A DNA stretch of 64,000 nucleotides from Mageeibacillus indolicus UPII9-5 (GTDB lineage: Bacteria > Bacillota > Clostridia > Saccharofermentanales > Fastidiosipilaceae). The notes under the pieces were generated by a model, which was not told the origin of the DNA, did not search any database, and saw only the letters and a list, made by a program, of their open reading frames with translations. Below, one piece after another: positions 1-64,000 of this stretch (position 1 is its first letter; the number at the start of each line of letters is the position of its first letter). The stretch spans positions 1,674,001 to 1,738,000 of the forward strand of contig NC_013895.2 of assembly GCF_000025225.2 (NCBI RefSeq), written 5' to 3'. Made by a program: the position numbers and the translations under genes.

Positions 1-526
1 TACCGACTACCCGAAGCTGGTCACTTGCATGTCCGCCAGCAAAACTTTCAACATGGCCGGTTTGCAGTTCTCCAACATCATCATCCGCGATCCAGTTTTG
101 CGCGAAGCTTTCAAAGAACGTGACAAAAACGTCGGTTTCTACAACCCTCTGTCCATTGTTGCCCACAAAGCCGCCTATGATCAAGGCGATGAATGGCTGT
201 CCCAACTCAAAGCCTATCTGGACGGAAATTTTGCTTTTGTTCAGCAGTTCTTGCAAGCCGAGCTGCCTTTAACTAAATTTTCCATTCCGCAAGCAACTTA
301 TCTGGCCTGGGTGAATTTCAATGCCTATCTGGATGATGTGGAAGATTTGCCGAAATTTTTTGCTTATGAAGCCGGAATTTTATTGGAGGGCGGCGATAAC
401 TTGTTTGTCGGCAATGCCCGAGGCTATGTTCGCCTGAATTTAGCTCTGCCACGGCAAACTCTCGCCATCGCCATGCAGAGGATAAAAGATGGTATACTCA
501 AGCATCAATCCGCCCGGAAGCTATAA
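1..526 (+). CDS. MalY/PatB-type PLP aminotransferase/C-S lyase, 3' part
   Basis: This is the C-terminal part of a fold-type I PLP enzyme of the MalY/PatB (cystathionine beta-lyase-like) group. The frame is open from base 2, so the gene begins before the window; the ATG at 29 is internal. The motif SASKTFNMAGLQ carries the PLP-binding lysine, and the end has the typical EGGDNLFVGNARGYVRLNLA block with the arginine that holds the substrate carboxylate. Family members cleave C-S bonds of cystathionine or cysteine or act as aminotransferases in the cytoplasm; the exact substrate cannot be read here. The fold assignment is firm, the reaction less so. Confidence 0.85.
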   Translation, partial: TDYPKLVTCMSASKTFNMAGLQFSNIIIRDPVLREAFKERDKNVGFYNPLSIVAHKAAYDQGDEWLSQLKAYLDGNFAFVQQFLQAELPLTKFSIPQATYLAWVNFNAYLDDVEDLPKFFAYEAGILLEGGDNLFVGNARGYVRLNLALPRQTLAIAMQRIKDGILKHQSARKL

Positions 527-597
527 GCTATAGTTTTGCGGTCTGCCCAACTCTGCTAGGTGCATGATGCTGGAGCCGAATATAAGAATGCCACGTA

Positions 598-1272
598 TCA
601 CTTCACTACAGCTCTTTGACGAAACGATGTCGGACTCATGTGACAATATCGCCGAAAAGATGCCGAAAAATACGCAAAAGACTGATAGCCGCAACGACAA
701 GATATTTCCTGCACTCCGACATCCGTTGACAGCAAGAGATTCTGCGCCGTGCGCATGCGCTCACGGTAAATAAAATCTTTTATATTTTCCCCCATCGTTT
801 CTTTAAAAATCGACGAAAGATAAGAACGACTCAAGTAAACTTGATCCGCTATTTCCCGTAATGTCAGCGGCCGGTCAATATTCTCGCGTATGTAGTTGAT
901 AACCGTGTTAATTGCTCCTTTATAACGATTGTGGATTGAATTTGCCGCGGCAGCGTAATTATTTATAATCTGCTTGCCGACCAGTAAAAATTCATTCCAA
1001 TTTTCAACCTCATGGAACAAAATTCCGTGGCGATAACACAACTGGTGGAACGAGGCTTCAAACGTATACAGCAAAATATGGTAATGTGCCTGATTCATAG
1101 CATTCAAAAACACTCGAAAAAGTCGAACCTCTTCGCCGCCCCCCTTGATAAACAGGGCTTGTTGCACCATTTTTCGGTATGCTTCTTTTTCTCGTCCCCG
1201 TATAGTAAGCTGGCATATTTCTTGGAATCTATATAAACGTTCATCGGCAACATCGGTCTGTTCATTCGCCAT
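598..1272 (-). CDS. AraC/XylS-family transcriptional regulator
   Basis: A 224-residue protein whose last 100 or so residues form the two helix-turn-helix motifs of the AraC family: PLTLREIADQVYLSRSYLSSIFK and, after it, VQEISCRCGYQSFAYFSASFRR with the family SPTSFR ending. The N-terminal part has no domain I recognise. I chose the ATG at 1272 because an AGGTGA ribosome site lies a few bases upstream; a GTG at 1287 is in frame but lacks one. It is transcribed away from the nitrogenase-like operon and shares a 185-bp intergenic region with it, so it is the likely regulator of that operon. The ligand is unknown. Confidence 0.85.
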   Translation of the reverse strand: MANEQTDVADERLYRFQEICQLTIRGREKEAYRKMVQQALFIKGGGEEVRLFRVFLNAMNQAHYHILLYTFEASFHQLCYRHGILFHEVENWNEFLLVGKQIINNYAAAANSIHNRYKGAINTVINYIRENIDRPLTLREIADQVYLSRSYLSSIFKETMGENIKDFIYRERMRTAQNLLLSTDVGVQEISCRCGYQSFAYFSASFRRYCHMSPTSFRQRAVVK

Positions 1273-1291
1273 AAAATCACCTCGCACGCAT

Positions 1292-1429
1292 TGTTAGCAT
1301 CTGTTAACTACAATTTTAACACACGAAAATCATTTGACTATTCCCCCGCCCAAAATCGTAATAATTTTATATTTAACAAAAAAAGAATGATAACACGACA
1401 AAGTAAACTAATGCTAACATAAAGTTAGC
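1292..1429. promoter_or_regulatory. Divergent control region with GTTAGC/GCTAAC operator-like repeats
   Basis: The region between the AraC gene and the nitrogenase-like operon has TGTTAGCAT at 1292-1300 and its exact reverse complement ATGCTAACA at 1411-1419. Related hexamers lie beside them: GTTAAC at 1303-1308 and GTTAGC at 1424-1429. Each pair sits just upstream of one of the two start codons. A possible plus-strand promoter is TTGACT (1334-1339) with TAATAA (1359-1364), although the 19-bp spacing is long. Paired half-sites flanking divergent promoters fit AraC-type looping control; this is inference. Confidence 0.45.
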
Positions 1430-1457
1430 CAAGGCAAAGGACGGTATTTACTCTGCG

Positions 1458-2291
1458 ATGAAAAGAATTGCAATCTACGGAAAAGGCGGTATCGGTAAAT
1501 CTACCACCTCTTCTAATCTCAGTGCCGCATTGACGGAAAAAGGCCTGCAAGTGATGCAAATCGGGTGCGACCCCAAGGCTGACTCCACCAAAAATTTAAT
1601 GGGTGGGCAGCAAATTCCCACCGTTTTGGATCAGATTTCAGCTAAGGGCAGGTCCATAACACTTGACGATATCGTTTTCAAAAGCAAGACCGGCGTTTTG
1701 TGCGTTGAAGCTGGCGGCCCTGCCCCCGGTGTAGGCTGTGCCGGGCGCGGAATCATTTCCGCTTTCGAAAAACTGGAGGAACTGCACGCCTTTACCGCCT
1801 ATCACCCCGATGTCATCATTTATGATGTTTTGGGCGATGTCGTTTGCGGCGGCTTCGCCATGCCTATTCGCAGCGGTTATGCCCGCGAAGTTTATATCGT
1901 ATCTTCAGGGGAAATGATGAGTCTTTACGCCGCCCACAATATCGCTCGAGCCGTGGCAAATTTCAAGGAGCGTGGTTACGCCGAGTTGAAAGGGCTTATT
2001 CTCAACTCGAAAAACATCGCCGATGAAATCGAGTTGACGCGCCGGGCTTTGCCGGAAATAGGCACGGAAATAACACAGATAATTCCGCGCTCTCCGGAAA
2101 TTCAAACCGCCGAAGCAAAGGGTATGACCGTCTTTGAGGCCTTTGCCCCGGGGACGTCACGTATGCGTGATGTTTATCTTGAACTGGCCAACAAAATCAT
2201 GGTCACTTCGCCCGAAACCGCCGATTCCAGCACTTCACCGATGGCGGGAAAAACAAGCAAGCAAAATTTATTTATAGGAGGACTTATATGA
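1458..2291 (+). CDS. Nitrogenase-like Fe protein (NifH/BchL/CfbC superfamily ATPase)
   Basis: A 277-residue NifH-superfamily ATPase that in known members carries one [4Fe-4S] cluster between two subunits and passes electrons to a component-1 partner using ATP. The P-loop GKGGIGKST is at residues 8-16, the GCDPKADST block at 36-44, and the two cluster ligands are Cys94 (in PGVGCAGRG) and Cys130 (in [10 protein letters not shown]). The Arg97 equivalent of the nitrogenase docking arginine is kept. It is the first gene of an operon and its stop overlaps the next start (ATGA). It is not proof of nitrogen fixation: no nifB, nifE or nifN is present here. The family is certain; the pathway is unknown. 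Confidence 0.93.
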
Positions 2292-3433
2292 AAGTTTTAC
2301 GCTCACTTTGTGCCGTCACCGCACTGGCACTTTGTCTCGCCGGTTGTCAAACCGGTAACACTCCGTCACAGGGATCAGCTGCCGCTTCAACGCCGGGAAC
2401 AACCAAGTCGGAAACCGGTACAGCATCTTCTACGGCTGCCGCCGGTGCCACCGGTGCCGCCGCTACCGCCGATACGGCCGGGAAAAGTGCAACCGTCGAC
2501 CTGAACGAGCTTACCATCCGCAGCAATCTCGACAAAACCGGTAAATTCGTTATCAACTATCCTGAAGCAGTGTGGAAGAAACACGGCAAAGCTTTGGAAC
2601 TTAAGGCCTATCCTAAAAAGATTGTCAATCTGTCCACCTCTTCCTTATTCTTGATGTCCAAATTAAAAGTAGATTTGATCGGCGTCTCCCGCACTGTAAA
2701 AAACACTCGTGCCGCTGAATATTACAAAAACGTTAAAACAATTGATTCCGGCATGCGCAGTGTCGATACCGAAGCTGTTATTGCCATGGAACCGGATCTG
2801 GTAATCATGAGCGGCGGCATGAAAGAAAAATTCGGCAGCCAAATTGAAAAGTTGAACATTCCCGTCTATTACACCAGTGAAGGCCCGATTGTGAATTTGG
2901 CCGTCAATCAGGCGGAAACCGAGTGTCTGGCCGAAGCTTTCGGCGGCAGCCAAGCCAAAGAGGATGTAACGGCCATATATGCAGCCATGCGCAAATCAGC
3001 TGAGGCCTATGCCAAGGAACACGCCGCCAAAAGTGCAATGGTTATCTTCGGGCCCGGCGGTAAAGGCGTTATGGTTGCCACCTCAACCAGTTTCTTCGGA
3101 CAACAATTAAAACTGCTCGGCTTTGAAAATGCCGCCGATCCGATCAATGCCAAGGGCTCCGGAGTTCTACCGTCAAGCTTGGAAGTATTGGCTAAGCAAA
3201 ATCCGGCCGTCATTTTCCTCATTGCTCCGCCCACCGGCTATGATCCCCAAACCTTGCTCGATGCTTTTAACGACGCCAAGGCCAAAGATCCCAAAATTTA
3301 TGAAGCCATTCAGGCCGTTAAGGATAACAAAATCATCGCTCTCCCCGGCAACTACACCACCAGCAAAGGGTTGGAAGTAGTCCCCGATTTTGTAAAATTA
3401 ATTGATTTGCTAAACGAAAAATTAGGTAAATAG
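2288..3433 (+). CDS. ABC transporter substrate-binding lipoprotein (FecB/BtuF type)
   Basis: A 381-residue lipoprotein with a signal peptide ending in the lipobox LAGC (Cys20), then a Ser/Thr/Ala-rich linker to about residue 75. The mature part has the pattern of class III binding proteins for iron-siderophore, heme or corrinoid complexes: [33 protein letters not shown], and a late [11 protein letters not shown] strand. A GGAGG ribosome site precedes the ATG, which overlaps the stop of the Fe-protein gene, so the two are translationally linked. It should capture the substrate at the outer face of the membrane for the permease and ATPase downstream. The ligand cannot be named from sequence. 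Confidence 0.88.
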
Positions 3434-3447
3434 GGAAACGGTAAACA

Positions 3448-4494
3448 ATGCAAGGGCAAACATCACAGCGACAACCACCGCAACAGCGAAAAGCCGTGCG
3501 CAAGCTTACCCTTTGGGGCCTGGCAGGAGTTCTTATTCTCCTGCTAGGGCTCTTTTCCCTCATTTCCCTTCGCATAGGCAGTGCCGGTTACAGCCTGCGG
3601 GAAATCGTCGAAGCAATTTTCGGCGAAGGCTCACCTACCGTACGGAATATTTTGATTTATTTACGTCTGCCGCGAGTAATTGTCGCCATCATTGTAGGTG
3701 CCTGTCTGGCAACGGCTGGGGCTCTTTTACAGGCGGTTATGCGCAATCCGCTGGCGGATCCCGGCATAATCGGGGTTTCAGCGGGGGCCGGTACCGCAGC
3801 TACAGCTATAATGTTACTCTGGCCGAACGTATCCACTTCTGTTCCGCTGTTCGCTTTTTGCGGCTCACTTTTGACCTGCGGACTGATATACATAATGGCC
3901 TATGACGGCACAATGAATCCGGTGCGGATAGTTCTGGCCGGGATCGCCATAAACACGGTTCTGGGCGGATTTAACGCTTTGCTACAAATTATGTACAGTG
4001 ACAGTCTGTCCGGTGTATTGGCCTTTCTTAATGGTTCGATCGCTGCCTCCACCTGGTCTGCTGTTCGACTGATCCTGGCCTACGGAGTGCCTTGTCTGGC
4101 CTTGAGCTTTCTCACCATTCGTGGAGCCAACGCCCTGCAGCTTGGGGATGAAATGGCCGTCAATCTCGGGTTCAACGTCACCCTGACCAGAATTTTAATC
4201 TCCGCTTTGGCCGCTTTCCTGTCGGCCTCTACTGTAGCCACGGTCGGCATCATCGGGTTCATCGGCCTGGTCGTACCTCATATTGGGCGTATCATCATCG
4301 GCTCTGATTACCGGCGTCTGCTGCCAATCTCGATGCTGATGGGCGGCTTGATCGCTTTGGTTGCCGACACGGTCGGACGAGTGCTGATTGAAGGTATGGA
4401 ATTGCCACTGGGCATAGTCATGGCCGTAGCCGGGGGGCCGTTTTTCCTATATTTGTTGCGTTCTCACAGTCATGGTAAGATTTGCCGCAAATAG
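3448..4494 (+). CDS. FecCD-family ABC transporter permease
   Basis: A 348-residue polytopic membrane protein of the FecCD/BtuC family, the usual length for a ten-helix permease. Family signatures include LRLPRVIVAIIVGACLATAG near residue 75, MRNPLADPGIIGVSAGAG shortly after, and the ATPase-coupling end VGIIGFIGLVVPHIGR. It lies 14 bp behind the binding-protein gene and 17 bp before the ATPase start, so the three form one importer for an iron-chelate, heme or corrinoid-like compound. Its place between the nitrogenase-like genes suggests that the imported compound is a substrate or cofactor of the reductase. Confidence 0.92.
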   Translation: MQGQTSQRQPPQQRKAVRKLTLWGLAGVLILLLGLFSLISLRIGSAGYSLREIVEAIFGEGSPTVRNILIYLRLPRVIVAIIVGACLATAGALLQAVMRNPLADPGIIGVSAGAGTAATAIMLLWPNVSTSVPLFAFCGSLLTCGLIYIMAYDGTMNPVRIVLAGIAINTVLGGFNALLQIMYSDSLSGVLAFLNGSIAASTWSAVRLILAYGVPCLALSFLTIRGANALQLGDEMAVNLGFNVTLTRILISALAAFLSASTVATVGIIGFIGLVVPHIGRIIIGSDYRRLLPISMLMGGLIALVADTVGRVLIEGMELPLGIVMAVAGGPFFLYLLRSHSHGKICRK

Positions 4495-4511
4495 AGAAAA
4501 CAGAGGAAATT

Positions 4512-5339
4512 ATGGAAATAAGAATCAATCATTTAAATGTCGGTTATGGCCAGCGAAAAATCATCAATAATTTTTCCGCCACTTTACGCGAAAAAGAAAT
4601 TCTTTGTCTAATCGGCCCCAACGGCTCAGGTAAATCAACTCTTTTAAAAGCTTTGATCGGGATCTTACCCTATCAATCCGGGGAAATTTTTTTAGACGGG
4701 CGCGAATTGCAAACTTGCAAGCCGAAAGAGGTGTCGCAAAAGATTGCTCTTTTACCGCAGATACATCATGCTCCCGGCGATTTTACCGTGCGTGAGCTGG
4801 TAAGCTATGGGCGGATGCCGCATCAAAAAATGTTCCGTCCGGACAGCAGCTCCGACCATGATATCGTCACTCACGCTATGGAACGTACGCGTACTCTAGT
4901 TTTTGCTGATCGGCACATCAAAGAGTTGTCAGGAGGCGAATTGCAAAGGGTATGGTTGGCTTGTTCATTGGCACAACAGCCGCGAATTTTGTTTTTGGAT
5001 GAGCCGACCACCTATTTGGATATTTGTCATCAGCTGGAAATGATTGAGTTGGTGCAAAAGCTTTGCTACGAAGACGGCTTGGGTGTCGTCTTGGTTTTGC
5101 ACGATCTGAGTCAAGCTCTCGATATGAGTGATCGAGTTATCGTGTTACGCAACGGGGAAAAATACGCCGAAGGGCCGCCGGATGAGGTTATTGAACCGGA
5201 AATGTTGCGTGAAGTATACGGAGTCGGGTGTCGGCTGGTGCCGGTACAAGATCGTCGCCGGCCGGTGATTTCTTTCGATCGGGTCTGCCGCCTTGTCGCG
5301 GAGCAGCAAAATCAAGCGGAAACAACATTATTAAAATAA
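4512..5339 (+). CDS. ABC transporter ATP-binding protein (FecE/BtuD type)
   Basis: The ATPase of the importer, 275 residues. It has Walker A GPNGSGKST (residues 35-43), signature LSGGELQRVWLA, Walker B ILFLDEPTTYLDI and the switch histidine in LVLHDLSQALD. I chose the ATG at 4512, preceded by GAGGAAAT, over an in-frame TTG at 4482 that overlaps the permease gene. The C-terminal 60 residues (VYGVGCRLVPV and after) match the regulatory tail common in iron-chelate ATPases. It works at the inner face of the membrane with the permease above. Confidence 0.93.
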   Translation: MEIRINHLNVGYGQRKIINNFSATLREKEILCLIGPNGSGKSTLLKALIGILPYQSGEIFLDGRELQTCKPKEVSQKIALLPQIHHAPGDFTVRELVSYGRMPHQKMFRPDSSSDHDIVTHAMERTRTLVFADRHIKELSGGELQRVWLACSLAQQPRILFLDEPTTYLDICHQLEMIELVQKLCYEDGLGVVLVLHDLSQALDMSDRVIVLRNGEKYAEGPPDEVIEPEMLREVYGVGCRLVPVQDRRRPVISFDRVCRLVAEQQNQAETTLLK

Positions 5340-5370
5340 ATTTGTATACCATATATACGAAGGAGAACTT

Positions 5371-6750
5371 ATGTCTACTTTTTCAGCCTCGCCATCGCTT
5401 CAACCACGGTGTCAAAGCCCTTCCGGCTTGAGCCGTCCCGAAAATAGTCCGCCGATCAAGCGACTCGCCCAGGTCAAATCTCTTGAAGATATCCAACCGC
5501 TTTCTCACGCCGTCTTTCCCGGTAGTCACTGTCCGCTGTTCGGCTCTTTAATGCTTATTAGACGCATCCGCAATGCCTCTTGTCTGGTTGTCGGGACGGA
5601 TGAATGTACTTATTATGCAAAGTCGTCCGCCATGGCAGGAGGAGATTTCGGGACGTTGGCCGAACGCTGCTATTCCCTCGTCCTACAGCCTACAGATATC
5701 AGTTTCGGCAGCGGTGACAAACTAAACGCCGCCATAGAAGAAATTACCGCCCAAGGAAGGCCCGAGCTGCTATTTGTAATTACCACCTGTGTGGTCGAGT
5801 TGATCGGAGACGACTTTGACAGCTTGTGCGCTCGCGCCGCCGCCAGACTGAATATCGCCGTCACCGTCATCCACACCGAGCATTACCGCTCCGAAAATCA
5901 CCTTGCCGGAATGGAAGCTGCCCTTACCGCTTGCCTACCTGTCATGCGCGAGCAGCCGCCGCAGTTAGCCGTCAATATTTTAGGGCCACGACATGATAAC
6001 TTTGCCCAGAGCGAATTGGCCGAATGCCTGAACACGATCGGTCTGCCGATTAACTTAGTTCTCCCCTCCGATTGCGATATTTCCGATCTCGTCAAAGCTC
6101 CGGCGGCACGGCTGAATCTAGTAACAGACCGGATCGGACTTCCCTTAGCCCAAGCGATGTTAGACCGTTTCAGCTTACCATACATATATTTTGACCGCTT
6201 TGTCACCCCACGCACAATTGAAAATGCCTACCTAGATTTGTTTGATAAAATTTTAAAACCGGAAACCAGGCAGAGAATGGAGGAATGGTTAAACAGCAAA
6301 AAAACCGCTGCCCGGCGCATCGCCGAACGTGTAACACCGAAGCTCCAAGGATATTCATACATTTACGGCAATACGCCTCTGCCGCAACTGGAATTGAACG
6401 CCTACCTTACCGAGCTCGGGCTTCAGCCCAAACTCATTCAACTTTCTCAATGGACAACGGCAGATGACACCGCCGTGAATCGCATTTTGGCCAAATATAA
6501 TCCCTATGTGACTCGCAACGCCAACATCGCCCCACTACGAGACATGTATGATATTTTGCGCCCCGAATTTTACTTCGGCCACGAATATTTTGAACGTCTG
6601 CTGAAAAAAGGTATAGTCCAACGCGCCATGGACAGGCTGGGGCAAGCCTACGGATTCCAACTAAATACTCAACTTCTTTTATTTCTGGAAGAAAGCATTG
6701 AAATGTACCAATCATTAGTGGTGAAAGGAGCACAAAATGTCGCTGACTAA
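5371..6750 (+). CDS. Nitrogenase-like component-1 subunit, NifD-like
   Basis: A 459-residue member of the oxidoreductase/nitrogenase component-1 superfamily. Three cysteines fall at the places of the nitrogenase alpha-subunit P-cluster ligands: Cys54 (GSHCPLFG), Cys79 (GTDECTYY) and Cys140 (ITTCVVELIGDD). I see no clear equivalent of the FeMo-cofactor ligands Cys275 or His442, so the active site differs from nitrogenase. It has a good GAAGGAGA ribosome site and overlaps the next gene by 14 bp, which suggests a hetero-oligomer with that product. The Fe protein at the head of the operon should be its reductant. Substrate unknown; in relatives this fold reduces tetrapyrroles or C-S bonds. Confidence 0.88.
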   Translation: MSTFSASPSLQPRCQSPSGLSRPENSPPIKRLAQVKSLEDIQPLSHAVFPGSHCPLFGSLMLIRRIRNASCLVVGTDECTYYAKSSAMAGGDFGTLAERCYSLVLQPTDISFGSGDKLNAAIEEITAQGRPELLFVITTCVVELIGDDFDSLCARAAARLNIAVTVIHTEHYRSENHLAGMEAALTACLPVMREQPPQLAVNILGPRHDNFAQSELAECLNTIGLPINLVLPSDCDISDLVKAPAARLNLVTDRIGLPLAQAMLDRFSLPYIYFDRFVTPRTIENAYLDLFDKILKPETRQRMEEWLNSKKTAARRIAERVTPKLQGYSYIYGNTPLPQLELNAYLTELGLQPKLIQLSQWTTADDTAVNRILAKYNPYVTRNANIAPLRDMYDILRPEFYFGHEYFERLLKKGIVQRAMDRLGQAYGFQLNTQLLLFLEESIEMYQSLVVKGAQNVAD

Positions 6751-8014
6751 GCTTTTGCCGACGCCGTCAGACCGTATGGGTTTATTGTGGAATCTTCTGG
6801 CTTTGTCGGATGCCTGTATTTTAGAATACGGACCGGCCGGCACGACGCATTACGGGCTCGGACTGATCGGTGATTTGGATCTCAAAACCGACAACCGCTA
6901 TTTTGTCAGCCACATGACGGAAACGGATGTCGTCATGGGGAATAGTAAAAACTTGGAAAAAGCAGTCCGGGAAATTGATCTGACTTACAAGCCTAAGCAT
7001 ATTTTTGTCGTCGGATCTTCAGTTTCTACGACCATTGGGGCGGATTTGAACGGAATTTGTCATTACTTACAAAGAGATGTGCAAGCTCGTCTCCATGTTC
7101 ACAACACCGGCGGTTTCGGCGGCAATTATCGGGTAGGAACCGAAGCCGTTTATCGTCTTCTGGCTGATCTGGTCGAAGAAATCCCACTAAACAGCCCTCC
7201 AGTAACGACCGGTACAAATCTGACGGCCGGCTTATCCAGCATTGCCGCTGACGCCGTTCCAATTTCTGCTACGCCGCCAGAGCACAAACTTACCTACAAC
7301 TTGCTCGGCTTTTCACCTGATCATTTTCGTAGCCTTTCCGATTTGTTTGAGGTGCAACGGCTGCTCAAGGAAGGCCTCAATTTGGAGCCGGCTTCATCGT
7401 TCACGATCAACGGAGCTATAGATAAATTGCCGATGGCAGCGAGCGCCGACATTTCACTCGTACTGCGGCCGGAAGCCCTTCCCTTGGCGCAAGCCCTGCA
7501 AGCCCGTTTTAATATACCTTATTTGGAGCCAAACTTTTACGGCTACCATCCCTGTCTGACCGCCTTGCGGGCAATCGCCACTCAGTTGGGCATCACGGTA
7601 AATGCCTCAGTCGAAAACCATTTAAATGCGCGAATCAAACGATGTGCCATGTTGCCCTATATTCTGCGCCGTGCGACTGCACCAGTTCTTTTGTACAGTG
7701 TCGCCCACGCTGAAGTGAACACCAGCCTTGCCGCCGCCTTGGAGCCGTTAGGTCTGCACTTTACGGCTCAGCTCGAACCGACCGCGCCGGAAGCCGAACG
7801 TCTGGCAGCAATCGCCACCTGGTCAAACGGCCTCATCTTCGCTGATCAGGAAAGCCTTGATCTGGCAGCTGCAAGTAACAGCAAAGTTTTAATAAGTTTT
7901 CCGTGGTACAGTACGCAAGTTTTGGCAACACACCTGCCTTTTATGGGCAGCCGCGGCATGGACTTTATTTTGGAACAGGTTTACGCTTACTTAATCAAAG
8001 AGCGCATTATGTAG
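6737..8014 (+). CDS. Nitrogenase-like component-1 subunit, NifK/NifE-like partner
   Basis: A 425-residue second component-1 subunit. The N-terminal block GLLWNLLALSDACILEYGPAGTTHYG lines up with the start of NifK/NifE-type subunits, but all three P-cluster cysteine positions are changed (about Ser11, Thr36 and a Ser in VGSSVSTTIGADL). One nearby cysteine, Cys27, remains. With three cysteines on the partner, this resembles the 3+1 ligation of the [4Fe-4S] cluster in dark-operative protochlorophyllide reductase, where the fourth ligand comes from the other subunit. The start has AAAGGAG upstream and overlaps the preceding gene. Function beyond ATP-dependent reduction is not readable. Confidence 0.85.
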   Translation: MSLTKLLPTPSDRMGLLWNLLALSDACILEYGPAGTTHYGLGLIGDLDLKTDNRYFVSHMTETDVVMGNSKNLEKAVREIDLTYKPKHIFVVGSSVSTTIGADLNGICHYLQRDVQARLHVHNTGGFGGNYRVGTEAVYRLLADLVEEIPLNSPPVTTGTNLTAGLSSIAADAVPISATPPEHKLTYNLLGFSPDHFRSLSDLFEVQRLLKEGLNLEPASSFTINGAIDKLPMAASADISLVLRPEALPLAQALQARFNIPYLEPNFYGYHPCLTALRAIATQLGITVNASVENHLNARIKRCAMLPYILRRATAPVLLYSVAHAEVNTSLAAALEPLGLHFTAQLEPTAPEAERLAAIATWSNGLIFADQESLDLAAASNSKVLISFPWYSTQVLATHLPFMGSRGMDFILEQVYAYLIKERIM

Positions 8015-8076
8015 AAGCGAAATAATATAATTTTTGCTTTCAAAAGCTTAAAAAGCTTAACTTTAGGAGGTTATAT

Positions 8077-8679
8077 ATGAAAATCGACATTATCTATCAC
8101 TCACTAACCGGCTGCACAAAAAAAGTGGCCCAAGCTATATACGACGGACTAGACAGCCTTAAACAATGGCCTGATATACCGGTAGCCGAAAAACGCTTGC
8201 TGGATTTTAAACAAAAACCGGAGTGTGCGGCAGCTGATTACGTCGCCCTAGGCTACTATGTTACGCAGGGTTCAATGGACGAACAGTTCCAGGCTTGGTT
8301 ACCGCATTTAGCCGGCAAACGTGTATTCGTTTTTTGTACACTCGCTTATTTCGCTGATTCTGAGCACGCTTTCACGGCAATTCGCAATGGCGTAAACCTG
8401 GTCAAGGCGGCCGGAGCTGAGGTCATCGGCAGTTACGTTTGCAACGGTGCGTTGGACCCGCAAATGATTGAAAAGTTTAAGCGGGCAGCAAAAACCATGG
8501 GCGATGGGGCTGTAGCACGCGAACACGCCTACACGCCGGAAAAGGGGCTGCGCTATGAACTGTTCAAAAGTCACCCGACAGCGGCGGAATGCGCCCTCGC
8601 CTCGGAAAGATTTAATGAACGCCTGGTTTTGTCCGAGCGTGTTGCTCACCTCGCAGCTCCGGGATCTCATTTGCAATAA
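8077..8679 (+). CDS. Flavodoxin-like protein
   Basis: A 200-residue flavodoxin-fold protein. The N-terminal strand KIDIIYHSLTGCTKKVAQAI carries the phosphate-binding loop SLTGCT, and later strands YVALGYYVTQGSMD and RVFVFCTLAYFADSEHA fit the FMN-binding loops. A GGAGG ribosome site is placed well. It is the last gene of the nitrogenase-like operon, 62 bp after the component-1 gene and before a terminator, so it is the likely electron donor to the Fe protein, the role flavodoxins play for nitrogenase. The C-terminal 60 residues have extra cysteine and charged residues that I cannot assign. Confidence 0.82.
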   Translation: MKIDIIYHSLTGCTKKVAQAIYDGLDSLKQWPDIPVAEKRLLDFKQKPECAAADYVALGYYVTQGSMDEQFQAWLPHLAGKRVFVFCTLAYFADSEHAFTAIRNGVNLVKAAGAEVIGSYVCNGALDPQMIEKFKRAAKTMGDGAVAREHAYTPEKGLRYELFKSHPTAAECALASERFNERLVLSERVAHLAAPGSHLQ

Positions 8680-8753
8680 TGCCTGAGCAGCACGTCCTAC
8701 CGCGCCGTATCGGCATACCGCCATCCGCTCATTGCACCGACCATAAAGAACTG

Positions 8754-8785
8754 AAGTCTGCTCCCCATCGAGCAGACTTTTTTGT
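8754..8785 (+). terminator. Rho-independent terminator of the nitrogenase-like operon
   Basis: A perfect 10-bp stem (AAGTCTGCTC at 8754-8763 with GAGCAGACTT at 8770-8779), a six-base loop and a run of T follow the flavodoxin-like gene. Confidence 0.9.
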
Positions 8786-8840
8786 CGCCGCCGGCCGCCT
8801 ACGCCTGCGTCCGGCATTCACTTCTTAGATTTCATCTCAT

Positions 8841-9758
8841 TCACCGCTTAGGCCTAGTTTCCGCCTGCGTTTTGCTGACCTTGGAAAACAACAATATCGA
8901 CACCATAATAATCGCAATTCCGATCACTTCCCCATAGCTGAAACGCTTCCCGAAAATAAAAACAGACAGAATTGAAACCAAAAGCGGCTCCAACGCCGTA
9001 AACAGACAGGCCATGCTCCCCGGAATATATACTGTACTTTGCAAATAGGCCAGGAAAGCAACCACCGTCCCCAAAATGATCATCAAAGTCAAGTAGAACA
9101 AAACTTTGGCATCAAGATGCACCGGCAAACCAGACAACGGATGCCAAAACTGAAAACAAACCCCCGCAATGAACATCCCGAAACCAACGGTAGGCGCGGC
9201 CCCATAGGTTTTGATCAACGGCTGCGGCAAAACCGTATAACTGACCACACTGAGCGCAGTCAAAAGCCCGACCAACAACGCCGGCAACGAAACATGCAAT
9301 CGACTGAATTCCCCGTCTGTAACCACCAGCACTACCCCAAAAATCGCCGCTATTATCAGGCTCAGGTCAAGCAGCCGCAACCGCTTAATTCCACGCGCCA
9401 GCTCATATCCATACAATAAAACCGGAGAAATAAACTGAATAATCGTAGCAAAAGCTGCCGAACTTAGCTCAATCGTTTTGAAAAAAGCGTATTGTACCAA
9501 ACTCATGCCGATGAAAGAAAAACAGACGAGCCTAATTACGGCTCGGCGCGAGCGAAAAATGGCCCAAGTATGCTCATGCTTAAAAATTCCGCTGTAAACT
9601 AAAATACATAAGCCGCCAAGCAGCAGCCGGCAGCTGACCAGCCATTCCGAGCCTATACCGCAATCCAATATCAACTGCGCCAAAACACCGGAAAAGCCCC
9701 ACAAGCATCCCCCCAGTGCCGCCAGCAGCATGCCTTTTCTTTTGTTGTCCATCTTCAT
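8841..9758 (-). CDS. EamA/DMT-family membrane transporter
   Basis: A 305-residue protein with about ten membrane segments arranged as two EamA repeats; the first begins LLAALGGCLWGFSGVLAQLI and the second contains LGTVVAFLAYLQSTVYIPG and ACLFTALEPLLVSILSVFIFGK, both typical of drug/metabolite transporters. I chose the ATG at 9758, behind GAAGGCGA; an in-frame start at 9812 is less likely. It converges on the nitrogenase-like operon and stands alone. The substrate is unknown; family members export amino acids or other metabolites. Confidence 0.88.
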   Translation of the reverse strand: MKMDNKRKGMLLAALGGCLWGFSGVLAQLILDCGIGSEWLVSCRLLLGGLCILVYSGIFKHEHTWAIFRSRRAVIRLVCFSFIGMSLVQYAFFKTIELSSAAFATIIQFISPVLLYGYELARGIKRLRLLDLSLIIAAIFGVVLVVTDGEFSRLHVSLPALLVGLLTALSVVSYTVLPQPLIKTYGAAPTVGFGMFIAGVCFQFWHPLSGLPVHLDAKVLFYLTLMIILGTVVAFLAYLQSTVYIPGSMACLFTALEPLLVSILSVFIFGKRFSYGEVIGIAIIMVSILLFSKVSKTQAETRPKR

Positions 9759-10107
9759 ATTTTCGCCTTCACTGGCGTACGAGTCCCTAGAACAGCCTAC
9801 CACCGGCGCCACGTACGCATATTAAAATGTTAAGAGATCGTCTTGCTATTCTATCACATATCGCGGCCGGTACAACGGCTGTAACCGTATATTTTTCTGG
9901 CCGGGCAAGATATATTTCACCTTAGCAAAAACTATATTTCAAATAAATAACAAATGGTTACAGTTTCTGTCTTTACCTTGCCGTATGGATACAGATAACA
10001 TATATTATAATTAATTTATGGTAAAACTTTTTATTCGGAATTATAATTTTGCTTACTGAGGCTTTTACAACAATTCACTTCAGTTGCTGCAAAGGCAGAA
10101 AGGATAC
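9759..10107. other. Intergenic region with candidate adhesin promoter
   Basis: No gene is seen. A candidate plus-strand promoter for the adhesin is TTGCCG (9978-9983) with TATATT (10001-10006) at 17-bp spacing; a TATAAT at 10006-10011 overlaps it. The stretch is AT-rich. Confidence 0.4.
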
Positions 10108-13100
10108 ATGTGTTTTATGTATAAAGTTTTTCGTTGCTCCGGCCAAGCCGCTTTGAAAATGGCCGTCGTCATCGCTCTGGTCACCGCTTTACTTGCCGGT
10201 TTCTCCATCGGCATAGTGCCAACCGTTACCGCTGCCAATCAGCCAGGCCCATCGCCGGCAGATGCAGAAATAGGGCAGATGACAACTCGGGCAGCGGCCG
10301 ATACCTTATGGGTCAACGCATCAACCGGTGACGACACAGCCGCAGGCACGGCAAACGCTGAATTAAAAACGCTGGAAGCGGCTCTTGCCAAGGCTGCCGC
10401 CGAGCCAACAGTGCGACGCATCAACATCACCGGCGAATTTAAGCTGGACAAAACCATTATCATACCGGACGGCATCACGCTGGCGGTAACCGCCGCCGGG
10501 GCAACTTTTAGTGCCGACGGAAATAAGCTTAAGGGAATAGTTTTAAGCAAGGGCGCAACCCTCACCGGTAGCGGCGAAATGCAAATGCGAGGATTTGCGA
10601 CCGCTCTGACAGCAGAGGCGGGCTCACTAATCACTGACGGGATTTACAACTTTCAGGATAACGGAGTGGAAGATGGAACCGGGGTGAGTTTCGGCGGCAA
10701 AGTTAAAGGTTCTGGCGACAAAAATAAATTACGCATCATGGTAAACGATATATGCTCCACCGATTTTTATAACGATGGCAGTAGCTTCGAAAATTGCATT
10801 GTAAACGTCAACTCCCAGAAGCGCACTTGGTTCGATGCCCGTAATTTAACCCTCAAAAACGCTGATTTTACCGTCGCCGGCTTCGGGATGGGTTACTACA
10901 TTGGTACTCTTGATATGGAAAATTCGTCTTTAACCGTCAATAAAGGCTCCGGTTGGCGTTGCCCCACCGGCTTTACCATTCAGGGCGACAAAGACAAAGA
11001 AAGTTCTGTACGCAACTCAAAAATTACAGTAAATGCCGGAACAACTGCCGGTATTTCCATCGGTTTATCCGATAAAAAGAAAAAAATTACCTTCAAAGAC
11101 TCAACCTTGGAATTAAATAACAGTGGAGTCGGTGGCTTAAATATAAATACCGGTAGCGTTGAACTGATTAGCTCAACCATAATAAGCAACGGCAAACAGT
11201 CCGGCGCTGTATTCGGGGCTCAGGGCAACGGCGAAATAATTTTCAAAGACAATTGTCTGGTTAAAACCCCTGCAAACAAAGCTGCACATACCGGCAGTGC
11301 CCAAAACAAAAATACCTACATTGTACTCGGTGGCTCATACTTAGTGACCTATGCACCCGACTATCATGCCGGTGACGGCAGCACAATTCCGAATAACGGG
11401 GCCGCAAACGGCAATGAACCCTTATCTCTGTTTACCTTAAGCGATCCGACGCAAACATTACTGCAACCGTTAAACCGCCAAGGCAAACCCTACGACTATT
11501 CCGTGACCAAGCCTTCAAGCGACGGGCAAAAGCACGTCTGGGTTCCGGCCGCTAAAGTACAGTTTTATCTCAACGACCCCACTTCTGCCGCACCTGTAAA
11601 AGACGTCTGCTTCTCCGACGGCTCAACTACCGCCAAAACCGCATCAGCCATGCGCGGTTACCCCCTTAACGCTGCCGTTAAAATAGCAGGTGGCAATACC
11701 CAGCTCCCATCCCAGCCCCAAGCTGCCGGTTACAAGTTTAAAGGCTGGTTTTACAAAAATCTTACCGATAATTCAGAGCAGCCGTTCAATGAAGCCATTA
11801 AAGTCCCGAAGGATTTGGACGTGTATGCCAAGTGGGAAAAAGATCCAAATGCCTACCTGATCAAGTACAATAATGCGGCTGCCGACAACAAGGTGCTGAG
11901 CATGGCTTTTTCTAATCCTCAGCGCACTTTCAAAGTCCTCTCCCTCGCCGCGGTGAAAGCACAAAGCCCTGCTTTTGTTCCGGACGGCAAAGTATTTAGA
12001 GGCTGGGCAACAAGGCCGGATGCCGCCGCCCCCGAGACGGCTGCCGGCAAGGTCATAACCTTGCCCGGAGCTAAAAACATCTATAACTTATACGCGATTT
12101 GGGAAAATAAGCTGCTTACGGTTAAATTTTCCGCCAACGGTGGCATTTTTACTAAACAAAGTATTTTTAAGGCCAGATCGGACATTTTTTCCATTGATAA
12201 AGATTCTGCTGGCGGAGAAGTTGCCGTAATCAAGAAAACCCCTGCCGTTGTCGATAAAATGTCTTTAGTCAGCCTTTTGCAAACCCTTGATCCAACAATC
12301 GACCTAGCCAAGTCGGGGCTTGTCGGCTTTACGAATGATCCGGATGACAAAGTTTTAAAAGAGATTGCTACACGCCAATACAACATTTTAGGCACTTTTG
12401 ATAAACAGGTCGGATTTTTTTTGCGAAAACATTATTATTACTGGTTTAACGACCCGGATGGCAAGCAATGCGCCGATCTCAGCAAGGATACAGCTTTGAC
12501 TGATGATACGACCTTTTACCTGAAATGGCAACAAAATCCAAACATCCCAACCATAAACGCAGAGTGCCGGATTCCTGCCGACATGTGGAGCAAAGATCCC
12601 GGCCAGACCACCAGGATCAAAAATTTAAATACCTCAGGATCTTTTGCAATTACCGGTGCCGTGGATGCCACCGAAATTGTCCATCAGATGAACTCTCTCG
12701 AAGGGGAATTGGCCAAAAACATTAGCGATTTATCGCAAATCAAGTTAACTCAACTCAGTTCCGTGTTCAAAGCGCGACTGACTTTGCCAGTCGGGGTTGT
12801 TCTGCCGGCCAACCCCACCGTGCAAGCGGCCGGCCTCGGCAATTGTTTCGAAGTAGATTCAGTTAAAGCCGGTTCAACTCCCGAGGCAACGCTGGACGTG
12901 ACTTTTAAACTGAAACAAGGCATCAGCAACTATAAGCAGCTCAAAGAAGCCGTAGAGTCAACCGGGGTGCCCCAACCCGGCTATCATCCCTGGATGCCCA
13001 AACCCCTGACTTTCACCGTGACAGGACTCACTTGCGCGCCCGGTAAGTTTACCAACTTGGAGGAATTTACCGCAACCGGCACAGTCGAGGGCAATTTTTC

Positions 13101-14121
13101 CGCTTACGCTACTGATATGAATTCTAACGCAACCAAAAAGTTTACATTCACTTGGAAAGGCGAACAAATTACCGAGGCCAAAGATACTAACAAACCCGGA
13201 ATAACGCAAACTTTCCGCTGTCTTTATCCGCTCGAGCTACCTCTGCCAGCCGATATGGCGGTTAATAATAACACCGAGCATGATGCCGTAATCGAGCTCA
13301 CTCCCGGAGCTACCTTCCCTTTGACCGGCGCTTTACAGGTAGAACCGATCCACGAACAAATGGCCAAAATTGAAGCTGCCTATCCCGGGGAAAAGCACGA
13401 TCAAATTGCTCTATCGGATATCGACTTTGGCTTTACCGCGAGCTTTACAGCTCCTGATGATATAAGTTTGCCGCGCAGCCTGTCACCGGCAGATATTAAG
13501 TGCGAAAATTTCGGTACCGGATTTAAGGTCGATTCGGTTAATATCAATGGTCAAACTGTCACTTTAGAGTTTAGCCTAAACAATACGGCAGATGTTAGAA
13601 CCTATACTGATCTGGAAAAGGTGGTCGATCCGGCAGGAGGTGAAAGCGGTTGGATGAGGCTCACCGTACCTAATTTGAAGATTAAAAACGATGCCCCGCT
13701 CGATCAGAATTTTACCATAATCGGGAAGGTAAACGGCCGCTTTGCGGCGACTGCTGTTTCCGCCGGCGGCGAGGTAAAATATTTCGCCTTTAAATGGCAG
13801 GGAGAACAATGGCCGGACGGGAAAGATGCCATCGCTACAACTGACGATGTCATTAGCCTTACGGTGAAAGCCGTCTCTTCGCCCAAGCCCGGTCTCATAA
13901 CACCGCCGGCATCTTTTAAACCTATCGCGCCGCCTACCGAGCCTGATCTGCCGAAAGTTTCTGGTAGAAATATGCCGCCGCGTTCCGCCGGCGTGCCGCT
14001 GCCCAAAACCGGAGAAGCTGCTCCTCCCTGGTGGGCAGCTTTAACACTCATCGGCGGCTTACCTTTACTCGCTTTAGGTTTGATTCTTCGTAAAACTATC
14101 GCCATTCCGGGCGAGCGATAA
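10108..14121 (+). CDS. LPKTG-anchored surface adhesin with beta-helix, InlB-type and duplicated domains
   Basis: A 1337-residue cell-wall protein. After a signal peptide (hydrophobic AVVIALVTALLAGFSIGI) comes a region with a repeated solenoid look (to about residue 440), then Listeria-Bacteroides (InlB B) repeats at about 540-807, seen as GYKFKGWFYKN...DVYAKWEKD and VFRGWATRP...NLYAIWENK. Two related blocks of about 210 residues follow (811-1032 and 1033-1241), each with an ITGAV/LTGAL start, a TGTVEGNFSAYA or IGKVNGRFAATA motif and a FTWKGEQ or FKWQGEQ end. The C-terminus is LPKTG near 1297, a hydrophobic segment and a basic tail, the sortase signal. The ATG at 10108 has AAAGGA upstream. The ligand on host or neighbour cells is unknown. 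Confidence 0.87.
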   Translation: MCFMYKVFRCSGQAALKMAVVIALVTALLAGFSIGIVPTVTAANQPGPSPADAEIGQMTTRAAADTLWVNASTGDDTAAGTANAELKTLEAALAKAAAEPTVRRINITGEFKLDKTIIIPDGITLAVTAAGATFSADGNKLKGIVLSKGATLTGSGEMQMRGFATALTAEAGSLITDGIYNFQDNGVEDGTGVSFGGKVKGSGDKNKLRIMVNDICSTDFYNDGSSFENCIVNVNSQKRTWFDARNLTLKNADFTVAGFGMGYYIGTLDMENSSLTVNKGSGWRCPTGFTIQGDKDKESSVRNSKITVNAGTTAGISIGLSDKKKKITFKDSTLELNNSGVGGLNINTGSVELISSTIISNGKQSGAVFGAQGNGEIIFKDNCLVKTPANKAAHTGSAQNKNTYIVLGGSYLVTYAPDYHAGDGSTIPNNGAANGNEPLSLFTLSDPTQTLLQPLNRQGKPYDYSVTKPSSDGQKHVWVPAAKVQFYLNDPTSAAPVKDVCFSDGSTTAKTASAMRGYPLNAAVKIAGGNTQLPSQPQAAGYKFKGWFYKNLTDNSEQPFNEAIKVPKDLDVYAKWEKDPNAYLIKYNNAAADNKVLSMAFSNPQRTFKVLSLAAVKAQSPAFVPDGKVFRGWATRPDAAAPETAAGKVITLPGAKNIYNLYAIWENKLLTVKFSANGGIFTKQSIFKARSDIFSIDKDSAGGEVAVIKKTPAVVDKMSLVSLLQTLDPTIDLAKSGLVGFTNDPDDKVLKEIATRQYNILGTFDKQVGFFLRKHYYYWFNDPDGKQCADLSKDTALTDDTTFYLKWQQNPNIPTINAECRIPADMWSKDPGQTTRIKNLNTSGSFAITGAVDATEIVHQMNSLEGELAKNISDLSQIKLTQLSSVFKARLTLPVGVVLPANPTVQAAGLGNCFEVDSVKAGSTPEATLDVTFKLKQGISNYKQLKEAVESTGVPQPGYHPWMPKPLTFTVTGLTCAPGKFTNLEEFTATGTVEGNFSAYATDMNSNATKKFTFTWKGEQITEAKDTNKPGITQTFRCLYPLELPLPADMAVNNNTEHDAVIELTPGATFPLTGALQVEPIHEQMAKIEAAYPGEKHDQIALSDIDFGFTASFTAPDDISLPRSLSPADIKCENFGTGFKVDSVNINGQTVTLEFSLNNTADVRTYTDLEKVVDPAGGESGWMRLTVPNLKIKNDAPLDQNFTIIGKVNGRFAATAVSAGGEVKYFAFKWQGEQWPDGKDAIATTDDVISLTVKAVSSPKPGLITPPASFKPIAPPTEPDLPKVSGRNMPPRSAGVPLPKTGEAAPPWWAALTLIGGLPLLALGLILRKTIAIPGER

Positions 14122-14230
14122 TGACATCTGCTGCAAACGGCATTATACTGAACGTTGAGCGTTGAACATGGATCATCGGTCATGGATCACCGGTCACACT
14201 GTTCTGATTTGCGGCAAGGAGGCAACAAAT

Positions 14231-14752
14231 ATGCGCAAAATTTTAATTGTAATTGATATGCAGAATGATTTTATCGATGGAGCTTTAGGCACGCAGGAGG
14301 CACAAGCGATACTGCCCAAAGTAAAAGCTAAGATCCTCAGTTATCCGTCAAACGACATAATCGTTACGATGGACACTCACTACAACAATTACCTGTCCAC
14401 CCAAGAAGGTCGCCTGCTTCCCGTACCCCACTGCATAAAAGGAACTGCCGGCTGGCAGCTGCACCCCACCATCGCAGGACTGCTCACCGCCGCTAAAGTA
14501 TATGAAAAGTCAGCTTTTGGCAGCCTTGAACTTGCCCGTGACTTAAAACAAACAGCGGCCACTGAGCCGATCGAACTTGAGCTAGTAGGACTGTGTACCG
14601 ACATTTGCGTCGTTTCCAATGCGCTGATTCTAAAGGCAATGCTGCCCGAAGTTACCATCAAAGTTGCCGCCGACTGCTGCGCCGGTGTTACCCCCGCTAA
14701 GCATCTCGCCGCCCTCGAGACCATGCGTTCCTGCCAGGTTCTCGTATCTTGA
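14231..14752 (+). CDS. Isochorismatase/nicotinamidase-family cysteine hydrolase
   Basis: A 173-residue cysteine hydrolase. The catalytic Asp lies in VIDMQNDF, the metal-site pattern DTH follows in MDTHYNNYLST, and the nucleophile Cys is in ELVGLCTDICVVSNALIL. The length and the DxH motif fit nicotinamidase-like members that release ammonia from nicotinamide or a related amide, but other amides are possible. The start was set at the ATG behind AAGGAGG; an upstream in-frame ATG at 14162 has no site. It stands alone downstream of the adhesin, with convergent genes beyond. Confidence 0.85.
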   Translation: MRKILIVIDMQNDFIDGALGTQEAQAILPKVKAKILSYPSNDIIVTMDTHYNNYLSTQEGRLLPVPHCIKGTAGWQLHPTIAGLLTAAKVYEKSAFGSLELARDLKQTAATEPIELELVGLCTDICVVSNALILKAMLPEVTIKVAADCCAGVTPAKHLAALETMRSCQVLVS

Positions 14753-14802
14753 TCCATTAGAAGCAACAGACGACAGAAACGGGCGATAAGCTACGCAGAA
14801 AT

Positions 14803-14838
14803 GGCCGATAAGTGATCATGAAGTATCGCCTATCGGCC
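14803..14838. terminator. Hairpin between convergent genes
   Basis: GGCCGATA (14803-14810) pairs with TATCGGCC (14831-14838) between two converging genes. There is no strong T run, so it may be a weak bidirectional terminator. The following bases hold short repeats of TTATTTATCCGCTG. Confidence 0.45.
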
Positions 14839-14920
14839 TCAGCCTTTGTTCTGATTTATTTATCCGCTGATTTATCTGCTGATTTATTTATCCGCTGTTA
14901 ATTCTTTCTTCCGTTAAGCC

Positions 14921-15397
14921 TTACTTGCCGCTTAAATACAGAGCCGCCTGCGCGAGAATACCACTGCCGAGGTAAGTGCCCAAAAAGACGAAAATTCCGA
15001 CAATAACTATTTTCCAACTCATTTTTGAAATATCAGTTAGACGATCCGCGACCGAAATACCAGCAAAAGTTAAAATCGGCGTAGTGATAGCCAAAAAATT
15101 CACCCCGTTGATCCATTTGATTGCCGTCGGGAAAATCATGCACATGATCAATGACGTTATGGAAACCCAGCCAAGAACGGGGAAGTCGCGAATGAACTTA
15201 ATCTTCACCCCGCTCAACAAATGTTTAACTAAAATTCCGATTAAAGCAAAAAGGCCGAGTAAAAAAAGCCCTCCCAAAGTATCCCAAGTCAGCGGCGCCG
15301 AGCCGGGATTTTTTACATTTTTTATCCATTGAGTGAATAAAATTAAAGCTAAGCTGAGCAGCAGAATCAAGGCATTTTTTCTTAGTTCTTTAAGCAT
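14921..15397 (-). CDS. Small integral membrane protein, partner of the DUF3100-like protein
   Basis: A 158-residue protein with four to five hydrophobic helices (NALILLLSLALILFTQWI at the start, GILAQAALYL at the end). I do not recognise a named family with certainty. Its ATG touches the stop of the DUF3100-like gene, and GGAAAGGAAA is the ribosome site, so the two are co-translated. With the DUF3100-like protein it may form a two-part transporter whose cargo is processed by the M20 enzyme encoded first in the operon; this is inference from gene order. Confidence 0.7.
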   Translation of the reverse strand: MLKELRKNALILLLSLALILFTQWIKNVKNPGSAPLTWDTLGGLFLLGLFALIGILVKHLLSGVKIKFIRDFPVLGWVSITSLIMCMIFPTAIKWINGVNFLAITTPILTFAGISVADRLTDISKMSWKIVIVGIFVFLGTYLGSGILAQAALYLSGK

Positions 15398-16186
15398 TTA
15401 AATTTCCTTTCCGGTTAGTTTCCTGTACATAAAATGCTGTAGCGGGACTGCCAGGAATATCATCGTGAACGTACCTAAAAATGAAGTCAAAAGTTGCGAA
15501 GCGGCCGCATAAGCCGAAATCATGCCAGCCTCCTGCGGCAGAGTTGCCGCCAAAGCCGATGAAGCACCGGCCATCATCGAAGCCGACCCCATACCCGAAG
15601 CCATGGCCAAAGCCTCCGGCCGGAAACCAAAGCTCAAAAAGATGGGCGCGACAATCGAGAAAAACAGCGCCCCGAAAAGTGTGCCGAAAATATACATTGA
15701 CAAAACTCCGCGCCCCGGCTTTGAATCAAGTCCGTATTTTTCGCTGATAAAAGCGAGTTCACCCTCACGCCCGATTCCCAGAGTCGAGCCAATCGCCTCT
15801 TCACGCAAACCCAATAATATGGCTATCGGCAGACCCAAAACAACGGTGCCTAGATTGCCTATTTCCTGCAACAAAAATACCCAGCCGATAGAAAATATTT
15901 CTTTGATACGCGGCGCAACATCCGCTCCGTACCTAGCCATCAACGGCAACATGATGATGATCAGATATTTACCCGCAAAATGGATGTGCTCTTTGGTATA
16001 AATTTTCGCCAAAATACCTTTGCGAAACACCTTAAGGCCGGCCACCATGGTAATGATCAGGGCAAAAACCAGCGGCAAAAAGTTCAATTTAATTGCCCCT
16101 AGCTTAATGCTGCGGAAACCGATTAATTCGGCAACCGTGATCGTCAGAACAACGAAAAGCAAATACAGAATGTTTTTCTTAATCAT
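15398..16186 (-). CDS. DUF3100-like membrane protein
   Basis: A 262-residue polytopic membrane protein that matches my recollection of the DUF3100 family: about eight hydrophobic segments, the loop GREGELAFISEKYGLDSKPG and the small-residue helix ALAMASGMGSASMMAGASSALAATLP. It overlaps the end of the M20 amidohydrolase gene by eight bases and abuts the next membrane gene. The role is unknown, but the linkage to an M20 hydrolase suggests uptake of an acylated or dipeptide-like compound. Confidence 0.75.
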   Translation of the reverse strand: MIKKNILYLLFVVLTITVAELIGFRSIKLGAIKLNFLPLVFALIITMVAGLKVFRKGILAKIYTKEHIHFAGKYLIIIMLPLMARYGADVAPRIKEIFSIGWVFLLQEIGNLGTVVLGLPIAILLGLREEAIGSTLGIGREGELAFISEKYGLDSKPGRGVLSMYIFGTLFGALFFSIVAPIFLSFGFRPEALAMASGMGSASMMAGASSALAATLPQEAGMISAYAAASQLLTSFLGTFTMIFLAVPLQHFMYRKLTGKEI

Positions 16187-17441
16187 GCTCTACTCCAAAT
16201 CTTTCTATAGTTTTTTTGTATTCAATGAAGGAACGGCGATAGAAGTGAGCTACCTCTATACCGTCCGACATTTCCATGAGTACCCGCACCAAAAAGTCGG
16301 GGAAAGTGGTGAGAATTGCCGTCAAATCAGTATGTATGAAATCAGTGCCGTGGATGCGCCCCGTAAAGCCGCTGTAACCGATTTGAATCGCCGGCATGAT
16401 AAAGGACAAATCCCCGATATCACCCGCGGCAGCTGAGGGCCGATTTTCATACAATTTCTTAATTTTATCCTGTTTGGCAAATGCTTTTTTCACAAAAGTG
16501 CTGAGATATCGATCCTGCACAAATGGCAAGTACCCCATTTGTGTTTCAATTTCGACCGCACCGCCCAAGGCCGTCGCTGCTCCCTGCGCCGCCTGATCGA
16601 GCTGTTTAGCCACTTGAATCATATAGTCAACATCGTTGGTACGCAAATCGGTACCAATCTTCGCCCGGTCGGCAATTATGTTTATGCCGAAATTTCCGTC
16701 CAGCAAAACCGGATTAAAACGAACCAATTTCGAGTCATCGAGCTGTTGCCGCAAGTAAGCGAGTGCCGTTTGAAACAAATTGGCCATGGATAAAGCATTT
16801 TTACCTAGCCACGGGGCAAAACCGGCGTGCGCCGCCTGCCCTTTAAAAGTGAAATATTTAAATAAGAACCCGTCAAGATCCGCATTGATTTCTGTCGAGA
16901 ACTCCGGGTAATCGCCCCCCATAGCATGAGTGCAAACACAGAAGTCATAAGGTTCAAAAACTCCTTCTTTGATCGCTTGTGCCTTACCGCCGAAATATTC
17001 AATCTCACCGCGATCTTTCAACTCTTGCCGGTGTGCCAGATCCAAAAACTCTTCCGCCGGCACGAACACAAAATCCACCCCGAACTTGAGTTTTTCATAT
17101 AATCTATTTTCCAAAAGCCTTACCAACAACGCCAAAGCGATACCCACCTGCGTGTAATGGCCACAAACGTGAGCAGCTCCGGTGACCGGGTCGCAATGAA
17201 AATGGCCCGGCTGATAAACCGCATCCAACTCAGCAACAAAACACAGTCGATAGGGCTTGGCCGCCGCGTGAGGCAAGCTGAGCAAAAATCCGGTTCTGGC
17301 AAAATCAGTGATTTTTAGTTCCGGGCATACCTCATGTAAAAAATCGCAAACAACCGTACGTGTATGCCATTCTTCGTATCCGAGTTCCGGATGGTCAAAG
17401 ATATCTTCGGTAAGCTTTCTGATTTTTTCATCTAAGTTCAT
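16179..17441 (-). CDS. M20-family amidohydrolase (AbgB-like)
   Basis: A 420-residue M20 metallo-amidohydrolase. The metal-site block reads AAHVCGHYTQVG where most members have CGHDxH, and the general base follows in FVFVPAEEF. The lid domain starts at DGFLFKYFTFKGQAAHAG, and IHGTDFIHTD supplies a late histidine. The altered CGH motif recalls the AbgB group, which cuts p-aminobenzoyl-glutamate and similar amides, rather than standard hippurate hydrolases. The ATG at 17441 has AGGGGA upstream; a longer frame to 17531 runs into the adhesin gene. It is the first of three overlapping genes with two membrane proteins. Confidence 0.85.
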   Translation of the reverse strand: MNLDEKIRKLTEDIFDHPELGYEEWHTRTVVCDFLHEVCPELKITDFARTGFLLSLPHAAAKPYRLCFVAELDAVYQPGHFHCDPVTGAAHVCGHYTQVGIALALLVRLLENRLYEKLKFGVDFVFVPAEEFLDLAHRQELKDRGEIEYFGGKAQAIKEGVFEPYDFCVCTHAMGGDYPEFSTEINADLDGFLFKYFTFKGQAAHAGFAPWLGKNALSMANLFQTALAYLRQQLDDSKLVRFNPVLLDGNFGINIIADRAKIGTDLRTNDVDYMIQVAKQLDQAAQGAATALGGAVEIETQMGYLPFVQDRYLSTFVKKAFAKQDKIKKLYENRPSAAAGDIGDLSFIMPAIQIGYSGFTGRIHGTDFIHTDLTAILTTFPDFLVRVLMEMSDGIEVAHFYRRSFIEYKKTIERFGVEHD

Positions 17442-17451
17442 GATCGTTCCC

Positions 17452-20109
17452 CTAATTTTTAACTTTCGCTTTACGTCTGTATCCGCTGCCCCCGATGATT
17501 GCGACAACAATGATCCCAAGAACCAGAACAATTGCTGTCGTTACAGAAAATTCGCTTGCGACCGCCTTTTCCCCGGTCTGTGGAATATTCGGCTCAATCG
17601 GTTTAGTCGGCTCAGTTGGCTCAGTTGGCTCAGTTGGCTCAGTCGGCTCAGTTGGCTCAGTTGGCTCAGTTGGCTCAGTTGGCTCAGTTGGCTCAGTTGG
17701 CTCAGTTGGCCCAGTTGGCTCAGTTGGCTCAGTTGGCCCAGTTGGCTCAGTCGGTTTAGCCTTATTCGTTATCGTAAATCCAGCAGCAGTATTGCCACTA
17801 ATCTCCGCGTTATAACCGTCGAGAGCGTCTTCCAATATACTATAAACAACGGCTTGATTGTCAAGGTTTACCGGCAAATCCTCAAAAACCGTTTGCCAGT
17901 TAATATCTTTACTCAACTGCCGCTTTTCAATCAACCAAGCTCGCCCGCCGACCTTCGCCCAAAGCCCTACGGTAACTGCCGGGAAATCCTGTCCCACCAA
18001 AGGCTTACCTTCCCATTTTTTTCTAACCGAAATTGATGTCGTCGGATCTTCGCCGATTATAATGTTACCGTTGCTTCCGATACCGCCGCCCCGTGTTGCA
18101 GAGTGGTTGCCGCTTATAATAACACGACCAAGTTTTTGCCCCAAGGAATCAATCCTTTCCTCCGTGTATAAACCTATATAAGAATTATCCTCTGTTAACT
18201 TGCCTGCAAGTTTTTCTGAAGGGAAAGACAAACCGTCGGCAGCGTTTTTCCATTTATACAACGTACCACCAAGCATTCGAGACGAAATACTGTATTCCGG
18301 TTCCCCGCCATGAAGGCCTAACTGGTGCCGACAAAAAATAAATATGTCATTAAACTTATTTAGCCCATTATTGCCAAAAATAGCCGCACCGTTCGTTGCG
18401 TAAATTTTCGTTTTTGATATAGGGCAAGCTGCCAAACCTCCACCTTGAAAAGTTGTGGTATTCTGTGTAATCAATGCATTTTTCAGATACAATTCACCAT
18501 TGGCCCCACCTAAATATTGTCCATTATAGTGCGAAAGGGCCCCGTTTACATAGATGCCGCCACCGCCAAAGGCCTTTTCCGTTTTGCCTTTACCGTTCAT
18601 AACATTAGCCGTGATTCTGCCTCCTTCAATCCGTGCCACCGATGCGCCGCCGTAATAATACTTAGCCTGAATGAAAATACCGCCCCCGGATGAGCCGGCT
18701 TCGTTCCCGTCAACCACTCCCCCCCGCATATTCAAAAAATTTCCATTTCCCCACTCATTAGTCCCCAGACTGATGCCACCGCCGATTTCCGCAGCCTTGT
18801 TTTTTAGCACGGCAGCTTCTCCAGATAGGTTCAGAGTTGAACCGTCAGCCACTGCAATACCACCGCCAGCCGAGCTATAAACTAGCGGCGACATATTCTT
18901 ATGTATAGACAAAGGAGCCTCATTCTCACTCACTTGTCCCCCGGAGAAATTCATCGTCGATTTGCGGAGACATATACCGCCCCCAAAATTAGCCCGATTT
19001 TTTTCAATACGCCCTCCTGTCATTTTGAGCGTTGATTCAGTGGCATATATCCCGCCGCCTTGAGTAGAATTATTTTTAATCGCTTTTATGCGGTTATTTC
19101 GTATAACCGTCCCGTATCCGATATCTAGTTCGGCCTTTTCAACATTGATCAAAGCACTTTCGATCGCGTCATTATTCTCTGAATTTCCGTCAATAACAAT
19201 ATTGCGAAGAGTAACTTTTTTCCCCGGAGAGACTGCAAAGAGATAGCCATTAAAGTTTTCAGCTCTGATAACCTCCGCCGCAGTTCCCGCCAAAGATATC
19301 TCCCCTGCAAGCTGAGTAGTACCAGTAACAATAATTTTTACGGCTTTTGGAGCTACAGCGGCCAGGCTTTTCGCCTTGGCAAATGTTTTAACTGCGGTCG
19401 CCTCACTCCTACCATCAGCGGCATCATTGCCCATAACACCGTTTAAATATATTTTTGCAGTCGCATCACTACCGCCGTTAAGTGCAACAAATTTTGGCTC
19501 ACTAATAGACAACAGTTTCACCTGCGTCAGATCACCTTCATAATAGTCTGCTGGCTTAATTCGCGGCACACGCAAAATCATCTTGTTATCAGATTTTTTT
19601 AAATACAAATCATAATGAAGCAAATATGGTGCAACCAATGACCCAGTTGGAGAAACGTAGTATTCGGTTTCTATTTTATTGTATGGTACCCTAACTTCAC
19701 TGAACACTACCTCCGGCGAGAACTCACGCCCATCTTTACGGTAAACCTGCTCTCGCTTGTATGTTGAGAGTTGACCATCTATATGCAATTCATATTCCAC
19801 CGCGAAGTCGTTCAATTCCCAGTTATTCTTATCGAAAACCTGATTATCCGGCTGATTGCTCCAGTAATTAGAATATACGGCGTTCATATTTTCATAGTTA
19901 GTCAAAGGTAGCCGCTCCAGCTTAAAACTCAAATTAAAAGTCTGACTGCCTTCTTCCGCCCTATCCCTCGGATCAAGATCCGCCTTTACTACAGAAACTG
20001 GTTTAATCGTCCAAAATGAACCTGACGAAAACGCCGCCAAGGCTGGCCAAAGCACCGCTAGCATCAAGGATACAGCAAGCCGCTGCTTATTTTTGCGTAA
20101 CATATTCAT
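17452..20109 (-). CDS. Beta-helix surface adhesin with Cna-B domain, Thr-Glu-Pro repeats and IPQTG sortase signal
   Basis: An 885-residue wall protein. A signal peptide (LAVSLMLAVLWPALAAF) is followed by a domain of unknown fold and then a right-handed beta-helix region with many GGGI turns (for example GGGIYATESTLKMTGGRI). A Cna-B type stalk domain (SVRKKWEGKPLVGQDFP) lies at about 688-780, then a run of Thr-Glu-Pro triplets with some Thr-Gly-Pro (784-840), and IPQTGE, a hydrophobic helix and a basic tail. The ATG at 20109 has GGAGAGGA upstream. The stop lies inside the ribosome site of the M20 gene downstream, so the two may be co-transcribed. A surface-binding role is likely; the ligand is unknown. 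Confidence 0.87.
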   Translation of the reverse strand: MNMLRKNKQRLAVSLMLAVLWPALAAFSSGSFWTIKPVSVVKADLDPRDRAEEGSQTFNLSFKLERLPLTNYENMNAVYSNYWSNQPDNQVFDKNNWELNDFAVEYELHIDGQLSTYKREQVYRKDGREFSPEVVFSEVRVPYNKIETEYYVSPTGSLVAPYLLHYDLYLKKSDNKMILRVPRIKPADYYEGDLTQVKLLSISEPKFVALNGGSDATAKIYLNGVMGNDAADGRSEATAVKTFAKAKSLAAVAPKAVKIIVTGTTQLAGEISLAGTAAEVIRAENFNGYLFAVSPGKKVTLRNIVIDGNSENNDAIESALINVEKAELDIGYGTVIRNNRIKAIKNNSTQGGGIYATESTLKMTGGRIEKNRANFGGGICLRKSTMNFSGGQVSENEAPLSIHKNMSPLVYSSAGGGIAVADGSTLNLSGEAAVLKNKAAEIGGGISLGTNEWGNGNFLNMRGGVVDGNEAGSSGGGIFIQAKYYYGGASVARIEGGRITANVMNGKGKTEKAFGGGGIYVNGALSHYNGQYLGGANGELYLKNALITQNTTTFQGGGLAACPISKTKIYATNGAAIFGNNGLNKFNDIFIFCRHQLGLHGGEPEYSISSRMLGGTLYKWKNAADGLSFPSEKLAGKLTEDNSYIGLYTEERIDSLGQKLGRVIISGNHSATRGGGIGSNGNIIIGEDPTTSISVRKKWEGKPLVGQDFPAVTVGLWAKVGGRAWLIEKRQLSKDINWQTVFEDLPVNLDNQAVVYSILEDALDGYNAEISGNTAAGFTITNKAKPTEPTGPTEPTEPTGPTEPTEPTEPTEPTEPTEPTEPTEPTEPTEPTEPTKPIEPNIPQTGEKAVASEFSVTTAIVLVLGIIVVAIIGGSGYRRKAKVKN
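17590..17757. repeat. 9-bp tandem repeat encoding Thr-Glu-Pro
   Basis: About eighteen copies of a nonamer close to TTGGCTCAG, some reading TTGGCCCAG, lie inside the adhesin gene. They encode the wall-spanning Thr-Glu/Gly-Pro spacer. Such identical short units can change number by slippage without shifting the frame. Confidence 0.9.
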
Positions 20110-20263
20110 GTCCTCTCCGTGGTCGCGTTGCTTCTGATGCTGCCTGCCCTCACTCACCGCCGGCATATTAGCGGCTTCATACCGCCGAGCACACCATCAA
20201 CCATATTATTGGTAATTGAAAAGCAATATTTTATTGCCTATTTACATTTGTAATTATTATACA

Positions 20264-21271
20264 TCATTCATTTACTTTCGGCTGTATTTGTTTCAAATAA
20301 AAATCCGGTAACTGAGGTGGAATTCGCCGCCACATCAGTTTGGCCGAAAAATTTCCCGGCATTGGTTTCCCGGCCGTAATATGCGCGTGTACGGCATATT
20401 CTCCATGCTGCAAACACTGCAATGACCACATCATGTCCCCAGCTTTTTTGCGCACCTTAGCCGGCTTAGACATCGGCCCACCGCAAATAGGACAACGGTA
20501 TTCGTTCGTCGCCAGCGCAGTGGTCAATGCTTTTCGGCTGTCGGCGGTAATGTGCGCCGTTTTATGTGGAACATCGGGCGATTTAACAAAGTACCTTTGC
20601 AAAATTGTCGGGTTAACGCCGTGCGCCAACAGATCACGCAAAATCATCGCCGCGGCCGCCGCATCGCTCAAGGCTTCATGCCAAGTGCCGGCAAAATCCG
20701 CTGTTAATCGCTCCACCGCTTCCTCCAATTTGCGCTGCCCGACCTTTTTTTCGACCGCCAAACCATAAACGTATTGTATGTCTAGAGAAGGAAAGTTTAG
20801 CTTCGGGCGACAACCGAAAAAGTCACAGTTCGCCTTTAGGTTTTGCATATCGTTACAGCCCCACGCACATAAAACAATCGCTTCCGATCTGCCCAATTCA
20901 CCACCGCCTGCCGCACTCGGCATGCTCTTTGGCACTTCTTCACCGCCTGCCGCACTCACCTCGGCCCCGCCACTCGCGTTCGCCATTTCCGTCAGCCACG
21001 CCCGAAAATCGGCATACACCGTAACAAACGGCTCACCGCAACGTAGATCCGCATTTTTCACCTTCGTCACTTTAGCGATATAAGGATTGATTTTCCGGTA
21101 TACTTCAGCCCGTATACGCCGATGAAAACTGCCCAACACCGTCCCTCGGTCGTCAAGCATCAAAGCCCCGATCTCCATTATTTCAAAAACCAGTTTCTTC
21201 CCGCCTCTTTGCCGCGGTTTGCCGCCCGGCGGCGCACTATTCCACTCCAAATCTAAAACTGCAAATTTCAC
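20264..21271 (-). CDS. DEDD-family 3'-5' exonuclease with C-terminal zinc ribbon
   Basis: A 335-residue protein of the DnaQ/KapD-like exonuclease family. Exo I is VLDLEWN near residue 7, exo II is CAWGCNDMQNL, and exo III is WHEALSDAAAAAMIL with the catalytic His and Asp. A low-complexity Ala/Gly/Glu insert separates exo I and exo II. The C-terminal part has a CPICGG pair and a single Cys in LQCLQHG, which looks like a zinc-ribbon-like element. The start is GTG at 21271 with only a weak ribosome site. It probably trims DNA or RNA 3' ends in the cytoplasm; the true substrate is unclear. Confidence 0.8.
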   Translation of the reverse strand: MKFAVLDLEWNSAPPGGKPRQRGGKKLVFEIMEIGALMLDDRGTVLGSFHRRIRAEVYRKINPYIAKVTKVKNADLRCGEPFVTVYADFRAWLTEMANASGGAEVSAAGGEEVPKSMPSAAGGGELGRSEAIVLCAWGCNDMQNLKANCDFFGCRPKLNFPSLDIQYVYGLAVEKKVGQRKLEEAVERLTADFAGTWHEALSDAAAAAMILRDLLAHGVNPTILQRYFVKSPDVPHKTAHITADSRKALTTALATNEYRCPICGGPMSKPAKVRKKAGDMMWSLQCLQHGEYAVHAHITAGKPMPGNFSAKLMWRRIPPQLPDFYLKQIQPKVNE

Positions 21272-21427
21272 GTCACGCCCATACCCTGATCTTAATATTA
21301 ATCACTTGCTATGCTCATCTACTGCCATGCTTATCATGCTTGCTTTACTACTCATCTACTGCCATGCTATCTGCTCAATCGGCACGCCCGATCGCACACC
21401 ACACCTGTGCGCCCAGCACTCAGCACG

Positions 21428-21470
21428 CAAAAAAGCTGTACCCACCGCTTAGGAGCGATGAATACAGCTT
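21428..21470 (-). terminator. Terminator of the rpoBC transcript
   Basis: On the minus strand AAGCTGTA (21470-21463) pairs with TACAGCTT (21440-21433), followed by a T run. It lies just after the rpoC stop. Confidence 0.85.
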
Positions 21471-21485
21471 AAACGCAGTAAAAAC

Positions 21486-24400
21486 TTAAGAATTATAATC
21501 CGACTTGCCGTTTAGATCAGCTAAATGACAAGCCAGCCCGTCCTCCGTAGCTATCGTCTTGCCAGCCATATGCAAATGAACCGGGTGATCAGCCGCAAGC
21601 GCATTCGCATTTATAAATTTTGGATTCAAAGCTTTCCCATCACTATACTTGGCAAGGATCTCCGCATTCTCATCAATCACTGGCACAGGGGTCAGACGAC
21701 GATAATGACTCAAGCCCGTACCGGCCGGAATAAGTGTACCGATGATGACATTTTCCTTTAAGCCGAGCAATGGATCAATCTTACCCTTAACCGCTGCATC
21801 AGTAAGCACTCTTGTCGTTTCTTGGAACGAAGCCGCCGAAAGGAAAGAATCCGTAGCAAGTGAAGCCTTAGTTATACCGAGCAGAATCCGCTTACCGTCA
21901 GCCGGCTGCTTACCCTCCGCTTCTGCTTTTTGATTTGCTTCTTCGTAAGTAAACATGTCGACCACCGACCCGGTCAACAAATCGGTGTCGCCCGGATCAT
22001 CCACCCGATACTTCCGCAACATTTGCCGCGCAATTATTTCAATATGCTTATCGTTGATATCAACACCGTTGTTATTGTAGACCTTAACAACTTCGTTGAT
22101 TATGTACCGCTCCACACCACGTGCGCCATTGATTTTCATGATATCGTGCGGGTTAACCGAACCATCCGTCAACAAATCCCCGGCCTCAACCGTTTCACCT
22201 TCTACCACCAGCAACGGTGCGCCGAAAGAAATACTGTAGGTCATTGCTTCACCCTCGGCGGTAGTGACGGTAACTTCACGCTTACGCTTACCGCTCTCAA
22301 TGTGGACAACACCCGAAACCTCAGACATGACTGCTTGCCCCTTAGGTTTACGTGCTTCAAACAATTCCTCAACACGTGGCAAACCTTGAGTTATATCATC
22401 GCCCGAGTTAGCGATACCACCCGAGTGGAACGTACGCATCGTCAGCTGAGTTCCTGGCTCACCGATTGACTGCGCCGCCATGATGCCGACCGCCTCACCG
22501 ATGACCGCTTCTTTACCCGAGGCCAGGTTCAAGCCGTAGCATTTAGCACAGACGCCCTGACTGGAATGACAAGTCAAGACGCAACGGATCGGAACTTTTT
22601 TGATACCGGCTGCAGCGATTTTTTCCGCCATATCCACCGTGATCAAATCATTGCGATAAGCCAAAATCGCGTTCGTGACCGGATGATGAATATCCCTACC
22701 AGCATAACGCCCAGCAATTCTTTCCTCCAAAGGTTTTACAACCCGGCGCGAACCCTTCTTAGCACCTTCGGAAAGTTCCTGTACCTCGACAAAGTCCTCC
22801 GTACCACAATCATCTTCCCGAATAATAATATCCTGCGAAACATCAACCAAACGACGGGTCAAATAACCTGAGTCGGCCGTCTTCAAAGCCGTATCTGACA
22901 AAGCTTTACGAGCGCCGTGAGAAGAAATAAAGAATTCCAACACGTTCATGCCTTCCCGCAAGTTAGACTTGATCGGAATTTCAATCGTCGCACCTGATGT
23001 ATCGGCCATGTTACCACGCATACCGGCCAGCTGCTTGATCTGAGAAATTGAACCACGGGCACCGGAATCGGACATCATATGAATCGGGTTGAATTCACCC
23101 AAGCTTGCTTTCAACGCCTCCGTGATATCGTCCGTCGTCTGTTTCCAGACCTTGATAACCGAAGCTTTACGCCCCTCTTCGTTCAACAAACCGTGCTGAT
23201 GCTGCCGATTGATGAAATCTACCTTCTTTTCGGCCTCCTCCAAGTACTTTTTCTTAACCTCAGGCACGATCATGTCGAAAATACCTATGGAAATACCTGA
23301 ACGAGTAGAGAACTTATAACCCATGGATTTAATTTTATCCAAAATTTCCGCCGTGCCAGTAATCCCCTTGACTCTTATGCAGCGTTCAATTATTTTGGCC
23401 AACTGCTTTTTACCGACCAGGAAATCACATTCCGGTTTCAAACGGTTTTCCGGAACTTCGCGATCGACATAGCCCAGGTTTTGCGGCAAAATTTCATTGA
23501 ACAACAACCGCCCGAGTGAAGACTCGACCAAGCCGGTTACCTTTTCTCCGTTCACCATTTTCGTCATCCGCACCTTGATTTTAGCGTGCAAGCCCAGACA
23601 ATGCTCGTGATAAGCCATCAAAGCTTCGTCCAAATCAGAGTACGCACTGCCTTCACCCGGCTCGCCCGGTTTCAGCAAGGTCAAATAATAGCAGCCAAGA
23701 ATCATATCTTGGGTCGGCACCATAACCGGTTTACCGTCTTGAGGTTTCAACAAGTTGTTAGCCGACAGCATCAAGAACCGTGCTTCCGCCTGTGCCTCCG
23801 CCGACAAAGGTAAGTGTACCGCCATCTGATCGCCGTCAAAGTCGGCGTTGTAAGCCGTACATACCAGAGGATGCAGCTTAATAGCCCGGCCTTCAACCAA
23901 AATCGGCTCAAAGGCCTGAATGCCCAAACGGTGCAACGTCGGCGCACGGTTCAGCAATACCGGCTGATCCTTAATTACATCTTCCAAAATATCCCAAACG
24001 ACATCATTAGCACGTTCAACCATGCGCTTAGCCGTTTTAATATTGTGCGCGTACCCGTCCTGCACCAAACGTTTCATCACGAACGGTTTAAACAGTTCAA
24101 TCGCCATCTCCTTCGGCAAGCCGCATTGATGCAACTTCAGCTCCGGCCCGATAACGATAACCGAACGCCCGGAATAGTCAACCCGCTTACCCAACAAGTT
24201 TTGGCGGAAACGCCCTTGCTTGCCCTTTAGCAAATCCGACAACGATTTCAAAGCACGATTACCGGCACCGGTAACCGGACGCCCACGCCGGCCGTTATCG
24301 ATCAAAGCATCAACTGCCTCTTGCAACATACGCTTTTCATTACGCACGATTATCTCTGGGGCACCCATGCTCAAGAGCTTGGACAAACGATTGTTACGAT

Positions 24401-25190
24401 TGATTACCCGACGGTACAAATCATTTAAGTCTGAGGTAGCGAACCTGCCGCCATCCAACTGCACCATCGGCCGCAAATCCGGTGGCAAAACTGGCAATAC
24501 ATCCAGAATCATCCATTCCGGCCGGTTGTTAGATTTTTTGAAAGATTCAACAACTTCCAAACGCTTAATTATCCGCACCCGCTTTTGACCGGAGGCCGTC
24601 TGCAACTCAGTACGAAGTTCATCCGCGAGAACATTCAAATCTATTTCCTGTAACAATTCCTTGATCGCTTCCGCGCCCATCAAAGCCCGGAAAGAATTGC
24701 GCCCGTACTTGTTCTGCAATTCCCGATATTCACTGTCGGTCAACAGATCATATTTCAATCGCCCCGTCGTGCCAGGGTCAATGATGACATAGCTGGCAAA
24801 GTACAGTACTCTTTCCAGATTACGCGGCGAAATGTCCAAAATCAGCCCCATACGGCTGGGTATGCCACGGAAATACCAAATATGTGATACCGGGGCTGCC
24901 AGTTTAATGTGACCCATCCGCTCCCGCCGTACTTTGGCCCTTGTTACCTCAACGCCGCAACGATCGCAGACGATACCGCGATAACGAATTTTCTTATATT
25001 TACCGCAATGACATTCCCAGTCCTTGGTAGGCCCAAAGATTTTTTCACAAAACAGGCCGCCGCGCTCCGGTTTCAAGGTACGGTAGTTAATCGTTTCCGG
25101 CTTGGTTACCTCGCCGTGGGACCAGGACAAAATTGCTTCCGGTGACGCTAGGGTAATGCCGATTGCCTCTATATTCTGCAATTCACTCAT
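21486..25190 (-). CDS. rpoC: DNA-directed RNA polymerase subunit beta'
   Basis: The beta' subunit of RNA polymerase, 1234 residues. The N-terminal zinc site is [20 protein letters not shown], the catalytic Mg-binding loop is [12 protein letters not shown], and the second zinc site is seen around [15 protein letters not shown]. The bridge helix and trigger loop regions ([25 protein letters not shown]) are intact. It lies 26 bp after rpoB and the pair ends at a terminator. It is the standard Firmicute split form, not fused to rpoB. Confidence 0.98.
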
Positions 25191-25216
25191 AATGTATCCT
25201 TCTCTCCTGTTCGGTA

Positions 25217-28200
25217 CTAAAACTCGTCCGCCGAGTCAGCGTCGGAACCAGCTTCCGGCGCGTCATTTTCCAGATTGCCTTCCGAATTCAGCCTGCCGAC
25301 CCCGAAACCGGCCTCATTCAAACTATCATCGCCCCCGGCTTTGACTGCGGCCGCTTCATCCAGTTCCGCCAGACGGGCAAAATCAAACGAAACATCGTCA
25401 TCATCTTCCGGCAAATTTTGTGCCGAAACTTCCTGATCCTGCATGAAAATCTTCACATCTAGGCACAAGCTCTGCAATTCCTTGACCAAGACTTTGAATG
25501 ACTCAGGCACACCGGACTCCGGCACGCTTTCGCCCTTGACAATAGCCTCATAGGTCTTGGTACGACCGGTGATATCATCCGACTTGACGGTGAGCATTTC
25601 ACGCAATGTGTAAGCTGCACCGTACGCTTTAAGTGCCCAAACTTCCATCTCACCGAACCGCTGGCCGCCGAATTGAGCTTTACCACCGAGGGGTTGCTGT
25701 GTAACCAATGAATACGGTCCGATTGAACGGGCGTGAATTTTATCGTCAACCAAGTGATGCAATTTCAAATAGTACATGATACCGATAGTGATACGTCCAT
25801 CAAAAGGTTCACCCGTGCGGCCATCATACAACACTGTTTTACCATCCGGGTCAATGCCGGCCATCTTAAACGCTTCGCTGACATCTTCCTCCGTTGCTCC
25901 GTCAAATACCGGCGTCGCCACCTTCCAGCCCAGTTCACGCGCAGCCCGGCCGAGATGCACTTCAAGCAGCTGACCAATATTCATACGTGACGGAACGCCC
26001 AATGGGTTCAAAACTATGTCAAGCGGTGTGCCATCCGGCAAGAACGGCATATCCTCTTCCGGCAAGATCCGAGAAATAACACCCTTGTTACCGTGCCGTC
26101 CGGCCATTTTATCACCGACACTGATTTTACGCTTCTGAGCGATATAAACACGCACCAAACGGTTTACGCCATGTTTAAGGTCATCCTTCTCACGGTCAAA
26201 AACCTTGACATCAACAACAATACCTGACTCACCATGCGGCACCCTTACCGAAGTATCACGCACCTCCCGCACTTTTTCACCGAAAATCGCACGATACAGT
26301 CTCTCTTCCGCCGTCAGTTCCGTTTCACCTTTCGGCGTAACTTTACCGACCAAGATATCGCCGGTCCGCACTTCCGCACCGATACGCACGATGCCGTGTT
26401 CGTCCAAATCTTTCAGGGAGTCATCGCCAACATTCGGGATTTCGCGGGTAATTTCTTCACTGCCAAGCTTGGTGTCACGGGCTTCGCATTCATATTCCTC
26501 AATGTGAATAGAAGTGTAAATATCCTCTTTTACCAAACGTTCATTAAGCAAAACCGCGTCTTCATAATTGTAGCCTTCCCACGTCATGAAGCCAATCAAC
26601 ACATTTTTGCCCAAAGCCAATTCGCCATTTTCAGTAGATGGACCGTCTGCAATAATATCTCCAGCCTTAACTTTGTCCCCTTTGGCCACCAGCGGACGCT
26701 GATTGATGCAAGTGCTCTGGTTGGAACGACGATACTTAGCCAAATTATACGTGTCGGCAATCCCCGGGCCGCCGTTAACGACAATTTTGTTCGCACTGAC
26801 ATAATCAACCGTACCATCGTGCTTAGCTACCGCACAAACACCCGAGTCCTTGGCCGTACGGTATTCCATACCGGTTCCGATAATTGGTGCTTCCGGTTTA
26901 ATCAAAGGTACCGCCTGACGTTGCATGTTCGAACCCATCAAAGCCCGGTTGGCATCGTCGTTGCCGAGGAAAGGGATCAAGGAAGTGGCTACCGAAACGA
27001 GCTGCTTCGGCGAAACGTCCATCAAATCGACCATGGACGGTTCAACTTCCAAAAACTTATCAAGCAGACGAACCGTTACCTTGTTGCAGGTGAAATGCCC
27101 CTCCTCATCCAATGGAGCATTAGCCTGTGCGATATAGTAGTTGTCTTCCTCGTCCGCCGTCATATAACGGACTTCATCCGTAACCACCCCTCGCTCTTTG
27201 TCATACACTCGATACGGCGTCTCAATAAAACCGTATTCATTTACCCTAGCATAGGTGGCCAACGAGTTGATCAAACCGATGTTCGGACCTTCAGGTGTTT
27301 CAATCGGGCACATACGACCGTAATGCGAAGAATGAACGTCACGCACTTCAAAGTTGGCACGATCACGGCTCAAACCGCCAGGGCCCAAAGCAGATAGACG
27401 CCGCTTGTGCGTAAGTTCAGCTAAGGCGTTTGGCTGATCCATGAATTGCGAAAGCTGTGACGAGCCGAAAAACTCTTTAATTGCTGCACTGATCGGCCTT
27501 GTGTTCACCAACATCTGTGGGGTTGCCGATTCCGCATCGGCCAAAGTTCCCATGCGCTCACGTACGACCCGTTCCATACGCGCAAAACCGATCCGCACCT
27601 GATTCTGCAGAAGTTCGCCAACCGAACGGATACGCCGGTTGCCCAAGTGGTCAATGTCGTCCGTGCCGCCAATGCCGTGATCAAGTCCGAGGAAATAGCT
27701 GATTGAAGCAATGATATCCTCAATTGTCAAATGTTTCGGCATCAAGTCGTTTTTGCGTGCTTTTATTGAAGAACTCAAAGTAGCCACAACATCGTCTGAA
27801 GCTTCAGCTTCAGCCAAAAGCTCCGCCAAAACTGATGTGCGTACCATCTCATTCAACGGGGACAGATCGACCTGTGCCGCTTTCGCCGCCCCCAAGACGC
27901 GTTGCAGATAAAGTCTTGCGTCAACCCGATTGTTGCCGATAATTTTGAAGACCTTCTCGTCTTCCATCACCGACTCACCGATAACCACAATTGCATGAAC
28001 CGGAACCACGTTAATTCCAGCATTTTGAATTTCTTTAGCAACTTCGGCGTTCAAAATATCGCCGGCCATCGCCAAAACTTCCCCGTTAGCATCGACAATA
28101 TTTTCCGCTGCCTTGTGCCCAACCAGCCGAGCCGCCAAGCCTAGCTTTTTGTTTAATTTATAGATACCTATACGCGCCAAATCATAGCGTTTCGGATCGA

Positions 28201-28984
28201 AAAACATGTTGTGCAGCAAAGTTTCCGCACCTTCAATCGACACCGGTTCGCCCGGACGCAACTTACGGTACAGCTCCGCCAACCCCTCTTCCTGACTCCG
28301 ACAAGTGTCTTTGGCTAAAGTTGCGGTAATCGGCGTTTCATCCCCGAAAACTTCAATAATTTCTTCATTAGTTCCCATGCCGAGTGAACGCAAAAACACC
28401 GTCAGAGGGAATTTACGGGTTCGATCAATACGGACATACAAAGTATCGTTGGCATCTGTTTCATATTCTAGCCAAGCTCCACGGTTAGGAATTAGCTGTG
28501 AAGTATAAAGTTCCTTGTCAGTCTTGGGATCCTTTAGGTTGGCAAAGTACGCGCCAGGCGAACGAATCAGCTGTGAAATTATGACCCGCTCCGCGCCGTT
28601 GATAATAAAAGTACCCGTGTCCGTCATAATCGGGAATTCGCCTACATAAATCACCTGATCCTTGATAACGTCATCACGGCGGTTATGCAAACGCACCTTC
28701 ACCCGCAAAGGCGCAGCATAGTTCGCATCACGATCTTTACACTCAGGAATATCGTAGGTCGGATGATCTATATCGAACTCTTTATCAATGAAAGATAATT
28801 CAATATCACCGGAAAAATCAGTTATTGGCGATACATCCTGCAAAACTTCCATCAAACCTTCGTCCAAAAACCATTGATATGACTTTTTCTGAACTTCCAC
28901 CAAGTCCGGCATATCAATGACTTCACGCAGTTTGGAATACGTCATGCGCTCTGTGCGACCTAATTTAATCGAACGCAACATCAT
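25217..28984 (-). CDS. rpoB: DNA-directed RNA polymerase subunit beta
   Basis: The beta subunit, 1255 residues, with the usual markers: the rifampicin region [48 protein letters not shown], the [25 protein letters not shown] block and the C-terminal [25 protein letters not shown]. The rif region has the wild-type look. An acidic tail of about 60 residues rich in Glu and Asp follows the core. A GAGAGGTGA ribosome site precedes the double ATG. The gene is not preceded by rplJ and rplL, unlike in many clostridia. Confidence 0.98.
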
Positions 28985-29086
28985 TTCACCTCTCTGTTAT
29001 TTTGCTTACGCAGTTTATGTTATTTATCTATATTTACGTCATACTCACTAAAACCGCAGTTGCAGCGGCGTATGAATGCATTTTCC

Positions 29087-29116
29087 ATAATAACATTTAT
29101 GAAAAAACACTGTCAA
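29087..29116 (-). promoter_or_regulatory. Promoter of rpoBC
   Basis: On the minus strand TTGACA (29116-29111) and TATTAT (29092-29087) are separated by 18 bp, about 100 bp upstream of the rpoB start. Confidence 0.75.
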
Positions 29117-29397
29117 TTAAGGCGATGCAAATTTAACACAAGTTGTCAACATTCTACATTTCATAATTTGTAAAGGAAATTTGCGCGAAAAATTAGTTGA
29201 TTTTCACAACGATGATTTTATCTCGAGATACACGATTCTCGCAAATGCTTATATCAGCTCTCACGCAGCGAAATAATACGCCGCACGCTGAGCCAGCCGC
29301 ATTGACGCGGCGAAAGATGCGGACGCACTAGCCGCTCTGGCTCGGCGGGATAATTCAGAAATATATCATCCATAAAGGAAATCCCTGCCGAGACAAT
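29117..29397. other. Intergenic region upstream of rpoB
   Basis: I see no gene. It links the rpoBC promoter to the IS3 remnant and holds GC-richer bases around 29270-29340 with no clear coding frame. Confidence 0.5.
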
Positions 29398-29592
29398 TAT
29401 ATGTACCCATAAAACTGGACACATGTTTTGACACGGGGCTAACAGATGGAAGCCATCCTGTACTTTACAGGAGGCATCCATTTCGTTCTCTTCCGGATCC
29501 TGCAATTGTTCTAGTAATATATATACTCACTTACTGCCTTTGAGAGTTCCTTAAAGAAACAGAACTCTTTTTCATATCCATAATACATCACA
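29398..29592 (-). mobile_element. 3' end of a decayed IS3-family transposase with its terminal repeat
   Basis: Read on the minus strand, the bases encode a typical IS3/IS150 OrfB ending: YGYEKEFCFFKELSKAVSEY, then IYY, a TAG stop where a Tyr is expected, and RTKWMPPVKYRMASIC before the end of the element. The last 25 bp (29398-29422) contain ATGTACCC and ACTGGACA, the same ends as the other IS3 traces in this window. Bases 29423-29592 are nearly identical to 35183-35352 and in the same orientation. No complete transposase is present. Confidence 0.75.
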
Positions 29593-29721
29593 GGAATTTG
29601 TAAACCGTTCTGTCCTAGGAACAGTGTAGAGAAAATAGAAAAGAATAAAAATTCACAACTTGCAAGAGAAATTGCAAAACAATATGAAGTTACATATTTT
29701 ACGAATTAATTTTATCAATTA
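29593..29721. other. AT-rich spacer between IS3 remnant and exporter gene
   Basis: No gene or strong terminator was seen in this short AT-rich stretch downstream of the peptide cluster. Confidence 0.4.
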
Positions 29722-31365
29722 TTAATTTTGAACTGGCAGCGCAAGACAAATGCATTCATCACAAAACTCAATAAAGTCCTTATCGTGCGTCGATATAATA
29801 ATTATTTTCTCCTTCTTTAATAATTGCAGGTGTTCCCTCAAGTGCTTGCGGCTGGCTCTGTCCAATGCAGAAGTAGGTTCATCCAATATCAAAACATCAG
29901 GTTTTTTCATTAATGCGCGCAAAATGGCGATTTTCTGCTTCTCACCGCCGGATAGGCTGCTTGCCCTTTCATTGATGATTGTATCAAGGCCATTGGGAAG
30001 CGATTCAATAAATTCTTCCAGACCAAGGCAACTGCACAACTCATGGAAATTATTCTCATCTAATTCAGCCTGCTCATCAATGGTAAGATTATATCTAAGC
30101 GTGTCAGGGAGCAGCATCGGCTCCTGCTCGGATATACCTATATATTTTCTTCGCACCTCACACATATCAAGCAAGGATATACGCTTATCATTGTAAAACA
30201 CTTCTCCCGTAAATTCATCTATATACAGGCCAACCAGCACATTTATAAGCGTGCTTTTACCGGAACCATTTTTGCCAGTGAGCGCGTATATATTACCTTT
30301 TTTAAAAGTGACGCTGTAGTCATGTAAAACACAGTTATCTCCATAAGAAAATGTTAGATTTCTAGCTTCGATACAATCTATGCCTTTTGGCACCTCCTTA
30401 CCGTTGCTTTTTTCATTAATCTCGAATATCTCCCTGAGACGGTTATAAGAAACCATATTCTCCTGTACGCTTTGCCCCAAGGTAAAGAAATACCTCGTAG
30501 CTGACATCATCATACTAAAGTAGCTTGATATAATGGCAAAATAACCCACAGAAAGGCTCCCATTTATAACGGATATGCCACCAAACAAAAACACCAGAAT
30601 GTTAGCAACTGTCATTATTATTTTATCAACGCTTGAAAATAGATAGTTGGTTTTTTGATATATTAATGCTTTATTCAATAAATTCTCAAACACATGGGTA
30701 AGACGCTTAAAAAAACCATTCCCGACTCCATGAAGCTGAATGAACTTCACATTGCATAATTGCTCAGTTAACTTCCCAAAGTATCTTGATTGTTCTTCCT
30801 TATATTCGTAGCTCACCTTAAAGAGCGGTTTCTTAAATATGTTGTAGCTCAAAAAATACAGTGCATTTAAGATGATAAGCACTATTCCAAGATATATACT
30901 AAACGAAAATATTAAGGCTATCGGAGCTATCACCATGACGGCGTTTATTACAATCTGCTGCATTACTCCAATGCAGAAAATTATCAAAGCGTTTGAATCA
31001 CTGTTGATCCGCTGGTTTAAATATGCTGTATCCTGACGCAGTATAAAGCCTAGTGGTACGTTCTGCACATGTTTTATAGCATCTGCATTAAGTCTGAATG
31101 CAATTTGGGTTTGTAGCTTCATATACAGGCGGCTACTCACATATCCAAGTATCAATCCCACTATGCTGAATAAAGCAAAAATTAAAATATACCTGCCGAG
31201 AAAAGACGTATCTGTTGCCTGTATGAGTCGGTCTATAAAACTGCCAGAGATATAGGGGAACACCACTGTGGTCATACTGGCAAATATACATATGAGTATA
31301 TAAAGTGTCAATATTCCCTTCTTTTCATTAAGGTATTTGCCACAAAAGTTAAATATCTGTTTCAT
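29722..31365 (-). CDS. ABC exporter (fused membrane and ATPase domains) of the Cys-rich peptide cluster
   Basis: A 547-residue half-transporter: six hydrophobic helices in the first 300 residues, then an ATPase with Walker A GKNGSGKST, signature LSGGEKQKI and Walker B VLILDEPTSALD. It has no N-terminal C39 peptidase domain, so leader removal must be done by another enzyme, plausibly the S41 protease encoded just upstream. It is the last gene of the peptide cluster and probably exports the mature peptide. Its base use is AT-rich like the rest of the island. Confidence 0.88.
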   Translation of the reverse strand: MKQIFNFCGKYLNEKKGILTLYILICIFASMTTVVFPYISGSFIDRLIQATDTSFLGRYILIFALFSIVGLILGYVSSRLYMKLQTQIAFRLNADAIKHVQNVPLGFILRQDTAYLNQRINSDSNALIIFCIGVMQQIVINAVMVIAPIALIFSFSIYLGIVLIILNALYFLSYNIFKKPLFKVSYEYKEEQSRYFGKLTEQLCNVKFIQLHGVGNGFFKRLTHVFENLLNKALIYQKTNYLFSSVDKIIMTVANILVFLFGGISVINGSLSVGYFAIISSYFSMMMSATRYFFTLGQSVQENMVSYNRLREIFEINEKSNGKEVPKGIDCIEARNLTFSYGDNCVLHDYSVTFKKGNIYALTGKNGSGKSTLINVLVGLYIDEFTGEVFYNDKRISLLDMCEVRRKYIGISEQEPMLLPDTLRYNLTIDEQAELDENNFHELCSCLGLEEFIESLPNGLDTIINERASSLSGGEKQKIAILRALMKKPDVLILDEPTSALDRASRKHLREHLQLLKKEKIIIISTHDKDFIEFCDECICLALPVQN

Positions 31366-31400
31366 TGCGATCCACCTCGATACGCTATATTCTCAGCAGT

Positions 31401-32843
31401 TTAATCTTTATCTCGCCATATCGCTTCAAGACAAGTTTCCAGCGCGGTCATTCCTGCCTTAGTTTCAATATCCGGTCTTGTGCCTGCAATGGCGTTGCAG
31501 CTTCCGTCAGGATTTAAAGAAAAATATGGGTCAAAGTACACGAGCAGACCGCTGTTAGGCAAGGCAAATGTATATGGCTGCCCCCCACGTCCGTTTCCGC
31601 CCGTTGTTTTGCCTACAAGCCTTGCAAAGCCCGTAGTCTTGCAAAAGGAAGCAAATGCATCAGAAGCGGAGTAATTGCTCCTGTCAATCAACATCCATAA
31701 TTGACCTTGAAAGCAAATGCTATTATCGTGTTGCGTGCAAGTGTTTTCGTGATTGTAAAACTTCAGATGGCCGAAATCTTTTATATTTAAATCCGGAAAT
31801 GTATTATCCCAAGTCTCGCTATCGATTTCTTTAAACTCGGACGGAAACGGCTGCTCTGCATCCCACATAAAACGGTTAAACTTGCCATCCTTAACACCGA
31901 TCATACCAGATTGTTTCAAAGGCTCGCAAATTATGTGTGATACGATTCCATCCCTCCACACGCCGGTGTTCCCTCCACCGTTTCCCTGTATGTCTATGAT
32001 TATATCATCCGCCTCGCTGTTTGCTTCAAAAAAATCCTGAATCATCTTGATCGCAATCGGCGTACATTTTGGAGACGACCAAAGGAAACCTGTAATTTTT
32101 ATGTAAGGAATACCTTCTCCAACCGTAGCCTCTATAATCGTTTGTCTTACTTCTTCATACAATGATTGTTCTTGCGGGTATAGCTGTGTACCACCTTCGG
32201 TAGAGGCAGGTGTGGGGCTTGGCATTAAGTTTTTATAATAGTCATAAAAAGTTTTGACCTTTTGGCTTTCTATTATGGATAGCATCTTGGATAGCATATC
32301 GACTTCTTCCTTACTGTCGTGGTTCTGATTTTCTCCGCTCGATTCCACTACCGCTCGAAAAGTATCGACCATGCGTTGATACAAAAACGGTTGAATGACA
32401 TATAGATGGCCTATACTTTTAAACTGCTTCAAGCAGTTATTGATTACATTTATATAATTATCCTGAAGTATGGATGGTCCCCTACACACACTTATCAGCT
32501 CAGTACGGTAAGTATCCCTTACCTCCTTCCAATCCAGCCCCAGTTCATTTTTTATCGTTTCAAAATATGGGTAATTATCCTCCAACATTTCCCATAAGGC
32601 ATCATAGTCTTCAAGCGCTTGCTGTTTAGATAGAATTAACTGCTCTCCATCTGAACTAACTTTCAGTTCTGTTTCATATGGGAGTGGAAATTTGTCATAA
32701 TCAGAAAACCTGTTTGTAGTAGTCTTATCAGGCATTCCAGGAGAATGCTCTGGAATGCTATGATTGGCGATTAATCCATCGCAGGAGCATAAAAGGGGCA
32801 TTAGCATTGATAAAACTAAGATAAATAACTTATATGGCTTCAT
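31401..32843 (-). CDS. S41-family protease lipoprotein of the peptide cluster
   Basis: A 480-residue protease with a lipoprotein-like start (LLCSC near residue 20). The C-terminal half has the S41 (tail-specific protease-like) core: DIIIDIQGNGGGNTG, the catalytic Ser392 in NYSASDAF and Lys412 in GKTTGG. It lies between the precursor peptide and the exporter and likely trims the peptide at the outer face of the membrane. The last 30 residues (AGTRPDIETKAGMTALETCLEAI) also occur in a broken copy upstream. The start has GAAAGGAA as ribosome site. Confidence 0.85.
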   Translation of the reverse strand: MKPYKLFILVLSMLMPLLCSCDGLIANHSIPEHSPGMPDKTTTNRFSDYDKFPLPYETELKVSSDGEQLILSKQQALEDYDALWEMLEDNYPYFETIKNELGLDWKEVRDTYRTELISVCRGPSILQDNYINVINNCLKQFKSIGHLYVIQPFLYQRMVDTFRAVVESSGENQNHDSKEEVDMLSKMLSIIESQKVKTFYDYYKNLMPSPTPASTEGGTQLYPQEQSLYEEVRQTIIEATVGEGIPYIKITGFLWSSPKCTPIAIKMIQDFFEANSEADDIIIDIQGNGGGNTGVWRDGIVSHIICEPLKQSGMIGVKDGKFNRFMWDAEQPFPSEFKEIDSETWDNTFPDLNIKDFGHLKFYNHENTCTQHDNSICFQGQLWMLIDRSNYSASDAFASFCKTTGFARLVGKTTGGNGRGGQPYTFALPNSGLLVYFDPYFSLNPDGSCNAIAGTRPDIETKAGMTALETCLEAIWRDKD

Positions 32844-32935
32844 GCTTTTGTGGTTCCTTTCAAATTCCGGTCATCCTAAGTATAATACTGCGGACAGCAG
32901 TTATTTATTAACCATTAGAGACATCCGATGTGCGA

Positions 32936-33154
32936 TTATCCGCCATAAGGCTCAGGAACCATTTTACCAACGCAGGCTCTGGCTCCACACAAACTGCAAT
33001 TAGCAGCACATAAAGTTTCACAGTTAGCAGCGCATAGCGTTTCACAGTCTGCTCCACATAACGAAGCACATTCTGCCCCGCATACATTAATCAAACACTT
33101 TATAAAGCAGTATTGATCTATCATGCCATCTTGTGGATGTACCAAATATTCCAT
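32936..33154 (-). CDS. Cys-rich RiPP precursor peptide
   Basis: A 72-residue peptide with a perfect AAGGAGGTGA ribosome site. The first 15 residues lack cysteine and look like a leader (MEYLVHPQDGMIDQY). The core holds twelve Cys at 16, 20, 25, 29, 33, 37, 41, 45, 49, 53, 56 and 61, mostly every fourth residue in repeats such as CGADCETLCAANC. The end is PEPYGG. It sits downstream of the radical-SAM gene and before a protease and exporter, so it is the likely substrate, with thioether bonds expected by analogy to clostridial Cys-rich peptides (ranthipeptide or CLI_3235/Clo7bot-like). The bonds themselves cannot be read from DNA. Confidence 0.82.
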   Translation of the reverse strand: MEYLVHPQDGMIDQYCFIKCLINVCGAECASLCGADCETLCAANCETLCAANCSLCGARACVGKMVPEPYGG

Positions 33155-33253
33155 AAAATCACCTCCTTTTTAAATAAATTAAGCTTATGCTTATTTGATG
33201 TTTTGTCTTATGGTTAATAATGCAACGCTGCCCGCAATATTATCAATATATTT

Positions 33254-33586
33254 CTATATATTGCTGCTAATCCCATCTTGAATTTGCTCCAGACAAACTT
33301 CCAGCGCGGTCTGGCCTTCCTTTGCTTCAATGTCAGGACTTGTGCCCACGATAGCGTTATCAAATAACCTTGTCGCGATATATTGGTTATCGATAAGATA
33401 CTGCTCGATTTCCTCAGTGTCCGGTCTGTCTTCCGGTGCCGTTGTTTGGAGACGACTTCCTGCGTTGTTCAGACTGCCCAAATATTCATACGATTGCCGC
33501 ACTTTATTGGAATCCATAATAGTGCGCATTTGCCTTTGATTTTCATTCTGATTTTCTAATAGTATCGGAACAACGACGTGAATCAT
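33254..33586 (-). pseudogene. Decayed S41 protease paralogue, core deleted
   Basis: An open frame of 110 codons whose first part (ENQN, then MDSNKVRQSYEYLGSL) resembles the middle of the neighbouring S41 protease (IIESQKVKTFYDYYKNL) and whose last 26 residues (VGTSPDIEAKEGQTALEVC) match that protein's C-terminus at about 17 of 26 positions. The whole catalytic core between them, with the Ser and Lys, is missing. The frame still starts in an ATGA overlap with the radical-SAM stop. It is probably the remains of a second protease gene after an in-frame deletion; a new small function cannot be excluded. Confidence 0.7.
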
Positions 33587-34926
33587 GCCATATCGTCATC
33601 TTTATTCGCTGGCTTTATTTTGTTATTTTTCAGATAGAACGATATAACGCAGATATAGTCTTTCAATCTATAACGCATTACATTACACCGAGTGTCCTTT
33701 CTAAATAATCTCCGGCTAGGGCATCCGCCCATACAAATAGGTAAGTATTTACATTTTGAGCATTCGCTATCGTGCGTGGGGTCATACATCAAGTATTGTA
33801 AAAGCGGAACCATCGCGGCATCAGATGCAGGGGCTAACAAGTCGCCAACTGTTCTTTCTTTAACCCCTATGTCATTCCAGCACTTATAAAGCTTCCCGTC
33901 CGCATTTATAACGAGGTTGCTGTTAGAATCAGCTCCGCAAGAGTTTGCTATTAGTCTTGGATATGAATTACTTATATCTGAAGAGTTTCGTATTCTATAG
34001 TCAAATTCAACGGCCGAAAATTCTTCTGGATGGTAGCAACTGCTTTCGGCGTAGCAATCGTTTGAATTTTCTACCATACCCAAGTATGGATAAGCCACAT
34101 CGTTCAAATCGTTTTCCTTTAATATTTTCAGAACCTCATCTACTTGATCTGCATTATCCTTATCCGTGTTAATCCTGATGCTTACCTTGCAAGGCAGTAT
34201 TTCTTTCGCTGCCCGTAAGTTTGATATAATCTTGTGAAATGTTGGCTGGCCTCCTGCAAGCGGCCTTCGTTTGTCGTGTTCTTCTGGCGCACCGTCCACC
34301 GTAATCTGTGTGTGCATAATCCTTAGATCCTTCAGGCGTTCGGACACCTTGGTTGTAAGCAGATAGCCATTTGTTACTATTCCAGCATCGTATCTGATTT
34401 TATGCTCTTCACAAATCTCCAAAAACTTATTCGTTAGATTTTCAATTATGTCTAATGCCAGAAGCGGTTCCCCTCCATACCATGTAACGGACAGTCGCAT
34501 AATGGATTCCGCTCGGGCCTTAACAAGTTCTACAACCTTTTCCTGAACACCTTCGGACATTACAACGGGTTTAAGGCTCTCCTTTTCATAGCAATAGATA
34601 CATCGAAAATTACAATCGGAAGTTGGGGCTATGGTTAATCCTAAACTAGAAGTGTTGTAGCGGCTTTGAAGAAGATTGAATCGAATTAATTCCAATTCGT
34701 CTATGTCATCACGCAGTATATATCCGCCGTATTTCAAGTCCTCTAATAATTTTTCATCGGAGATAGGCTGTCCTCGCTCTTTAAAATTTTGAAAATATAT
34801 ATACTTTTCTTTATCAATTAGCGCAAGGGCATTTGTACGTGAATTATAGAGTATGCGTTTACTTTCGTCGTCCTCATAGGGGAACTCAAAATTGTAGCTA
34901 GATTCTTTGTAATTTAGACCGTTCAT
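33583..34926 (-). CDS. SPASM-domain radical-SAM peptide maturase
   Basis: A 447-residue radical-SAM enzyme. The S-adenosylmethionine cluster motif is CNFRCIYC (Cys105, Cys109, Cys112), followed by the GGEPLL strand in TWYGGEPLL. The C-terminal part has a SPASM-type set of cysteines, seen as SCGADSN...KCWND and CSKCKYLPICMGGC, for extra [4Fe-4S] clusters. The first 90 residues resemble a peptide-binding entry domain. Such enzymes join Cys sulfur to a carbon of another residue in a precursor; the precursor is most likely the Cys-rich peptide encoded next. The ATG at 34926 has AAGGAGGGG upstream. Confidence 0.9.
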   Translation of the reverse strand: MNGLNYKESSYNFEFPYEDDESKRILYNSRTNALALIDKEKYIYFQNFKERGQPISDEKLLEDLKYGGYILRDDIDELELIRFNLLQSRYNTSSLGLTIAPTSDCNFRCIYCYEKESLKPVVMSEGVQEKVVELVKARAESIMRLSVTWYGGEPLLALDIIENLTNKFLEICEEHKIRYDAGIVTNGYLLTTKVSERLKDLRIMHTQITVDGAPEEHDKRRPLAGGQPTFHKIISNLRAAKEILPCKVSIRINTDKDNADQVDEVLKILKENDLNDVAYPYLGMVENSNDCYAESSCYHPEEFSAVEFDYRIRNSSDISNSYPRLIANSCGADSNSNLVINADGKLYKCWNDIGVKERTVGDLLAPASDAAMVPLLQYLMYDPTHDSECSKCKYLPICMGGCPSRRLFRKDTRCNVMRYRLKDYICVISFYLKNNKIKPANKDDDMA

Positions 34927-35005
34927 TATAGCCCCTCCTTCACATATCATAAATTCATGTAGAATTTCTTTTGCATAGTAATGTACTTATATAATTATAC
35001 GTATA

Positions 35006-35033
35006 ATTATATATATTAGTATCGCAATGTCAA
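35006..35033 (-). promoter_or_regulatory. Promoter of the Cys-rich peptide operon
   Basis: On the minus strand TTGACA (35033-35028) and TATAAT (35011-35006) are separated by 16 bp, about 80 bp upstream of the radical-SAM gene. Both boxes are consensus. Confidence 0.75.
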
Positions 35034-35036
35034 CTA

Positions 35037-35203
35037 AATATCTGAAGCGTATTATATATCTGCATATTTGGAAGAATATGATATCACCGTCGACCCGAGA
35101 ACACTCCGCAAAGACATCGAACAGCTAAGAAAGTTCGGCGTTGATATTGCCAAAGACCGCAAGGCTCAGAATCTCTACCATTATGTTTTGACACGGGGCT
35201 AAC
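35037..35203 (+). pseudogene. Remnant of an HTH/WYL-type regulator
   Basis: The plus strand encodes, without a start, SEAYYISAYLEEYDITVDPR and then TLRKDIEQLRKFGVDIAKDR. This matches the N-terminal helix-turn-helix of WYL-type regulators (TIYRDIxxLxxxG). The frame runs into the IS3 remnant at 35183 and stops. Only about 50 codons remain, so it is a broken piece left at the edge of the island. Confidence 0.7.
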
Positions 35204-35482
35204 AGATGGAAGCCATCCTGTACTTTACAGGAGGCATCCATTTCGTCCTCTTCCGGATCCTGCAATTGTTCTAGTAATATATATACTCACTTACTGCCTT
35301 TGAGAAGTCCTTAAAGAAACAGAACTCTTTTTCATTTGCATAATACATCACATTCTTCATCCTGGACATGGTGCCCATTTACCTTGTTTGTAAAGATCTA
35401 CAAATTCCAATTTGAATTCAAAACTATAGCGTATAAAAACACCCTCCTTACTGATTTTTTCCAGTAAAGAGGGTACATATCA
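35183..35482 (-). mobile_element. Internally deleted IS3-family element
   Basis: On the minus strand the element starts with a terminal repeat (35482-35461) and a hairpin (stem arms 35474-35462 and 35453-35441). An OrfA start in which ATG has become ATA follows (RYSFEFKLEFVDLYKQGKWA, 35434-35357), then directly the OrfB 3' end (35352-35183) shared with the copy at 29.4 kb. The middle of about 1 kb is gone and the right end is cut by the regulator fragment. It cannot move by itself. Confidence 0.72.
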
Positions 35483-35662
35483 CAAGACCGGCGAGGGATT
35501 TTTCACTTGCTTACATATTTTGTATGGCACTAATCAGTTGCGTAACTTCGTCAACTCCGATTAATCTACTGCCATCGGCCAGCCACCGCAGCTTTAACTG
35601 CAAATTTGATCCAGCCGCGGTAGTCGCCAACAATTAGCTGTCGAGTTCAGAGCAACACGCAC
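35483..35662. other. Spacer after the IS remnant
   Basis: No gene seen. A GC-rich imperfect inverted repeat around 35570-35620 could be a weak terminator for the secreted-protein operon, but it lacks a T run. Confidence 0.35.
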
Positions 35663-36730
35663 TCAGTTAGCGAAACGCTTGGCCGGAGCTGCAGCAACTG
35701 CAACAACTGCAGCCGCCGTGTTCGGCACATCATCCTTGTTCGGATCTTTTTGCTTGATTTTCTCCGCCAATTCCGCTGCCCCGACTCCCAAAGGCGTTAC
35801 TTTGGCACCGTAATCGCATAACGGACAAGAACGCAGGCTGAACTTCTTCTGCTTGGCAAAAGCCTCCAACAGGTGGATCTTGGCCGCCTCGACCTTGGCT
35901 TGCCGGGTCAATTCGCCCACCGTGTGATCCGCGATTTGTTTGTTACCATAGTAGAGCATCAGTTTCTCGATCAGGCCACGATATAACGGGGTCATGATCT
36001 TTTTGTCGATCAGAGTGCGAATCGCCAAAACGTTGTCTTTCAACTCGCGCCCGGTCACCCGATCCATGTATTCGATGCCAAGCGCCTCGTACTTCGGCTT
36101 TTCATTCAGGTTTTTGCTAGCCAACTCAGCATTCGTCTTGATCAATTTGTCCAGAGCTTGCGCATCTTTGTCGAGCGCGTATATTCTCGCCGCACTGAGC
36201 ACCGCATCTGTAATCACCGGTACGGGATTGCGGTAGAATTGGTACGGTTCGTTGGGATCGCTAGTCTTACGTGAACGTTTATAGCGATAGGTGTCGATGC
36301 GTTTGATTCCTTCCGCCAATTCCATCAATTTACGCGTGGCGCAGATTTGGCGATTCAGTTCGTCCAAACGAAATTGGGCTACACATCTTGCCGTGCCGAG
36401 CGCACCAACCACGTCGGCGTCCTGGGCGACCGATTTTTGCGCTTCATCGTATCTTTTCAGCGTCCGGTAAAACTCCGGCGTAGCAAATGACTTATATATT
36501 ACGTTCGGCTCAATCATGCCGTTTTGGTCAGCTGCAGCTTTCGCTCCGCCATTCGCGCCGTTTGCGTTGTTTGCCTCAGCCGCCTTGCCGCGGTTCTGTT
36601 CCTCAAAAAGCTGATCTACCAGTTTCGCTTCCTCGCGGCTGAATGATGTGTATTCCAACGCTGTCACCCCGCTCGTGGCCAGCATGGTCATCGTCAAAGC
36701 TCCAGCTAGTATTTTTATTGTTTTTCCCAT
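35663..36730 (-). CDS. Secreted protein of unknown function, partner of the giant surface protein
   Basis: A 355-residue protein with a signal peptide (TIKILAGALTMTMLATSGVTAL), then a mostly helical, charged body and an Asn/Gly/Ala-rich linker near residue 60. I recognise no domain. Near the C-terminus is CPLCDYG, a CxxC pair. I chose the ATG at 36730, nine bases after AAGAGG; in-frame starts at 36739 (ATG) and 36757 (TTG) are possible. Its frame overlaps the end of the 2106-residue gene, so both are made from one transcript and may act together on the cell surface. Confidence 0.7.
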   Translation of the reverse strand: MGKTIKILAGALTMTMLATSGVTALEYTSFSREEAKLVDQLFEEQNRGKAAEANNANGANGGAKAAADQNGMIEPNVIYKSFATPEFYRTLKRYDEAQKSVAQDADVVGALGTARCVAQFRLDELNRQICATRKLMELAEGIKRIDTYRYKRSRKTSDPNEPYQFYRNPVPVITDAVLSAARIYALDKDAQALDKLIKTNAELASKNLNEKPKYEALGIEYMDRVTGRELKDNVLAIRTLIDKKIMTPLYRGLIEKLMLYYGNKQIADHTVGELTRQAKVEAAKIHLLEAFAKQKKFSLRSCPLCDYGAKVTPLGVGAAELAEKIKQKDPNKDDVPNTAAAVVAVAAAPAKRFAN

Positions 36731-36753
36731 ACGTGTCATCCTCTTATCGCGCC

Positions 36754-39700
36754 TCAATCCAAATGGCAGGACGAGCAGCCGCCCTGTCCATTCGTTTCAG
36801 TTTGCCTACCGTTTCCACCAAAGAATTTCCCGACTTGGCGTTTGATGTAGCTTCCGGCTTTGCCGGCCGCCTCGCTTACGGCCGTATAGGCTCTGTTGGC
36901 CACCGTATAAGCCTTGTTCATGCCCATTCTGGCGCAGTCGCAAATCGCTACAACCGGTGGGAAGCCGTAGGACTGTTCGCGGTTGATCACCTTGAATCCA
37001 TCGAGGCAGCGCCCGATGTAGATCGCGTCAAATTTCTTGCCACCATAGCTGAGCGTGCCACCGTCTTCGCCTATTTCGTGCAAATTGTAATCATAGGTGC
37101 GTGGGCTGGTGCGCCGGAATTTCAGTCGTACGGCTTCTATCCAGCCATGCCACTTGTCGCCTGCCGTCAACGCCGTGCTTCGGGTTGACAAATGCTTAGC
37201 GATAACCGGATCCAAGAAGCGCATTTCCATCGTCAATGGTTTCGGGTTGGCCGCCGAGCCTACGGACAGGGTGTTGAAATCGAGCGGCTGGCCGTATTTC
37301 CCGTACCAAAACTTGTGTACTTCAACATCTATAGTTGGCACTTCTGAGTTCAAAACTACTAACTCTTTCAAATTCTCAAGTGCTATCCCTTTCCCGACTA
37401 CAGATTGAGGCTTGACCCAATTATCCTTGTCCGTTCCTTCTTTGATACCACCAAGCTCTATTTCAAACAGTTTATTTTTCTCGATCCAGACTGCCTGTCC
37501 GGCCGCTTGTCCGGCCGCCTGTCCGGCCGCTTGTCCGCCTGCTTGACCGGCCGCTTGTCCGCCTGCCTGTCCGGCCGCTTGTCCGCCTGCCTGTCCGGCC
37601 GCTTGTCCGCCTGCTTGTCCGGCTGCCTGTCCGGCCGCTTGTCCGGCCGCTTGTCCGCCTGCTTGACCGGCCGCTTGTCCGCCTGCTTGACCGGCCGCTT
37701 GTCCGCCTGCTTGTCCGGCCGCCTGTCCGCCTGCCTGTCCGGCCGCTCTCACCTTCACCTTGTGATACATGAACACTCCGGACTCGTAGCCATCAGTTTC
37801 CTCACGAGCTGCATCTTCCGTAGCTGTGTACTGATAACAATCGTGCGGCCGCCCATCAATCCCTTTAAATTTTTCAAATATATTTGTCAGCCAATTTTCA
37901 CTGCCCAGCTTTACATCGTCATTGTATTTATAGATTAGCTTTCTTACCTTCTTATTAACATCAACTGCCTGCTGCCACGGGAACTTACCAAGGGCAATCG
38001 AGGCGGGATCTTGATAAACATTCGGATCATGTGGCTTATTACCTTCCTCAACTTCCGCTTGCGTGTCCTCAGCCAAAAAGTCGGCGAAAACTAGCTTCCG
38101 TTTGTTTTCATCATCCTTGTTTTTCTCTATTTTCAGCCAGTTCACCACCATAGGCGTTCCCAGCGGTAAGCCAATCCGCCTGTCATCATTCTCAGTTTTT
38201 TTAGCCAAATACCAGCCAAGACGCTCAGGATGCTCTGTTTCTTCCGCGGGGGTCTGCAAATCTGCATCACTTATTTCAACCATATTGGGCTGAATTTCTT
38301 TCCCATTAGCATCCTTATACTTACCATTTGGTACCAACTTTATTTTAGTGGCCGCCGGTTGCATGAGTGGTTTTAACTGCGATTGCATTTCTGCCTGGCC
38401 CGGCAAAGCCTCATCTAATTCTTTCTCCAAATCCTCTTCCTGATCTGTAGCCAAGCCATCATTGTAAAGCGCATCTGAATATATGTTGTGCCCACGCTGA
38501 TCAAGCCAAATCTTCTTGACCGCAAGCTTCTTTATCGGGACGATGTCCGGGATCGGAATATTCTCATCGGCAAAACCGTCCACAACATCTACAACATATT
38601 TGTTACGCTCAACCTTGACCCCGGCTGCACCGGCCCCCGGATTTGCATCATCCTTTTTAGGATTCCGCGATCCGACGAAATCTCCGGTAAACTCCAAATT
38701 ATCCTTAGGTAATTCGATTACCACACGGTGATAGCCGTCAGGGGTCTTCGCCGCTTCAGAATTGCGCAGCAAAACACGCACATCAACGTATCTGAATTCT
38801 ACGCCTAGTTTACCACTGCCCGGTTTCCCTTTGATATCCGCAATGCCATCCTTAGGAATTTCCTGACCGTTAATCGTCTTAATATCGCCCTTGTCATCCA
38901 GACCGAAGCGAACGGTTTGCTGAGCCTTATCTTTTCTTTTCAGCATAAAACCAGGGATCACGTCAAAGTTAGTCGTATCAAAATCACGCACGTTATTCTT
39001 GACCTTCATCGGATCCATAATCATAAAATCCGACTCTTGCCCAATTTTACCCTGCTTGCCCACACCGCCGCCTTCATCATCTTCGGTGGTTTCGCAAATA
39101 TACTTCTTATAGTAAAAACGTTTCTTAAACGGCTGATAATAGAACCGGAACACATTAGGGTTGGGCGGGAATTTGCCGTCTGCTTCTTTTTCAAAACGCT
39201 TAATCAAAGCACTGCGCACAAATTTATTCGTATTGTACGCGCCACTATCAATCGAATATTTGCCATCCGGTATCGCCCCGATCTTGGCGAGCGTTTTCGG
39301 ATCCACAATTCTAATCCACTGATCGTTTTGCTCCGTGGCAAAAGCCGCTCCATAGGAATCGGGCATAAAACTTTTGTTGATCGCAAAACGCCCTTTTTCG
39401 CCTACTTTAGTTCCCTGCATACCGTATATCTCAGTGTCAGCCGCCTGTAAGCCGTCTTCCGGGTCGTTCACCGGTACTCCGTTCTCCTCCTTGTAAGGGA
39501 TCTCCTTATCCTGCTTGTTATAAAAATGATGCTCCACGCGCACCGGCACAGTCGGGTTCTTAATCCACACGGCCTTCGCCATTGCCGGTTCTTCCATTTT
39601 GATGTCAAAAGCAAATACATCAGCAACTTTATGCGGATTTGTCATATCATACTTATAATCCTGATCATGCTGATAGCCGTATTTTTCCCAACGCAGGAAC

Positions 39701-42700
39701 GTGTAGCCCTCACACTTCGGTTCCGATATGGGGAAAATCTTAGCCCCCGCCTTAACTTTAAAGGTTTTTTTCTGATGCCCTTCTGTCAACTTGCCTGTTG
39801 GCCCATTTTTCTCTTCGGTATAGTCTTTTTTGTTATATTTGGCATCCGTAACCGTGCCTTGTTCCAGCTCTTCATACTCAACCTTGCTACCGGCAGGTGG
39901 ATTTAGATCAATCGTGTAATCATAGATGCTGTTATCCCCCCACTTTGCATAGATGTTGAGTCGATAGTCGGGCATTGTTGCGTTTTCAGATAGCGGAACT
40001 TCACAGGACGGATCCATATAATATCCAATAAGTTTATAGCGCGGATCGTAACCTAACTGTTCTGCTGAAATCCCCTGCTTGAATTGATCCTGACCTAGAG
40101 CCCAAACAATTTTTTCTTCAAATTCGACTGGGTCTTGTCGAGTCTCGTAATTTCCGTTTCTTTTTTTATGATTTAACAACAAATCATATTTATTTCTAGT
40201 ATATGTGTAATCCAAGAATCCGACCGATTCAAAATCAACATCACCCAAACTCATACCATGTGATTCATACCAATTTTGCAATCTCTTTTCGGCAGGATTT
40301 TTGTATTCGTCAGGGTCTTCACCTTCAGTGGGCTGATATATTTCTTCGAATTTGTCATGTAACTCATCTTCATCAAATTTATCTTGCCTTTTCTTTTTCT
40401 CTACCGATTTTAACCCCCTTATTTCTGGAGCTTCAAATTCATAGGAATCAAAGGCTGTATCAGTTTTCCGGTAGTAAAGATCCCGATAAGTATAATCAAA
40501 TTCTTTTTTTGTATTGCCTTCATCGTCTTCAGTGGGCTCGGTCGCTAATCGTTTTACCCCCATGAGAACATATATTAAGGTTGTACTATTATTATCCTTG
40601 TCTTCATCCCCAGTGAAAGCAAGAATAGCCGGCGGAGTATAAGTCGATCCGTTATAATCATCCGTTTGCTCAAAATTATATGTTTTAGAATCATCCACAT
40701 AGCCCCATTCGTTCGCCTGACAAAATGCATCTGACAAAATTATTTTTTTGTCAGCCCTTAACGGCGGCGTATCTCGGTAAGGTGGATGTCCGTTGCTTTG
40801 CGCCATAGCGCTCCAACCTAAAAAGCGAACCGGATCAACCAAGTAATCTGTATCATTTCCCCTGACAAGCTCCGCCGTGTTGAGCGGCAAAGGCCAGACC
40901 TGGTCAAGTTCTTGGCCAAAGCGCACCTTCACTTGGTAGGGTTTATCCTCCCCCTCGGCTAAGCTGGTTGGTAATCCCCCATTTTCATCCTTTTTATAAC
41001 AATCTACCGGAGGTTTAATCCATGGACTCAAGGTTGCAGTTCTATCCAAGATTCGATTTCCTTCAGGATCCTCTTCATCAGTATAACGCAAGGCCATACG
41101 GTACTCGCGCCGCTCAGTTTTTATGTTAGCCGTCTTACCTCCTGGTACACCGAACAACAAGATGAACCGCTTGCGCCGAATAACAACATTAATATTGGTA
41201 CTACCATCGACCTCAACCTTTGTTTTTCCCGCATTCAGTAATTCCGTCTGTTCCCTGTCATACCTATAAACTTTCTTGCGACCGTTAATGCCGGTTCCCT
41301 CATCTGGGAACTGTACAATTGTGGCATTCTTTATAAAGTTATCCGCTAAGTTCTTATAGTAGGCATTGTCAAAACTAACTGCCGTAACATCATCATGTTT
41401 CGATTCAGCAAATAAGAAACTGTACATCCGGGAAAGACGCTTCTTCTCATCCTTTTCCAAAGTGTCTGCCTTAGTGTAATCTGCCTTTTCCAACCAATAT
41501 GTTATCCGATAGTTGGCTTCTCTGTTCGCCTTCCAAATTGCAGTGAATTTTACATCTTCACCCGGCATACTATAATCGAGCGTCGTGTCATTAAGCAAAC
41601 ATTTCTTCAGATACTCAACCGCATCCGCCGGCGCCAATTGCAAGGCACGAATTCTGTTTTCAGCCTCATCTTTGGTCTTATATGATTCAGGCAATACACT
41701 ACTGTCTTTAGCAAGTGCATCAATTTTATCATCATATTTTTTCTTCTGATCTGCAGCCTTATACGCCTTATTCGCTTGCGCACTGTCGACAGGAGTCAAA
41801 TCCTTGTCCGCCATCCAGCCTAAAAACTCATAACCCGGTTTTTCAATATGCTTATTAGGGATACGAAAAGCTGTGCCAGCCAAATGAGCTTCACTATTCA
41901 CTTTTTCTTCGCAATCAGTGTCAAAGAGAACCTTCTTGATTTTATGCTTATAGTGCATATCCACTTGGAAGTCCTCACTATCCCCGACAACAACCTTTTT
42001 TCCTTCATCAAGGCATTCATATTTCTCATTCAATTCCGGTAAATCAAGTTTTTTTAGGGTGTAGCGTTCACCGACCGAAGCAGTCACTGTTTCACAGCCG
42101 TTTTGATCAGCTTTTCCTTGGAAATCATTTATTCCGGCTTCACTAAGTTTGTGAGTACCTTTTTCATCTATTACAACATGACGCACTTTAAATTTTATCT
42201 GGTTAGGCTGATAAAGGAAGTCCTCACTATAACGATAACGATTGCTTCTAGCTTCCGCCTGATTGGCAGAATTTGCCAGCTCAATCAAATTTTCATACAT
42301 GTATTTCCCCGGCTCGGCTGTTTTGCCGGCACCGGATTGAAAAACAAGCGTACGCGCCTCCCCAGCTCCACCGGCAAGTTTTGTCCCCGCCGGATCTTTG
42401 GCCGATACCGGATCCATATAACCTTCCACGTGTGGGAAAGCGTACAGAATATTTGCTCCGCCGTTCAGCCACGGATTCTTTTCGCCAACCGTTATTTCAT
42501 AAGGCTGATAAAATTCCGCTTGGGTGTCAGGTTTGCCGGCCTCCTTAGAAACTAGTTTCATATTCATCTGATAGGTGTAAAGTTTAGGTTGTGCCGGATT
42601 TTCGATTTGCGCATTCGCTGCAGCCTTATCGACCGGATCCGGGCCTATGAACCGCGCTTTTTTCGGCAAATTTTCATTTAGGTAAATACCGTTTGATAGA

Positions 42701-43074
42701 TTCTTTTTATCTTTCGGATCAGGCGATTCGTGCAATTCAAGATCTGATTTTTCATCATATTTAGGGGCTTCGTTAACCCAGCTGAAACCACTGGTTTTGG
42801 ATCCAGCTTTTTGTTCGTCTTTCCCCGGTTTGCCCCCCACGACTGTACCGCCGTTATTGCCGAGCTGACCGCCGTCGGCCGTGGCTCTGGTACTACTAGC
42901 ATCGCTACCCGCCGCTGAACCGCTTACAGCCGATTCAACTACCGTACTGACACTGCCATTGCCACTGCCTGTTTCATCCAATGCACGCACCGCCATAAGG
43001 CCGCTAACATCAACCGATGTCAAAACAACCGCGACGCTCAAACCGGCAGCAATTTCCCTTAACCATTTCCTCAT
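36754..43074 (-). CDS. Giant secreted protein with InlB-type, Cna-B-like and Gly-Gln-Ala repeat regions
   Basis: A 2106-residue exported protein. A signal peptide (LREIAAGLSVAVVLTSVDVSGLMA) is followed by a Ser/Thr-rich linker and many Listeria-Bacteroides repeats with the GYEFLGWMADKDLTPV and FTAIWKANREANYRITYW pattern, spread over most of the length. A stretch of about 80 residues at 1777-1859 is made only of Ala, Gly and Gln (AAGQAGGQ units). The end is CSSCHLD, with no LPXTG signal or membrane helix, so wall attachment must be different or absent. AGGGGA precedes the ATG. It is probably an adhesin or matrix protein; no enzyme motif is seen. Confidence 0.82.
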   Translation of the reverse strand: MRKWLREIAAGLSVAVVLTSVDVSGLMAVRALDETGSGNGSVSTVVESAVSGSAAGSDASSTRATADGGQLGNNGGTVVGGKPGKDEQKAGSKTSGFSWVNEAPKYDEKSDLELHESPDPKDKKNLSNGIYLNENLPKKARFIGPDPVDKAAANAQIENPAQPKLYTYQMNMKLVSKEAGKPDTQAEFYQPYEITVGEKNPWLNGGANILYAFPHVEGYMDPVSAKDPAGTKLAGGAGEARTLVFQSGAGKTAEPGKYMYENLIELANSANQAEARSNRYRYSEDFLYQPNQIKFKVRHVVIDEKGTHKLSEAGINDFQGKADQNGCETVTASVGERYTLKKLDLPELNEKYECLDEGKKVVVGDSEDFQVDMHYKHKIKKVLFDTDCEEKVNSEAHLAGTAFRIPNKHIEKPGYEFLGWMADKDLTPVDSAQANKAYKAADQKKKYDDKIDALAKDSSVLPESYKTKDEAENRIRALQLAPADAVEYLKKCLLNDTTLDYSMPGEDVKFTAIWKANREANYRITYWLEKADYTKADTLEKDEKKRLSRMYSFLFAESKHDDVTAVSFDNAYYKNLADNFIKNATIVQFPDEGTGINGRKKVYRYDREQTELLNAGKTKVEVDGSTNINVVIRRKRFILLFGVPGGKTANIKTERREYRMALRYTDEEDPEGNRILDRTATLSPWIKPPVDCYKKDENGGLPTSLAEGEDKPYQVKVRFGQELDQVWPLPLNTAELVRGNDTDYLVDPVRFLGWSAMAQSNGHPPYRDTPPLRADKKIILSDAFCQANEWGYVDDSKTYNFEQTDDYNGSTYTPPAILAFTGDEDKDNNSTTLIYVLMGVKRLATEPTEDDEGNTKKEFDYTYRDLYYRKTDTAFDSYEFEAPEIRGLKSVEKKKRQDKFDEDELHDKFEEIYQPTEGEDPDEYKNPAEKRLQNWYESHGMSLGDVDFESVGFLDYTYTRNKYDLLLNHKKRNGNYETRQDPVEFEEKIVWALGQDQFKQGISAEQLGYDPRYKLIGYYMDPSCEVPLSENATMPDYRLNIYAKWGDNSIYDYTIDLNPPAGSKVEYEELEQGTVTDAKYNKKDYTEEKNGPTGKLTEGHQKKTFKVKAGAKIFPISEPKCEGYTFLRWEKYGYQHDQDYKYDMTNPHKVADVFAFDIKMEEPAMAKAVWIKNPTVPVRVEHHFYNKQDKEIPYKEENGVPVNDPEDGLQAADTEIYGMQGTKVGEKGRFAINKSFMPDSYGAAFATEQNDQWIRIVDPKTLAKIGAIPDGKYSIDSGAYNTNKFVRSALIKRFEKEADGKFPPNPNVFRFYYQPFKKRFYYKKYICETTEDDEGGGVGKQGKIGQESDFMIMDPMKVKNNVRDFDTTNFDVIPGFMLKRKDKAQQTVRFGLDDKGDIKTINGQEIPKDGIADIKGKPGSGKLGVEFRYVDVRVLLRNSEAAKTPDGYHRVVIELPKDNLEFTGDFVGSRNPKKDDANPGAGAAGVKVERNKYVVDVVDGFADENIPIPDIVPIKKLAVKKIWLDQRGHNIYSDALYNDGLATDQEEDLEKELDEALPGQAEMQSQLKPLMQPAATKIKLVPNGKYKDANGKEIQPNMVEISDADLQTPAEETEHPERLGWYLAKKTENDDRRIGLPLGTPMVVNWLKIEKNKDDENKRKLVFADFLAEDTQAEVEEGNKPHDPNVYQDPASIALGKFPWQQAVDVNKKVRKLIYKYNDDVKLGSENWLTNIFEKFKGIDGRPHDCYQYTATEDAAREETDGYESGVFMYHKVKVRAAGQAGGQAAGQAGGQAAGQAGGQAAGQAGGQAAGQAAGQAAGQAGGQAAGQAGGQAAGQAGGQAAGQAGGQAAGQAAGQAAGQAVWIEKNKLFEIELGGIKEGTDKDNWVKPQSVVGKGIALENLKELVVLNSEVPTIDVEVHKFWYGKYGQPLDFNTLSVGSAANPKPLTMEMRFLDPVIAKHLSTRSTALTAGDKWHGWIEAVRLKFRRTSPRTYDYNLHEIGEDGGTLSYGGKKFDAIYIGRCLDGFKVINREQSYGFPPVVAICDCARMGMNKAYTVANRAYTAVSEAAGKAGSYIKRQVGKFFGGNGRQTETNGQGGCSSCHLD
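37497..37744. repeat. Tandem repeat encoding Ala-Gly-Gln/Gly-Gly-Gln units
   Basis: About 248 bp of units near CCGGCCGCTTGTCCGCCTG in the giant protein gene. The units alternate AAGQ and AGGQ. High identity between copies suggests recent slippage or recombination; it is coding, not a CRISPR array, because the copies have no spacers. Confidence 0.9.
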
Positions 43075-43438
43075 AATCGATTCCCCTTATGCAAATATGC
43101 AAAAACATAAAACAATTATTTATTACTTAAATTAAGTTTCAACTTATATTCTGCCATAAACAGTAATGTTTGTATACACACTTGAAATCTTTTTAACATT
43201 TTAGTAATTTTTTCGGGAAATTTATAATTTAAACAAAAAAAGGAATATTGCCACTTTTTTGCCTAGCAATATAGTAATTACACATCCTCGTGGCTTAGAA
43301 CATCTGTCTTGTTAAGAGGGGCCACTTGCTTAACATAGCTCAAATTCACAATAAAATGACGCGGTCCCACCAGCTCTACCGCTTTTAACCGCACGACAAA
43401 TCAGCTATAATAATTCGGCTGTACAAGAGGAGGATACA
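43075..43438. other. Intergenic region between divergent genes
   Basis: No gene seen. The left part is AT-rich and should hold the promoter of the giant protein gene. For thymidine kinase a possible -10 TATAAT is at 43406-43411 with a weak TTTTAA 17 bp upstream. Confidence 0.4.
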
Positions 43439-44095
43439 ATGTCAAAACTATATTTTCGCTATGGAGCCATGAACTGCGGCAAATCTACCAGCTTGCTCCA
43501 AGTTGCCCACAACTACGAAGAACAGGGAATGAAAGTTATTTTAGCCAAATCCGTAACTGATACCAAAGGCCAATGCGCCATCCTTAGCCGCCTCGGCGTC
43601 GCGCGTAAGGTAGACTACCTCATTTATCCGGATACCGACCTGATGGCCGACTGTCGCGCCGGTAAATTCACCGACGCCGCCTGCATTTTGGTAGATGAAG
43701 TTCAGTTCCTCGCCCCCGCCCAAATTGACCAATTATACGAAATCGCCGTTCTCCATAATATTCCGGTCATCTGTTTCGGCCTGCGCACCGACTTCCTCAA
43801 CCACGGTTTTCCCGGCAGCTCCCGTTTGCTCGAAATTGCCCACTCCATTCAAGAACTCAAAAACATTTGCAAATGCGGTGCCAAAGCCACCTGCAACCTC
43901 CGTTACATAAATAACATCCCCGTATTCACCGGCGAACAAGTTTCCATCGATAACCAAAACAGTGTCGTCTACGAAGCAGTCTGTTCAAGCTGCTATTTGA
44001 AATATCGCCAGCAATACGAAGCTGACCCAGCCGCTCATTTCTCTCCAAACGAGCACCCAAGCAATGCTGACCCAGCCGCTCACCGCATTAAATGA
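43439..44095 (+). CDS. tdk: Thymidine kinase
   Basis: A 218-residue type II thymidine kinase that phosphorylates thymidine with ATP in the salvage pathway. Walker A is GAMNCGKST near residue 10, the Walker B strand is LVDEVQFL, and GLRTDFLNHGFPGS is the lasso region. Two pairs of cysteines for zinc are present (CKCGA and CSSCYLKY). AGGAGGA precedes the ATG. The last 20 residues contain ADPAAH twice, from a 17-bp direct repeat (GCTGACCCAGCCGCTCA), an addition beyond the normal end. Confidence 0.95.
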   Translation: MSKLYFRYGAMNCGKSTSLLQVAHNYEEQGMKVILAKSVTDTKGQCAILSRLGVARKVDYLIYPDTDLMADCRAGKFTDAACILVDEVQFLAPAQIDQLYEIAVLHNIPVICFGLRTDFLNHGFPGSSRLLEIAHSIQELKNICKCGAKATCNLRYINNIPVFTGEQVSIDNQNSVVYEAVCSSCYLKYRQQYEADPAAHFSPNEHPSNADPAAHRIK

Positions 44096-44140
44096 AATGT
44101 TTCGACTAAAAAATATCTTGGTACAAATTATCTACAAATA

Positions 44141-44175
44141 AAAATACCGAACCGGCCAACCCGATTCGGTATTTT
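44141..44175. terminator. Bidirectional terminator between tdk and amylase
   Basis: AAAATACCGAA (44141-44151) pairs with TTCGGTATTTT (44165-44175), an 11-bp stem with A and T runs on both sides, so it can stop both converging genes. Confidence 0.88.
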
Positions 44176-44199
44176 TCCAACATCGACCTAAAACTGAAT

Positions 44200-45753
44200 T
44201 TATTTCTTACCTTCCCCCGAAACCTCCACCAAAAAAGCTGAAGAATACGGCGCCAGCTGCAAACACCCATGGTTAAACTTGTCAGCCTTATTCATCAGTT
44301 TAGCCGGCCTCAAATGCTCACCCGACGGCGAAAATTCAACCATATCCGCCGATAAATTATGCACGATCACCGCACGACCTTCCCCGTTGCGCCCATTCAC
44401 TTCCAAGACAAGCAAACGCTCATCCGCCGGCACGGCAGTTGGCACACCACGTTCCAACCAAGGATAGCTGTTACGCACTGCCAATAATTCTTCAATATAG
44501 TTCAACAATGAATCCGGATTAGCAACCGCCGCCTCCACCGTCTCAGTTACCTGTTTCGCTTGATCATAATCAGTGCCGACCGGATTTTTCACTTTAGTTG
44601 AAGCGTTCCACGGCATGTACGTCCGCTTGTTCTCATCCTTTCCCGACCCTTTAAGACGAACCTCCTCGCCATAATAAAGATAAGGCCGCCCCGGCAACCA
44701 AATATACATCGCTTCGGCTAATTTGTTTTTAGCAAGTTCCGGCAAAAAACCGGCCGATCTGCCCTGATCATGATTAGATAGATAAACCGCATTTAGTGCC
44801 TGTGGATTGAGTTTGTGAATACTCGCATCATAATCCGCCAAATATTTCGCGAGATCCGCGCCGCGCCCCGCATTAATTGCACGAGCAAACAAACCCTTAC
44901 CCTCGCTTAATGCAAAGTTAAAGAACGAATCAACTCCGCTGGCATAGTACGATTCGACCGTCGCGCTATCCGACCATACCTCAGCCGTCAAATACACATC
45001 CGGCCGATATTTACGGCACATATCACCATACCACTTTAGAAACGCAATATTAGCTTTATTGTCCGTACCGAAATAGTGCAAAGCCGCATCCAACCGAAAA
45101 CCAGCAACCCCCATTTTTAAATAAAAAGCCGCTATTTTTTCCAACTCAGCCTTAACCTGAGGATTCCCGAGATTAAGATCCGGCATTTCACTCACAAACG
45201 CCGATTCATAGTACAAACCATCCTTAACCTTCGTCGACTTGCGAATCGGCTTATTCGAGAAATTATAAAACTCTGCCTTCCCGTCCATCTTACCCTTCAT
45301 CGCCTCAGCTAAAGCCTGTTGAAACCAAGGATGGTGCGAAGACGTATGATTTATAACCATGTCCATAATAATCTTAATGCCATAAGCCTCAGCAGCCTTA
45401 ATCAGCCCACGAAAATCATCCATCGTTCCGTAAGCCGGGTCAATCGCCATGTAATCGTCTATATCATACTTATGATAACTATGACTTGGATGAATTGGCA
45501 TCAACCATATATATTCCACACCCAAAGTATGCAAATATTCCAGCTTTTCCTTGATGCCGTTCAAATCACCGACCTGATCACCATCACTGTCATTAAACGA
45601 AGCGACATAAATTTCATAAACCGCCCCCGAGCGTGTTTTGATATTAGAAGAATCATGCGGCAAATCACCGCCCTTACTCCACCGGCACCCCACGCATCCG
45701 GCCAAAACCAGACACAAACAAAGCAAAAAACTGACAATTTTTTTCATTTTCAT
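44200..45753 (-). CDS. GH13 alpha-amylase lipoprotein
   Basis: A 517-residue extracellular glycoside hydrolase anchored by a lipoprotein signal (LCLVLAGC). The GH13 barrel shows IIMDMVINHTS, GFRLDAALHYF (nucleophile Asp), LTAEVWSDS (acid Glu) and YLSNHDQGR (third Asp). It likely cuts starch or maltodextrins outside the cell for the importer encoded just upstream in the same direction. Start choice is uncertain: the ATG at 45753 is 11 bases after GGAG, while the ATG at 45762 is too close to it. Confidence 0.88.
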   Translation of the reverse strand: MKMKKIVSFLLCLCLVLAGCVGCRWSKGGDLPHDSSNIKTRSGAVYEIYVASFNDSDGDQVGDLNGIKEKLEYLHTLGVEYIWLMPIHPSHSYHKYDIDDYMAIDPAYGTMDDFRGLIKAAEAYGIKIIMDMVINHTSSHHPWFQQALAEAMKGKMDGKAEFYNFSNKPIRKSTKVKDGLYYESAFVSEMPDLNLGNPQVKAELEKIAAFYLKMGVAGFRLDAALHYFGTDNKANIAFLKWYGDMCRKYRPDVYLTAEVWSDSATVESYYASGVDSFFNFALSEGKGLFARAINAGRGADLAKYLADYDASIHKLNPQALNAVYLSNHDQGRSAGFLPELAKNKLAEAMYIWLPGRPYLYYGEEVRLKGSGKDENKRTYMPWNASTKVKNPVGTDYDQAKQVTETVEAAVANPDSLLNYIEELLAVRNSYPWLERGVPTAVPADERLLVLEVNGRNGEGRAVIVHNLSADMVEFSPSGEHLRPAKLMNKADKFNHGCLQLAPYSSAFLVEVSGEGKK

Positions 45754-46037
45754 AACCGCCATTACTCCTTAATACAATAACCAGATGATCATGGCCTTCC
45801 GACTTACGACTTACGCTTTCCGCCTTCTGCCTTCCGACTTCCGCCTTCCGGCTTCGGCCTTTCGCTGCCCGCCTCACCTGCCACGACACCAGTCCACACC
45901 GCGGCCATCCACCGCCCCCCATGGTACATAAAAATGCCTTCCCGGGCCGAAAATTTCTCCGACTCAAGAAGGCAAAACCATGACATAAACTACTCTCATT
46001 GTTGGCCGAATTAGCAAAACCGCCTGTCAATCACGAA
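45754..46037. other. Spacer with CTTCCG-rich short repeats
   Basis: No gene seen. Bases 45796-45870 have many near copies of CTTCCGACTTACG- and CCTTCCG-like words, a low-complexity stretch of unknown role between malG and the amylase gene. Confidence 0.5.
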
Positions 46038-46898
46038 CTAACCCTTTGCACCACCGGCCGTAACACCGCTGACGTAATATTTCTGCATCGAAATGAACAG
46101 TATCGTGATCGGTATAGCAACGATAACCGCGCCGGCACAGAACTCCGTAAAATAGTTGTAGATATTCTCACGACTAAGCATCTGATACAAGCCAAGAGCG
46201 ACCGTATACTTATTGTATGCATCCTTCATAATTACCGACACGAAAATAAAGTCGACCCACGGTCCGATAAACGAAGTCAAAATCGTATAAACAACAACCG
46301 GCTTACTCATCGGCAATATGATGTTCCAGAAAACCTGATTTTTCGTACATCCATCAACCAACGCCGCCTCATCAATGCTGCGCGGCACCGTATCGAAGAA
46401 ACCCTTAGCAATATAGTAACCCATCGCCGCACCTCCGCTATATACCAGAACCAAAGCGAACAGCGTCTGAGTAAGACCAAACGACTTCAAAATATGATAA
46501 ATCGCGATCATGCTCATAAATCCAGGGAACATACCCAAAATCAAAATGATATTCATCAACGGCTTACGTGCTTTAAATCTCAAGCGACTAAACGCGTAGC
46601 TGGTCAACAAAACCAAAACCGTTGTAATAATACATGAAAACACGGCGACAATAAACGTATTCAAGAACCACTGGGGGAAGTTGAAAAGCTTAACGTCAGT
46701 AAATAATTTTACATAGTTGTTCAACGTCCAAGTCTTAGGAATAATATAAGAAATGAACGCACCCTTCTCCGCGCGGAAACTTTGTAAGATCAACCACACA
46801 ACCGGCAAAACCCAAGCCACGGACAAAACCGCCAGAATAACGTGGAGCACGGAGTTAATAAAACCTTTTTTTAATTTATATGAAGAGCTACTGGTCAT
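46038..46898 (-). CDS. malG: Maltodextrin ABC transporter permease, MalG type
   Basis: A 286-residue membrane protein with six helices and the EAA loop DEAALVDGCTKNQVFWNIILPMSKP that contacts the ATPase. The end, YYVSGVTAGGAKG, is a MalG hallmark. It overlaps malF by ATGA and has GAGGAGGA as ribosome site. With MalE and MalF it imports maltodextrins; no MalK-type ATPase is in the window, so a shared ATPase elsewhere must power it. Confidence 0.93.
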   Translation of the reverse strand: MTSSSSYKLKKGFINSVLHVILAVLSVAWVLPVVWLILQSFRAEKGAFISYIIPKTWTLNNYVKLFTDVKLFNFPQWFLNTFIVAVFSCIITTVLVLLTSYAFSRLRFKARKPLMNIILILGMFPGFMSMIAIYHILKSFGLTQTLFALVLVYSGGAAMGYYIAKGFFDTVPRSIDEAALVDGCTKNQVFWNIILPMSKPVVVYTILTSFIGPWVDFIFVSVIMKDAYNKYTVALGLYQMLSRENIYNYFTEFCAGAVIVAIPITILFISMQKYYVSGVTAGGAKG

Positions 46899-48301
46899 TG
46901 GAACTGTTCCTCCTCACGCACGGCCTTAGTTCGGTTATAAGTAATCAAGCTGATTATCGCCGTAATTAAGAAGATAATAATACCGATTGTGCTGGCCAAT
47001 GCATAGTTTTTCTCTGAAACCGTCAACTTGTATAACCATGTTACCAGCAAATCCGTTTCGCCGGCCTGGAACAAATCAAGTGTCTTAGGATCGCCGCCTG
47101 TCAATAAGTAGATAACGTTAAAGTTATTAATGTTACCGATAAATTGTGTTATCAGGTAAGGCGTAGTCACTTGAAGCATGTAAGGCATCGTAATCGAGAT
47201 AAACTGACGCACCGGGTTAGCTCCGTCAATTCTGGATGCCTCATATAGGTTCTGCGGAATGTTCATCAAAATCCCCGAACAAATTAACATCGTATACGGA
47301 ATACCTACCCACAAGTTAACGATAATAACCGTTATCTTAGCAACAGTCGCATGAGACAAGAACGGAATGAAATCCTTGATCCATCCCAATTGCAACAGCA
47401 AACCATTCAACGGACCTTTATCAGCTAATAGTTTTGATAACAAAAGCAATGATACGAACTGAGGGACAGCAATAGTAATGACGAACATAGTACGCCAGAA
47501 CTTTTTAAAGCGGACACCCTTCTTGTTGATAACCAAAGCTAAAATTATGCCAAGAATGTAGTTAAGAAAGGTGGCAAAGAAAGCCCATACCATCGTCCAA
47601 CTGAATAACCGCGTAAAGGTTTTCGCCCACAGCGGATTGCCATAAAAAACTTGTTTGAAGTTGGTCAGTCCGACCCAACTGAACAAATTCCCCGGCGGTT
47701 GGTGATTCTTATCGAAATTGGTGAAAGCCATCAAAATCATAAAAATCAGCGGCAAAACCGTAAACAGAGTTGTCAGCAAAATCGGCAGTGACAGAACAGT
47801 TATATGAAATTTTTCATTAAACAGGCTCTTCCACTCTTTTACAAAATTAAGCGGAGTAACGCCAGTCTCAATTAGTTTCTGATTTTGGTAAGCGTGCTTC
47901 ACGCTCGCATAATGTAGAGCAACGAAACAAATACATATTACAATCGCAATGACACCGAACAAAAGAATCAACATCGAGTTATCGCCTTGCTGAACTCGAA
48001 AAATACCTGCCGCTTCGTCCCAAACTTCCCCTTGAGTTTTAATACCTAAAGAGGACAGCATTCGCAAATAATGTGCCCCCGAGAACAGCATGTAAAAAAT
48101 AAATACGACTTCCGCCAATAAATATAGTAGGCCGTGGACAACCTGCTTATTCAGGAAACAACCTGCACCCATTACTACATAAGATAAGCGAGTCTTATAA
48201 TTTCCCTTGGCAAAATATTTTACGTAATTGGCAAAAAAGTTCCCTATATACTTAAGCACTTTACCAATTCCACTTGTGAACCCGTTGGCTCGGTTAGCCA
48301 T
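46895..48301 (-). CDS. malF: Maltodextrin ABC transporter permease, MalF type
   Basis: A 468-residue permease. The long N-terminal part carries extra helices before the transport domain, and the EAA loop is LYEASRIDGANPVRQFISITMPYM. The segment FTNFDKNHQPPGNLFSWVGLTNFKQVF is typical of MalF from Firmicutes. I used the ATG at 48301, with AGAGGGGG upstream. It is the second gene of the mal operon. Confidence 0.92.
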   Translation of the reverse strand: MANRANGFTSGIGKVLKYIGNFFANYVKYFAKGNYKTRLSYVVMGAGCFLNKQVVHGLLYLLAEVVFIFYMLFSGAHYLRMLSSLGIKTQGEVWDEAAGIFRVQQGDNSMLILLFGVIAIVICICFVALHYASVKHAYQNQKLIETGVTPLNFVKEWKSLFNEKFHITVLSLPILLTTLFTVLPLIFMILMAFTNFDKNHQPPGNLFSWVGLTNFKQVFYGNPLWAKTFTRLFSWTMVWAFFATFLNYILGIILALVINKKGVRFKKFWRTMFVITIAVPQFVSLLLLSKLLADKGPLNGLLLQLGWIKDFIPFLSHATVAKITVIIVNLWVGIPYTMLICSGILMNIPQNLYEASRIDGANPVRQFISITMPYMLQVTTPYLITQFIGNINNFNVIYLLTGGDPKTLDLFQAGETDLLVTWLYKLTVSEKNYALASTIGIIIFLITAIISLITYNRTKAVREEEQFQ

Positions 48302-48327
48302 AATGCCAGCCCCCTCTTGATACAGAA

Positions 48328-48357
48328 GAAGCAAGCCCCGAGTCGGAGGCTTGCTTC
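48328..48357 (-). terminator. Hairpin between malE and malF
   Basis: GAAGCAAGCC (48328-48337) and GGCTTGCTTC (48348-48357) form a perfect 10-bp stem with a ten-base loop. The T run after it is weak, so it may stop only part of the transcripts or protect the malE mRNA 3' end. Confidence 0.65.
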
Positions 48358-48367
48358 AACAGTTACA

Positions 48368-49618
48368 TTACTTTTTAGCTGTGTCGGCAACTTGAATTTG
48401 CTCAACCATCGCATCCAACAATTCCTGTACAGACTTGCTGTAATCTTTGCTTTCCATAGCGGTTCCAAATGCTTCTGCCGGAGTCCAGAAGGTACCGAGT
48501 ACGCCGTTTTGTGAAACTGCGAACTTGGATTGTTCAAGGAGAGCAGCTAAAGCGATATCTTTCTTAACCGGTTCACTTTCAGCAACCTTTTTGTTGGACG
48601 GGCCTGTACCACGCATTGCAAAACGTTTAGCTTGAGATTCTTCAGAAGTCAAGAATCTCGCCAGATCCATAGCTTCAACAGGGCTCTTGGTGTGAGCACT
48701 GATTCCATAACCTTTGTAACCGGCAAAAGATCCCATCTGTACTTTTTTACCGCCAGCAGTGTATTCAGGTAATTTGGTAGCAGCATAACCGTCGCCCAAG
48801 ATACCCTTAATATCAGCTGCGTTCCAAGTTCCGGAAACACCGGCTGCAATAGTTCCGTCAGTAAAGCCGGCTTTCAAAACGTTGTCATCACCGGTAGTAA
48901 ATGCTTCATTTGCAGTGAAAGCTTTAATAGCTTCACCGGCTGCCAAACCATTGGCGTTGTTGAAGTCTACCTTTTGAATTCCCTTGTCGTCGATGGAGAA
49001 CTTACCGCCGTTGCCAAGGAAGAACGAAGCGATGTACCAACCATTAGATACGTCCATAAAGACTTTCTTACCAGCAGCCTTTGCTTTGGCCAACATTGTA
49101 TCCAAGTCTTTTACATCATCCTTAGAGAATACGCGGCTATCATAGTACATGAAGTAACCGTTATCTGCAGCAAATGGGAAAGCGTACAGTTTGCCATCTT
49201 CAGTAAAGGCATCTGCGCCGGTATTTTCTTCTTTAATATATTTAACATCTTCAGGACGGGTTACTTGATATAAGCCACCTGCTTTAACTAATTCTTTTAG
49301 TTGATCGTTCGGGAAAGCGAAAACATCAGCAGCCGCCGTCGGATCTTCCAAATATTTGCTCTGGGCCTCCGGTTCGCCGACTACGCCGAGCTGAATGTCA
49401 AACTGTTGATCTTTGTGTGCAGCTTTAAAAGCTTCAACACGCTCTTTTAAGAATTCCTGATCGTCTTGGGAACCCCAAACTTTCAAGGAAACTTTTTCTT
49501 TCTTTGCAGGCGCAGCAGATGCTTTGGCTTCGCCGCCCTCTTTGGCCGGCTCTTTATTACAAGCAACCAAACCCATTACCATCGCACCTGTAAGCAATAC
49601 AGATAGTAATTTTTTCAT
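48368..49618 (-). CDS. malE: Maltodextrin-binding lipoprotein, MalE type
   Basis: A 416-residue binding protein that catches maltodextrins outside the membrane. The lipobox is LVAC near residue 19, followed by a Lys/Ala/Glu-rich linker. The mature part has class I binding-protein features such as LKVWGSQDDQEFLKERVEAF and LYAFPFAADNGYFMYYDSRVF, with ARFLTSEESQAKRFAMRGTGPSNKK near the end. AGGAGGAGA precedes the ATG. It is first in the malEFG operon. Confidence 0.93.
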   Translation of the reverse strand: MKKLLSVLLTGAMVMGLVACNKEPAKEGGEAKASAAPAKKEKVSLKVWGSQDDQEFLKERVEAFKAAHKDQQFDIQLGVVGEPEAQSKYLEDPTAAADVFAFPNDQLKELVKAGGLYQVTRPEDVKYIKEENTGADAFTEDGKLYAFPFAADNGYFMYYDSRVFSKDDVKDLDTMLAKAKAAGKKVFMDVSNGWYIASFFLGNGGKFSIDDKGIQKVDFNNANGLAAGEAIKAFTANEAFTTGDDNVLKAGFTDGTIAAGVSGTWNAADIKGILGDGYAATKLPEYTAGGKKVQMGSFAGYKGYGISAHTKSPVEAMDLARFLTSEESQAKRFAMRGTGPSNKKVAESEPVKKDIALAALLEQSKFAVSQNGVLGTFWTPAEAFGTAMESKDYSKSVQELLDAMVEQIQVADTAKK

Positions 49619-49657
49619 TCGAATCTCCTCCTTCAATAGAAAAGCATTTATGGCTAA

Positions 49658-49686
49658 ATTGTAAGCTATATTACAAAAAAAATCAA
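49658..49686 (-). promoter_or_regulatory. Promoter of the mal operon
   Basis: On the minus strand TTGATT (49686-49681) and TACAAT (49663-49658) at 17-bp spacing, about 40 bp upstream of malE. I did not see a clear operator beside it. Confidence 0.6.
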
Positions 49687-49974
49687 CATTTTTGGCGATT
49701 TTTTTGTAAGAATTAAACAATAATATATAATTTAGCTGAAGGAAACTTTGTTTTTTAATTTTTTAGTCGAATATATGCGGTGCCATGGCAAGTGATATCC
49801 CCTTAATTTCGTCAGTTTAGTTATTGATTATAATTTTGCGCACTACAACATGTTCTCAGCAAGGACTTATTTACAATTGCTCGCATAATCTTTCATACTG
49901 ATAATTTTTTCGTACGATGAAAATAACGCTGATATTCATATACTTGTTTAGCATATATTTCGTCTGCGCAACGA
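49687..49974. other. AT-rich upstream region of malE
   Basis: No gene seen between the mal promoter and the terminator of the pullulanase fusion. It may hold an operator for a LacI-type regulator, which I could not identify. Confidence 0.4.
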
Positions 49975-50018
49975 ACAAAAAGTGAGGATTGGCCCGTCAA
50001 GAACACCCCTCCTCACTT
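49975..50018 (-). terminator. Terminator of the pullulanase-fusion gene
   Basis: On the minus strand AAGTGAGG (50018-50011) pairs with CCTCACTT (49987-49980), followed by a T run. Confidence 0.8.
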
Positions 50019-50038
50019 AATCTTACAGCCATACCAGC

Positions 50039-53000
50039 CTACTCTTTGTAGAAAACATACACGGCATATGGCGGCAAATTAAGCTTGCCGTCACAAAACT
50101 TTATACCTCGGCCAGCTGCCTCATCTCTCGGACAATTATTCAACAAAATATCGTATTCCGAAAAATTAATATCTGGCACCGGCTCAAAGTACGCCTCTTC
50201 CCCCGTAAAGTTCGCCACCATAAGCAAATCTTCACTGTCCAACTGATGCCGCACGGCAAAAATCCGCTCATCCTCAAAAGCCGGCCATTCCGTCATACCA
50301 CTGATGATCAGCTTTGTATGCGCCCGTCTCACCCCAATCGCCGCTTTAAAATACTTCAGGATAGACACAGCCGATGCTTCCTGTTCAGCCTCATTGAACG
50401 CAAAATCACGAGAATTAGGCTTATACACCGGCAACGGCGCATGCTTTTTCCAGTCTTCAATCATTTTTTTCGACCACGGAATAGGAGCGCGTGCACTCAA
50501 TCTCGTCTTTCGCCGCAAAAAACGAATTAGCTCCTTTTCCCCATATTTATTCCCTTCGCTGCGCAAAAAATTCACGTCCCCGACATCAGTAAAATCCGCC
50601 AAAGAATCGTAAGTCACATTCGACAGCCCAAGTTCCTCGCCCTGATAAATAAACGGCGTTCCATATAAAAATAATAATACCGTAGCCAACATTGTAGCCG
50701 ATTCAAACCGCCGATCGACATTCCCATATTGCGACACCACCCTCGGATGGTCATGATTCAGCCAATACACCGGCATCCAAGCCCGGTCATGACAAGCCTC
50801 ATACCACCGCCTGAATAAACGCTTTAAGTTGACAACATTCGGCTTAATCTCCGCATCCGTCTTGTCAATCGACCAAAATGCGCCGTTTTCCCAGCAAGTA
50901 TCAAAATTGAATACCATATTGATGCAGCCATCATCTCGATCAGCGTATTTCAAAGCATCTTCAGGCGAACAACCGCCCCCAACTTCACCAATCGTAAATA
51001 TTTGATTGGGAGCAAACACAAGTTCCTTAAATTTTTTCAAATAATCAAACAACTTCGGACGATTGGAAAACCGACTTGGATCATAAACCAAACCATGCTC
51101 ATCTGCTTCGCCCACACTGTCAGAAAAACTCAAATCTTTCGATAAATGAGATATTGCGTCAAGTCTGAAACCGTCAACCCCCATGTCAATATACCGCTGA
51201 GCCATCGCCGCCATATCCCGCAAAACAGCCGGGTTAGTATAATTCAAGTCAGGCATTTTCTTGTCAAAAATATGCAAATAATATTGATCCAGCCCCGGCA
51301 CATAGGTAAAAGCGCTTTCGCTAAAAAAACCTTTCCAGTTGCATGGCGGATACCGCTTCCCATCTTTATACACGGGATCAAAAAAGTAGTAATAATTGTG
51401 ATAAGGATTATCCTTACTTTTAATAGCTTCCTTGAACCAAATATGTTCATCAGATGTATGATTAAGTACAAGATCGACTATAACTCGGATTCCATGCTGA
51501 TGTGCCTCAATGAGCAACTGCTTAAAATCCTCCATCGTCCCCAATTTTTCCGCAATCTTGTCATGACAACGAATATCATAACCGCTATCTACTAGCGGAG
51601 AATCATATATCGGCGTCAGCCAAAGCAAATTTATCCCCAATTCCTGCAAATAAGGTAATTTTGCTCTTACCCCGTTCAAATCACCATAGCCGTCGCTGTT
51701 CGAATCATAAAAACTATATGGAAAAATTTCATAGCCGACCGCTTTAGCAAACCAAGGTAGCTTATCCGCGCCTTCGCCATCCGCGGCATCGTCACGGCAA
51801 AGTTTAAGCAACACCAAAGATGACAACGGCTCAATTTTCACAGCACCGCCGCCAACAGCAAGGTCAGCCAGGCCATCGACGGATGCCTTTTGGTCACGCA
51901 CCAAGACTTTGTACATTCCCTCAGCCAAAAACACCTCAGCCGCTTCTTCCCGACCATTATGAAACACATACAACGCAGAAAATTCGCCTTGCTCACATCC
52001 CGCATTCAAAAGGATCTTATACCCTATTAGCCCATTTTTAGCAACAATTGTTTTAAAAATATGATTTATTTTCTTAAAATCCGTCAGTGCAAATTCGCCG
52101 ATACTACGCCTAATTTTTATCAATTCACGCAAATACAGGCCAACATTGCTGAACTTTGCAACTCGTTCCCAATCAAACTGATTCACTGCATCGGAAGATT
52201 TGTAAGAGTTGCAATCGCCCCCCTTAGTTCGACAAAATTCCTGCCCCGCATGGATAAAAGCTGTCCCAAATGCCAACAAAACAATCGCATTCGCCAAATT
52301 TTGCCGCTTACAACGAGTATCTTCGCTTTCCCCCGGCCGACTCTTGCTCAGCTTATCCCAAAGCGTCAAATTATCATGCGCCGCCACATATTGAATAACC
52401 TGCCCAGCCGAAACATAAGGCTCCGCAATATTTTGCCCGCCTCTAATATTGTTTAGAAGCTGAACTTCTGCCCCAAATGCACCGCTGACAAAACCACTCG
52501 AAGCATCATCACTCCCCCCTTTTATCAGCTGCCGAATATTGTCATTAAAAAACGCTATTCCCGGCATTTTCGATGCGTTCCTCTGAGTTGCCCGTAGATC
52601 CTCCGGCAAAGCCATCGGCATGTTCCAGCCTTCCCCAAGAACAATGATGTGCGGATTAATCGCCCTTACCGCCAGCAAAATTTCATTCATAGTACCATAA
52701 TCATGAGTCCCCATTAAATCAAATCTGAGTCCGTCCAGCTTAAAAGTTCGCACCCAATAGGTAATCGAATCAATCATATATTTTCGCATCATCCAACGCT
52801 CAGAAGCCGTTTCATTGCCAACCCCTGTACCAGCATGAAAACTCCCGTCCTGATTTAGACGGAAATAATATCCCGGCACTGTCTGTTCAAACGGATGATC
52901 AGCCGGCTTATAAACATGGTTATATACAACATCCATTATTACCCCTAAGCCATTTTCGTGCAAAATATCGATAACCGTCTGTAATTCACGTATCCGGCTG

Positions 53001-53758
53001 AGTGGATCAGATAAATCCGCAACATACGAGCCTTCAATCGCATTGTAATTCTGAGGATCATAGCCCCAGTTATACTTAGCCTTAATGTTACTTTCGTCCA
53101 CCGACTCCGAACTGAAATCTGCGATAGGCATTAATTGAATATGAGTAACCCCAAGCGACTTCAAGTAATCAAGGCCAGTTATTTGATCTACGCCTCCGGC
53201 CGCTCGGCACCCCTTCTCGATCAACGCCAAAAATTTGCCTTTATTTTCCATTCCCGAATTTTCTGCAATCGAAAAGTCTCGCACATGTAACTCATAAATA
53301 ACCGGGATAGTCACCGGAACAGATGAAACCGCCTTATCCGCCGAAACTGACGGTGACGGAGCCGCCATACCGACCAAAGAACCGCCAACCAACGCTTGCG
53401 GCCACGGCACATCCGTAGGCCTCGGATCAGCAACTACGCCACGCTCCCCATTAACAGTAACCGCCTTGGCATATGGATCAACAGTGCTAACCTCCGTTCC
53501 GTCTGCGTGGCAAATCAAAAAAACATATTCTGCCCGAAGAAAATCTCCGGATATTTTAGTTGAATAAACACCATACTCATTAATAACCTGCATAGGGTAA
53601 ATACACTTATCCCCGCCTCGGTAAATTATCAACTCTACCTTTTGCGCCGTCGGCGCCCACAGACGAAATTCAGTTGCTTCAGGATTATACCTAGTACCGA
53701 GCCAATCCTGCGTAGCATATTTTTTATCAAAATCGATCGTATAATTAAGTGCCGTCAC
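50039..53758 (-). CDS. Fused type I pullulanase and GH13 alpha-glucosidase-type enzyme
   Basis: About 1239 residues with no signal peptide, so cytoplasmic. The first 650 residues form a type I pullulanase: a CBM48-like start (YNPEATEFRLWAPTAQKVEL), the type I mark YNWGYDPQNYN near 236, the nucleophile in LDGLRFDLMGTHD, the acid in VLGEGWNM and AAHDNLTLWDK. From about 670 a second GH13 enzyme begins (VGYEIFPYSFYDSNSDGYGD) with GVDGFRLDAISHL, TIGEVGG and YWLNHDHPR, like oligo-1,6-glucosidases. One chain thus debranches and trims imported dextrins. I prefer the GTG at 53758, behind GGAAAGG, over a TTG at 53785. Confidence 0.88.
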   Translation of the reverse strand: MTALNYTIDFDKKYATQDWLGTRYNPEATEFRLWAPTAQKVELIIYRGGDKCIYPMQVINEYGVYSTKISGDFLRAEYVFLICHADGTEVSTVDPYAKAVTVNGERGVVADPRPTDVPWPQALVGGSLVGMAAPSPSVSADKAVSSVPVTIPVIYELHVRDFSIAENSGMENKGKFLALIEKGCRAAGGVDQITGLDYLKSLGVTHIQLMPIADFSSESVDESNIKAKYNWGYDPQNYNAIEGSYVADLSDPLSRIRELQTVIDILHENGLGVIMDVVYNHVYKPADHPFEQTVPGYYFRLNQDGSFHAGTGVGNETASERWMMRKYMIDSITYWVRTFKLDGLRFDLMGTHDYGTMNEILLAVRAINPHIIVLGEGWNMPMALPEDLRATQRNASKMPGIAFFNDNIRQLIKGGSDDASSGFVSGAFGAEVQLLNNIRGGQNIAEPYVSAGQVIQYVAAHDNLTLWDKLSKSRPGESEDTRCKRQNLANAIVLLAFGTAFIHAGQEFCRTKGGDCNSYKSSDAVNQFDWERVAKFSNVGLYLRELIKIRRSIGEFALTDFKKINHIFKTIVAKNGLIGYKILLNAGCEQGEFSALYVFHNGREEAAEVFLAEGMYKVLVRDQKASVDGLADLAVGGGAVKIEPLSSLVLLKLCRDDAADGEGADKLPWFAKAVGYEIFPYSFYDSNSDGYGDLNGVRAKLPYLQELGINLLWLTPIYDSPLVDSGYDIRCHDKIAEKLGTMEDFKQLLIEAHQHGIRVIVDLVLNHTSDEHIWFKEAIKSKDNPYHNYYYFFDPVYKDGKRYPPCNWKGFFSESAFTYVPGLDQYYLHIFDKKMPDLNYTNPAVLRDMAAMAQRYIDMGVDGFRLDAISHLSKDLSFSDSVGEADEHGLVYDPSRFSNRPKLFDYLKKFKELVFAPNQIFTIGEVGGGCSPEDALKYADRDDGCINMVFNFDTCWENGAFWSIDKTDAEIKPNVVNLKRLFRRWYEACHDRAWMPVYWLNHDHPRVVSQYGNVDRRFESATMLATVLLFLYGTPFIYQGEELGLSNVTYDSLADFTDVGDVNFLRSEGNKYGEKELIRFLRRKTRLSARAPIPWSKKMIEDWKKHAPLPVYKPNSRDFAFNEAEQEASAVSILKYFKAAIGVRRAHTKLIISGMTEWPAFEDERIFAVRHQLDSEDLLMVANFTGEEAYFEPVPDINFSEYDILLNNCPRDEAAGRGIKFCDGKLNLPPYAVYVFYKE

Positions 53759-53789
53759 AGTAGTTAACCTTTCCAATCCATTCAACCAG

Positions 53790-53831
53790 ACATTAAAACA
53801 ACCTTACCGCAAAAACATCAGTAAGGTTGTT
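53790..53831 (-). terminator. Terminator of the foldase gene
   Basis: AACAACCTTAC (53797-53807) pairs with GTAAGGTTGTT (53821-53831); on the minus strand a short T run follows. It separates the foldase gene from the pullulanase fusion. Confidence 0.75.
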
Positions 53832-53863
53832 CAGTCCGACATTAGTAAAATTTTGTTCAAAGC

Positions 53864-55627
53864 TCAATTGTTACCGCCGGCCGCCGTCGAAGAAGCCTTG
53901 GCAGCTCCATCAGAAGCAGGATTTGCGGCTGACGCAGACGGCATAACCGAAGGTTTAGCATTATTTTCAGCGGTTGCTGCAGCCTTTGAGGCCTCTATGA
54001 TCTCAGCACCCGTCTTCGTGTTCTTAGCTAACTTATCAACAAAACACATACCAATTTTGCTTATATGAACTTTATATTGAGCATCATTAGCCTTCTTCTC
54101 AATATCTTCCTTTAAACGCTCGCTCTTAATAACTTGCTCCGCAGCTACATACCAAGCTTCTTTTGTTCCCTTTTCACCGTAGAACAAAATTTCGCAGCCC
54201 TTCTCAGTTTTTATCACAGTTTTATCGCCAGGCTTACGAGCAGGATCATCGATCCAGGCCGCCAAAGCTTGATCCAGCTTAGCGGTTGTCTGTTGCTGAA
54301 TCCAATAAGCCTTGGCATTTTCACCATCTTCGGCCAACTTAGATCCAACAGCTTCCAAACTGTCCTTATCCTTAATTTCCGGCAAAACCTTTTCAGCGGT
54401 AGCCACCAAAGCTTCTTGGGCCTTTTTCTTCGCCTCTAAATCCTGCGCCGACTTTTTCTCAGAATCCGTCTTCATAGAGAACAGAATACGTCCGACCGCA
54501 GGATATTTATTAGTATCCTTATCTGCCTTTAAGAAATAAATTACCTGATAGTTATTCGGTCCGGCAAAAACTTCAATGTCCCCGGTCTTGCGTTCCGGTG
54601 CCATCAACCAATCAGAAATTTGCTTATTACCAATAGACGAACTGGGTACATTACTACGCAAAGTCTTCTTCGCGTCATCGTAGGCGGCTTTATCTTTTTC
54701 CTTGGCAAATTTCTTAGCCTGATTTATAAAGTCCTGCTCAGTTTTAACAGCTGCCTTAAACATGTCTACACTTTCCTTCATCTTGGACATGTTTTCGGCC
54801 TGTTTTTTCTGTAAAACACCGGGAGCCGCTTTCTTATCCTCTTCAGAAGGTTCAGGCAACGCAAAAACGAAGTTGCGATATGTTGCCTGTTTAAATTCAC
54901 TCTCATGTTCCTTGTAGTATTTTTCAACATCTGAGGCCGGTACATCAATTGTATCCGGCAAGCTTACGGCATATTGCTCCGCCAGCATTATTTTTCCTAC
55001 AATTTTACGCAAACCGTCAACAGTAACGCCACGCCCATAAACCTTAACCAGTTCATTCTCGACATCATTCAAATTCCCATAGTTCTTAACCAGCTGGTCA
55101 AATTGCTTATCGAGTTTCAATTTATTCTGTGCGCTCAACGTAACGCCCTTAGCTTCCGCACCGGCAAGTAAAATTTCTAAGCGTTGAATTTGCTTTTGTA
55201 CTACTGAATCTAAGTATTCACCCCAAGTAAGATTCTCATACTCAGGAATACCGGTCAAGGCATTCATATCAAACTGACCGTTAGATCCCCTTGCAATGAT
55301 GCCGCGCTTAGCATATTGCAAATATTGCTGATATGTTGAGTTATAAAAGTAGCTATACTCTAATGCGGATACGGATCTGCTCCCGACCTTCATCGGTGAG
55401 ATAAATTTTTGAGGCAAGCCCAGCGCAAAAGTTCCCCAAGCCAAGACAGCGATTATAAGCACACAAGCGATAACCGGAAAAATTATCGATGTTGCCGTTT
55501 TTCTATTTTTAATCGGTTTCTTATCACCATCAGCAGTCTTCATTGCTGCTATACGCTCCTCACGCTCACGTCGTTGCGTTTCTTGCTTCCACTCTTCAAC
55601 ATTTTTCTTTTGATTTTTAGAATCCAT
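53864..55627 (-). CDS. Membrane-anchored PpiC/SurA-like foldase
   Basis: A 587-residue protein with a charged cytoplasmic start, one membrane helix at about 46-70 (SIIFPVIACVLIIAVLAWGTFAL) and a long extracellular part. The segments AEQYAVSLPDTIDVPASDVE and YYKEHESEFKQATYRNFVFALPE fit the SurA N-terminal domain and the start of PpiC-like domains in PrsA-type peptidyl-prolyl isomerases. A second related region (AVGRILFSMKTDSEKKS) may be another PpiC-like copy. It should help exported proteins fold. The tail is Ala/Ser-rich. Confidence 0.75.
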   Translation of the reverse strand: MDSKNQKKNVEEWKQETQRREREERIAAMKTADGDKKPIKNRKTATSIIFPVIACVLIIAVLAWGTFALGLPQKFISPMKVGSRSVSALEYSYFYNSTYQQYLQYAKRGIIARGSNGQFDMNALTGIPEYENLTWGEYLDSVVQKQIQRLEILLAGAEAKGVTLSAQNKLKLDKQFDQLVKNYGNLNDVENELVKVYGRGVTVDGLRKIVGKIMLAEQYAVSLPDTIDVPASDVEKYYKEHESEFKQATYRNFVFALPEPSEEDKKAAPGVLQKKQAENMSKMKESVDMFKAAVKTEQDFINQAKKFAKEKDKAAYDDAKKTLRSNVPSSSIGNKQISDWLMAPERKTGDIEVFAGPNNYQVIYFLKADKDTNKYPAVGRILFSMKTDSEKKSAQDLEAKKKAQEALVATAEKVLPEIKDKDSLEAVGSKLAEDGENAKAYWIQQQTTAKLDQALAAWIDDPARKPGDKTVIKTEKGCEILFYGEKGTKEAWYVAAEQVIKSERLKEDIEKKANDAQYKVHISKIGMCFVDKLAKNTKTGAEIIEASKAAATAENNAKPSVMPSASAANPASDGAAKASSTAAGGNN

Positions 55628-55824
55628 GTTTTACCTCTCCATTCCGGCCTCGCCGGTTAAGTCAATAAAAAGCATACCCATTATATCTGAACGTGTCAAT
55701 TCATAAAAAAGCTTTTCTTAGCTTTTCAGTTAACAAATAATTAACCAAATGATTTATAAGCTTCTATTATTTTTATCATTTTCAGTCATTTTCGCCAAGT
55801 TAAGTGCCACCCGTCCTGCTCTTC

Positions 55825-57702
55825 CTACTTTTGAAAGTTATCCGCCTTGTCGGAATTCTCCGCTTTGTCGGCCTTCTCCGCCTTGTCGGCCTTCTCCGGT
55901 TTGCCAGTCTTATCCGCCTTGCCGGCCTTCTCCGGTTTGCCGGCCTTCTCCAGCTTGTCGGCCTTCTCCGGTTTGCCGGCCTTCTCCGCTTTGTCGGCCT
56001 TCTCCGGCTTGCCGGCCTTCTCCGGCTTGTCGGCCTTCTCCAGTTTGCCAGTCTTCTCCGCCTTGTCGGCCTTCTCCGGCTTGCCAGTCTTATCCGCTTT
56101 GTCGGCCGTCTCCAGATTATCCAACTTGCCGAGGGTTTCCGCTTTATCCGAAACGTTAGCAGCAGCATTTTCGGATTCATTTGCCCTTGCGGATTTTCCT
56201 GAATCGTTGCGTTCTTTAGCTACATCTACAGACTCCAGCTTCTGCTGATATTCCGCTATTTCCATGGCTTTTAATTTTTCTTCAGGACTAACATCACTCT
56301 TTTCTGGTAGTTTTTCAGGTTGCTCTTCAGCCTCCCCCAAATGGGTTAAAACTAATTTAGATATTCGTTTCTCATCCATTTCCTTTACATAAAAATTAAC
56401 ATCACCTTCACGCACGCTTGGATGCTCATCTTCATCAGGAATTCTATCAAGCAAGTTAATAACATACCCACCCATGGTGTCACAATCATCTTCGCTGTTA
56501 TCCAATTTAAACCACGGAATTTGCTCACTCACATCATCCGGAGCAGCCAATCCATCGACTGTATAAGAACCGTCGGCGTTGGCAACGATTTCAGCGTCTT
56601 CCTCATCGTATTCATCCTGAATATTTCCTACCAGCTCTTCCAAGATATCTTCAATGGTTATAATACCCGCGGTACCACCATACTCGTCTATTACAATCGC
56701 CATCTGCACATGATTTTTTTGCATCTCTCTAAATAGTGCATCAATAGACTTCTTTTCCGGCGTAACAAACGGCTGACGAATTAAATCTTTTAATGCAAAA
56801 TCCTGCTTTTTGTGCTTCGCCATAAAACTAAGCATATCCTTTACATGAAGAATGCCTACAATATCGTCAATATTCTCATCATAAACCGGAATTCGACTAA
56901 AACGCTCATCACAACAAACTTTTAAAGTTTGTTCAATGTCAGCATCCAAAGGGAGAGCTTCAACATTTGTTCTATGCGTCATTATCTCCGAAACTTCAGT
57001 ATCATTAAATTCAAAAACATTATCAATAAGTTCCTTTTCCGTGTTCTCAATGTTACCCGTTTCGTTAGAAGCATCAACCATCAGCCTAATTTCATCTTCG
57101 GTAACGGCAGTTTCACTGTAATTAGGGTCTAACCCCATCAGCCGCAAAATCAGATTAGTAGAAATAGATAACAATTTAGTAAAAGGCAGCAAAATTATAT
57201 TAAAGAAACTTAAAACTCCGCCTACCCCAATTGCAATTCCTTCAGGATTATGCATCGCCAAGCGTTTAGGCACGAGTTCACCCAGCACCAGGGAAAAATA
57301 AGAAAGAACAACGGTAATTATCACCATTGAGGCCGTGCGCAACCAATGAACTTGACCCGAAGGATCAAATATCACCGCTAAACGTTCGGCAAATTTATCT
57401 GAAGCCAAGGCAGCTGAAAAGAAGCCCGCAAAAGTCACGCCTACTTGAATAGTCGCCAGAAAGCTACTGGGATTCTTTATAAGCTTAAGCAATTTATTTG
57501 CAGCCTTATCACCTTCCTCAGCCAATTTCCTTATTTTGTTGTTATTCAATGACACTATTGAAAATTCCGTTGCTGAAAAAAAGCCATTAATCAAAATTAA
57601 AATAATTAAGACTATAATATCAAGCCACCAATAACTCACATCCGCTTTAAGAACAAATGATAATTTGTTTAAAATGAACCTTATACTGTCGCCGTCCTCC
57701 AC
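55825..57702 (-). CDS. CNNM/HlyC-CorC-family protein with a Lys/Glu/Ala repeat tail
   Basis: A 625-residue membrane protein. The DUF21 membrane domain takes the first 200 residues (NGFFSATEFSIVSLNNNKIRKL is typical), followed by two CBS domains (FEFNDTEVSEIMTHRTNV, QMAIVIDEYGGTAGIITIEDILEELVG) and a CorC/HlyC-C domain ending near LVLTHLGEAEE. Relatives are linked to Mg or Co handling. The last 95 or so residues are repeats of the type AEKTGKPEKADK, not seen in normal family members. The start is GTG at 57702 with AAGGAGA upstream. Confidence 0.9.
   Translation of the reverse strand: MEDGDSIRFILNKLSFVLKADVSYWWLDIIVLIILILINGFFSATEFSIVSLNNNKIRKLAEEGDKAANKLLKLIKNPSSFLATIQVGVTFAGFFSAALASDKFAERLAVIFDPSGQVHWLRTASMVIITVVLSYFSLVLGELVPKRLAMHNPEGIAIGVGGVLSFFNIILLPFTKLLSISTNLILRLMGLDPNYSETAVTEDEIRLMVDASNETGNIENTEKELIDNVFEFNDTEVSEIMTHRTNVEALPLDADIEQTLKVCCDERFSRIPVYDENIDDIVGILHVKDMLSFMAKHKKQDFALKDLIRQPFVTPEKKSIDALFREMQKNHVQMAIVIDEYGGTAGIITIEDILEELVGNIQDEYDEEDAEIVANADGSYTVDGLAAPDDVSEQIPWFKLDNSEDDCDTMGGYVINLLDRIPDEDEHPSVREGDVNFYVKEMDEKRISKLVLTHLGEAEEQPEKLPEKSDVSPEEKLKAMEIAEYQQKLESVDVAKERNDSGKSARANESENAAANVSDKAETLGKLDNLETADKADKTGKPEKADKAEKTGKLEKADKPEKAGKPEKADKAEKAGKPEKADKLEKAGKPEKAGKADKTGKPEKADKAEKADKAENSDKADNFQK
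55840..56115. repeat. Lys-Ala-Glu-Lys repeat tract at the end of the CNNM-type gene
   Basis: About 276 bp of short imperfect repeats (units near GCCGGCCTTCTCCGG) that encode GKPEKADKAEK-like units on the minus strand. They can expand or contract in multiples of three. Confidence 0.85.
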
Positions 57703-57815
57703 AAATTTTCTCCTTATACAAACACATTAAAACTATTGCAACTAAATGAGATAATTATACTAAATCTCGTTTATCTAGTCACGTATGTAGCCAAAATTTA
57801 ATATAGCTTTCTTGT

Positions 57816-58589
57816 CTATATTGGTTCCTCAATTTCATTTGTATTCAAAGCAGCCACAATTGCCTCCCCGGCACATTTCATGTACGCAATATCATAGTTT
57901 GGTTCAAGATAGTATTCTTTAAGTGCAAGCAAATCATCCCAAATATTATTTAATACTGATTGAGGTTTACGTTTCCCTAAGCCAAACAAAACTGAAGTGT
58001 ATTTTTTACTTGATTTGCATAGTGAAATGTATAAATAAACAAGATTTACTACTTCATCTTTAAATGAGCTCATAGTTACTTTATTTTTTTGCAAGAAAAC
58101 TACCAAACTCTCTAAGTTTTTACCGGCAACTTTTTTGCTGCTAAAATTGCTTTGTTTACTACAGTTTATGAGTATATTCAATAGGTAAAGTCCTTTGTCC
58201 GCCATAACCGTGTTTTTATTTTTTATTTGAGGAATATCAGCTAATTTTATACTGAATCTTTTTTCGAAGAGAATTTTGCGACTCTCAAAATCCTCCAATG
58301 TTTGAGCCATTTTTTCTAATAAACCTTGACCTCTCTCTAGGCCATATAAACAATGCAGCTCCCTGTATATCCATGCTTCGCGCGGATTATCAGCTATTGC
58401 TATATATTCATTGGTTAACTTATATCCGCATCTCCCACAAAAAGTAACCGCAAACTCGTTTTTATTTGAGTTTGCATTTGTGCTTAGATTTGCGCTTAGA
58501 TTTCTGTTAACATCTCCATTCACAGCTGTTTGTTCTGTTCTAACAATTTGTACGTTTCCACCGCAACGCGGACACTCAACTATTTTCAC
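57816..58589 (-). CDS. Zinc-ribbon protein of unknown function
   Basis: A 257-residue protein that starts with a two-pair zinc ribbon (CPRCGG at residue 6 and CGRCGYKL near 50) separated by an Asn-rich linker, followed by a helical region with LHCLYGLERGQGLLEKMAQTLEDFE. I do not recognise the rest. The GTG start has AGAAGGTG upstream. The frame stays open upstream and encodes a winged-helix-like segment without a start codon (see next entry), so the intact protein may be longer. It is not co-directional with clear partners. Confidence 0.6.
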   Translation of the reverse strand: MKIVECPRCGGNVQIVRTEQTAVNGDVNRNLSANLSTNANSNKNEFAVTFCGRCGYKLTNEYIAIADNPREAWIYRELHCLYGLERGQGLLEKMAQTLEDFESRKILFEKRFSIKLADIPQIKNKNTVMADKGLYLLNILINCSKQSNFSSKKVAGKNLESLVVFLQKNKVTMSSFKDEVVNLVYLYISLCKSSKKYTSVLFGLGKRKPQSVLNNIWDDLLALKEYYLEPNYDIAYMKCAGEAIVAALNTNEIEEPI

Positions 58590-58795
58590 TTTAACACCTT
58601 CTCTTTTAACTTCACCTTCAGCTATCAGTTTTCTTAACGCTCCTTCAATTGAACTTACACTTAGTGATGGGCAAAGTTCTATAATATCTTGCTTAGTAAA
58701 CCTTCCAAGTTTTTGTAAAGCCGCTTTTCTAACTAGTTCAACGATAGGAAACTTTTCTTCTTACAACTAGTTTTATCCCTTGAAATATAGCGCAT
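58590..58795 (-). other. In-frame winged-helix segment upstream, joined only by a frameshift
   Basis: Upstream of the zinc-ribbon start the same frame reads FPIVELVRKAALQKLGRF and then TKQDIIELCPSLSVSSIEGA to LRKLIAEGEVKREG, a winged-helix DNA-binding pattern. It stops at TAA (58763-58761) and has no ATG, GTG or TTG. An ATG at 58795 opens in another frame (MRYISRDKTSCKKK) and would join if one A were added to the run at 58755-58758. Either the gene is broken, the base is missing from the sequence, or the ribosome shifts by -1. There is no clear ribosome site before 58795. Confidence 0.5.
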
Positions 58796-58851
58796 TTTAA
58801 GGGATAATTCAATAATTAAGGGGAAAGATGTCATCCATCTACTGCCCATAT

Positions 58852-60249
58852 TCAATTAATCGGTATCGTTAGAGATACCTTAAGCCCACCGTGTTTGCTC
58901 TTACTTATCGCAGCCGTTCCGTTATGAGATCTAATAATCTGCTGAACAATCAGCAAACCCAAACCATGCCGTTGCTCTGCAGTACTTGTATCGCAAATCA
59001 TATAGTGCGGTGCATGATTAAGCTTTTCGATCTTTTCATCTGAAGCCCCTATACCGTTATCTTCAACACAAATAATACAATTATCATTATTTGCAGCAAC
59101 GGATACATAAATCGTACACCCGTTTTCATTATGAGATATGCTGTTCTGAATAAGATTAGATATTGCTCGTTTTAATAAATCTTTGTCTACATTAGTATTG
59201 CAAACAGTAAATTCTGCGTCCGTTTCCCATTTAATCGAAAACTCATCTTGCATACCCATATTCATAAAGTCCACAACAACTTGCCTAACAACAGCAACAA
59301 CATTTTCTTCTTTTTTCATAATTGGTTGCATATTGTATTCAAGTTTTGAAGCCAGATTAAGGTCATTAATCAAATTCTTCATTCTGGCACTTTGCTTAAT
59401 AATCATCGTCGCTTTTTTACGATCTTCTTGCGAAATATGGAGAGAATTTTCTAGCTGTCCCGCATACCCCATAACCATAGATAACGGCGTACGAATATCA
59501 TGCGAAACCCCAGCTATCCAATTCGCTCTTGCTGTCTCCCTTTTCCTCAATTGTTCTTTTTGTATTTGCAAAATATCGGAAGCAGAATTTATGTTAGATG
59601 AAATTTCTGAAAGCGCTCCTGTTTCTGGAATATGCACGCTTTCTCCACTAGATAAACGTTGTATACCTTTTGTAATCGGATTAATTGATTTTAGTAGTTT
59701 TATATTAGCTATTAAATAAATTCCAAGAATAACCAAAACGTTGATAAATAATCCGCCTAAAACAATCTGCGGAAAATTTGAGATTAAACTGTAGTTCCAA
59801 CTTGCTCGCGTATGTTTCCAAAAGCTGTTGTGCGGAAATCCGACTACAACAACTCCATCCTTATTTTTGCCAGTGTAAGTTGGATAACCCTCAATGTAGC
59901 CGGCACTCAAATTAGCTATATCAGACAAAGTATAGTTGTTTGGAATACCTGCAGGGACATTTTCTGTTTTCCATACGACTTTCAACGTATTATTATCAAT
60001 CAAAATTGCCCATGCGCCAGAATTTGTCAATTTGGAAGACATATTTTTTGATAATGCATAATCCCCACTTGCGGATAATTGCAACGCTTCTCCCGTCTCT
60101 TTTGCTATGCTATAAGGAGACATCTCTTTACCGGGTGCGTAATTTCCTATAAGTACAATAAACGCAATAACATTCATTAATACTATAAGCACAGAGCTTA
60201 GTAGAAAAATACTTATAAAGCGTTGTATTAGTTTTGGTATGCTTTTCAT
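58852..60249 (-). CDS. Sensor histidine kinase
   Basis: A 465-residue membrane kinase. Two helices (about 10-36 and 165-188) enclose an extracellular sensor of about 130 residues. The dimerisation helix carries His250 in GVSHDIRTPLSMVMGY, and the ATP domain has LIQNSISHN, DNGIGASDEK and GLGLLIVQQII. It is transcribed six bases after the response regulator gene and is its partner. A HAMP-like linker is present before the His box. With the neighbouring ABC genes it fits a sensor of antimicrobial peptides. Confidence 0.92.
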   Translation of the reverse strand: MKSIPKLIQRFISIFLLSSVLIVLMNVIAFIVLIGNYAPGKEMSPYSIAKETGEALQLSASGDYALSKNMSSKLTNSGAWAILIDNNTLKVVWKTENVPAGIPNNYTLSDIANLSAGYIEGYPTYTGKNKDGVVVVGFPHNSFWKHTRASWNYSLISNFPQIVLGGLFINVLVILGIYLIANIKLLKSINPITKGIQRLSSGESVHIPETGALSEISSNINSASDILQIQKEQLRKRETARANWIAGVSHDIRTPLSMVMGYAGQLENSLHISQEDRKKATMIIKQSARMKNLINDLNLASKLEYNMQPIMKKEENVVAVVRQVVVDFMNMGMQDEFSIKWETDAEFTVCNTNVDKDLLKRAISNLIQNSISHNENGCTIYVSVAANNDNCIICVEDNGIGASDEKIEKLNHAPHYMICDTSTAEQRHGLGLLIVQQIIRSHNGTAAISKSKHGGLKVSLTIPIN

Positions 60250-60255
60250 TCTGCT

Positions 60256-60957
60256 TTACTCCACAATGAGCTTATATCCTAAGCCTTTAACTGTTACTAA
60301 AGAAACAGGCTGCGATGGATTGAGTTCTATTTTTTCTCTGATACGACGTATATGTGCCATTAAAGAATTTTCATATCCAAAAGGATTAGCTCCCCATGCA
60401 GCTTCACACAGTGCATCAATTGTCACAATGCATCCAGCATTTCTATAAAGTGCAGAAAGTAAATCATATTCTTTGGCTGTAAGCGGAATATGTTCGTTAT
60501 TTTTTATTACTTGGGCAGAAGAAAAATCAATCTGACTATTCTTCAGTTTAACAATGGGATTTTCGCTCTTGTAGCTTCGTCTTAAAATTGCCATAATGCG
60601 AAACGTTAGTTCTTTTGGAAGAAACGGCTTTACAATATAATCGTCTGCTCCTAAGTCAAATCCCTTAAACTTATCTTCATCTTCACCGCAAGCAGTAAGG
60701 AATAAAATAGGACAATCACTATATTGTTTTATCTGCTTCATTAACTCAAACCCATTACCGTCGGGGAGCATAACATCAAGGATTGCTAATTCCGGACGTA
60801 TTTTTTGTGTTGCTTCTACGGCATCTCTTATACTTTTTGCAGTCGTTATATTATAAAAACCGTATTCGTTTAATATGGATACAACCATATCTAGAAGTTC
60901 CTGCTCATCATCAACAAGCAGCAGATGTTTGTTCAATAAATAATCATTCCGATTCAT
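60256..60957 (-). CDS. OmpR-family response regulator
   Basis: A 233-residue regulator with receiver domain (acidic pair in LLLVDDEQE, phospho-acceptor Asp61 in AILDVMLPDG, Lys in DDYIVKPF) and a winged-helix DNA-binding domain (VTIDALCEAAWGANPFGYENSLMAHIRRIREKI). It is divergent from the ABC genes and probably binds the direct repeats upstream of them. It is co-transcribed with the kinase gene. A GGGGGG-rich ribosome site precedes the ATG. Confidence 0.93.
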   Translation of the reverse strand: MNRNDYLLNKHLLLVDDEQELLDMVVSILNEYGFYNITTAKSIRDAVEATQKIRPELAILDVMLPDGNGFELMKQIKQYSDCPILFLTACGEDEDKFKGFDLGADDYIVKPFLPKELTFRIMAILRRSYKSENPIVKLKNSQIDFSSAQVIKNNEHIPLTAKEYDLLSALYRNAGCIVTIDALCEAAWGANPFGYENSLMAHIRRIREKIELNPSQPVSLVTVKGLGYKLIVE

Positions 60958-61018
60958 GGAGAGCCCCCCTAATATATATTATGCCATGTAAATATTCATT
61001 TTTTGACCTCGCATAAAA

Positions 61019-61040
61019 ATGTAAGGTAGATGTAAGGTTA
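61019..61040 (+). promoter_or_regulatory. 11-bp direct repeats, likely response-regulator operator
   Basis: ATGTAAGGTAG (61019-61029) is followed at once by ATGTAAGGTTA (61030-61040), in the region between the response regulator and the ABC genes. Tandem half-sites with a one-turn period are typical of OmpR-family operators. Binding is inferred, not shown. Confidence 0.6.
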
Positions 61041-61097
61041 AGAGAATGTTGTCGAAAGGTTGATGCAATATCATAAATCCTGAAAGGAGATATTGCC

Positions 61098-61862
61098 ATG
61101 AACAATATTGTTACAACAGAACATTTAACCAAAAAATACAAATCATTTATTGCTGTTAATGATGTTTCACTTCATATTCGCAAAGGTAGCATTTACGGCT
61201 TTCTTGGGCCAAATGGAGCTGGAAAATCTACAACAATGAAAATGCTCCTAGGGCTTACGGCTCCAACAAAAGGTGTATTTACAATCGATGGAAAGCGTTT
61301 TCCTGCCGACCGCATACCTATTTTGAAAGAAATAGGCTCGTTTATTGAATCACCATCTTTCTATGCAAATCTAACAGGTAGAGAAAATCTTGACATTATA
61401 CGCCGCATTTTAGAACTACCTAAGCGTGCAGTTGATGACGCATTAGAATTAGTAGGTCTTTCTGAGTTTGGAGACCGTCTTGCCAAAAAATATTCGCTTG
61501 GCATGAAGCAAAGGCTTGGTCTTGCCGGAGCATTGCTTGGTAGACCACCTATTTTAATTTTAGATGAGCCAACAAATGGACTCGATCCATCTGGCATACA
61601 CGAAATCCGAAATCTGATTAAGTCGCTGCCATATCTTTACGATTGCACGATTCTTATTTCTTCTCATATGCTATCCGAAATTGAGCTTATTGCAGATGAT
61701 ATTGGAATACTTAATCACGGACACTTGTTATTTGAAGGTAGTTTAGATGAACTACGACAGCATGCATTACGATCTGGTTTTGCTTCCGACAAATTGGAAG
61801 ATATGTTCCTATCCATGATTGATGAAAACAATAAGATCAGGAAGCAGAGTGCAAGACTATGA
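61098..61862 (+). CDS. ABC transporter ATPase, BcrA/CprA/LanF type
   Basis: A 254-residue ATPase with Walker A GPNGAGKST, signature SLGMKQRLGLA and Walker B ILILDEPTNGLDP. The type is that of bacitracin and lantibiotic self-protection or resistance transporters. It overlaps the first permease gene by ATGA. The AAAGGAGA ribosome site is seven bases before the ATG. The energy unit drives two different permeases encoded next, so it would remove peptides from the membrane. Confidence 0.92.
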   Translation: MNNIVTTEHLTKKYKSFIAVNDVSLHIRKGSIYGFLGPNGAGKSTTMKMLLGLTAPTKGVFTIDGKRFPADRIPILKEIGSFIESPSFYANLTGRENLDIIRRILELPKRAVDDALELVGLSEFGDRLAKKYSLGMKQRLGLAGALLGRPPILILDEPTNGLDPSGIHEIRNLIKSLPYLYDCTILISSHMLSEIELIADDIGILNHGHLLFEGSLDELRQHALRSGFASDKLEDMFLSMIDENNKIRKQSARL

Positions 61863-62584
61863 AAACGCTTGTAATCGAACTAAAAAAATGCAAGAGAACT
61901 GGCTTTATAGCTCTTATGATTGCTATTGGCGTTATGGGTGCAGCGTACGCTTTTGTGAATTTCATTGTACGAAAAAATACATTATTAAACCTGCCTTTAG
62001 CTCCTATGGATATTCTTCTTACACAGCTTTACGGCATGATTATGGTGTTAAACATGTTTGGCATAATAGTCGCCGCATGCATTATCTACAACATGGAATT
62101 TAAGGGAAATGCAGTAAAAAAGATGCATATGCTACCCATGAGCGTTCCTGCTATGTACCTATGCAAATTTATGCTGCTGACTGTCCTATTACTAATCGCT
62201 ATTTGCATACAAAATTTAGCACTTGCCAAAATCGGTGCAACAGATTTGCCACAAGGTACGTTTAATGTAAGTACTCTTATATCTTTTGCTGCATATTCAT
62301 TTATTACGTCAATGCCTGTATTGTCCTTTATGATTTTTGTATCATCACGATTTGAAAACATGTGGGTGACGCTTGGAATTGGTGTAGCAGGATTTTTAAG
62401 CGGCCTGGCATTGGCTTCGTCAGACATAGTGCTTTTTATGGCATCACCTTTTATCGTCATGTTAAAACCGGCAGTTGCCATGAGTGCGCAGCCTAATATT
62501 ACGGTCGTAACCGTATCAATAGTTGAAACACTTCTGTTCTTATGTTCTGGATTGTGGACAGCTAAGAACCTGCACTACGAATAA
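61859..62584 (+). CDS. ABC-2 type permease, LanE/CprB type
   Basis: A 241-residue membrane protein with six hydrophobic helices (ALMIAIGVMGAAYAFVNFIV is the first; a pair near FITSMPVLSFMIFVSSRFENMWVTLGIG). The motif FKGNAVKKMHMLPMSVPAMYLCKFM is the cytoplasmic linker common in lantibiotic-immunity permeases. It is the first of two permeases and overlaps the ATPase gene. Confidence 0.88.
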   Translation: MKTLVIELKKCKRTGFIALMIAIGVMGAAYAFVNFIVRKNTLLNLPLAPMDILLTQLYGMIMVLNMFGIIVAACIIYNMEFKGNAVKKMHMLPMSVPAMYLCKFMLLTVLLLIAICIQNLALAKIGATDLPQGTFNVSTLISFAAYSFITSMPVLSFMIFVSSRFENMWVTLGIGVAGFLSGLALASSDIVLFMASPFIVMLKPAVAMSAQPNITVVTVSIVETLLFLCSGLWTAKNLHYE

Positions 62585-62591
62585 GGAGATT

Positions 62592-63362
62592 ATGAAAATG
62601 AGATTTTTTGAACTTCTTAGAATCGAATTTAAGAAAGTAAAGCGTAGTAAAATTATTCCTTTGATTTTTATTGCCCCACTAATTGTGGTTGGATCCGGGG
62701 TAGCAAGCCTTCATAGATACTTCACTCCAGAATATACAAATGCATGGGCTGCTATGTTTATTCAAAGCGCATTAGTCTATTCATACTATTTGCTTCCTCT
62801 TAGTATGATTGTTATTTGTGTGATGATTGCAGGACGAGAAACAAGCAATAACGGAATACTTAAAATGCTGGCACTACCTGTTAGCCGACACGCGATTTCT
62901 GCTGCAAAATTTTGCGTACTGTTATTTTATTTGCTTATGGAAATGGTCGTATTTTTTGCTGTATTCGTTATAGCAGGACTGTTTGCAACCAGAAGCACAG
63001 GAGTTACAGAAACGCTCCCAATTATGTATCTACTAAAATGGTGTTTAGATCTGTTTTTGACTATGATTCCAAGCGTAATAGTCATGTGGGCGATTACTGT
63101 ACTTTTTGAAAAATCAATGTTATCCATTGGATTAAATATACTTCTTGTAATTCCTGGCATATTAATAGCAAATACTCCACTTTGGATAGGTTATCCTTAT
63201 TGTTACAGCGGATATATGGTTTCCCGCTCTCTGCATGCAGTTACATCAACAGGATTAGGAAACGGATTTAATCTTATACCATTTTTACCATGTGCAATTG
63301 CGATATCTTTGTTCGTTTTTTTGATAGCAATAACACAATTTGGCAAAAAAGAAATGAGATAA
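62592..63362 (+). CDS. ABC-2 type permease, LanG/CprC type
   Basis: A 256-residue second permease with six helices; the start LLRIEFKKVKRSKIIPLIFIAPLIV and the GRETSNNGILKMLALPVSRHAISAAKFC loop match the family. The ATG at 62592 follows AAGGAG; the longer frame overlaps the first permease. Two different permeases with one ATPase form the LanFEG/CprABC arrangement. Confidence 0.88.
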   Translation: MKMRFFELLRIEFKKVKRSKIIPLIFIAPLIVVGSGVASLHRYFTPEYTNAWAAMFIQSALVYSYYLLPLSMIVICVMIAGRETSNNGILKMLALPVSRHAISAAKFCVLLFYLLMEMVVFFAVFVIAGLFATRSTGVTETLPIMYLLKWCLDLFLTMIPSVIVMWAITVLFEKSMLSIGLNILLVIPGILIANTPLWIGYPYCYSGYMVSRSLHAVTSTGLGNGFNLIPFLPCAIAISLFVFLIAITQFGKKEMR

Positions 63363-63386
63363 CAAAAGATACTCCCTTGTCTAAAT

Positions 63387-63435
63387 TGATATGTACCCTC
63401 TTTACTGGACAGACCCGTAAGGAGGGTACATATCA
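63387..63435. mobile_element. 49-bp hairpin made from an IS3-type terminal end
   Basis: The 19-bp outer arms pair fully (one G-T pair), around a loop TGGACAGACCC. The left arm is the same as the terminal repeat of the decayed IS3 element at 35461-35482, and the whole matches the first 48 bp of that element closely, including its start hairpin. It is a remnant or very small derivative of the element; it may also help stop transcription of the ABC operon. Confidence 0.6.
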
Positions 63436-63472
63436 GATCCAAAACATATACTAAATCATACTTTTCAACTTT

Positions 63473-64000
63473 TTACCAAGCTTCAGATAAAAGGAAATCA
63501 CGAATATTCCTGTGCTTAATACCGTTCCGGCTCATGTCAAACTCATCGAGAGAAACAACGTATTTCGGGAAATTATCGCGAATAGCATCATACACTCCAA
63601 ACTCCCGCCTCACCGTTTCTTCTGAAGCAAGCAAATAAGTGACCTGAACATATAGTTTTTCACCGTGCGTACTGCATACAAAGTCAATTTCTTTGTCACC
63701 CATTCTGCCAACAGTCACTTCATAACCTCGGCGAAGCAATTCCAAATAGACAATATTTTCCAAAATGAGATTAATATCTCGCATATTGCCACCAAAAATA
63801 GCCTCGCGTATACCATGATCAGCAATATAATACTTTTCATTAGAAGAAAGAACCTGCCTGCCCTGCAAATCCTCTCTCTTAACCTGATAAAACAAATACG
63901 CATCACAACAGTATTTTATATAGTTCAAAATCGTTTCTGGAGCGACAATACGATGCTCGCTTTTTAAAAACTTTGCAAGAGACGTTGCAGAAAAAGTCGT
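63473..64000 (-). CDS. DUF4143-type AAA ATPase, 3' part
   Basis: The C-terminal portion of an ATPase of the type with an N-terminal AAA domain and a C-terminal DUF4143/nuclease-like domain. The frame stays open to base 64000 (KFLKSEHRIVAPETILNYIK), so the start lies beyond the window. GNMRDINLILENIVYLELLRRGYEV and GDKEIDFVC are typical family blocks. The cellular role of the family is poorly known. Confidence 0.8.
   Translation of the reverse strand, partial: TTFSATSLAKFLKSEHRIVAPETILNYIKYCCDAYLFYQVKREDLQGRQVLSSNEKYYIADHGIREAIFGGNMRDINLILENIVYLELLRRGYEVTVGRMGDKEIDFVCSTHGEKLYVQVTYLLASEETVRREFGVYDAIRDNFPKYVVSLDEFDMSRNGIKHRNIRDFLLSEAW

Follow-up and report, generated by a model that had tools for sequence, protein, structure and literature searches.

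A radical-SAM operon with a twelve-cysteine precursor and an S41 lipoprotein protease, adjoining the Clo7bot family, in Mageeibacillus indolicus UPII9-5

A compact operon in the 64,000 nucleotides of Mageeibacillus indolicus DNA analyzed here (the window; G+C, 45.0%) raises the question of what a peptide-modifying radical-SAM enzyme makes from a precursor crowded with cysteines, and why an S41 protease is encoded alongside it. The original prediction named a SPASM radical-SAM enzyme, a CxxxC-rich precursor, an S41 lipoprotein, and an ABC exporter without a C39 domain, and each of these parts was found by Pfam search and reading by eye (Table 1). We think it fairly likely that this is a RiPP operon of the Clo7bot neighborhood, horizontally gained, in which a maturase-modified Cys peptide would be exported and trimmed by the S41 protein. 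The peptide and its maturase adjoin the known, little-studied Clo7bot family, and the S41 protease is the unusual part.

Table 1. Features of the operon and its flanks, in window coordinates
Feature	Position	Strand	Description
Right flanking direct repeat	35183..35352		truncated transposase end, residues 239-293
Sigma-70-like promoter, TTGACA-16-TATAAT	35006..35033	minus	12/12 match, upstream of operon
Maturase	33583..34926	minus	447 aa, radical-SAM/SPASM
S41 remnant ORF	33254..33586	minus	110 aa
Precursor peptide	32936..33154	minus	72 aa, 12 Cys
Precursor leader	33110..33154	minus	boundary placed at first Cys (putative)
Cys ladder	32972..33109	minus	precursor residues 16-61
S41 peptidase	31401..32843	minus	480 aa, lipoprotein signal
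ABC exporter	29722..31365	minus	membrane and ATPase domains, without C39
Left flanking direct repeat	29423..29592		truncated transposase 3' end, residues 245-293

The operon genes are separated by short gaps, and their promoter is the sole 12/12 site of the region, in which promoter-like sites overall show no excess (22 versus a shuffle mean of 22.0). No regulator or immunity gene was recognized among the ORFs of the operon, and Rfam returned 0 matches across 28900-36800. The predicted five-gene set was borne out for four genes; the ORF at 33586-33254, taken here as the fifth, is a remnant of an S41 duplicate inside the operon. This ORF overlaps the maturase stop (ATGA) and lacks both the signal and the active-site middle, while its tail is identical to the S41 C-terminus at 19/26 residues and 55/71 nucleotides and a second, weaker stretch aligns to S41 in the same order (18/68 residues with gaps); on this alignment, a separate maturation gene was dropped as an interpretation. 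The flanking repeats are 97% identical and in the same orientation, the transposase fragment in the left one showing 67% identity to the L080 copy and that in the right one 62% identity. The operon, with transposase remnants on both flanks, was probably acquired horizontally.

The place of the S41 protein was addressed through the exporter, since the protease had been proposed to stand in for a C39 exporter domain. The exporter carries PF00664 and PF00005, and the C39 model is absent from its 15 Pfam hits, as it is from all 11 exporters beside related maturases that were checked (L003, L101, L114, L125, L130, L102, L128, L164, L165, L166, and L168; the L125 sequence is cut by the record end). 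With C39 missing from 12/12 exporters, window included, the S41 protein is therefore not a stand-in for it, and that part of the proposal falls.

The S41 protein itself passes the Pfam cut-off (PF03572, 67.0 bits; cut-off 24) and, on inspection by eye, has a lipoprotein signal (LLCSC). Ser392 is conserved in 24/24 alignment rows, and 23/24 have His at the His146 column. A Glu at most two residues from the Asn450 column, counted by eye, occurs in 21/24 rows; L073 has a gap there, and the residue is missing in the window protein and in its nearest relative (L056), both of which also lack Lys at the C-terminal processing protease position. Because the usual Glu is missing and no Lys stands at the expected place, activity of the window S41 protein is not assured, if these residues have the roles that we assume for them in C-terminal processing proteases. 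The single-sequence predicted model (mean pLDDT, 40.2) was too low for use.

The pairing of protease and maturase was expected to be unusual, and the comparison agrees: an S41 gene stands beside the maturase at 1/44 other loci tabulated (L165, in G488, a genome of the same family as G237), which rules out S41 as a standard maturase partner. The table has 45 rows for 44 distinct loci (L003 and L170 are one contig), includes several with short flanks (e.g., L109, L126, L159, L169, and L185), and omits L007-L016, 21 of the 23 viral loci, and those of L018-L035 that were covered by flanks of about 1.5 kb rather than wider ones; no S41 gene was present in L007-L016, or within the available stretch of the 23 viral-contig loci. 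The G488 locus comprises a maturase 39% identical to that of the window, an ABC exporter without C39, two intact S41 genes, and two small Cys peptides (3 and 5 Cys) without the ladder or the full leader motif. The S41 tree keeps the G488 and window proteins in separate branches, and the two therefore look like independent recruitments.

Such a rare pairing could reflect self-protection, with the S41 protein degrading the peptide at the producer surface as a clean-up enzyme and a housekeeping protease removing the leader, a role that we hold to be unlikely. It would suit a surface-anchored lipoprotein, the 43/44 other tabulated maturase loci without S41 (some with short flanks), and the two S41 genes at each of the S41-paired loci, one of them broken in the window. 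However, the gene is internal to the operon, with the precursor gene before it and the exporter gene after it, and three Clo7bot loci encode, between maturase and exporter, a protein resembling MA peptidases at scores below the family threshold (PF13485: L102, 20.1 bits; L128, 24.8 bits; L183, 24.5 bits; cut-off, 32.4). This and the alternatives below are not mutually exclusive.

It seems quite improbable that the S41 genes are passengers, widespread and brought by mobile DNA, with other proteins maturing the peptide. S41 homologues (E<=1e-20) were found in 21/391 genomes, host included, sampled from the larger class, and 17 S41 neighborhoods of that class (wide flanks were covered for 17 of the 24 non-window S41 places) held no comparable maturase, the one match being weak (E 2e-6, L093); the transposase remnants flanking the operon are also consistent with carriage of this kind. 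Set against it, the S41 gene is co-directional with its neighbors, belongs to the same unit, and was duplicated there, and in G488 genes from another S41 branch stand on both sides of the maturase and exporter. A viral setting was likewise considered and dropped: viral contigs gave no relative in a single-sequence search, 23 mostly distant ones in an alignment search, and none in a search with the S41 alignment, while the four matches in a phage collection were all to unannotated records, and L125 and L126 look bacterial.

Returning to S41 trimming of an exported peptide, we tentatively propose a broader view, in which S41 lipoproteins might be a class of RiPP-trimming protease not yet listed, having entered Clo7bot-like operons on two or more independent occasions and acting outside the membrane on an exported, radical-SAM-modified peptide, the window copy perhaps altered by its Glu loss to suit a rigid twelve-Cys ladder.

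The nature of that peptide was examined through the precursor, whose start codon follows a strong ribosome site (aaaaaggaggtgatttt-ATG) and whose cysteines are spaced 4,5,4,4,4,4,4,4,4,3,5, the ladder being built in part from a 24-nt tandem unit. The window has 306 ORFs of 40-120 aa, of which 3 reach a Cys content of 12%, namely the precursor and two with 6 Cys each, and five single-base shuffles of the window yielded 0/1799 such ORFs with at least 10 Cys at the same density. Neither NCBIfam (TIGR04333 included) nor Pfam gave the precursor a match at E values up to 0.1, and PHROGs had no family for it. Its leader, MEYLVHPQDGMIDQY, carries a Clo7bot-type motif, reading MEYLVHP with E instead of K in M-K-[YF]-h-V-x-P, a motif taken from peptides of this analysis. 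The form M[KE][YF][LIVM]VxP, chosen after these peptides were seen, occurs in the first 15 residues of 17/9060 distinct short ORFs drawn from the window and every locus collected; each of the 17 has 4 or more Cys, and none of the 8053 ORFs with fewer Cys carries it. L101, L102, and L128 likewise encode peptides with CxxxC runs.

The maturase (PF04055, 66.1 bits; SPASM-type cysteines read by eye) is better supported with its start at 34926 (ribosome site gaaggagg) than with the longer start at 34950. Among 81 NCBIfam families, it scored best against Clo7bot TIGR04334, at 327.9 bits and below the cut-off of 600, followed by TIGR04463 (283.4 bits) and CefB (225.7 bits). In the maturase tree, it groups with L101 and L114 (support 86/66, short of the strict mark) and is not firmly placed relative to the CtpM pair L102/L128 (support 100/100). 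The predicted model has a mean pLDDT of 72, and its N-terminal part is predicted to be RRE-like from its strand-helix pattern. The best PDB matches are 5why/5wgg (E 1.9e-17, TM about 0.6, 17% identity), entries concerned with thioether formation in peptide maturation, whose enzyme we take to be CteB.

A ladder of twelve cysteines, mostly at every fourth residue, could also belong to a metal-binding or redox peptide, most of its Cys free or in disulfides and few or none in thioethers, and the precursor, read by eye, has no Cys-X3-Asp/Glu, the motif that PapB uses according to PMC9413430. Against this, the SPASM maturase of the locus is dedicated and comes from a family of peptide-modifying enzymes, its model being closest to a thioether-forming maturase, and such a product appears rather improbable. 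That the operon is decaying and inactive is very improbable, for despite a broken S41 copy, truncated transposase ends on both flanks, and the absence of any match at E<=1e-50 from the 11 other genomes of the host's family (G001-G011; one distant match, 1.1e-31, in G005), the maturase, precursor, S41, and exporter frames are open with ribosome sites behind a 12/12 promoter.

For the favored RiPP operon, the following course can be envisaged. The short leader (M-E-Y-L-V-x-P) would dock onto the maturase at its RRE-like N-terminal part, and thioether links from ladder Cys sulfurs to neighboring residues would be made by the SPASM radical-SAM enzyme. The peptide would leave through the C39-free ABC exporter with its leader still on and would then be trimmed by the S41 lipoprotein, tethered on the outer side of the membrane. 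With four genes and one precursor, the compact operon offers a tractable test of both the product of this maturase branch and RiPP trimming by S41 proteins. The host is a vaginal anaerobe, and a secreted peptide, if bioactive, might bear on competition in the vaginal community, which is speculation.

The literature searched held no paper with the name Clo7bot, none joining radical SAM, S41 peptidase, and RiPP, and none joining radical SAM, Peptoniphilus, and ranthipeptide, and wider searches retrieved papers containing neither the S41 phrase nor Mageeibacillus. The word S41 is absent from the accessible portion of a review of RiPP leader-removing proteases (PMC10885120), and the portions available of PMC8326336, PMC4289311, and PMC13289728 contain nothing on Clo7bot or S41 peptidases.

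Among known systems, the CXXX-repeat target family (TIGR04115) has, by its name, targets with Cys at every fourth residue, but the window maturase scores 59.6 bits against a cut-off of 350. Ranthipeptides (SCIFF; freyrasin/PapB), whose hallmark is a thioether to a non-alpha carbon, share a SPASM maturase, and 5why/5wgg are closest to the window model; the window enzyme nevertheless falls below the cut-offs for SCIFF (TIGR03974, 75.8 bits of 425, against 565.1 bits for the host's own SCIFF maturase elsewhere in the genome) and PapB (134.6 bits of 340), its precursor lacks the PapB motif, and its thioethers are putative. CLI_3235/CcpM systems (TIGR04065/TIGR04068), to which the original prediction likened the locus, share a Cys-rich peptide and a radical SAM maturase, but a maturase score of 107.7 bits against a cut-off of 500 rules out membership, and the maturase scores higher against Clo7bot, which the leader and ladder resemble as well. 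The G488 locus shares the maturase, C39-free exporter, S41 proteins, and small Cys peptides, while differing in the S41 branch, in keeping both S41 genes intact, and in its ladder-free peptides. Closest is Clo7bot/CtpM (TIGR04333/TIGR04334), exemplified by G251 (maturase, 759.7 bits; three peptides matching TIGR04333 at 40.2-47.5 bits, cut-off 31), by L183, whose peptide at 28.2 bits lies below that cut-off, and by an annotated locus on a Paraclostridium bifermentans plasmid. With this family, the window shares the leader M-[KE]-[YF]-h-V-x-P, the CxxxC ladder, its best maturase match, and a C39-free exporter. It differs in a maturase below the family cut-off, in a precursor missed by TIGR04333, in one long 12-Cys precursor where Clo7bot has arrays of 36-70-aa peptides, and in an S41 protease where three Clo7bot loci have the weakly metallopeptidase-like protein.

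The window covers bases 1,674,001-1,738,000 of a genome that consists of one contig (1,809,746 bases), and the unit examined within it consists of five minus-strand ORFs bounded by the RNA polymerase beta-subunit gene and a large repeat-rich gene pair. Ribosome sites are good before the maturase, precursor and exporter genes, fair before the S41 gene and poor before the 110-aa ORF. The G+C content of the unit is 39.9% against 45.0% for the window, with 41 to 54% in the kilobases flanking it on both sides.

Features of the unit and its surroundings, in window coordinates
Feature	Position	Strand	Remark
RNA polymerase beta-subunit gene	25217-28984		one neighbour of the unit
Promoter	35033-35006	minus	12-of-12 match; first element in reading order
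Radical SAM/SPASM maturase	start 34926	minus	after the promoter
110-aa ORF	overlaps maturase stop	minus	between maturase and precursor
Precursor, 72 aa		minus	after the 110-aa ORF
S41 lipoprotein, then ABC exporter		minus	last two ORFs in reading order
44-aa ORF	35068-35202		weak HTH_11 match, 19.4 bits (cut-off 25)
Repeat-rich 2106-aa protein gene and 364-aa companion gene	35663-43074		

The precursor is real and not a chance ORF, carrying 12 Cys in 72 residues at spacings of 4,5,4,4,4,4,4,4,4,3,5. Only two others among the 306 window ORFs of 40-120 aa contain at least 12% Cys (6 Cys each), and five single-base shuffles of the window yielded 1799 such ORFs, not one with at least 10 Cys at the same density. 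Since the Cys ladder is partly a 24-nt tandem unit, growth by duplication is probable.

The 110-aa ORF was considered as a fifth component and ruled out, as its tail matches the S41 C-terminus (19/26 residues and 55/71 nt identical) and another, weaker stretch aligns to S41 in the same order. The tail signature GTxPD....G.xAL..CL..I is common to this ORF, the S41 protein and the nearest S41 outside the window (L056, genome G091). This S41-like tail indicates that the operon formerly held two S41 genes; dN of 0.19 and dS of 1.13, over as few as 26 codons, are as expected if both copies were formerly under selection.

The pairing of the protease with the maturase is the part of the finding worth testing. 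Speaking against S41 as part of the machine, it occurs in a single one of the 44 different maturase loci tabulated besides this one, and none of 17 neighbourhoods examined around S41 relatives of the class held a close maturase. The protein between maturase and exporter in three Clo7bot loci shows sub-threshold MA-peptidase similarity (L102, 20.1 bits; L128, 24.8; L183, 24.5; cut-off 32.4). In another locus, L125, the place between the maturase and the precursor is taken by a DUF4097 protein. The sole exception, in favor of the pairing, is genome G488 (L165), where one strand carries S41, maturase, an exporter, a further S41 and two small peptides with 3 and 5 Cys (spotted by eye). The S41 tree joins the two G488 proteins as sisters (100/98) and nests them in a branch of their own family (98/94), and the window S41 pairs with the G091 protein (100/100), with a long-branch warning at the window protein's side. 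Because they are placed apart, the two associations look independent; in both loci the S41 gene is, or was, double. The word S41 is not used in the searched passages of a review of leader proteases (PMC10885120).

S41 enzymes use Ser-Lys or Ser-His-Glu sets. Across 24 alignment rows, Ser392 is conserved in all and the His146 column in 23, and 21 rows have a Glu no more than 2 residues from the Asn450 column, which the window S41 and L056 lack; no Lys of the Ser-Lys set stands at the corresponding place in the window S41. The missing Glu and Lys suggest caution on the activity of this putative protease. Its N-terminus reads as a lipoprotein signal, so that it should act outside the membrane. 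The original prediction set S41 in place of a C39 domain, a framing that needs correction, as none of the 12 exporters checked, among them those here and in G488, shows C39.

The predicted maturase model, built from 8 sequences (mean pLDDT 72), best matches PDB entries 5why and 5wgg (E 1.9e-17, 17% identity), both on thioether bond formation, and because of this kinship the enzyme would form thioethers in the precursor. We read its N-terminal part as a possible RRE-like leader-binding part, by its strand-helix pattern.

The unit lies between two 170-nt direct repeats that are 97% identical and code for the C-terminal 49-55 aligned residues of a transposase carrying HTH_21 and rve domains, presumably of the IS3 family; a long copy at 179-180 kb of the genome is 62-67% identical to these residues. 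No match at E<=1e-50 was found in the 11 other genomes of the host's taxonomic family. The operon likely arrived by transposition, or else by recombination between insertion elements. The 44-aa ORF, directly joined to the right transposase remnant, probably represents the disrupted start of a regulator gene. Relatives of both repeat-rich-pair genes lie at ~106-108 kb (L082) and ~176-179 kb (L080) of the same contig; after each pair, the ORF lists show the same insertion-element end in a short copy.

Elsewhere in this genome (~903.7-905 kb, L002), an ordinary SCIFF peptide (63.8 bits) and SCIFF maturase (565.1 bits) score above their cut-offs. Agr-type genes adjoin related maturases in L125 (6450-9234) and L171 (4803-7351), with AgrB in both by Pfam, hinting at quorum control of some peptides. 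In L171 (9115-16330), five MKYIVNP precursors follow one maturase, interspersed with 461-462-aa proteins, the one searched having no Pfam match. A C-x-P-x-x-x-G-Y-x-P-like end, seen by eye in several precursor tails of L165, L166, L167, L168 and L169, is a possible conserved follower. Record L126 (PQ520162.1) is titled as part of an Enterococcus phage genome; it contains a maturase, the start of an exporter and a transposase-like ORF, and looks bacterial.

The original prediction named the parts of the cluster correctly (maturase, Cys-rich precursor, S41 lipoprotein, ABC exporter); its CLI_3235-like family gives way to another kinship, the maturase scoring best with Clo7bot TIGR04334, followed by TIGR04463 (283.4 bits) and CefB (225.7), against 107.7 bits for the CcpM model. 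A limited literature search found no paper using the name Clo7bot. Among 9060 distinct short ORFs, 17 have the leader motif M[KE][YF][LIVM]VxP in their first 15 residues, the window precursor among them. Each of the 17 has 4 or more Cys, and the motif is absent from all 8053 ORFs below that number, a consistency test rather than a blind one as the motif was composed after seeing these peptides; many Clo7bot peptides, including most of L128, fall outside it with K instead of V. A 29-maturase tree places the window enzyme together with those of G237 and G018 at 86/66, short of the strict mark; the precursors of these two carry the same leader. Clo7bot comparators include the G251 locus (maturase 759.7 bits, peptides above the TIGR04333 cut-off) and an annotated Paraclostridium bifermentans plasmid locus with seven annotated peptides. 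From these sequence comparisons, we place the system beside Clo7bot, not inside it: it shares the leader motif, the best maturase model and the CxxxC run, which peptides of G251, G237 and P. bifermentans have as well, whereas its maturase reaches 327.9 of 600 bits and its precursor is not matched by TIGR04333. With G488 it shares the combination of S41, maturase, C39-free exporter and small Cys peptides, but the G488 peptides have no ladder and the G488 S41s belong to another branch.
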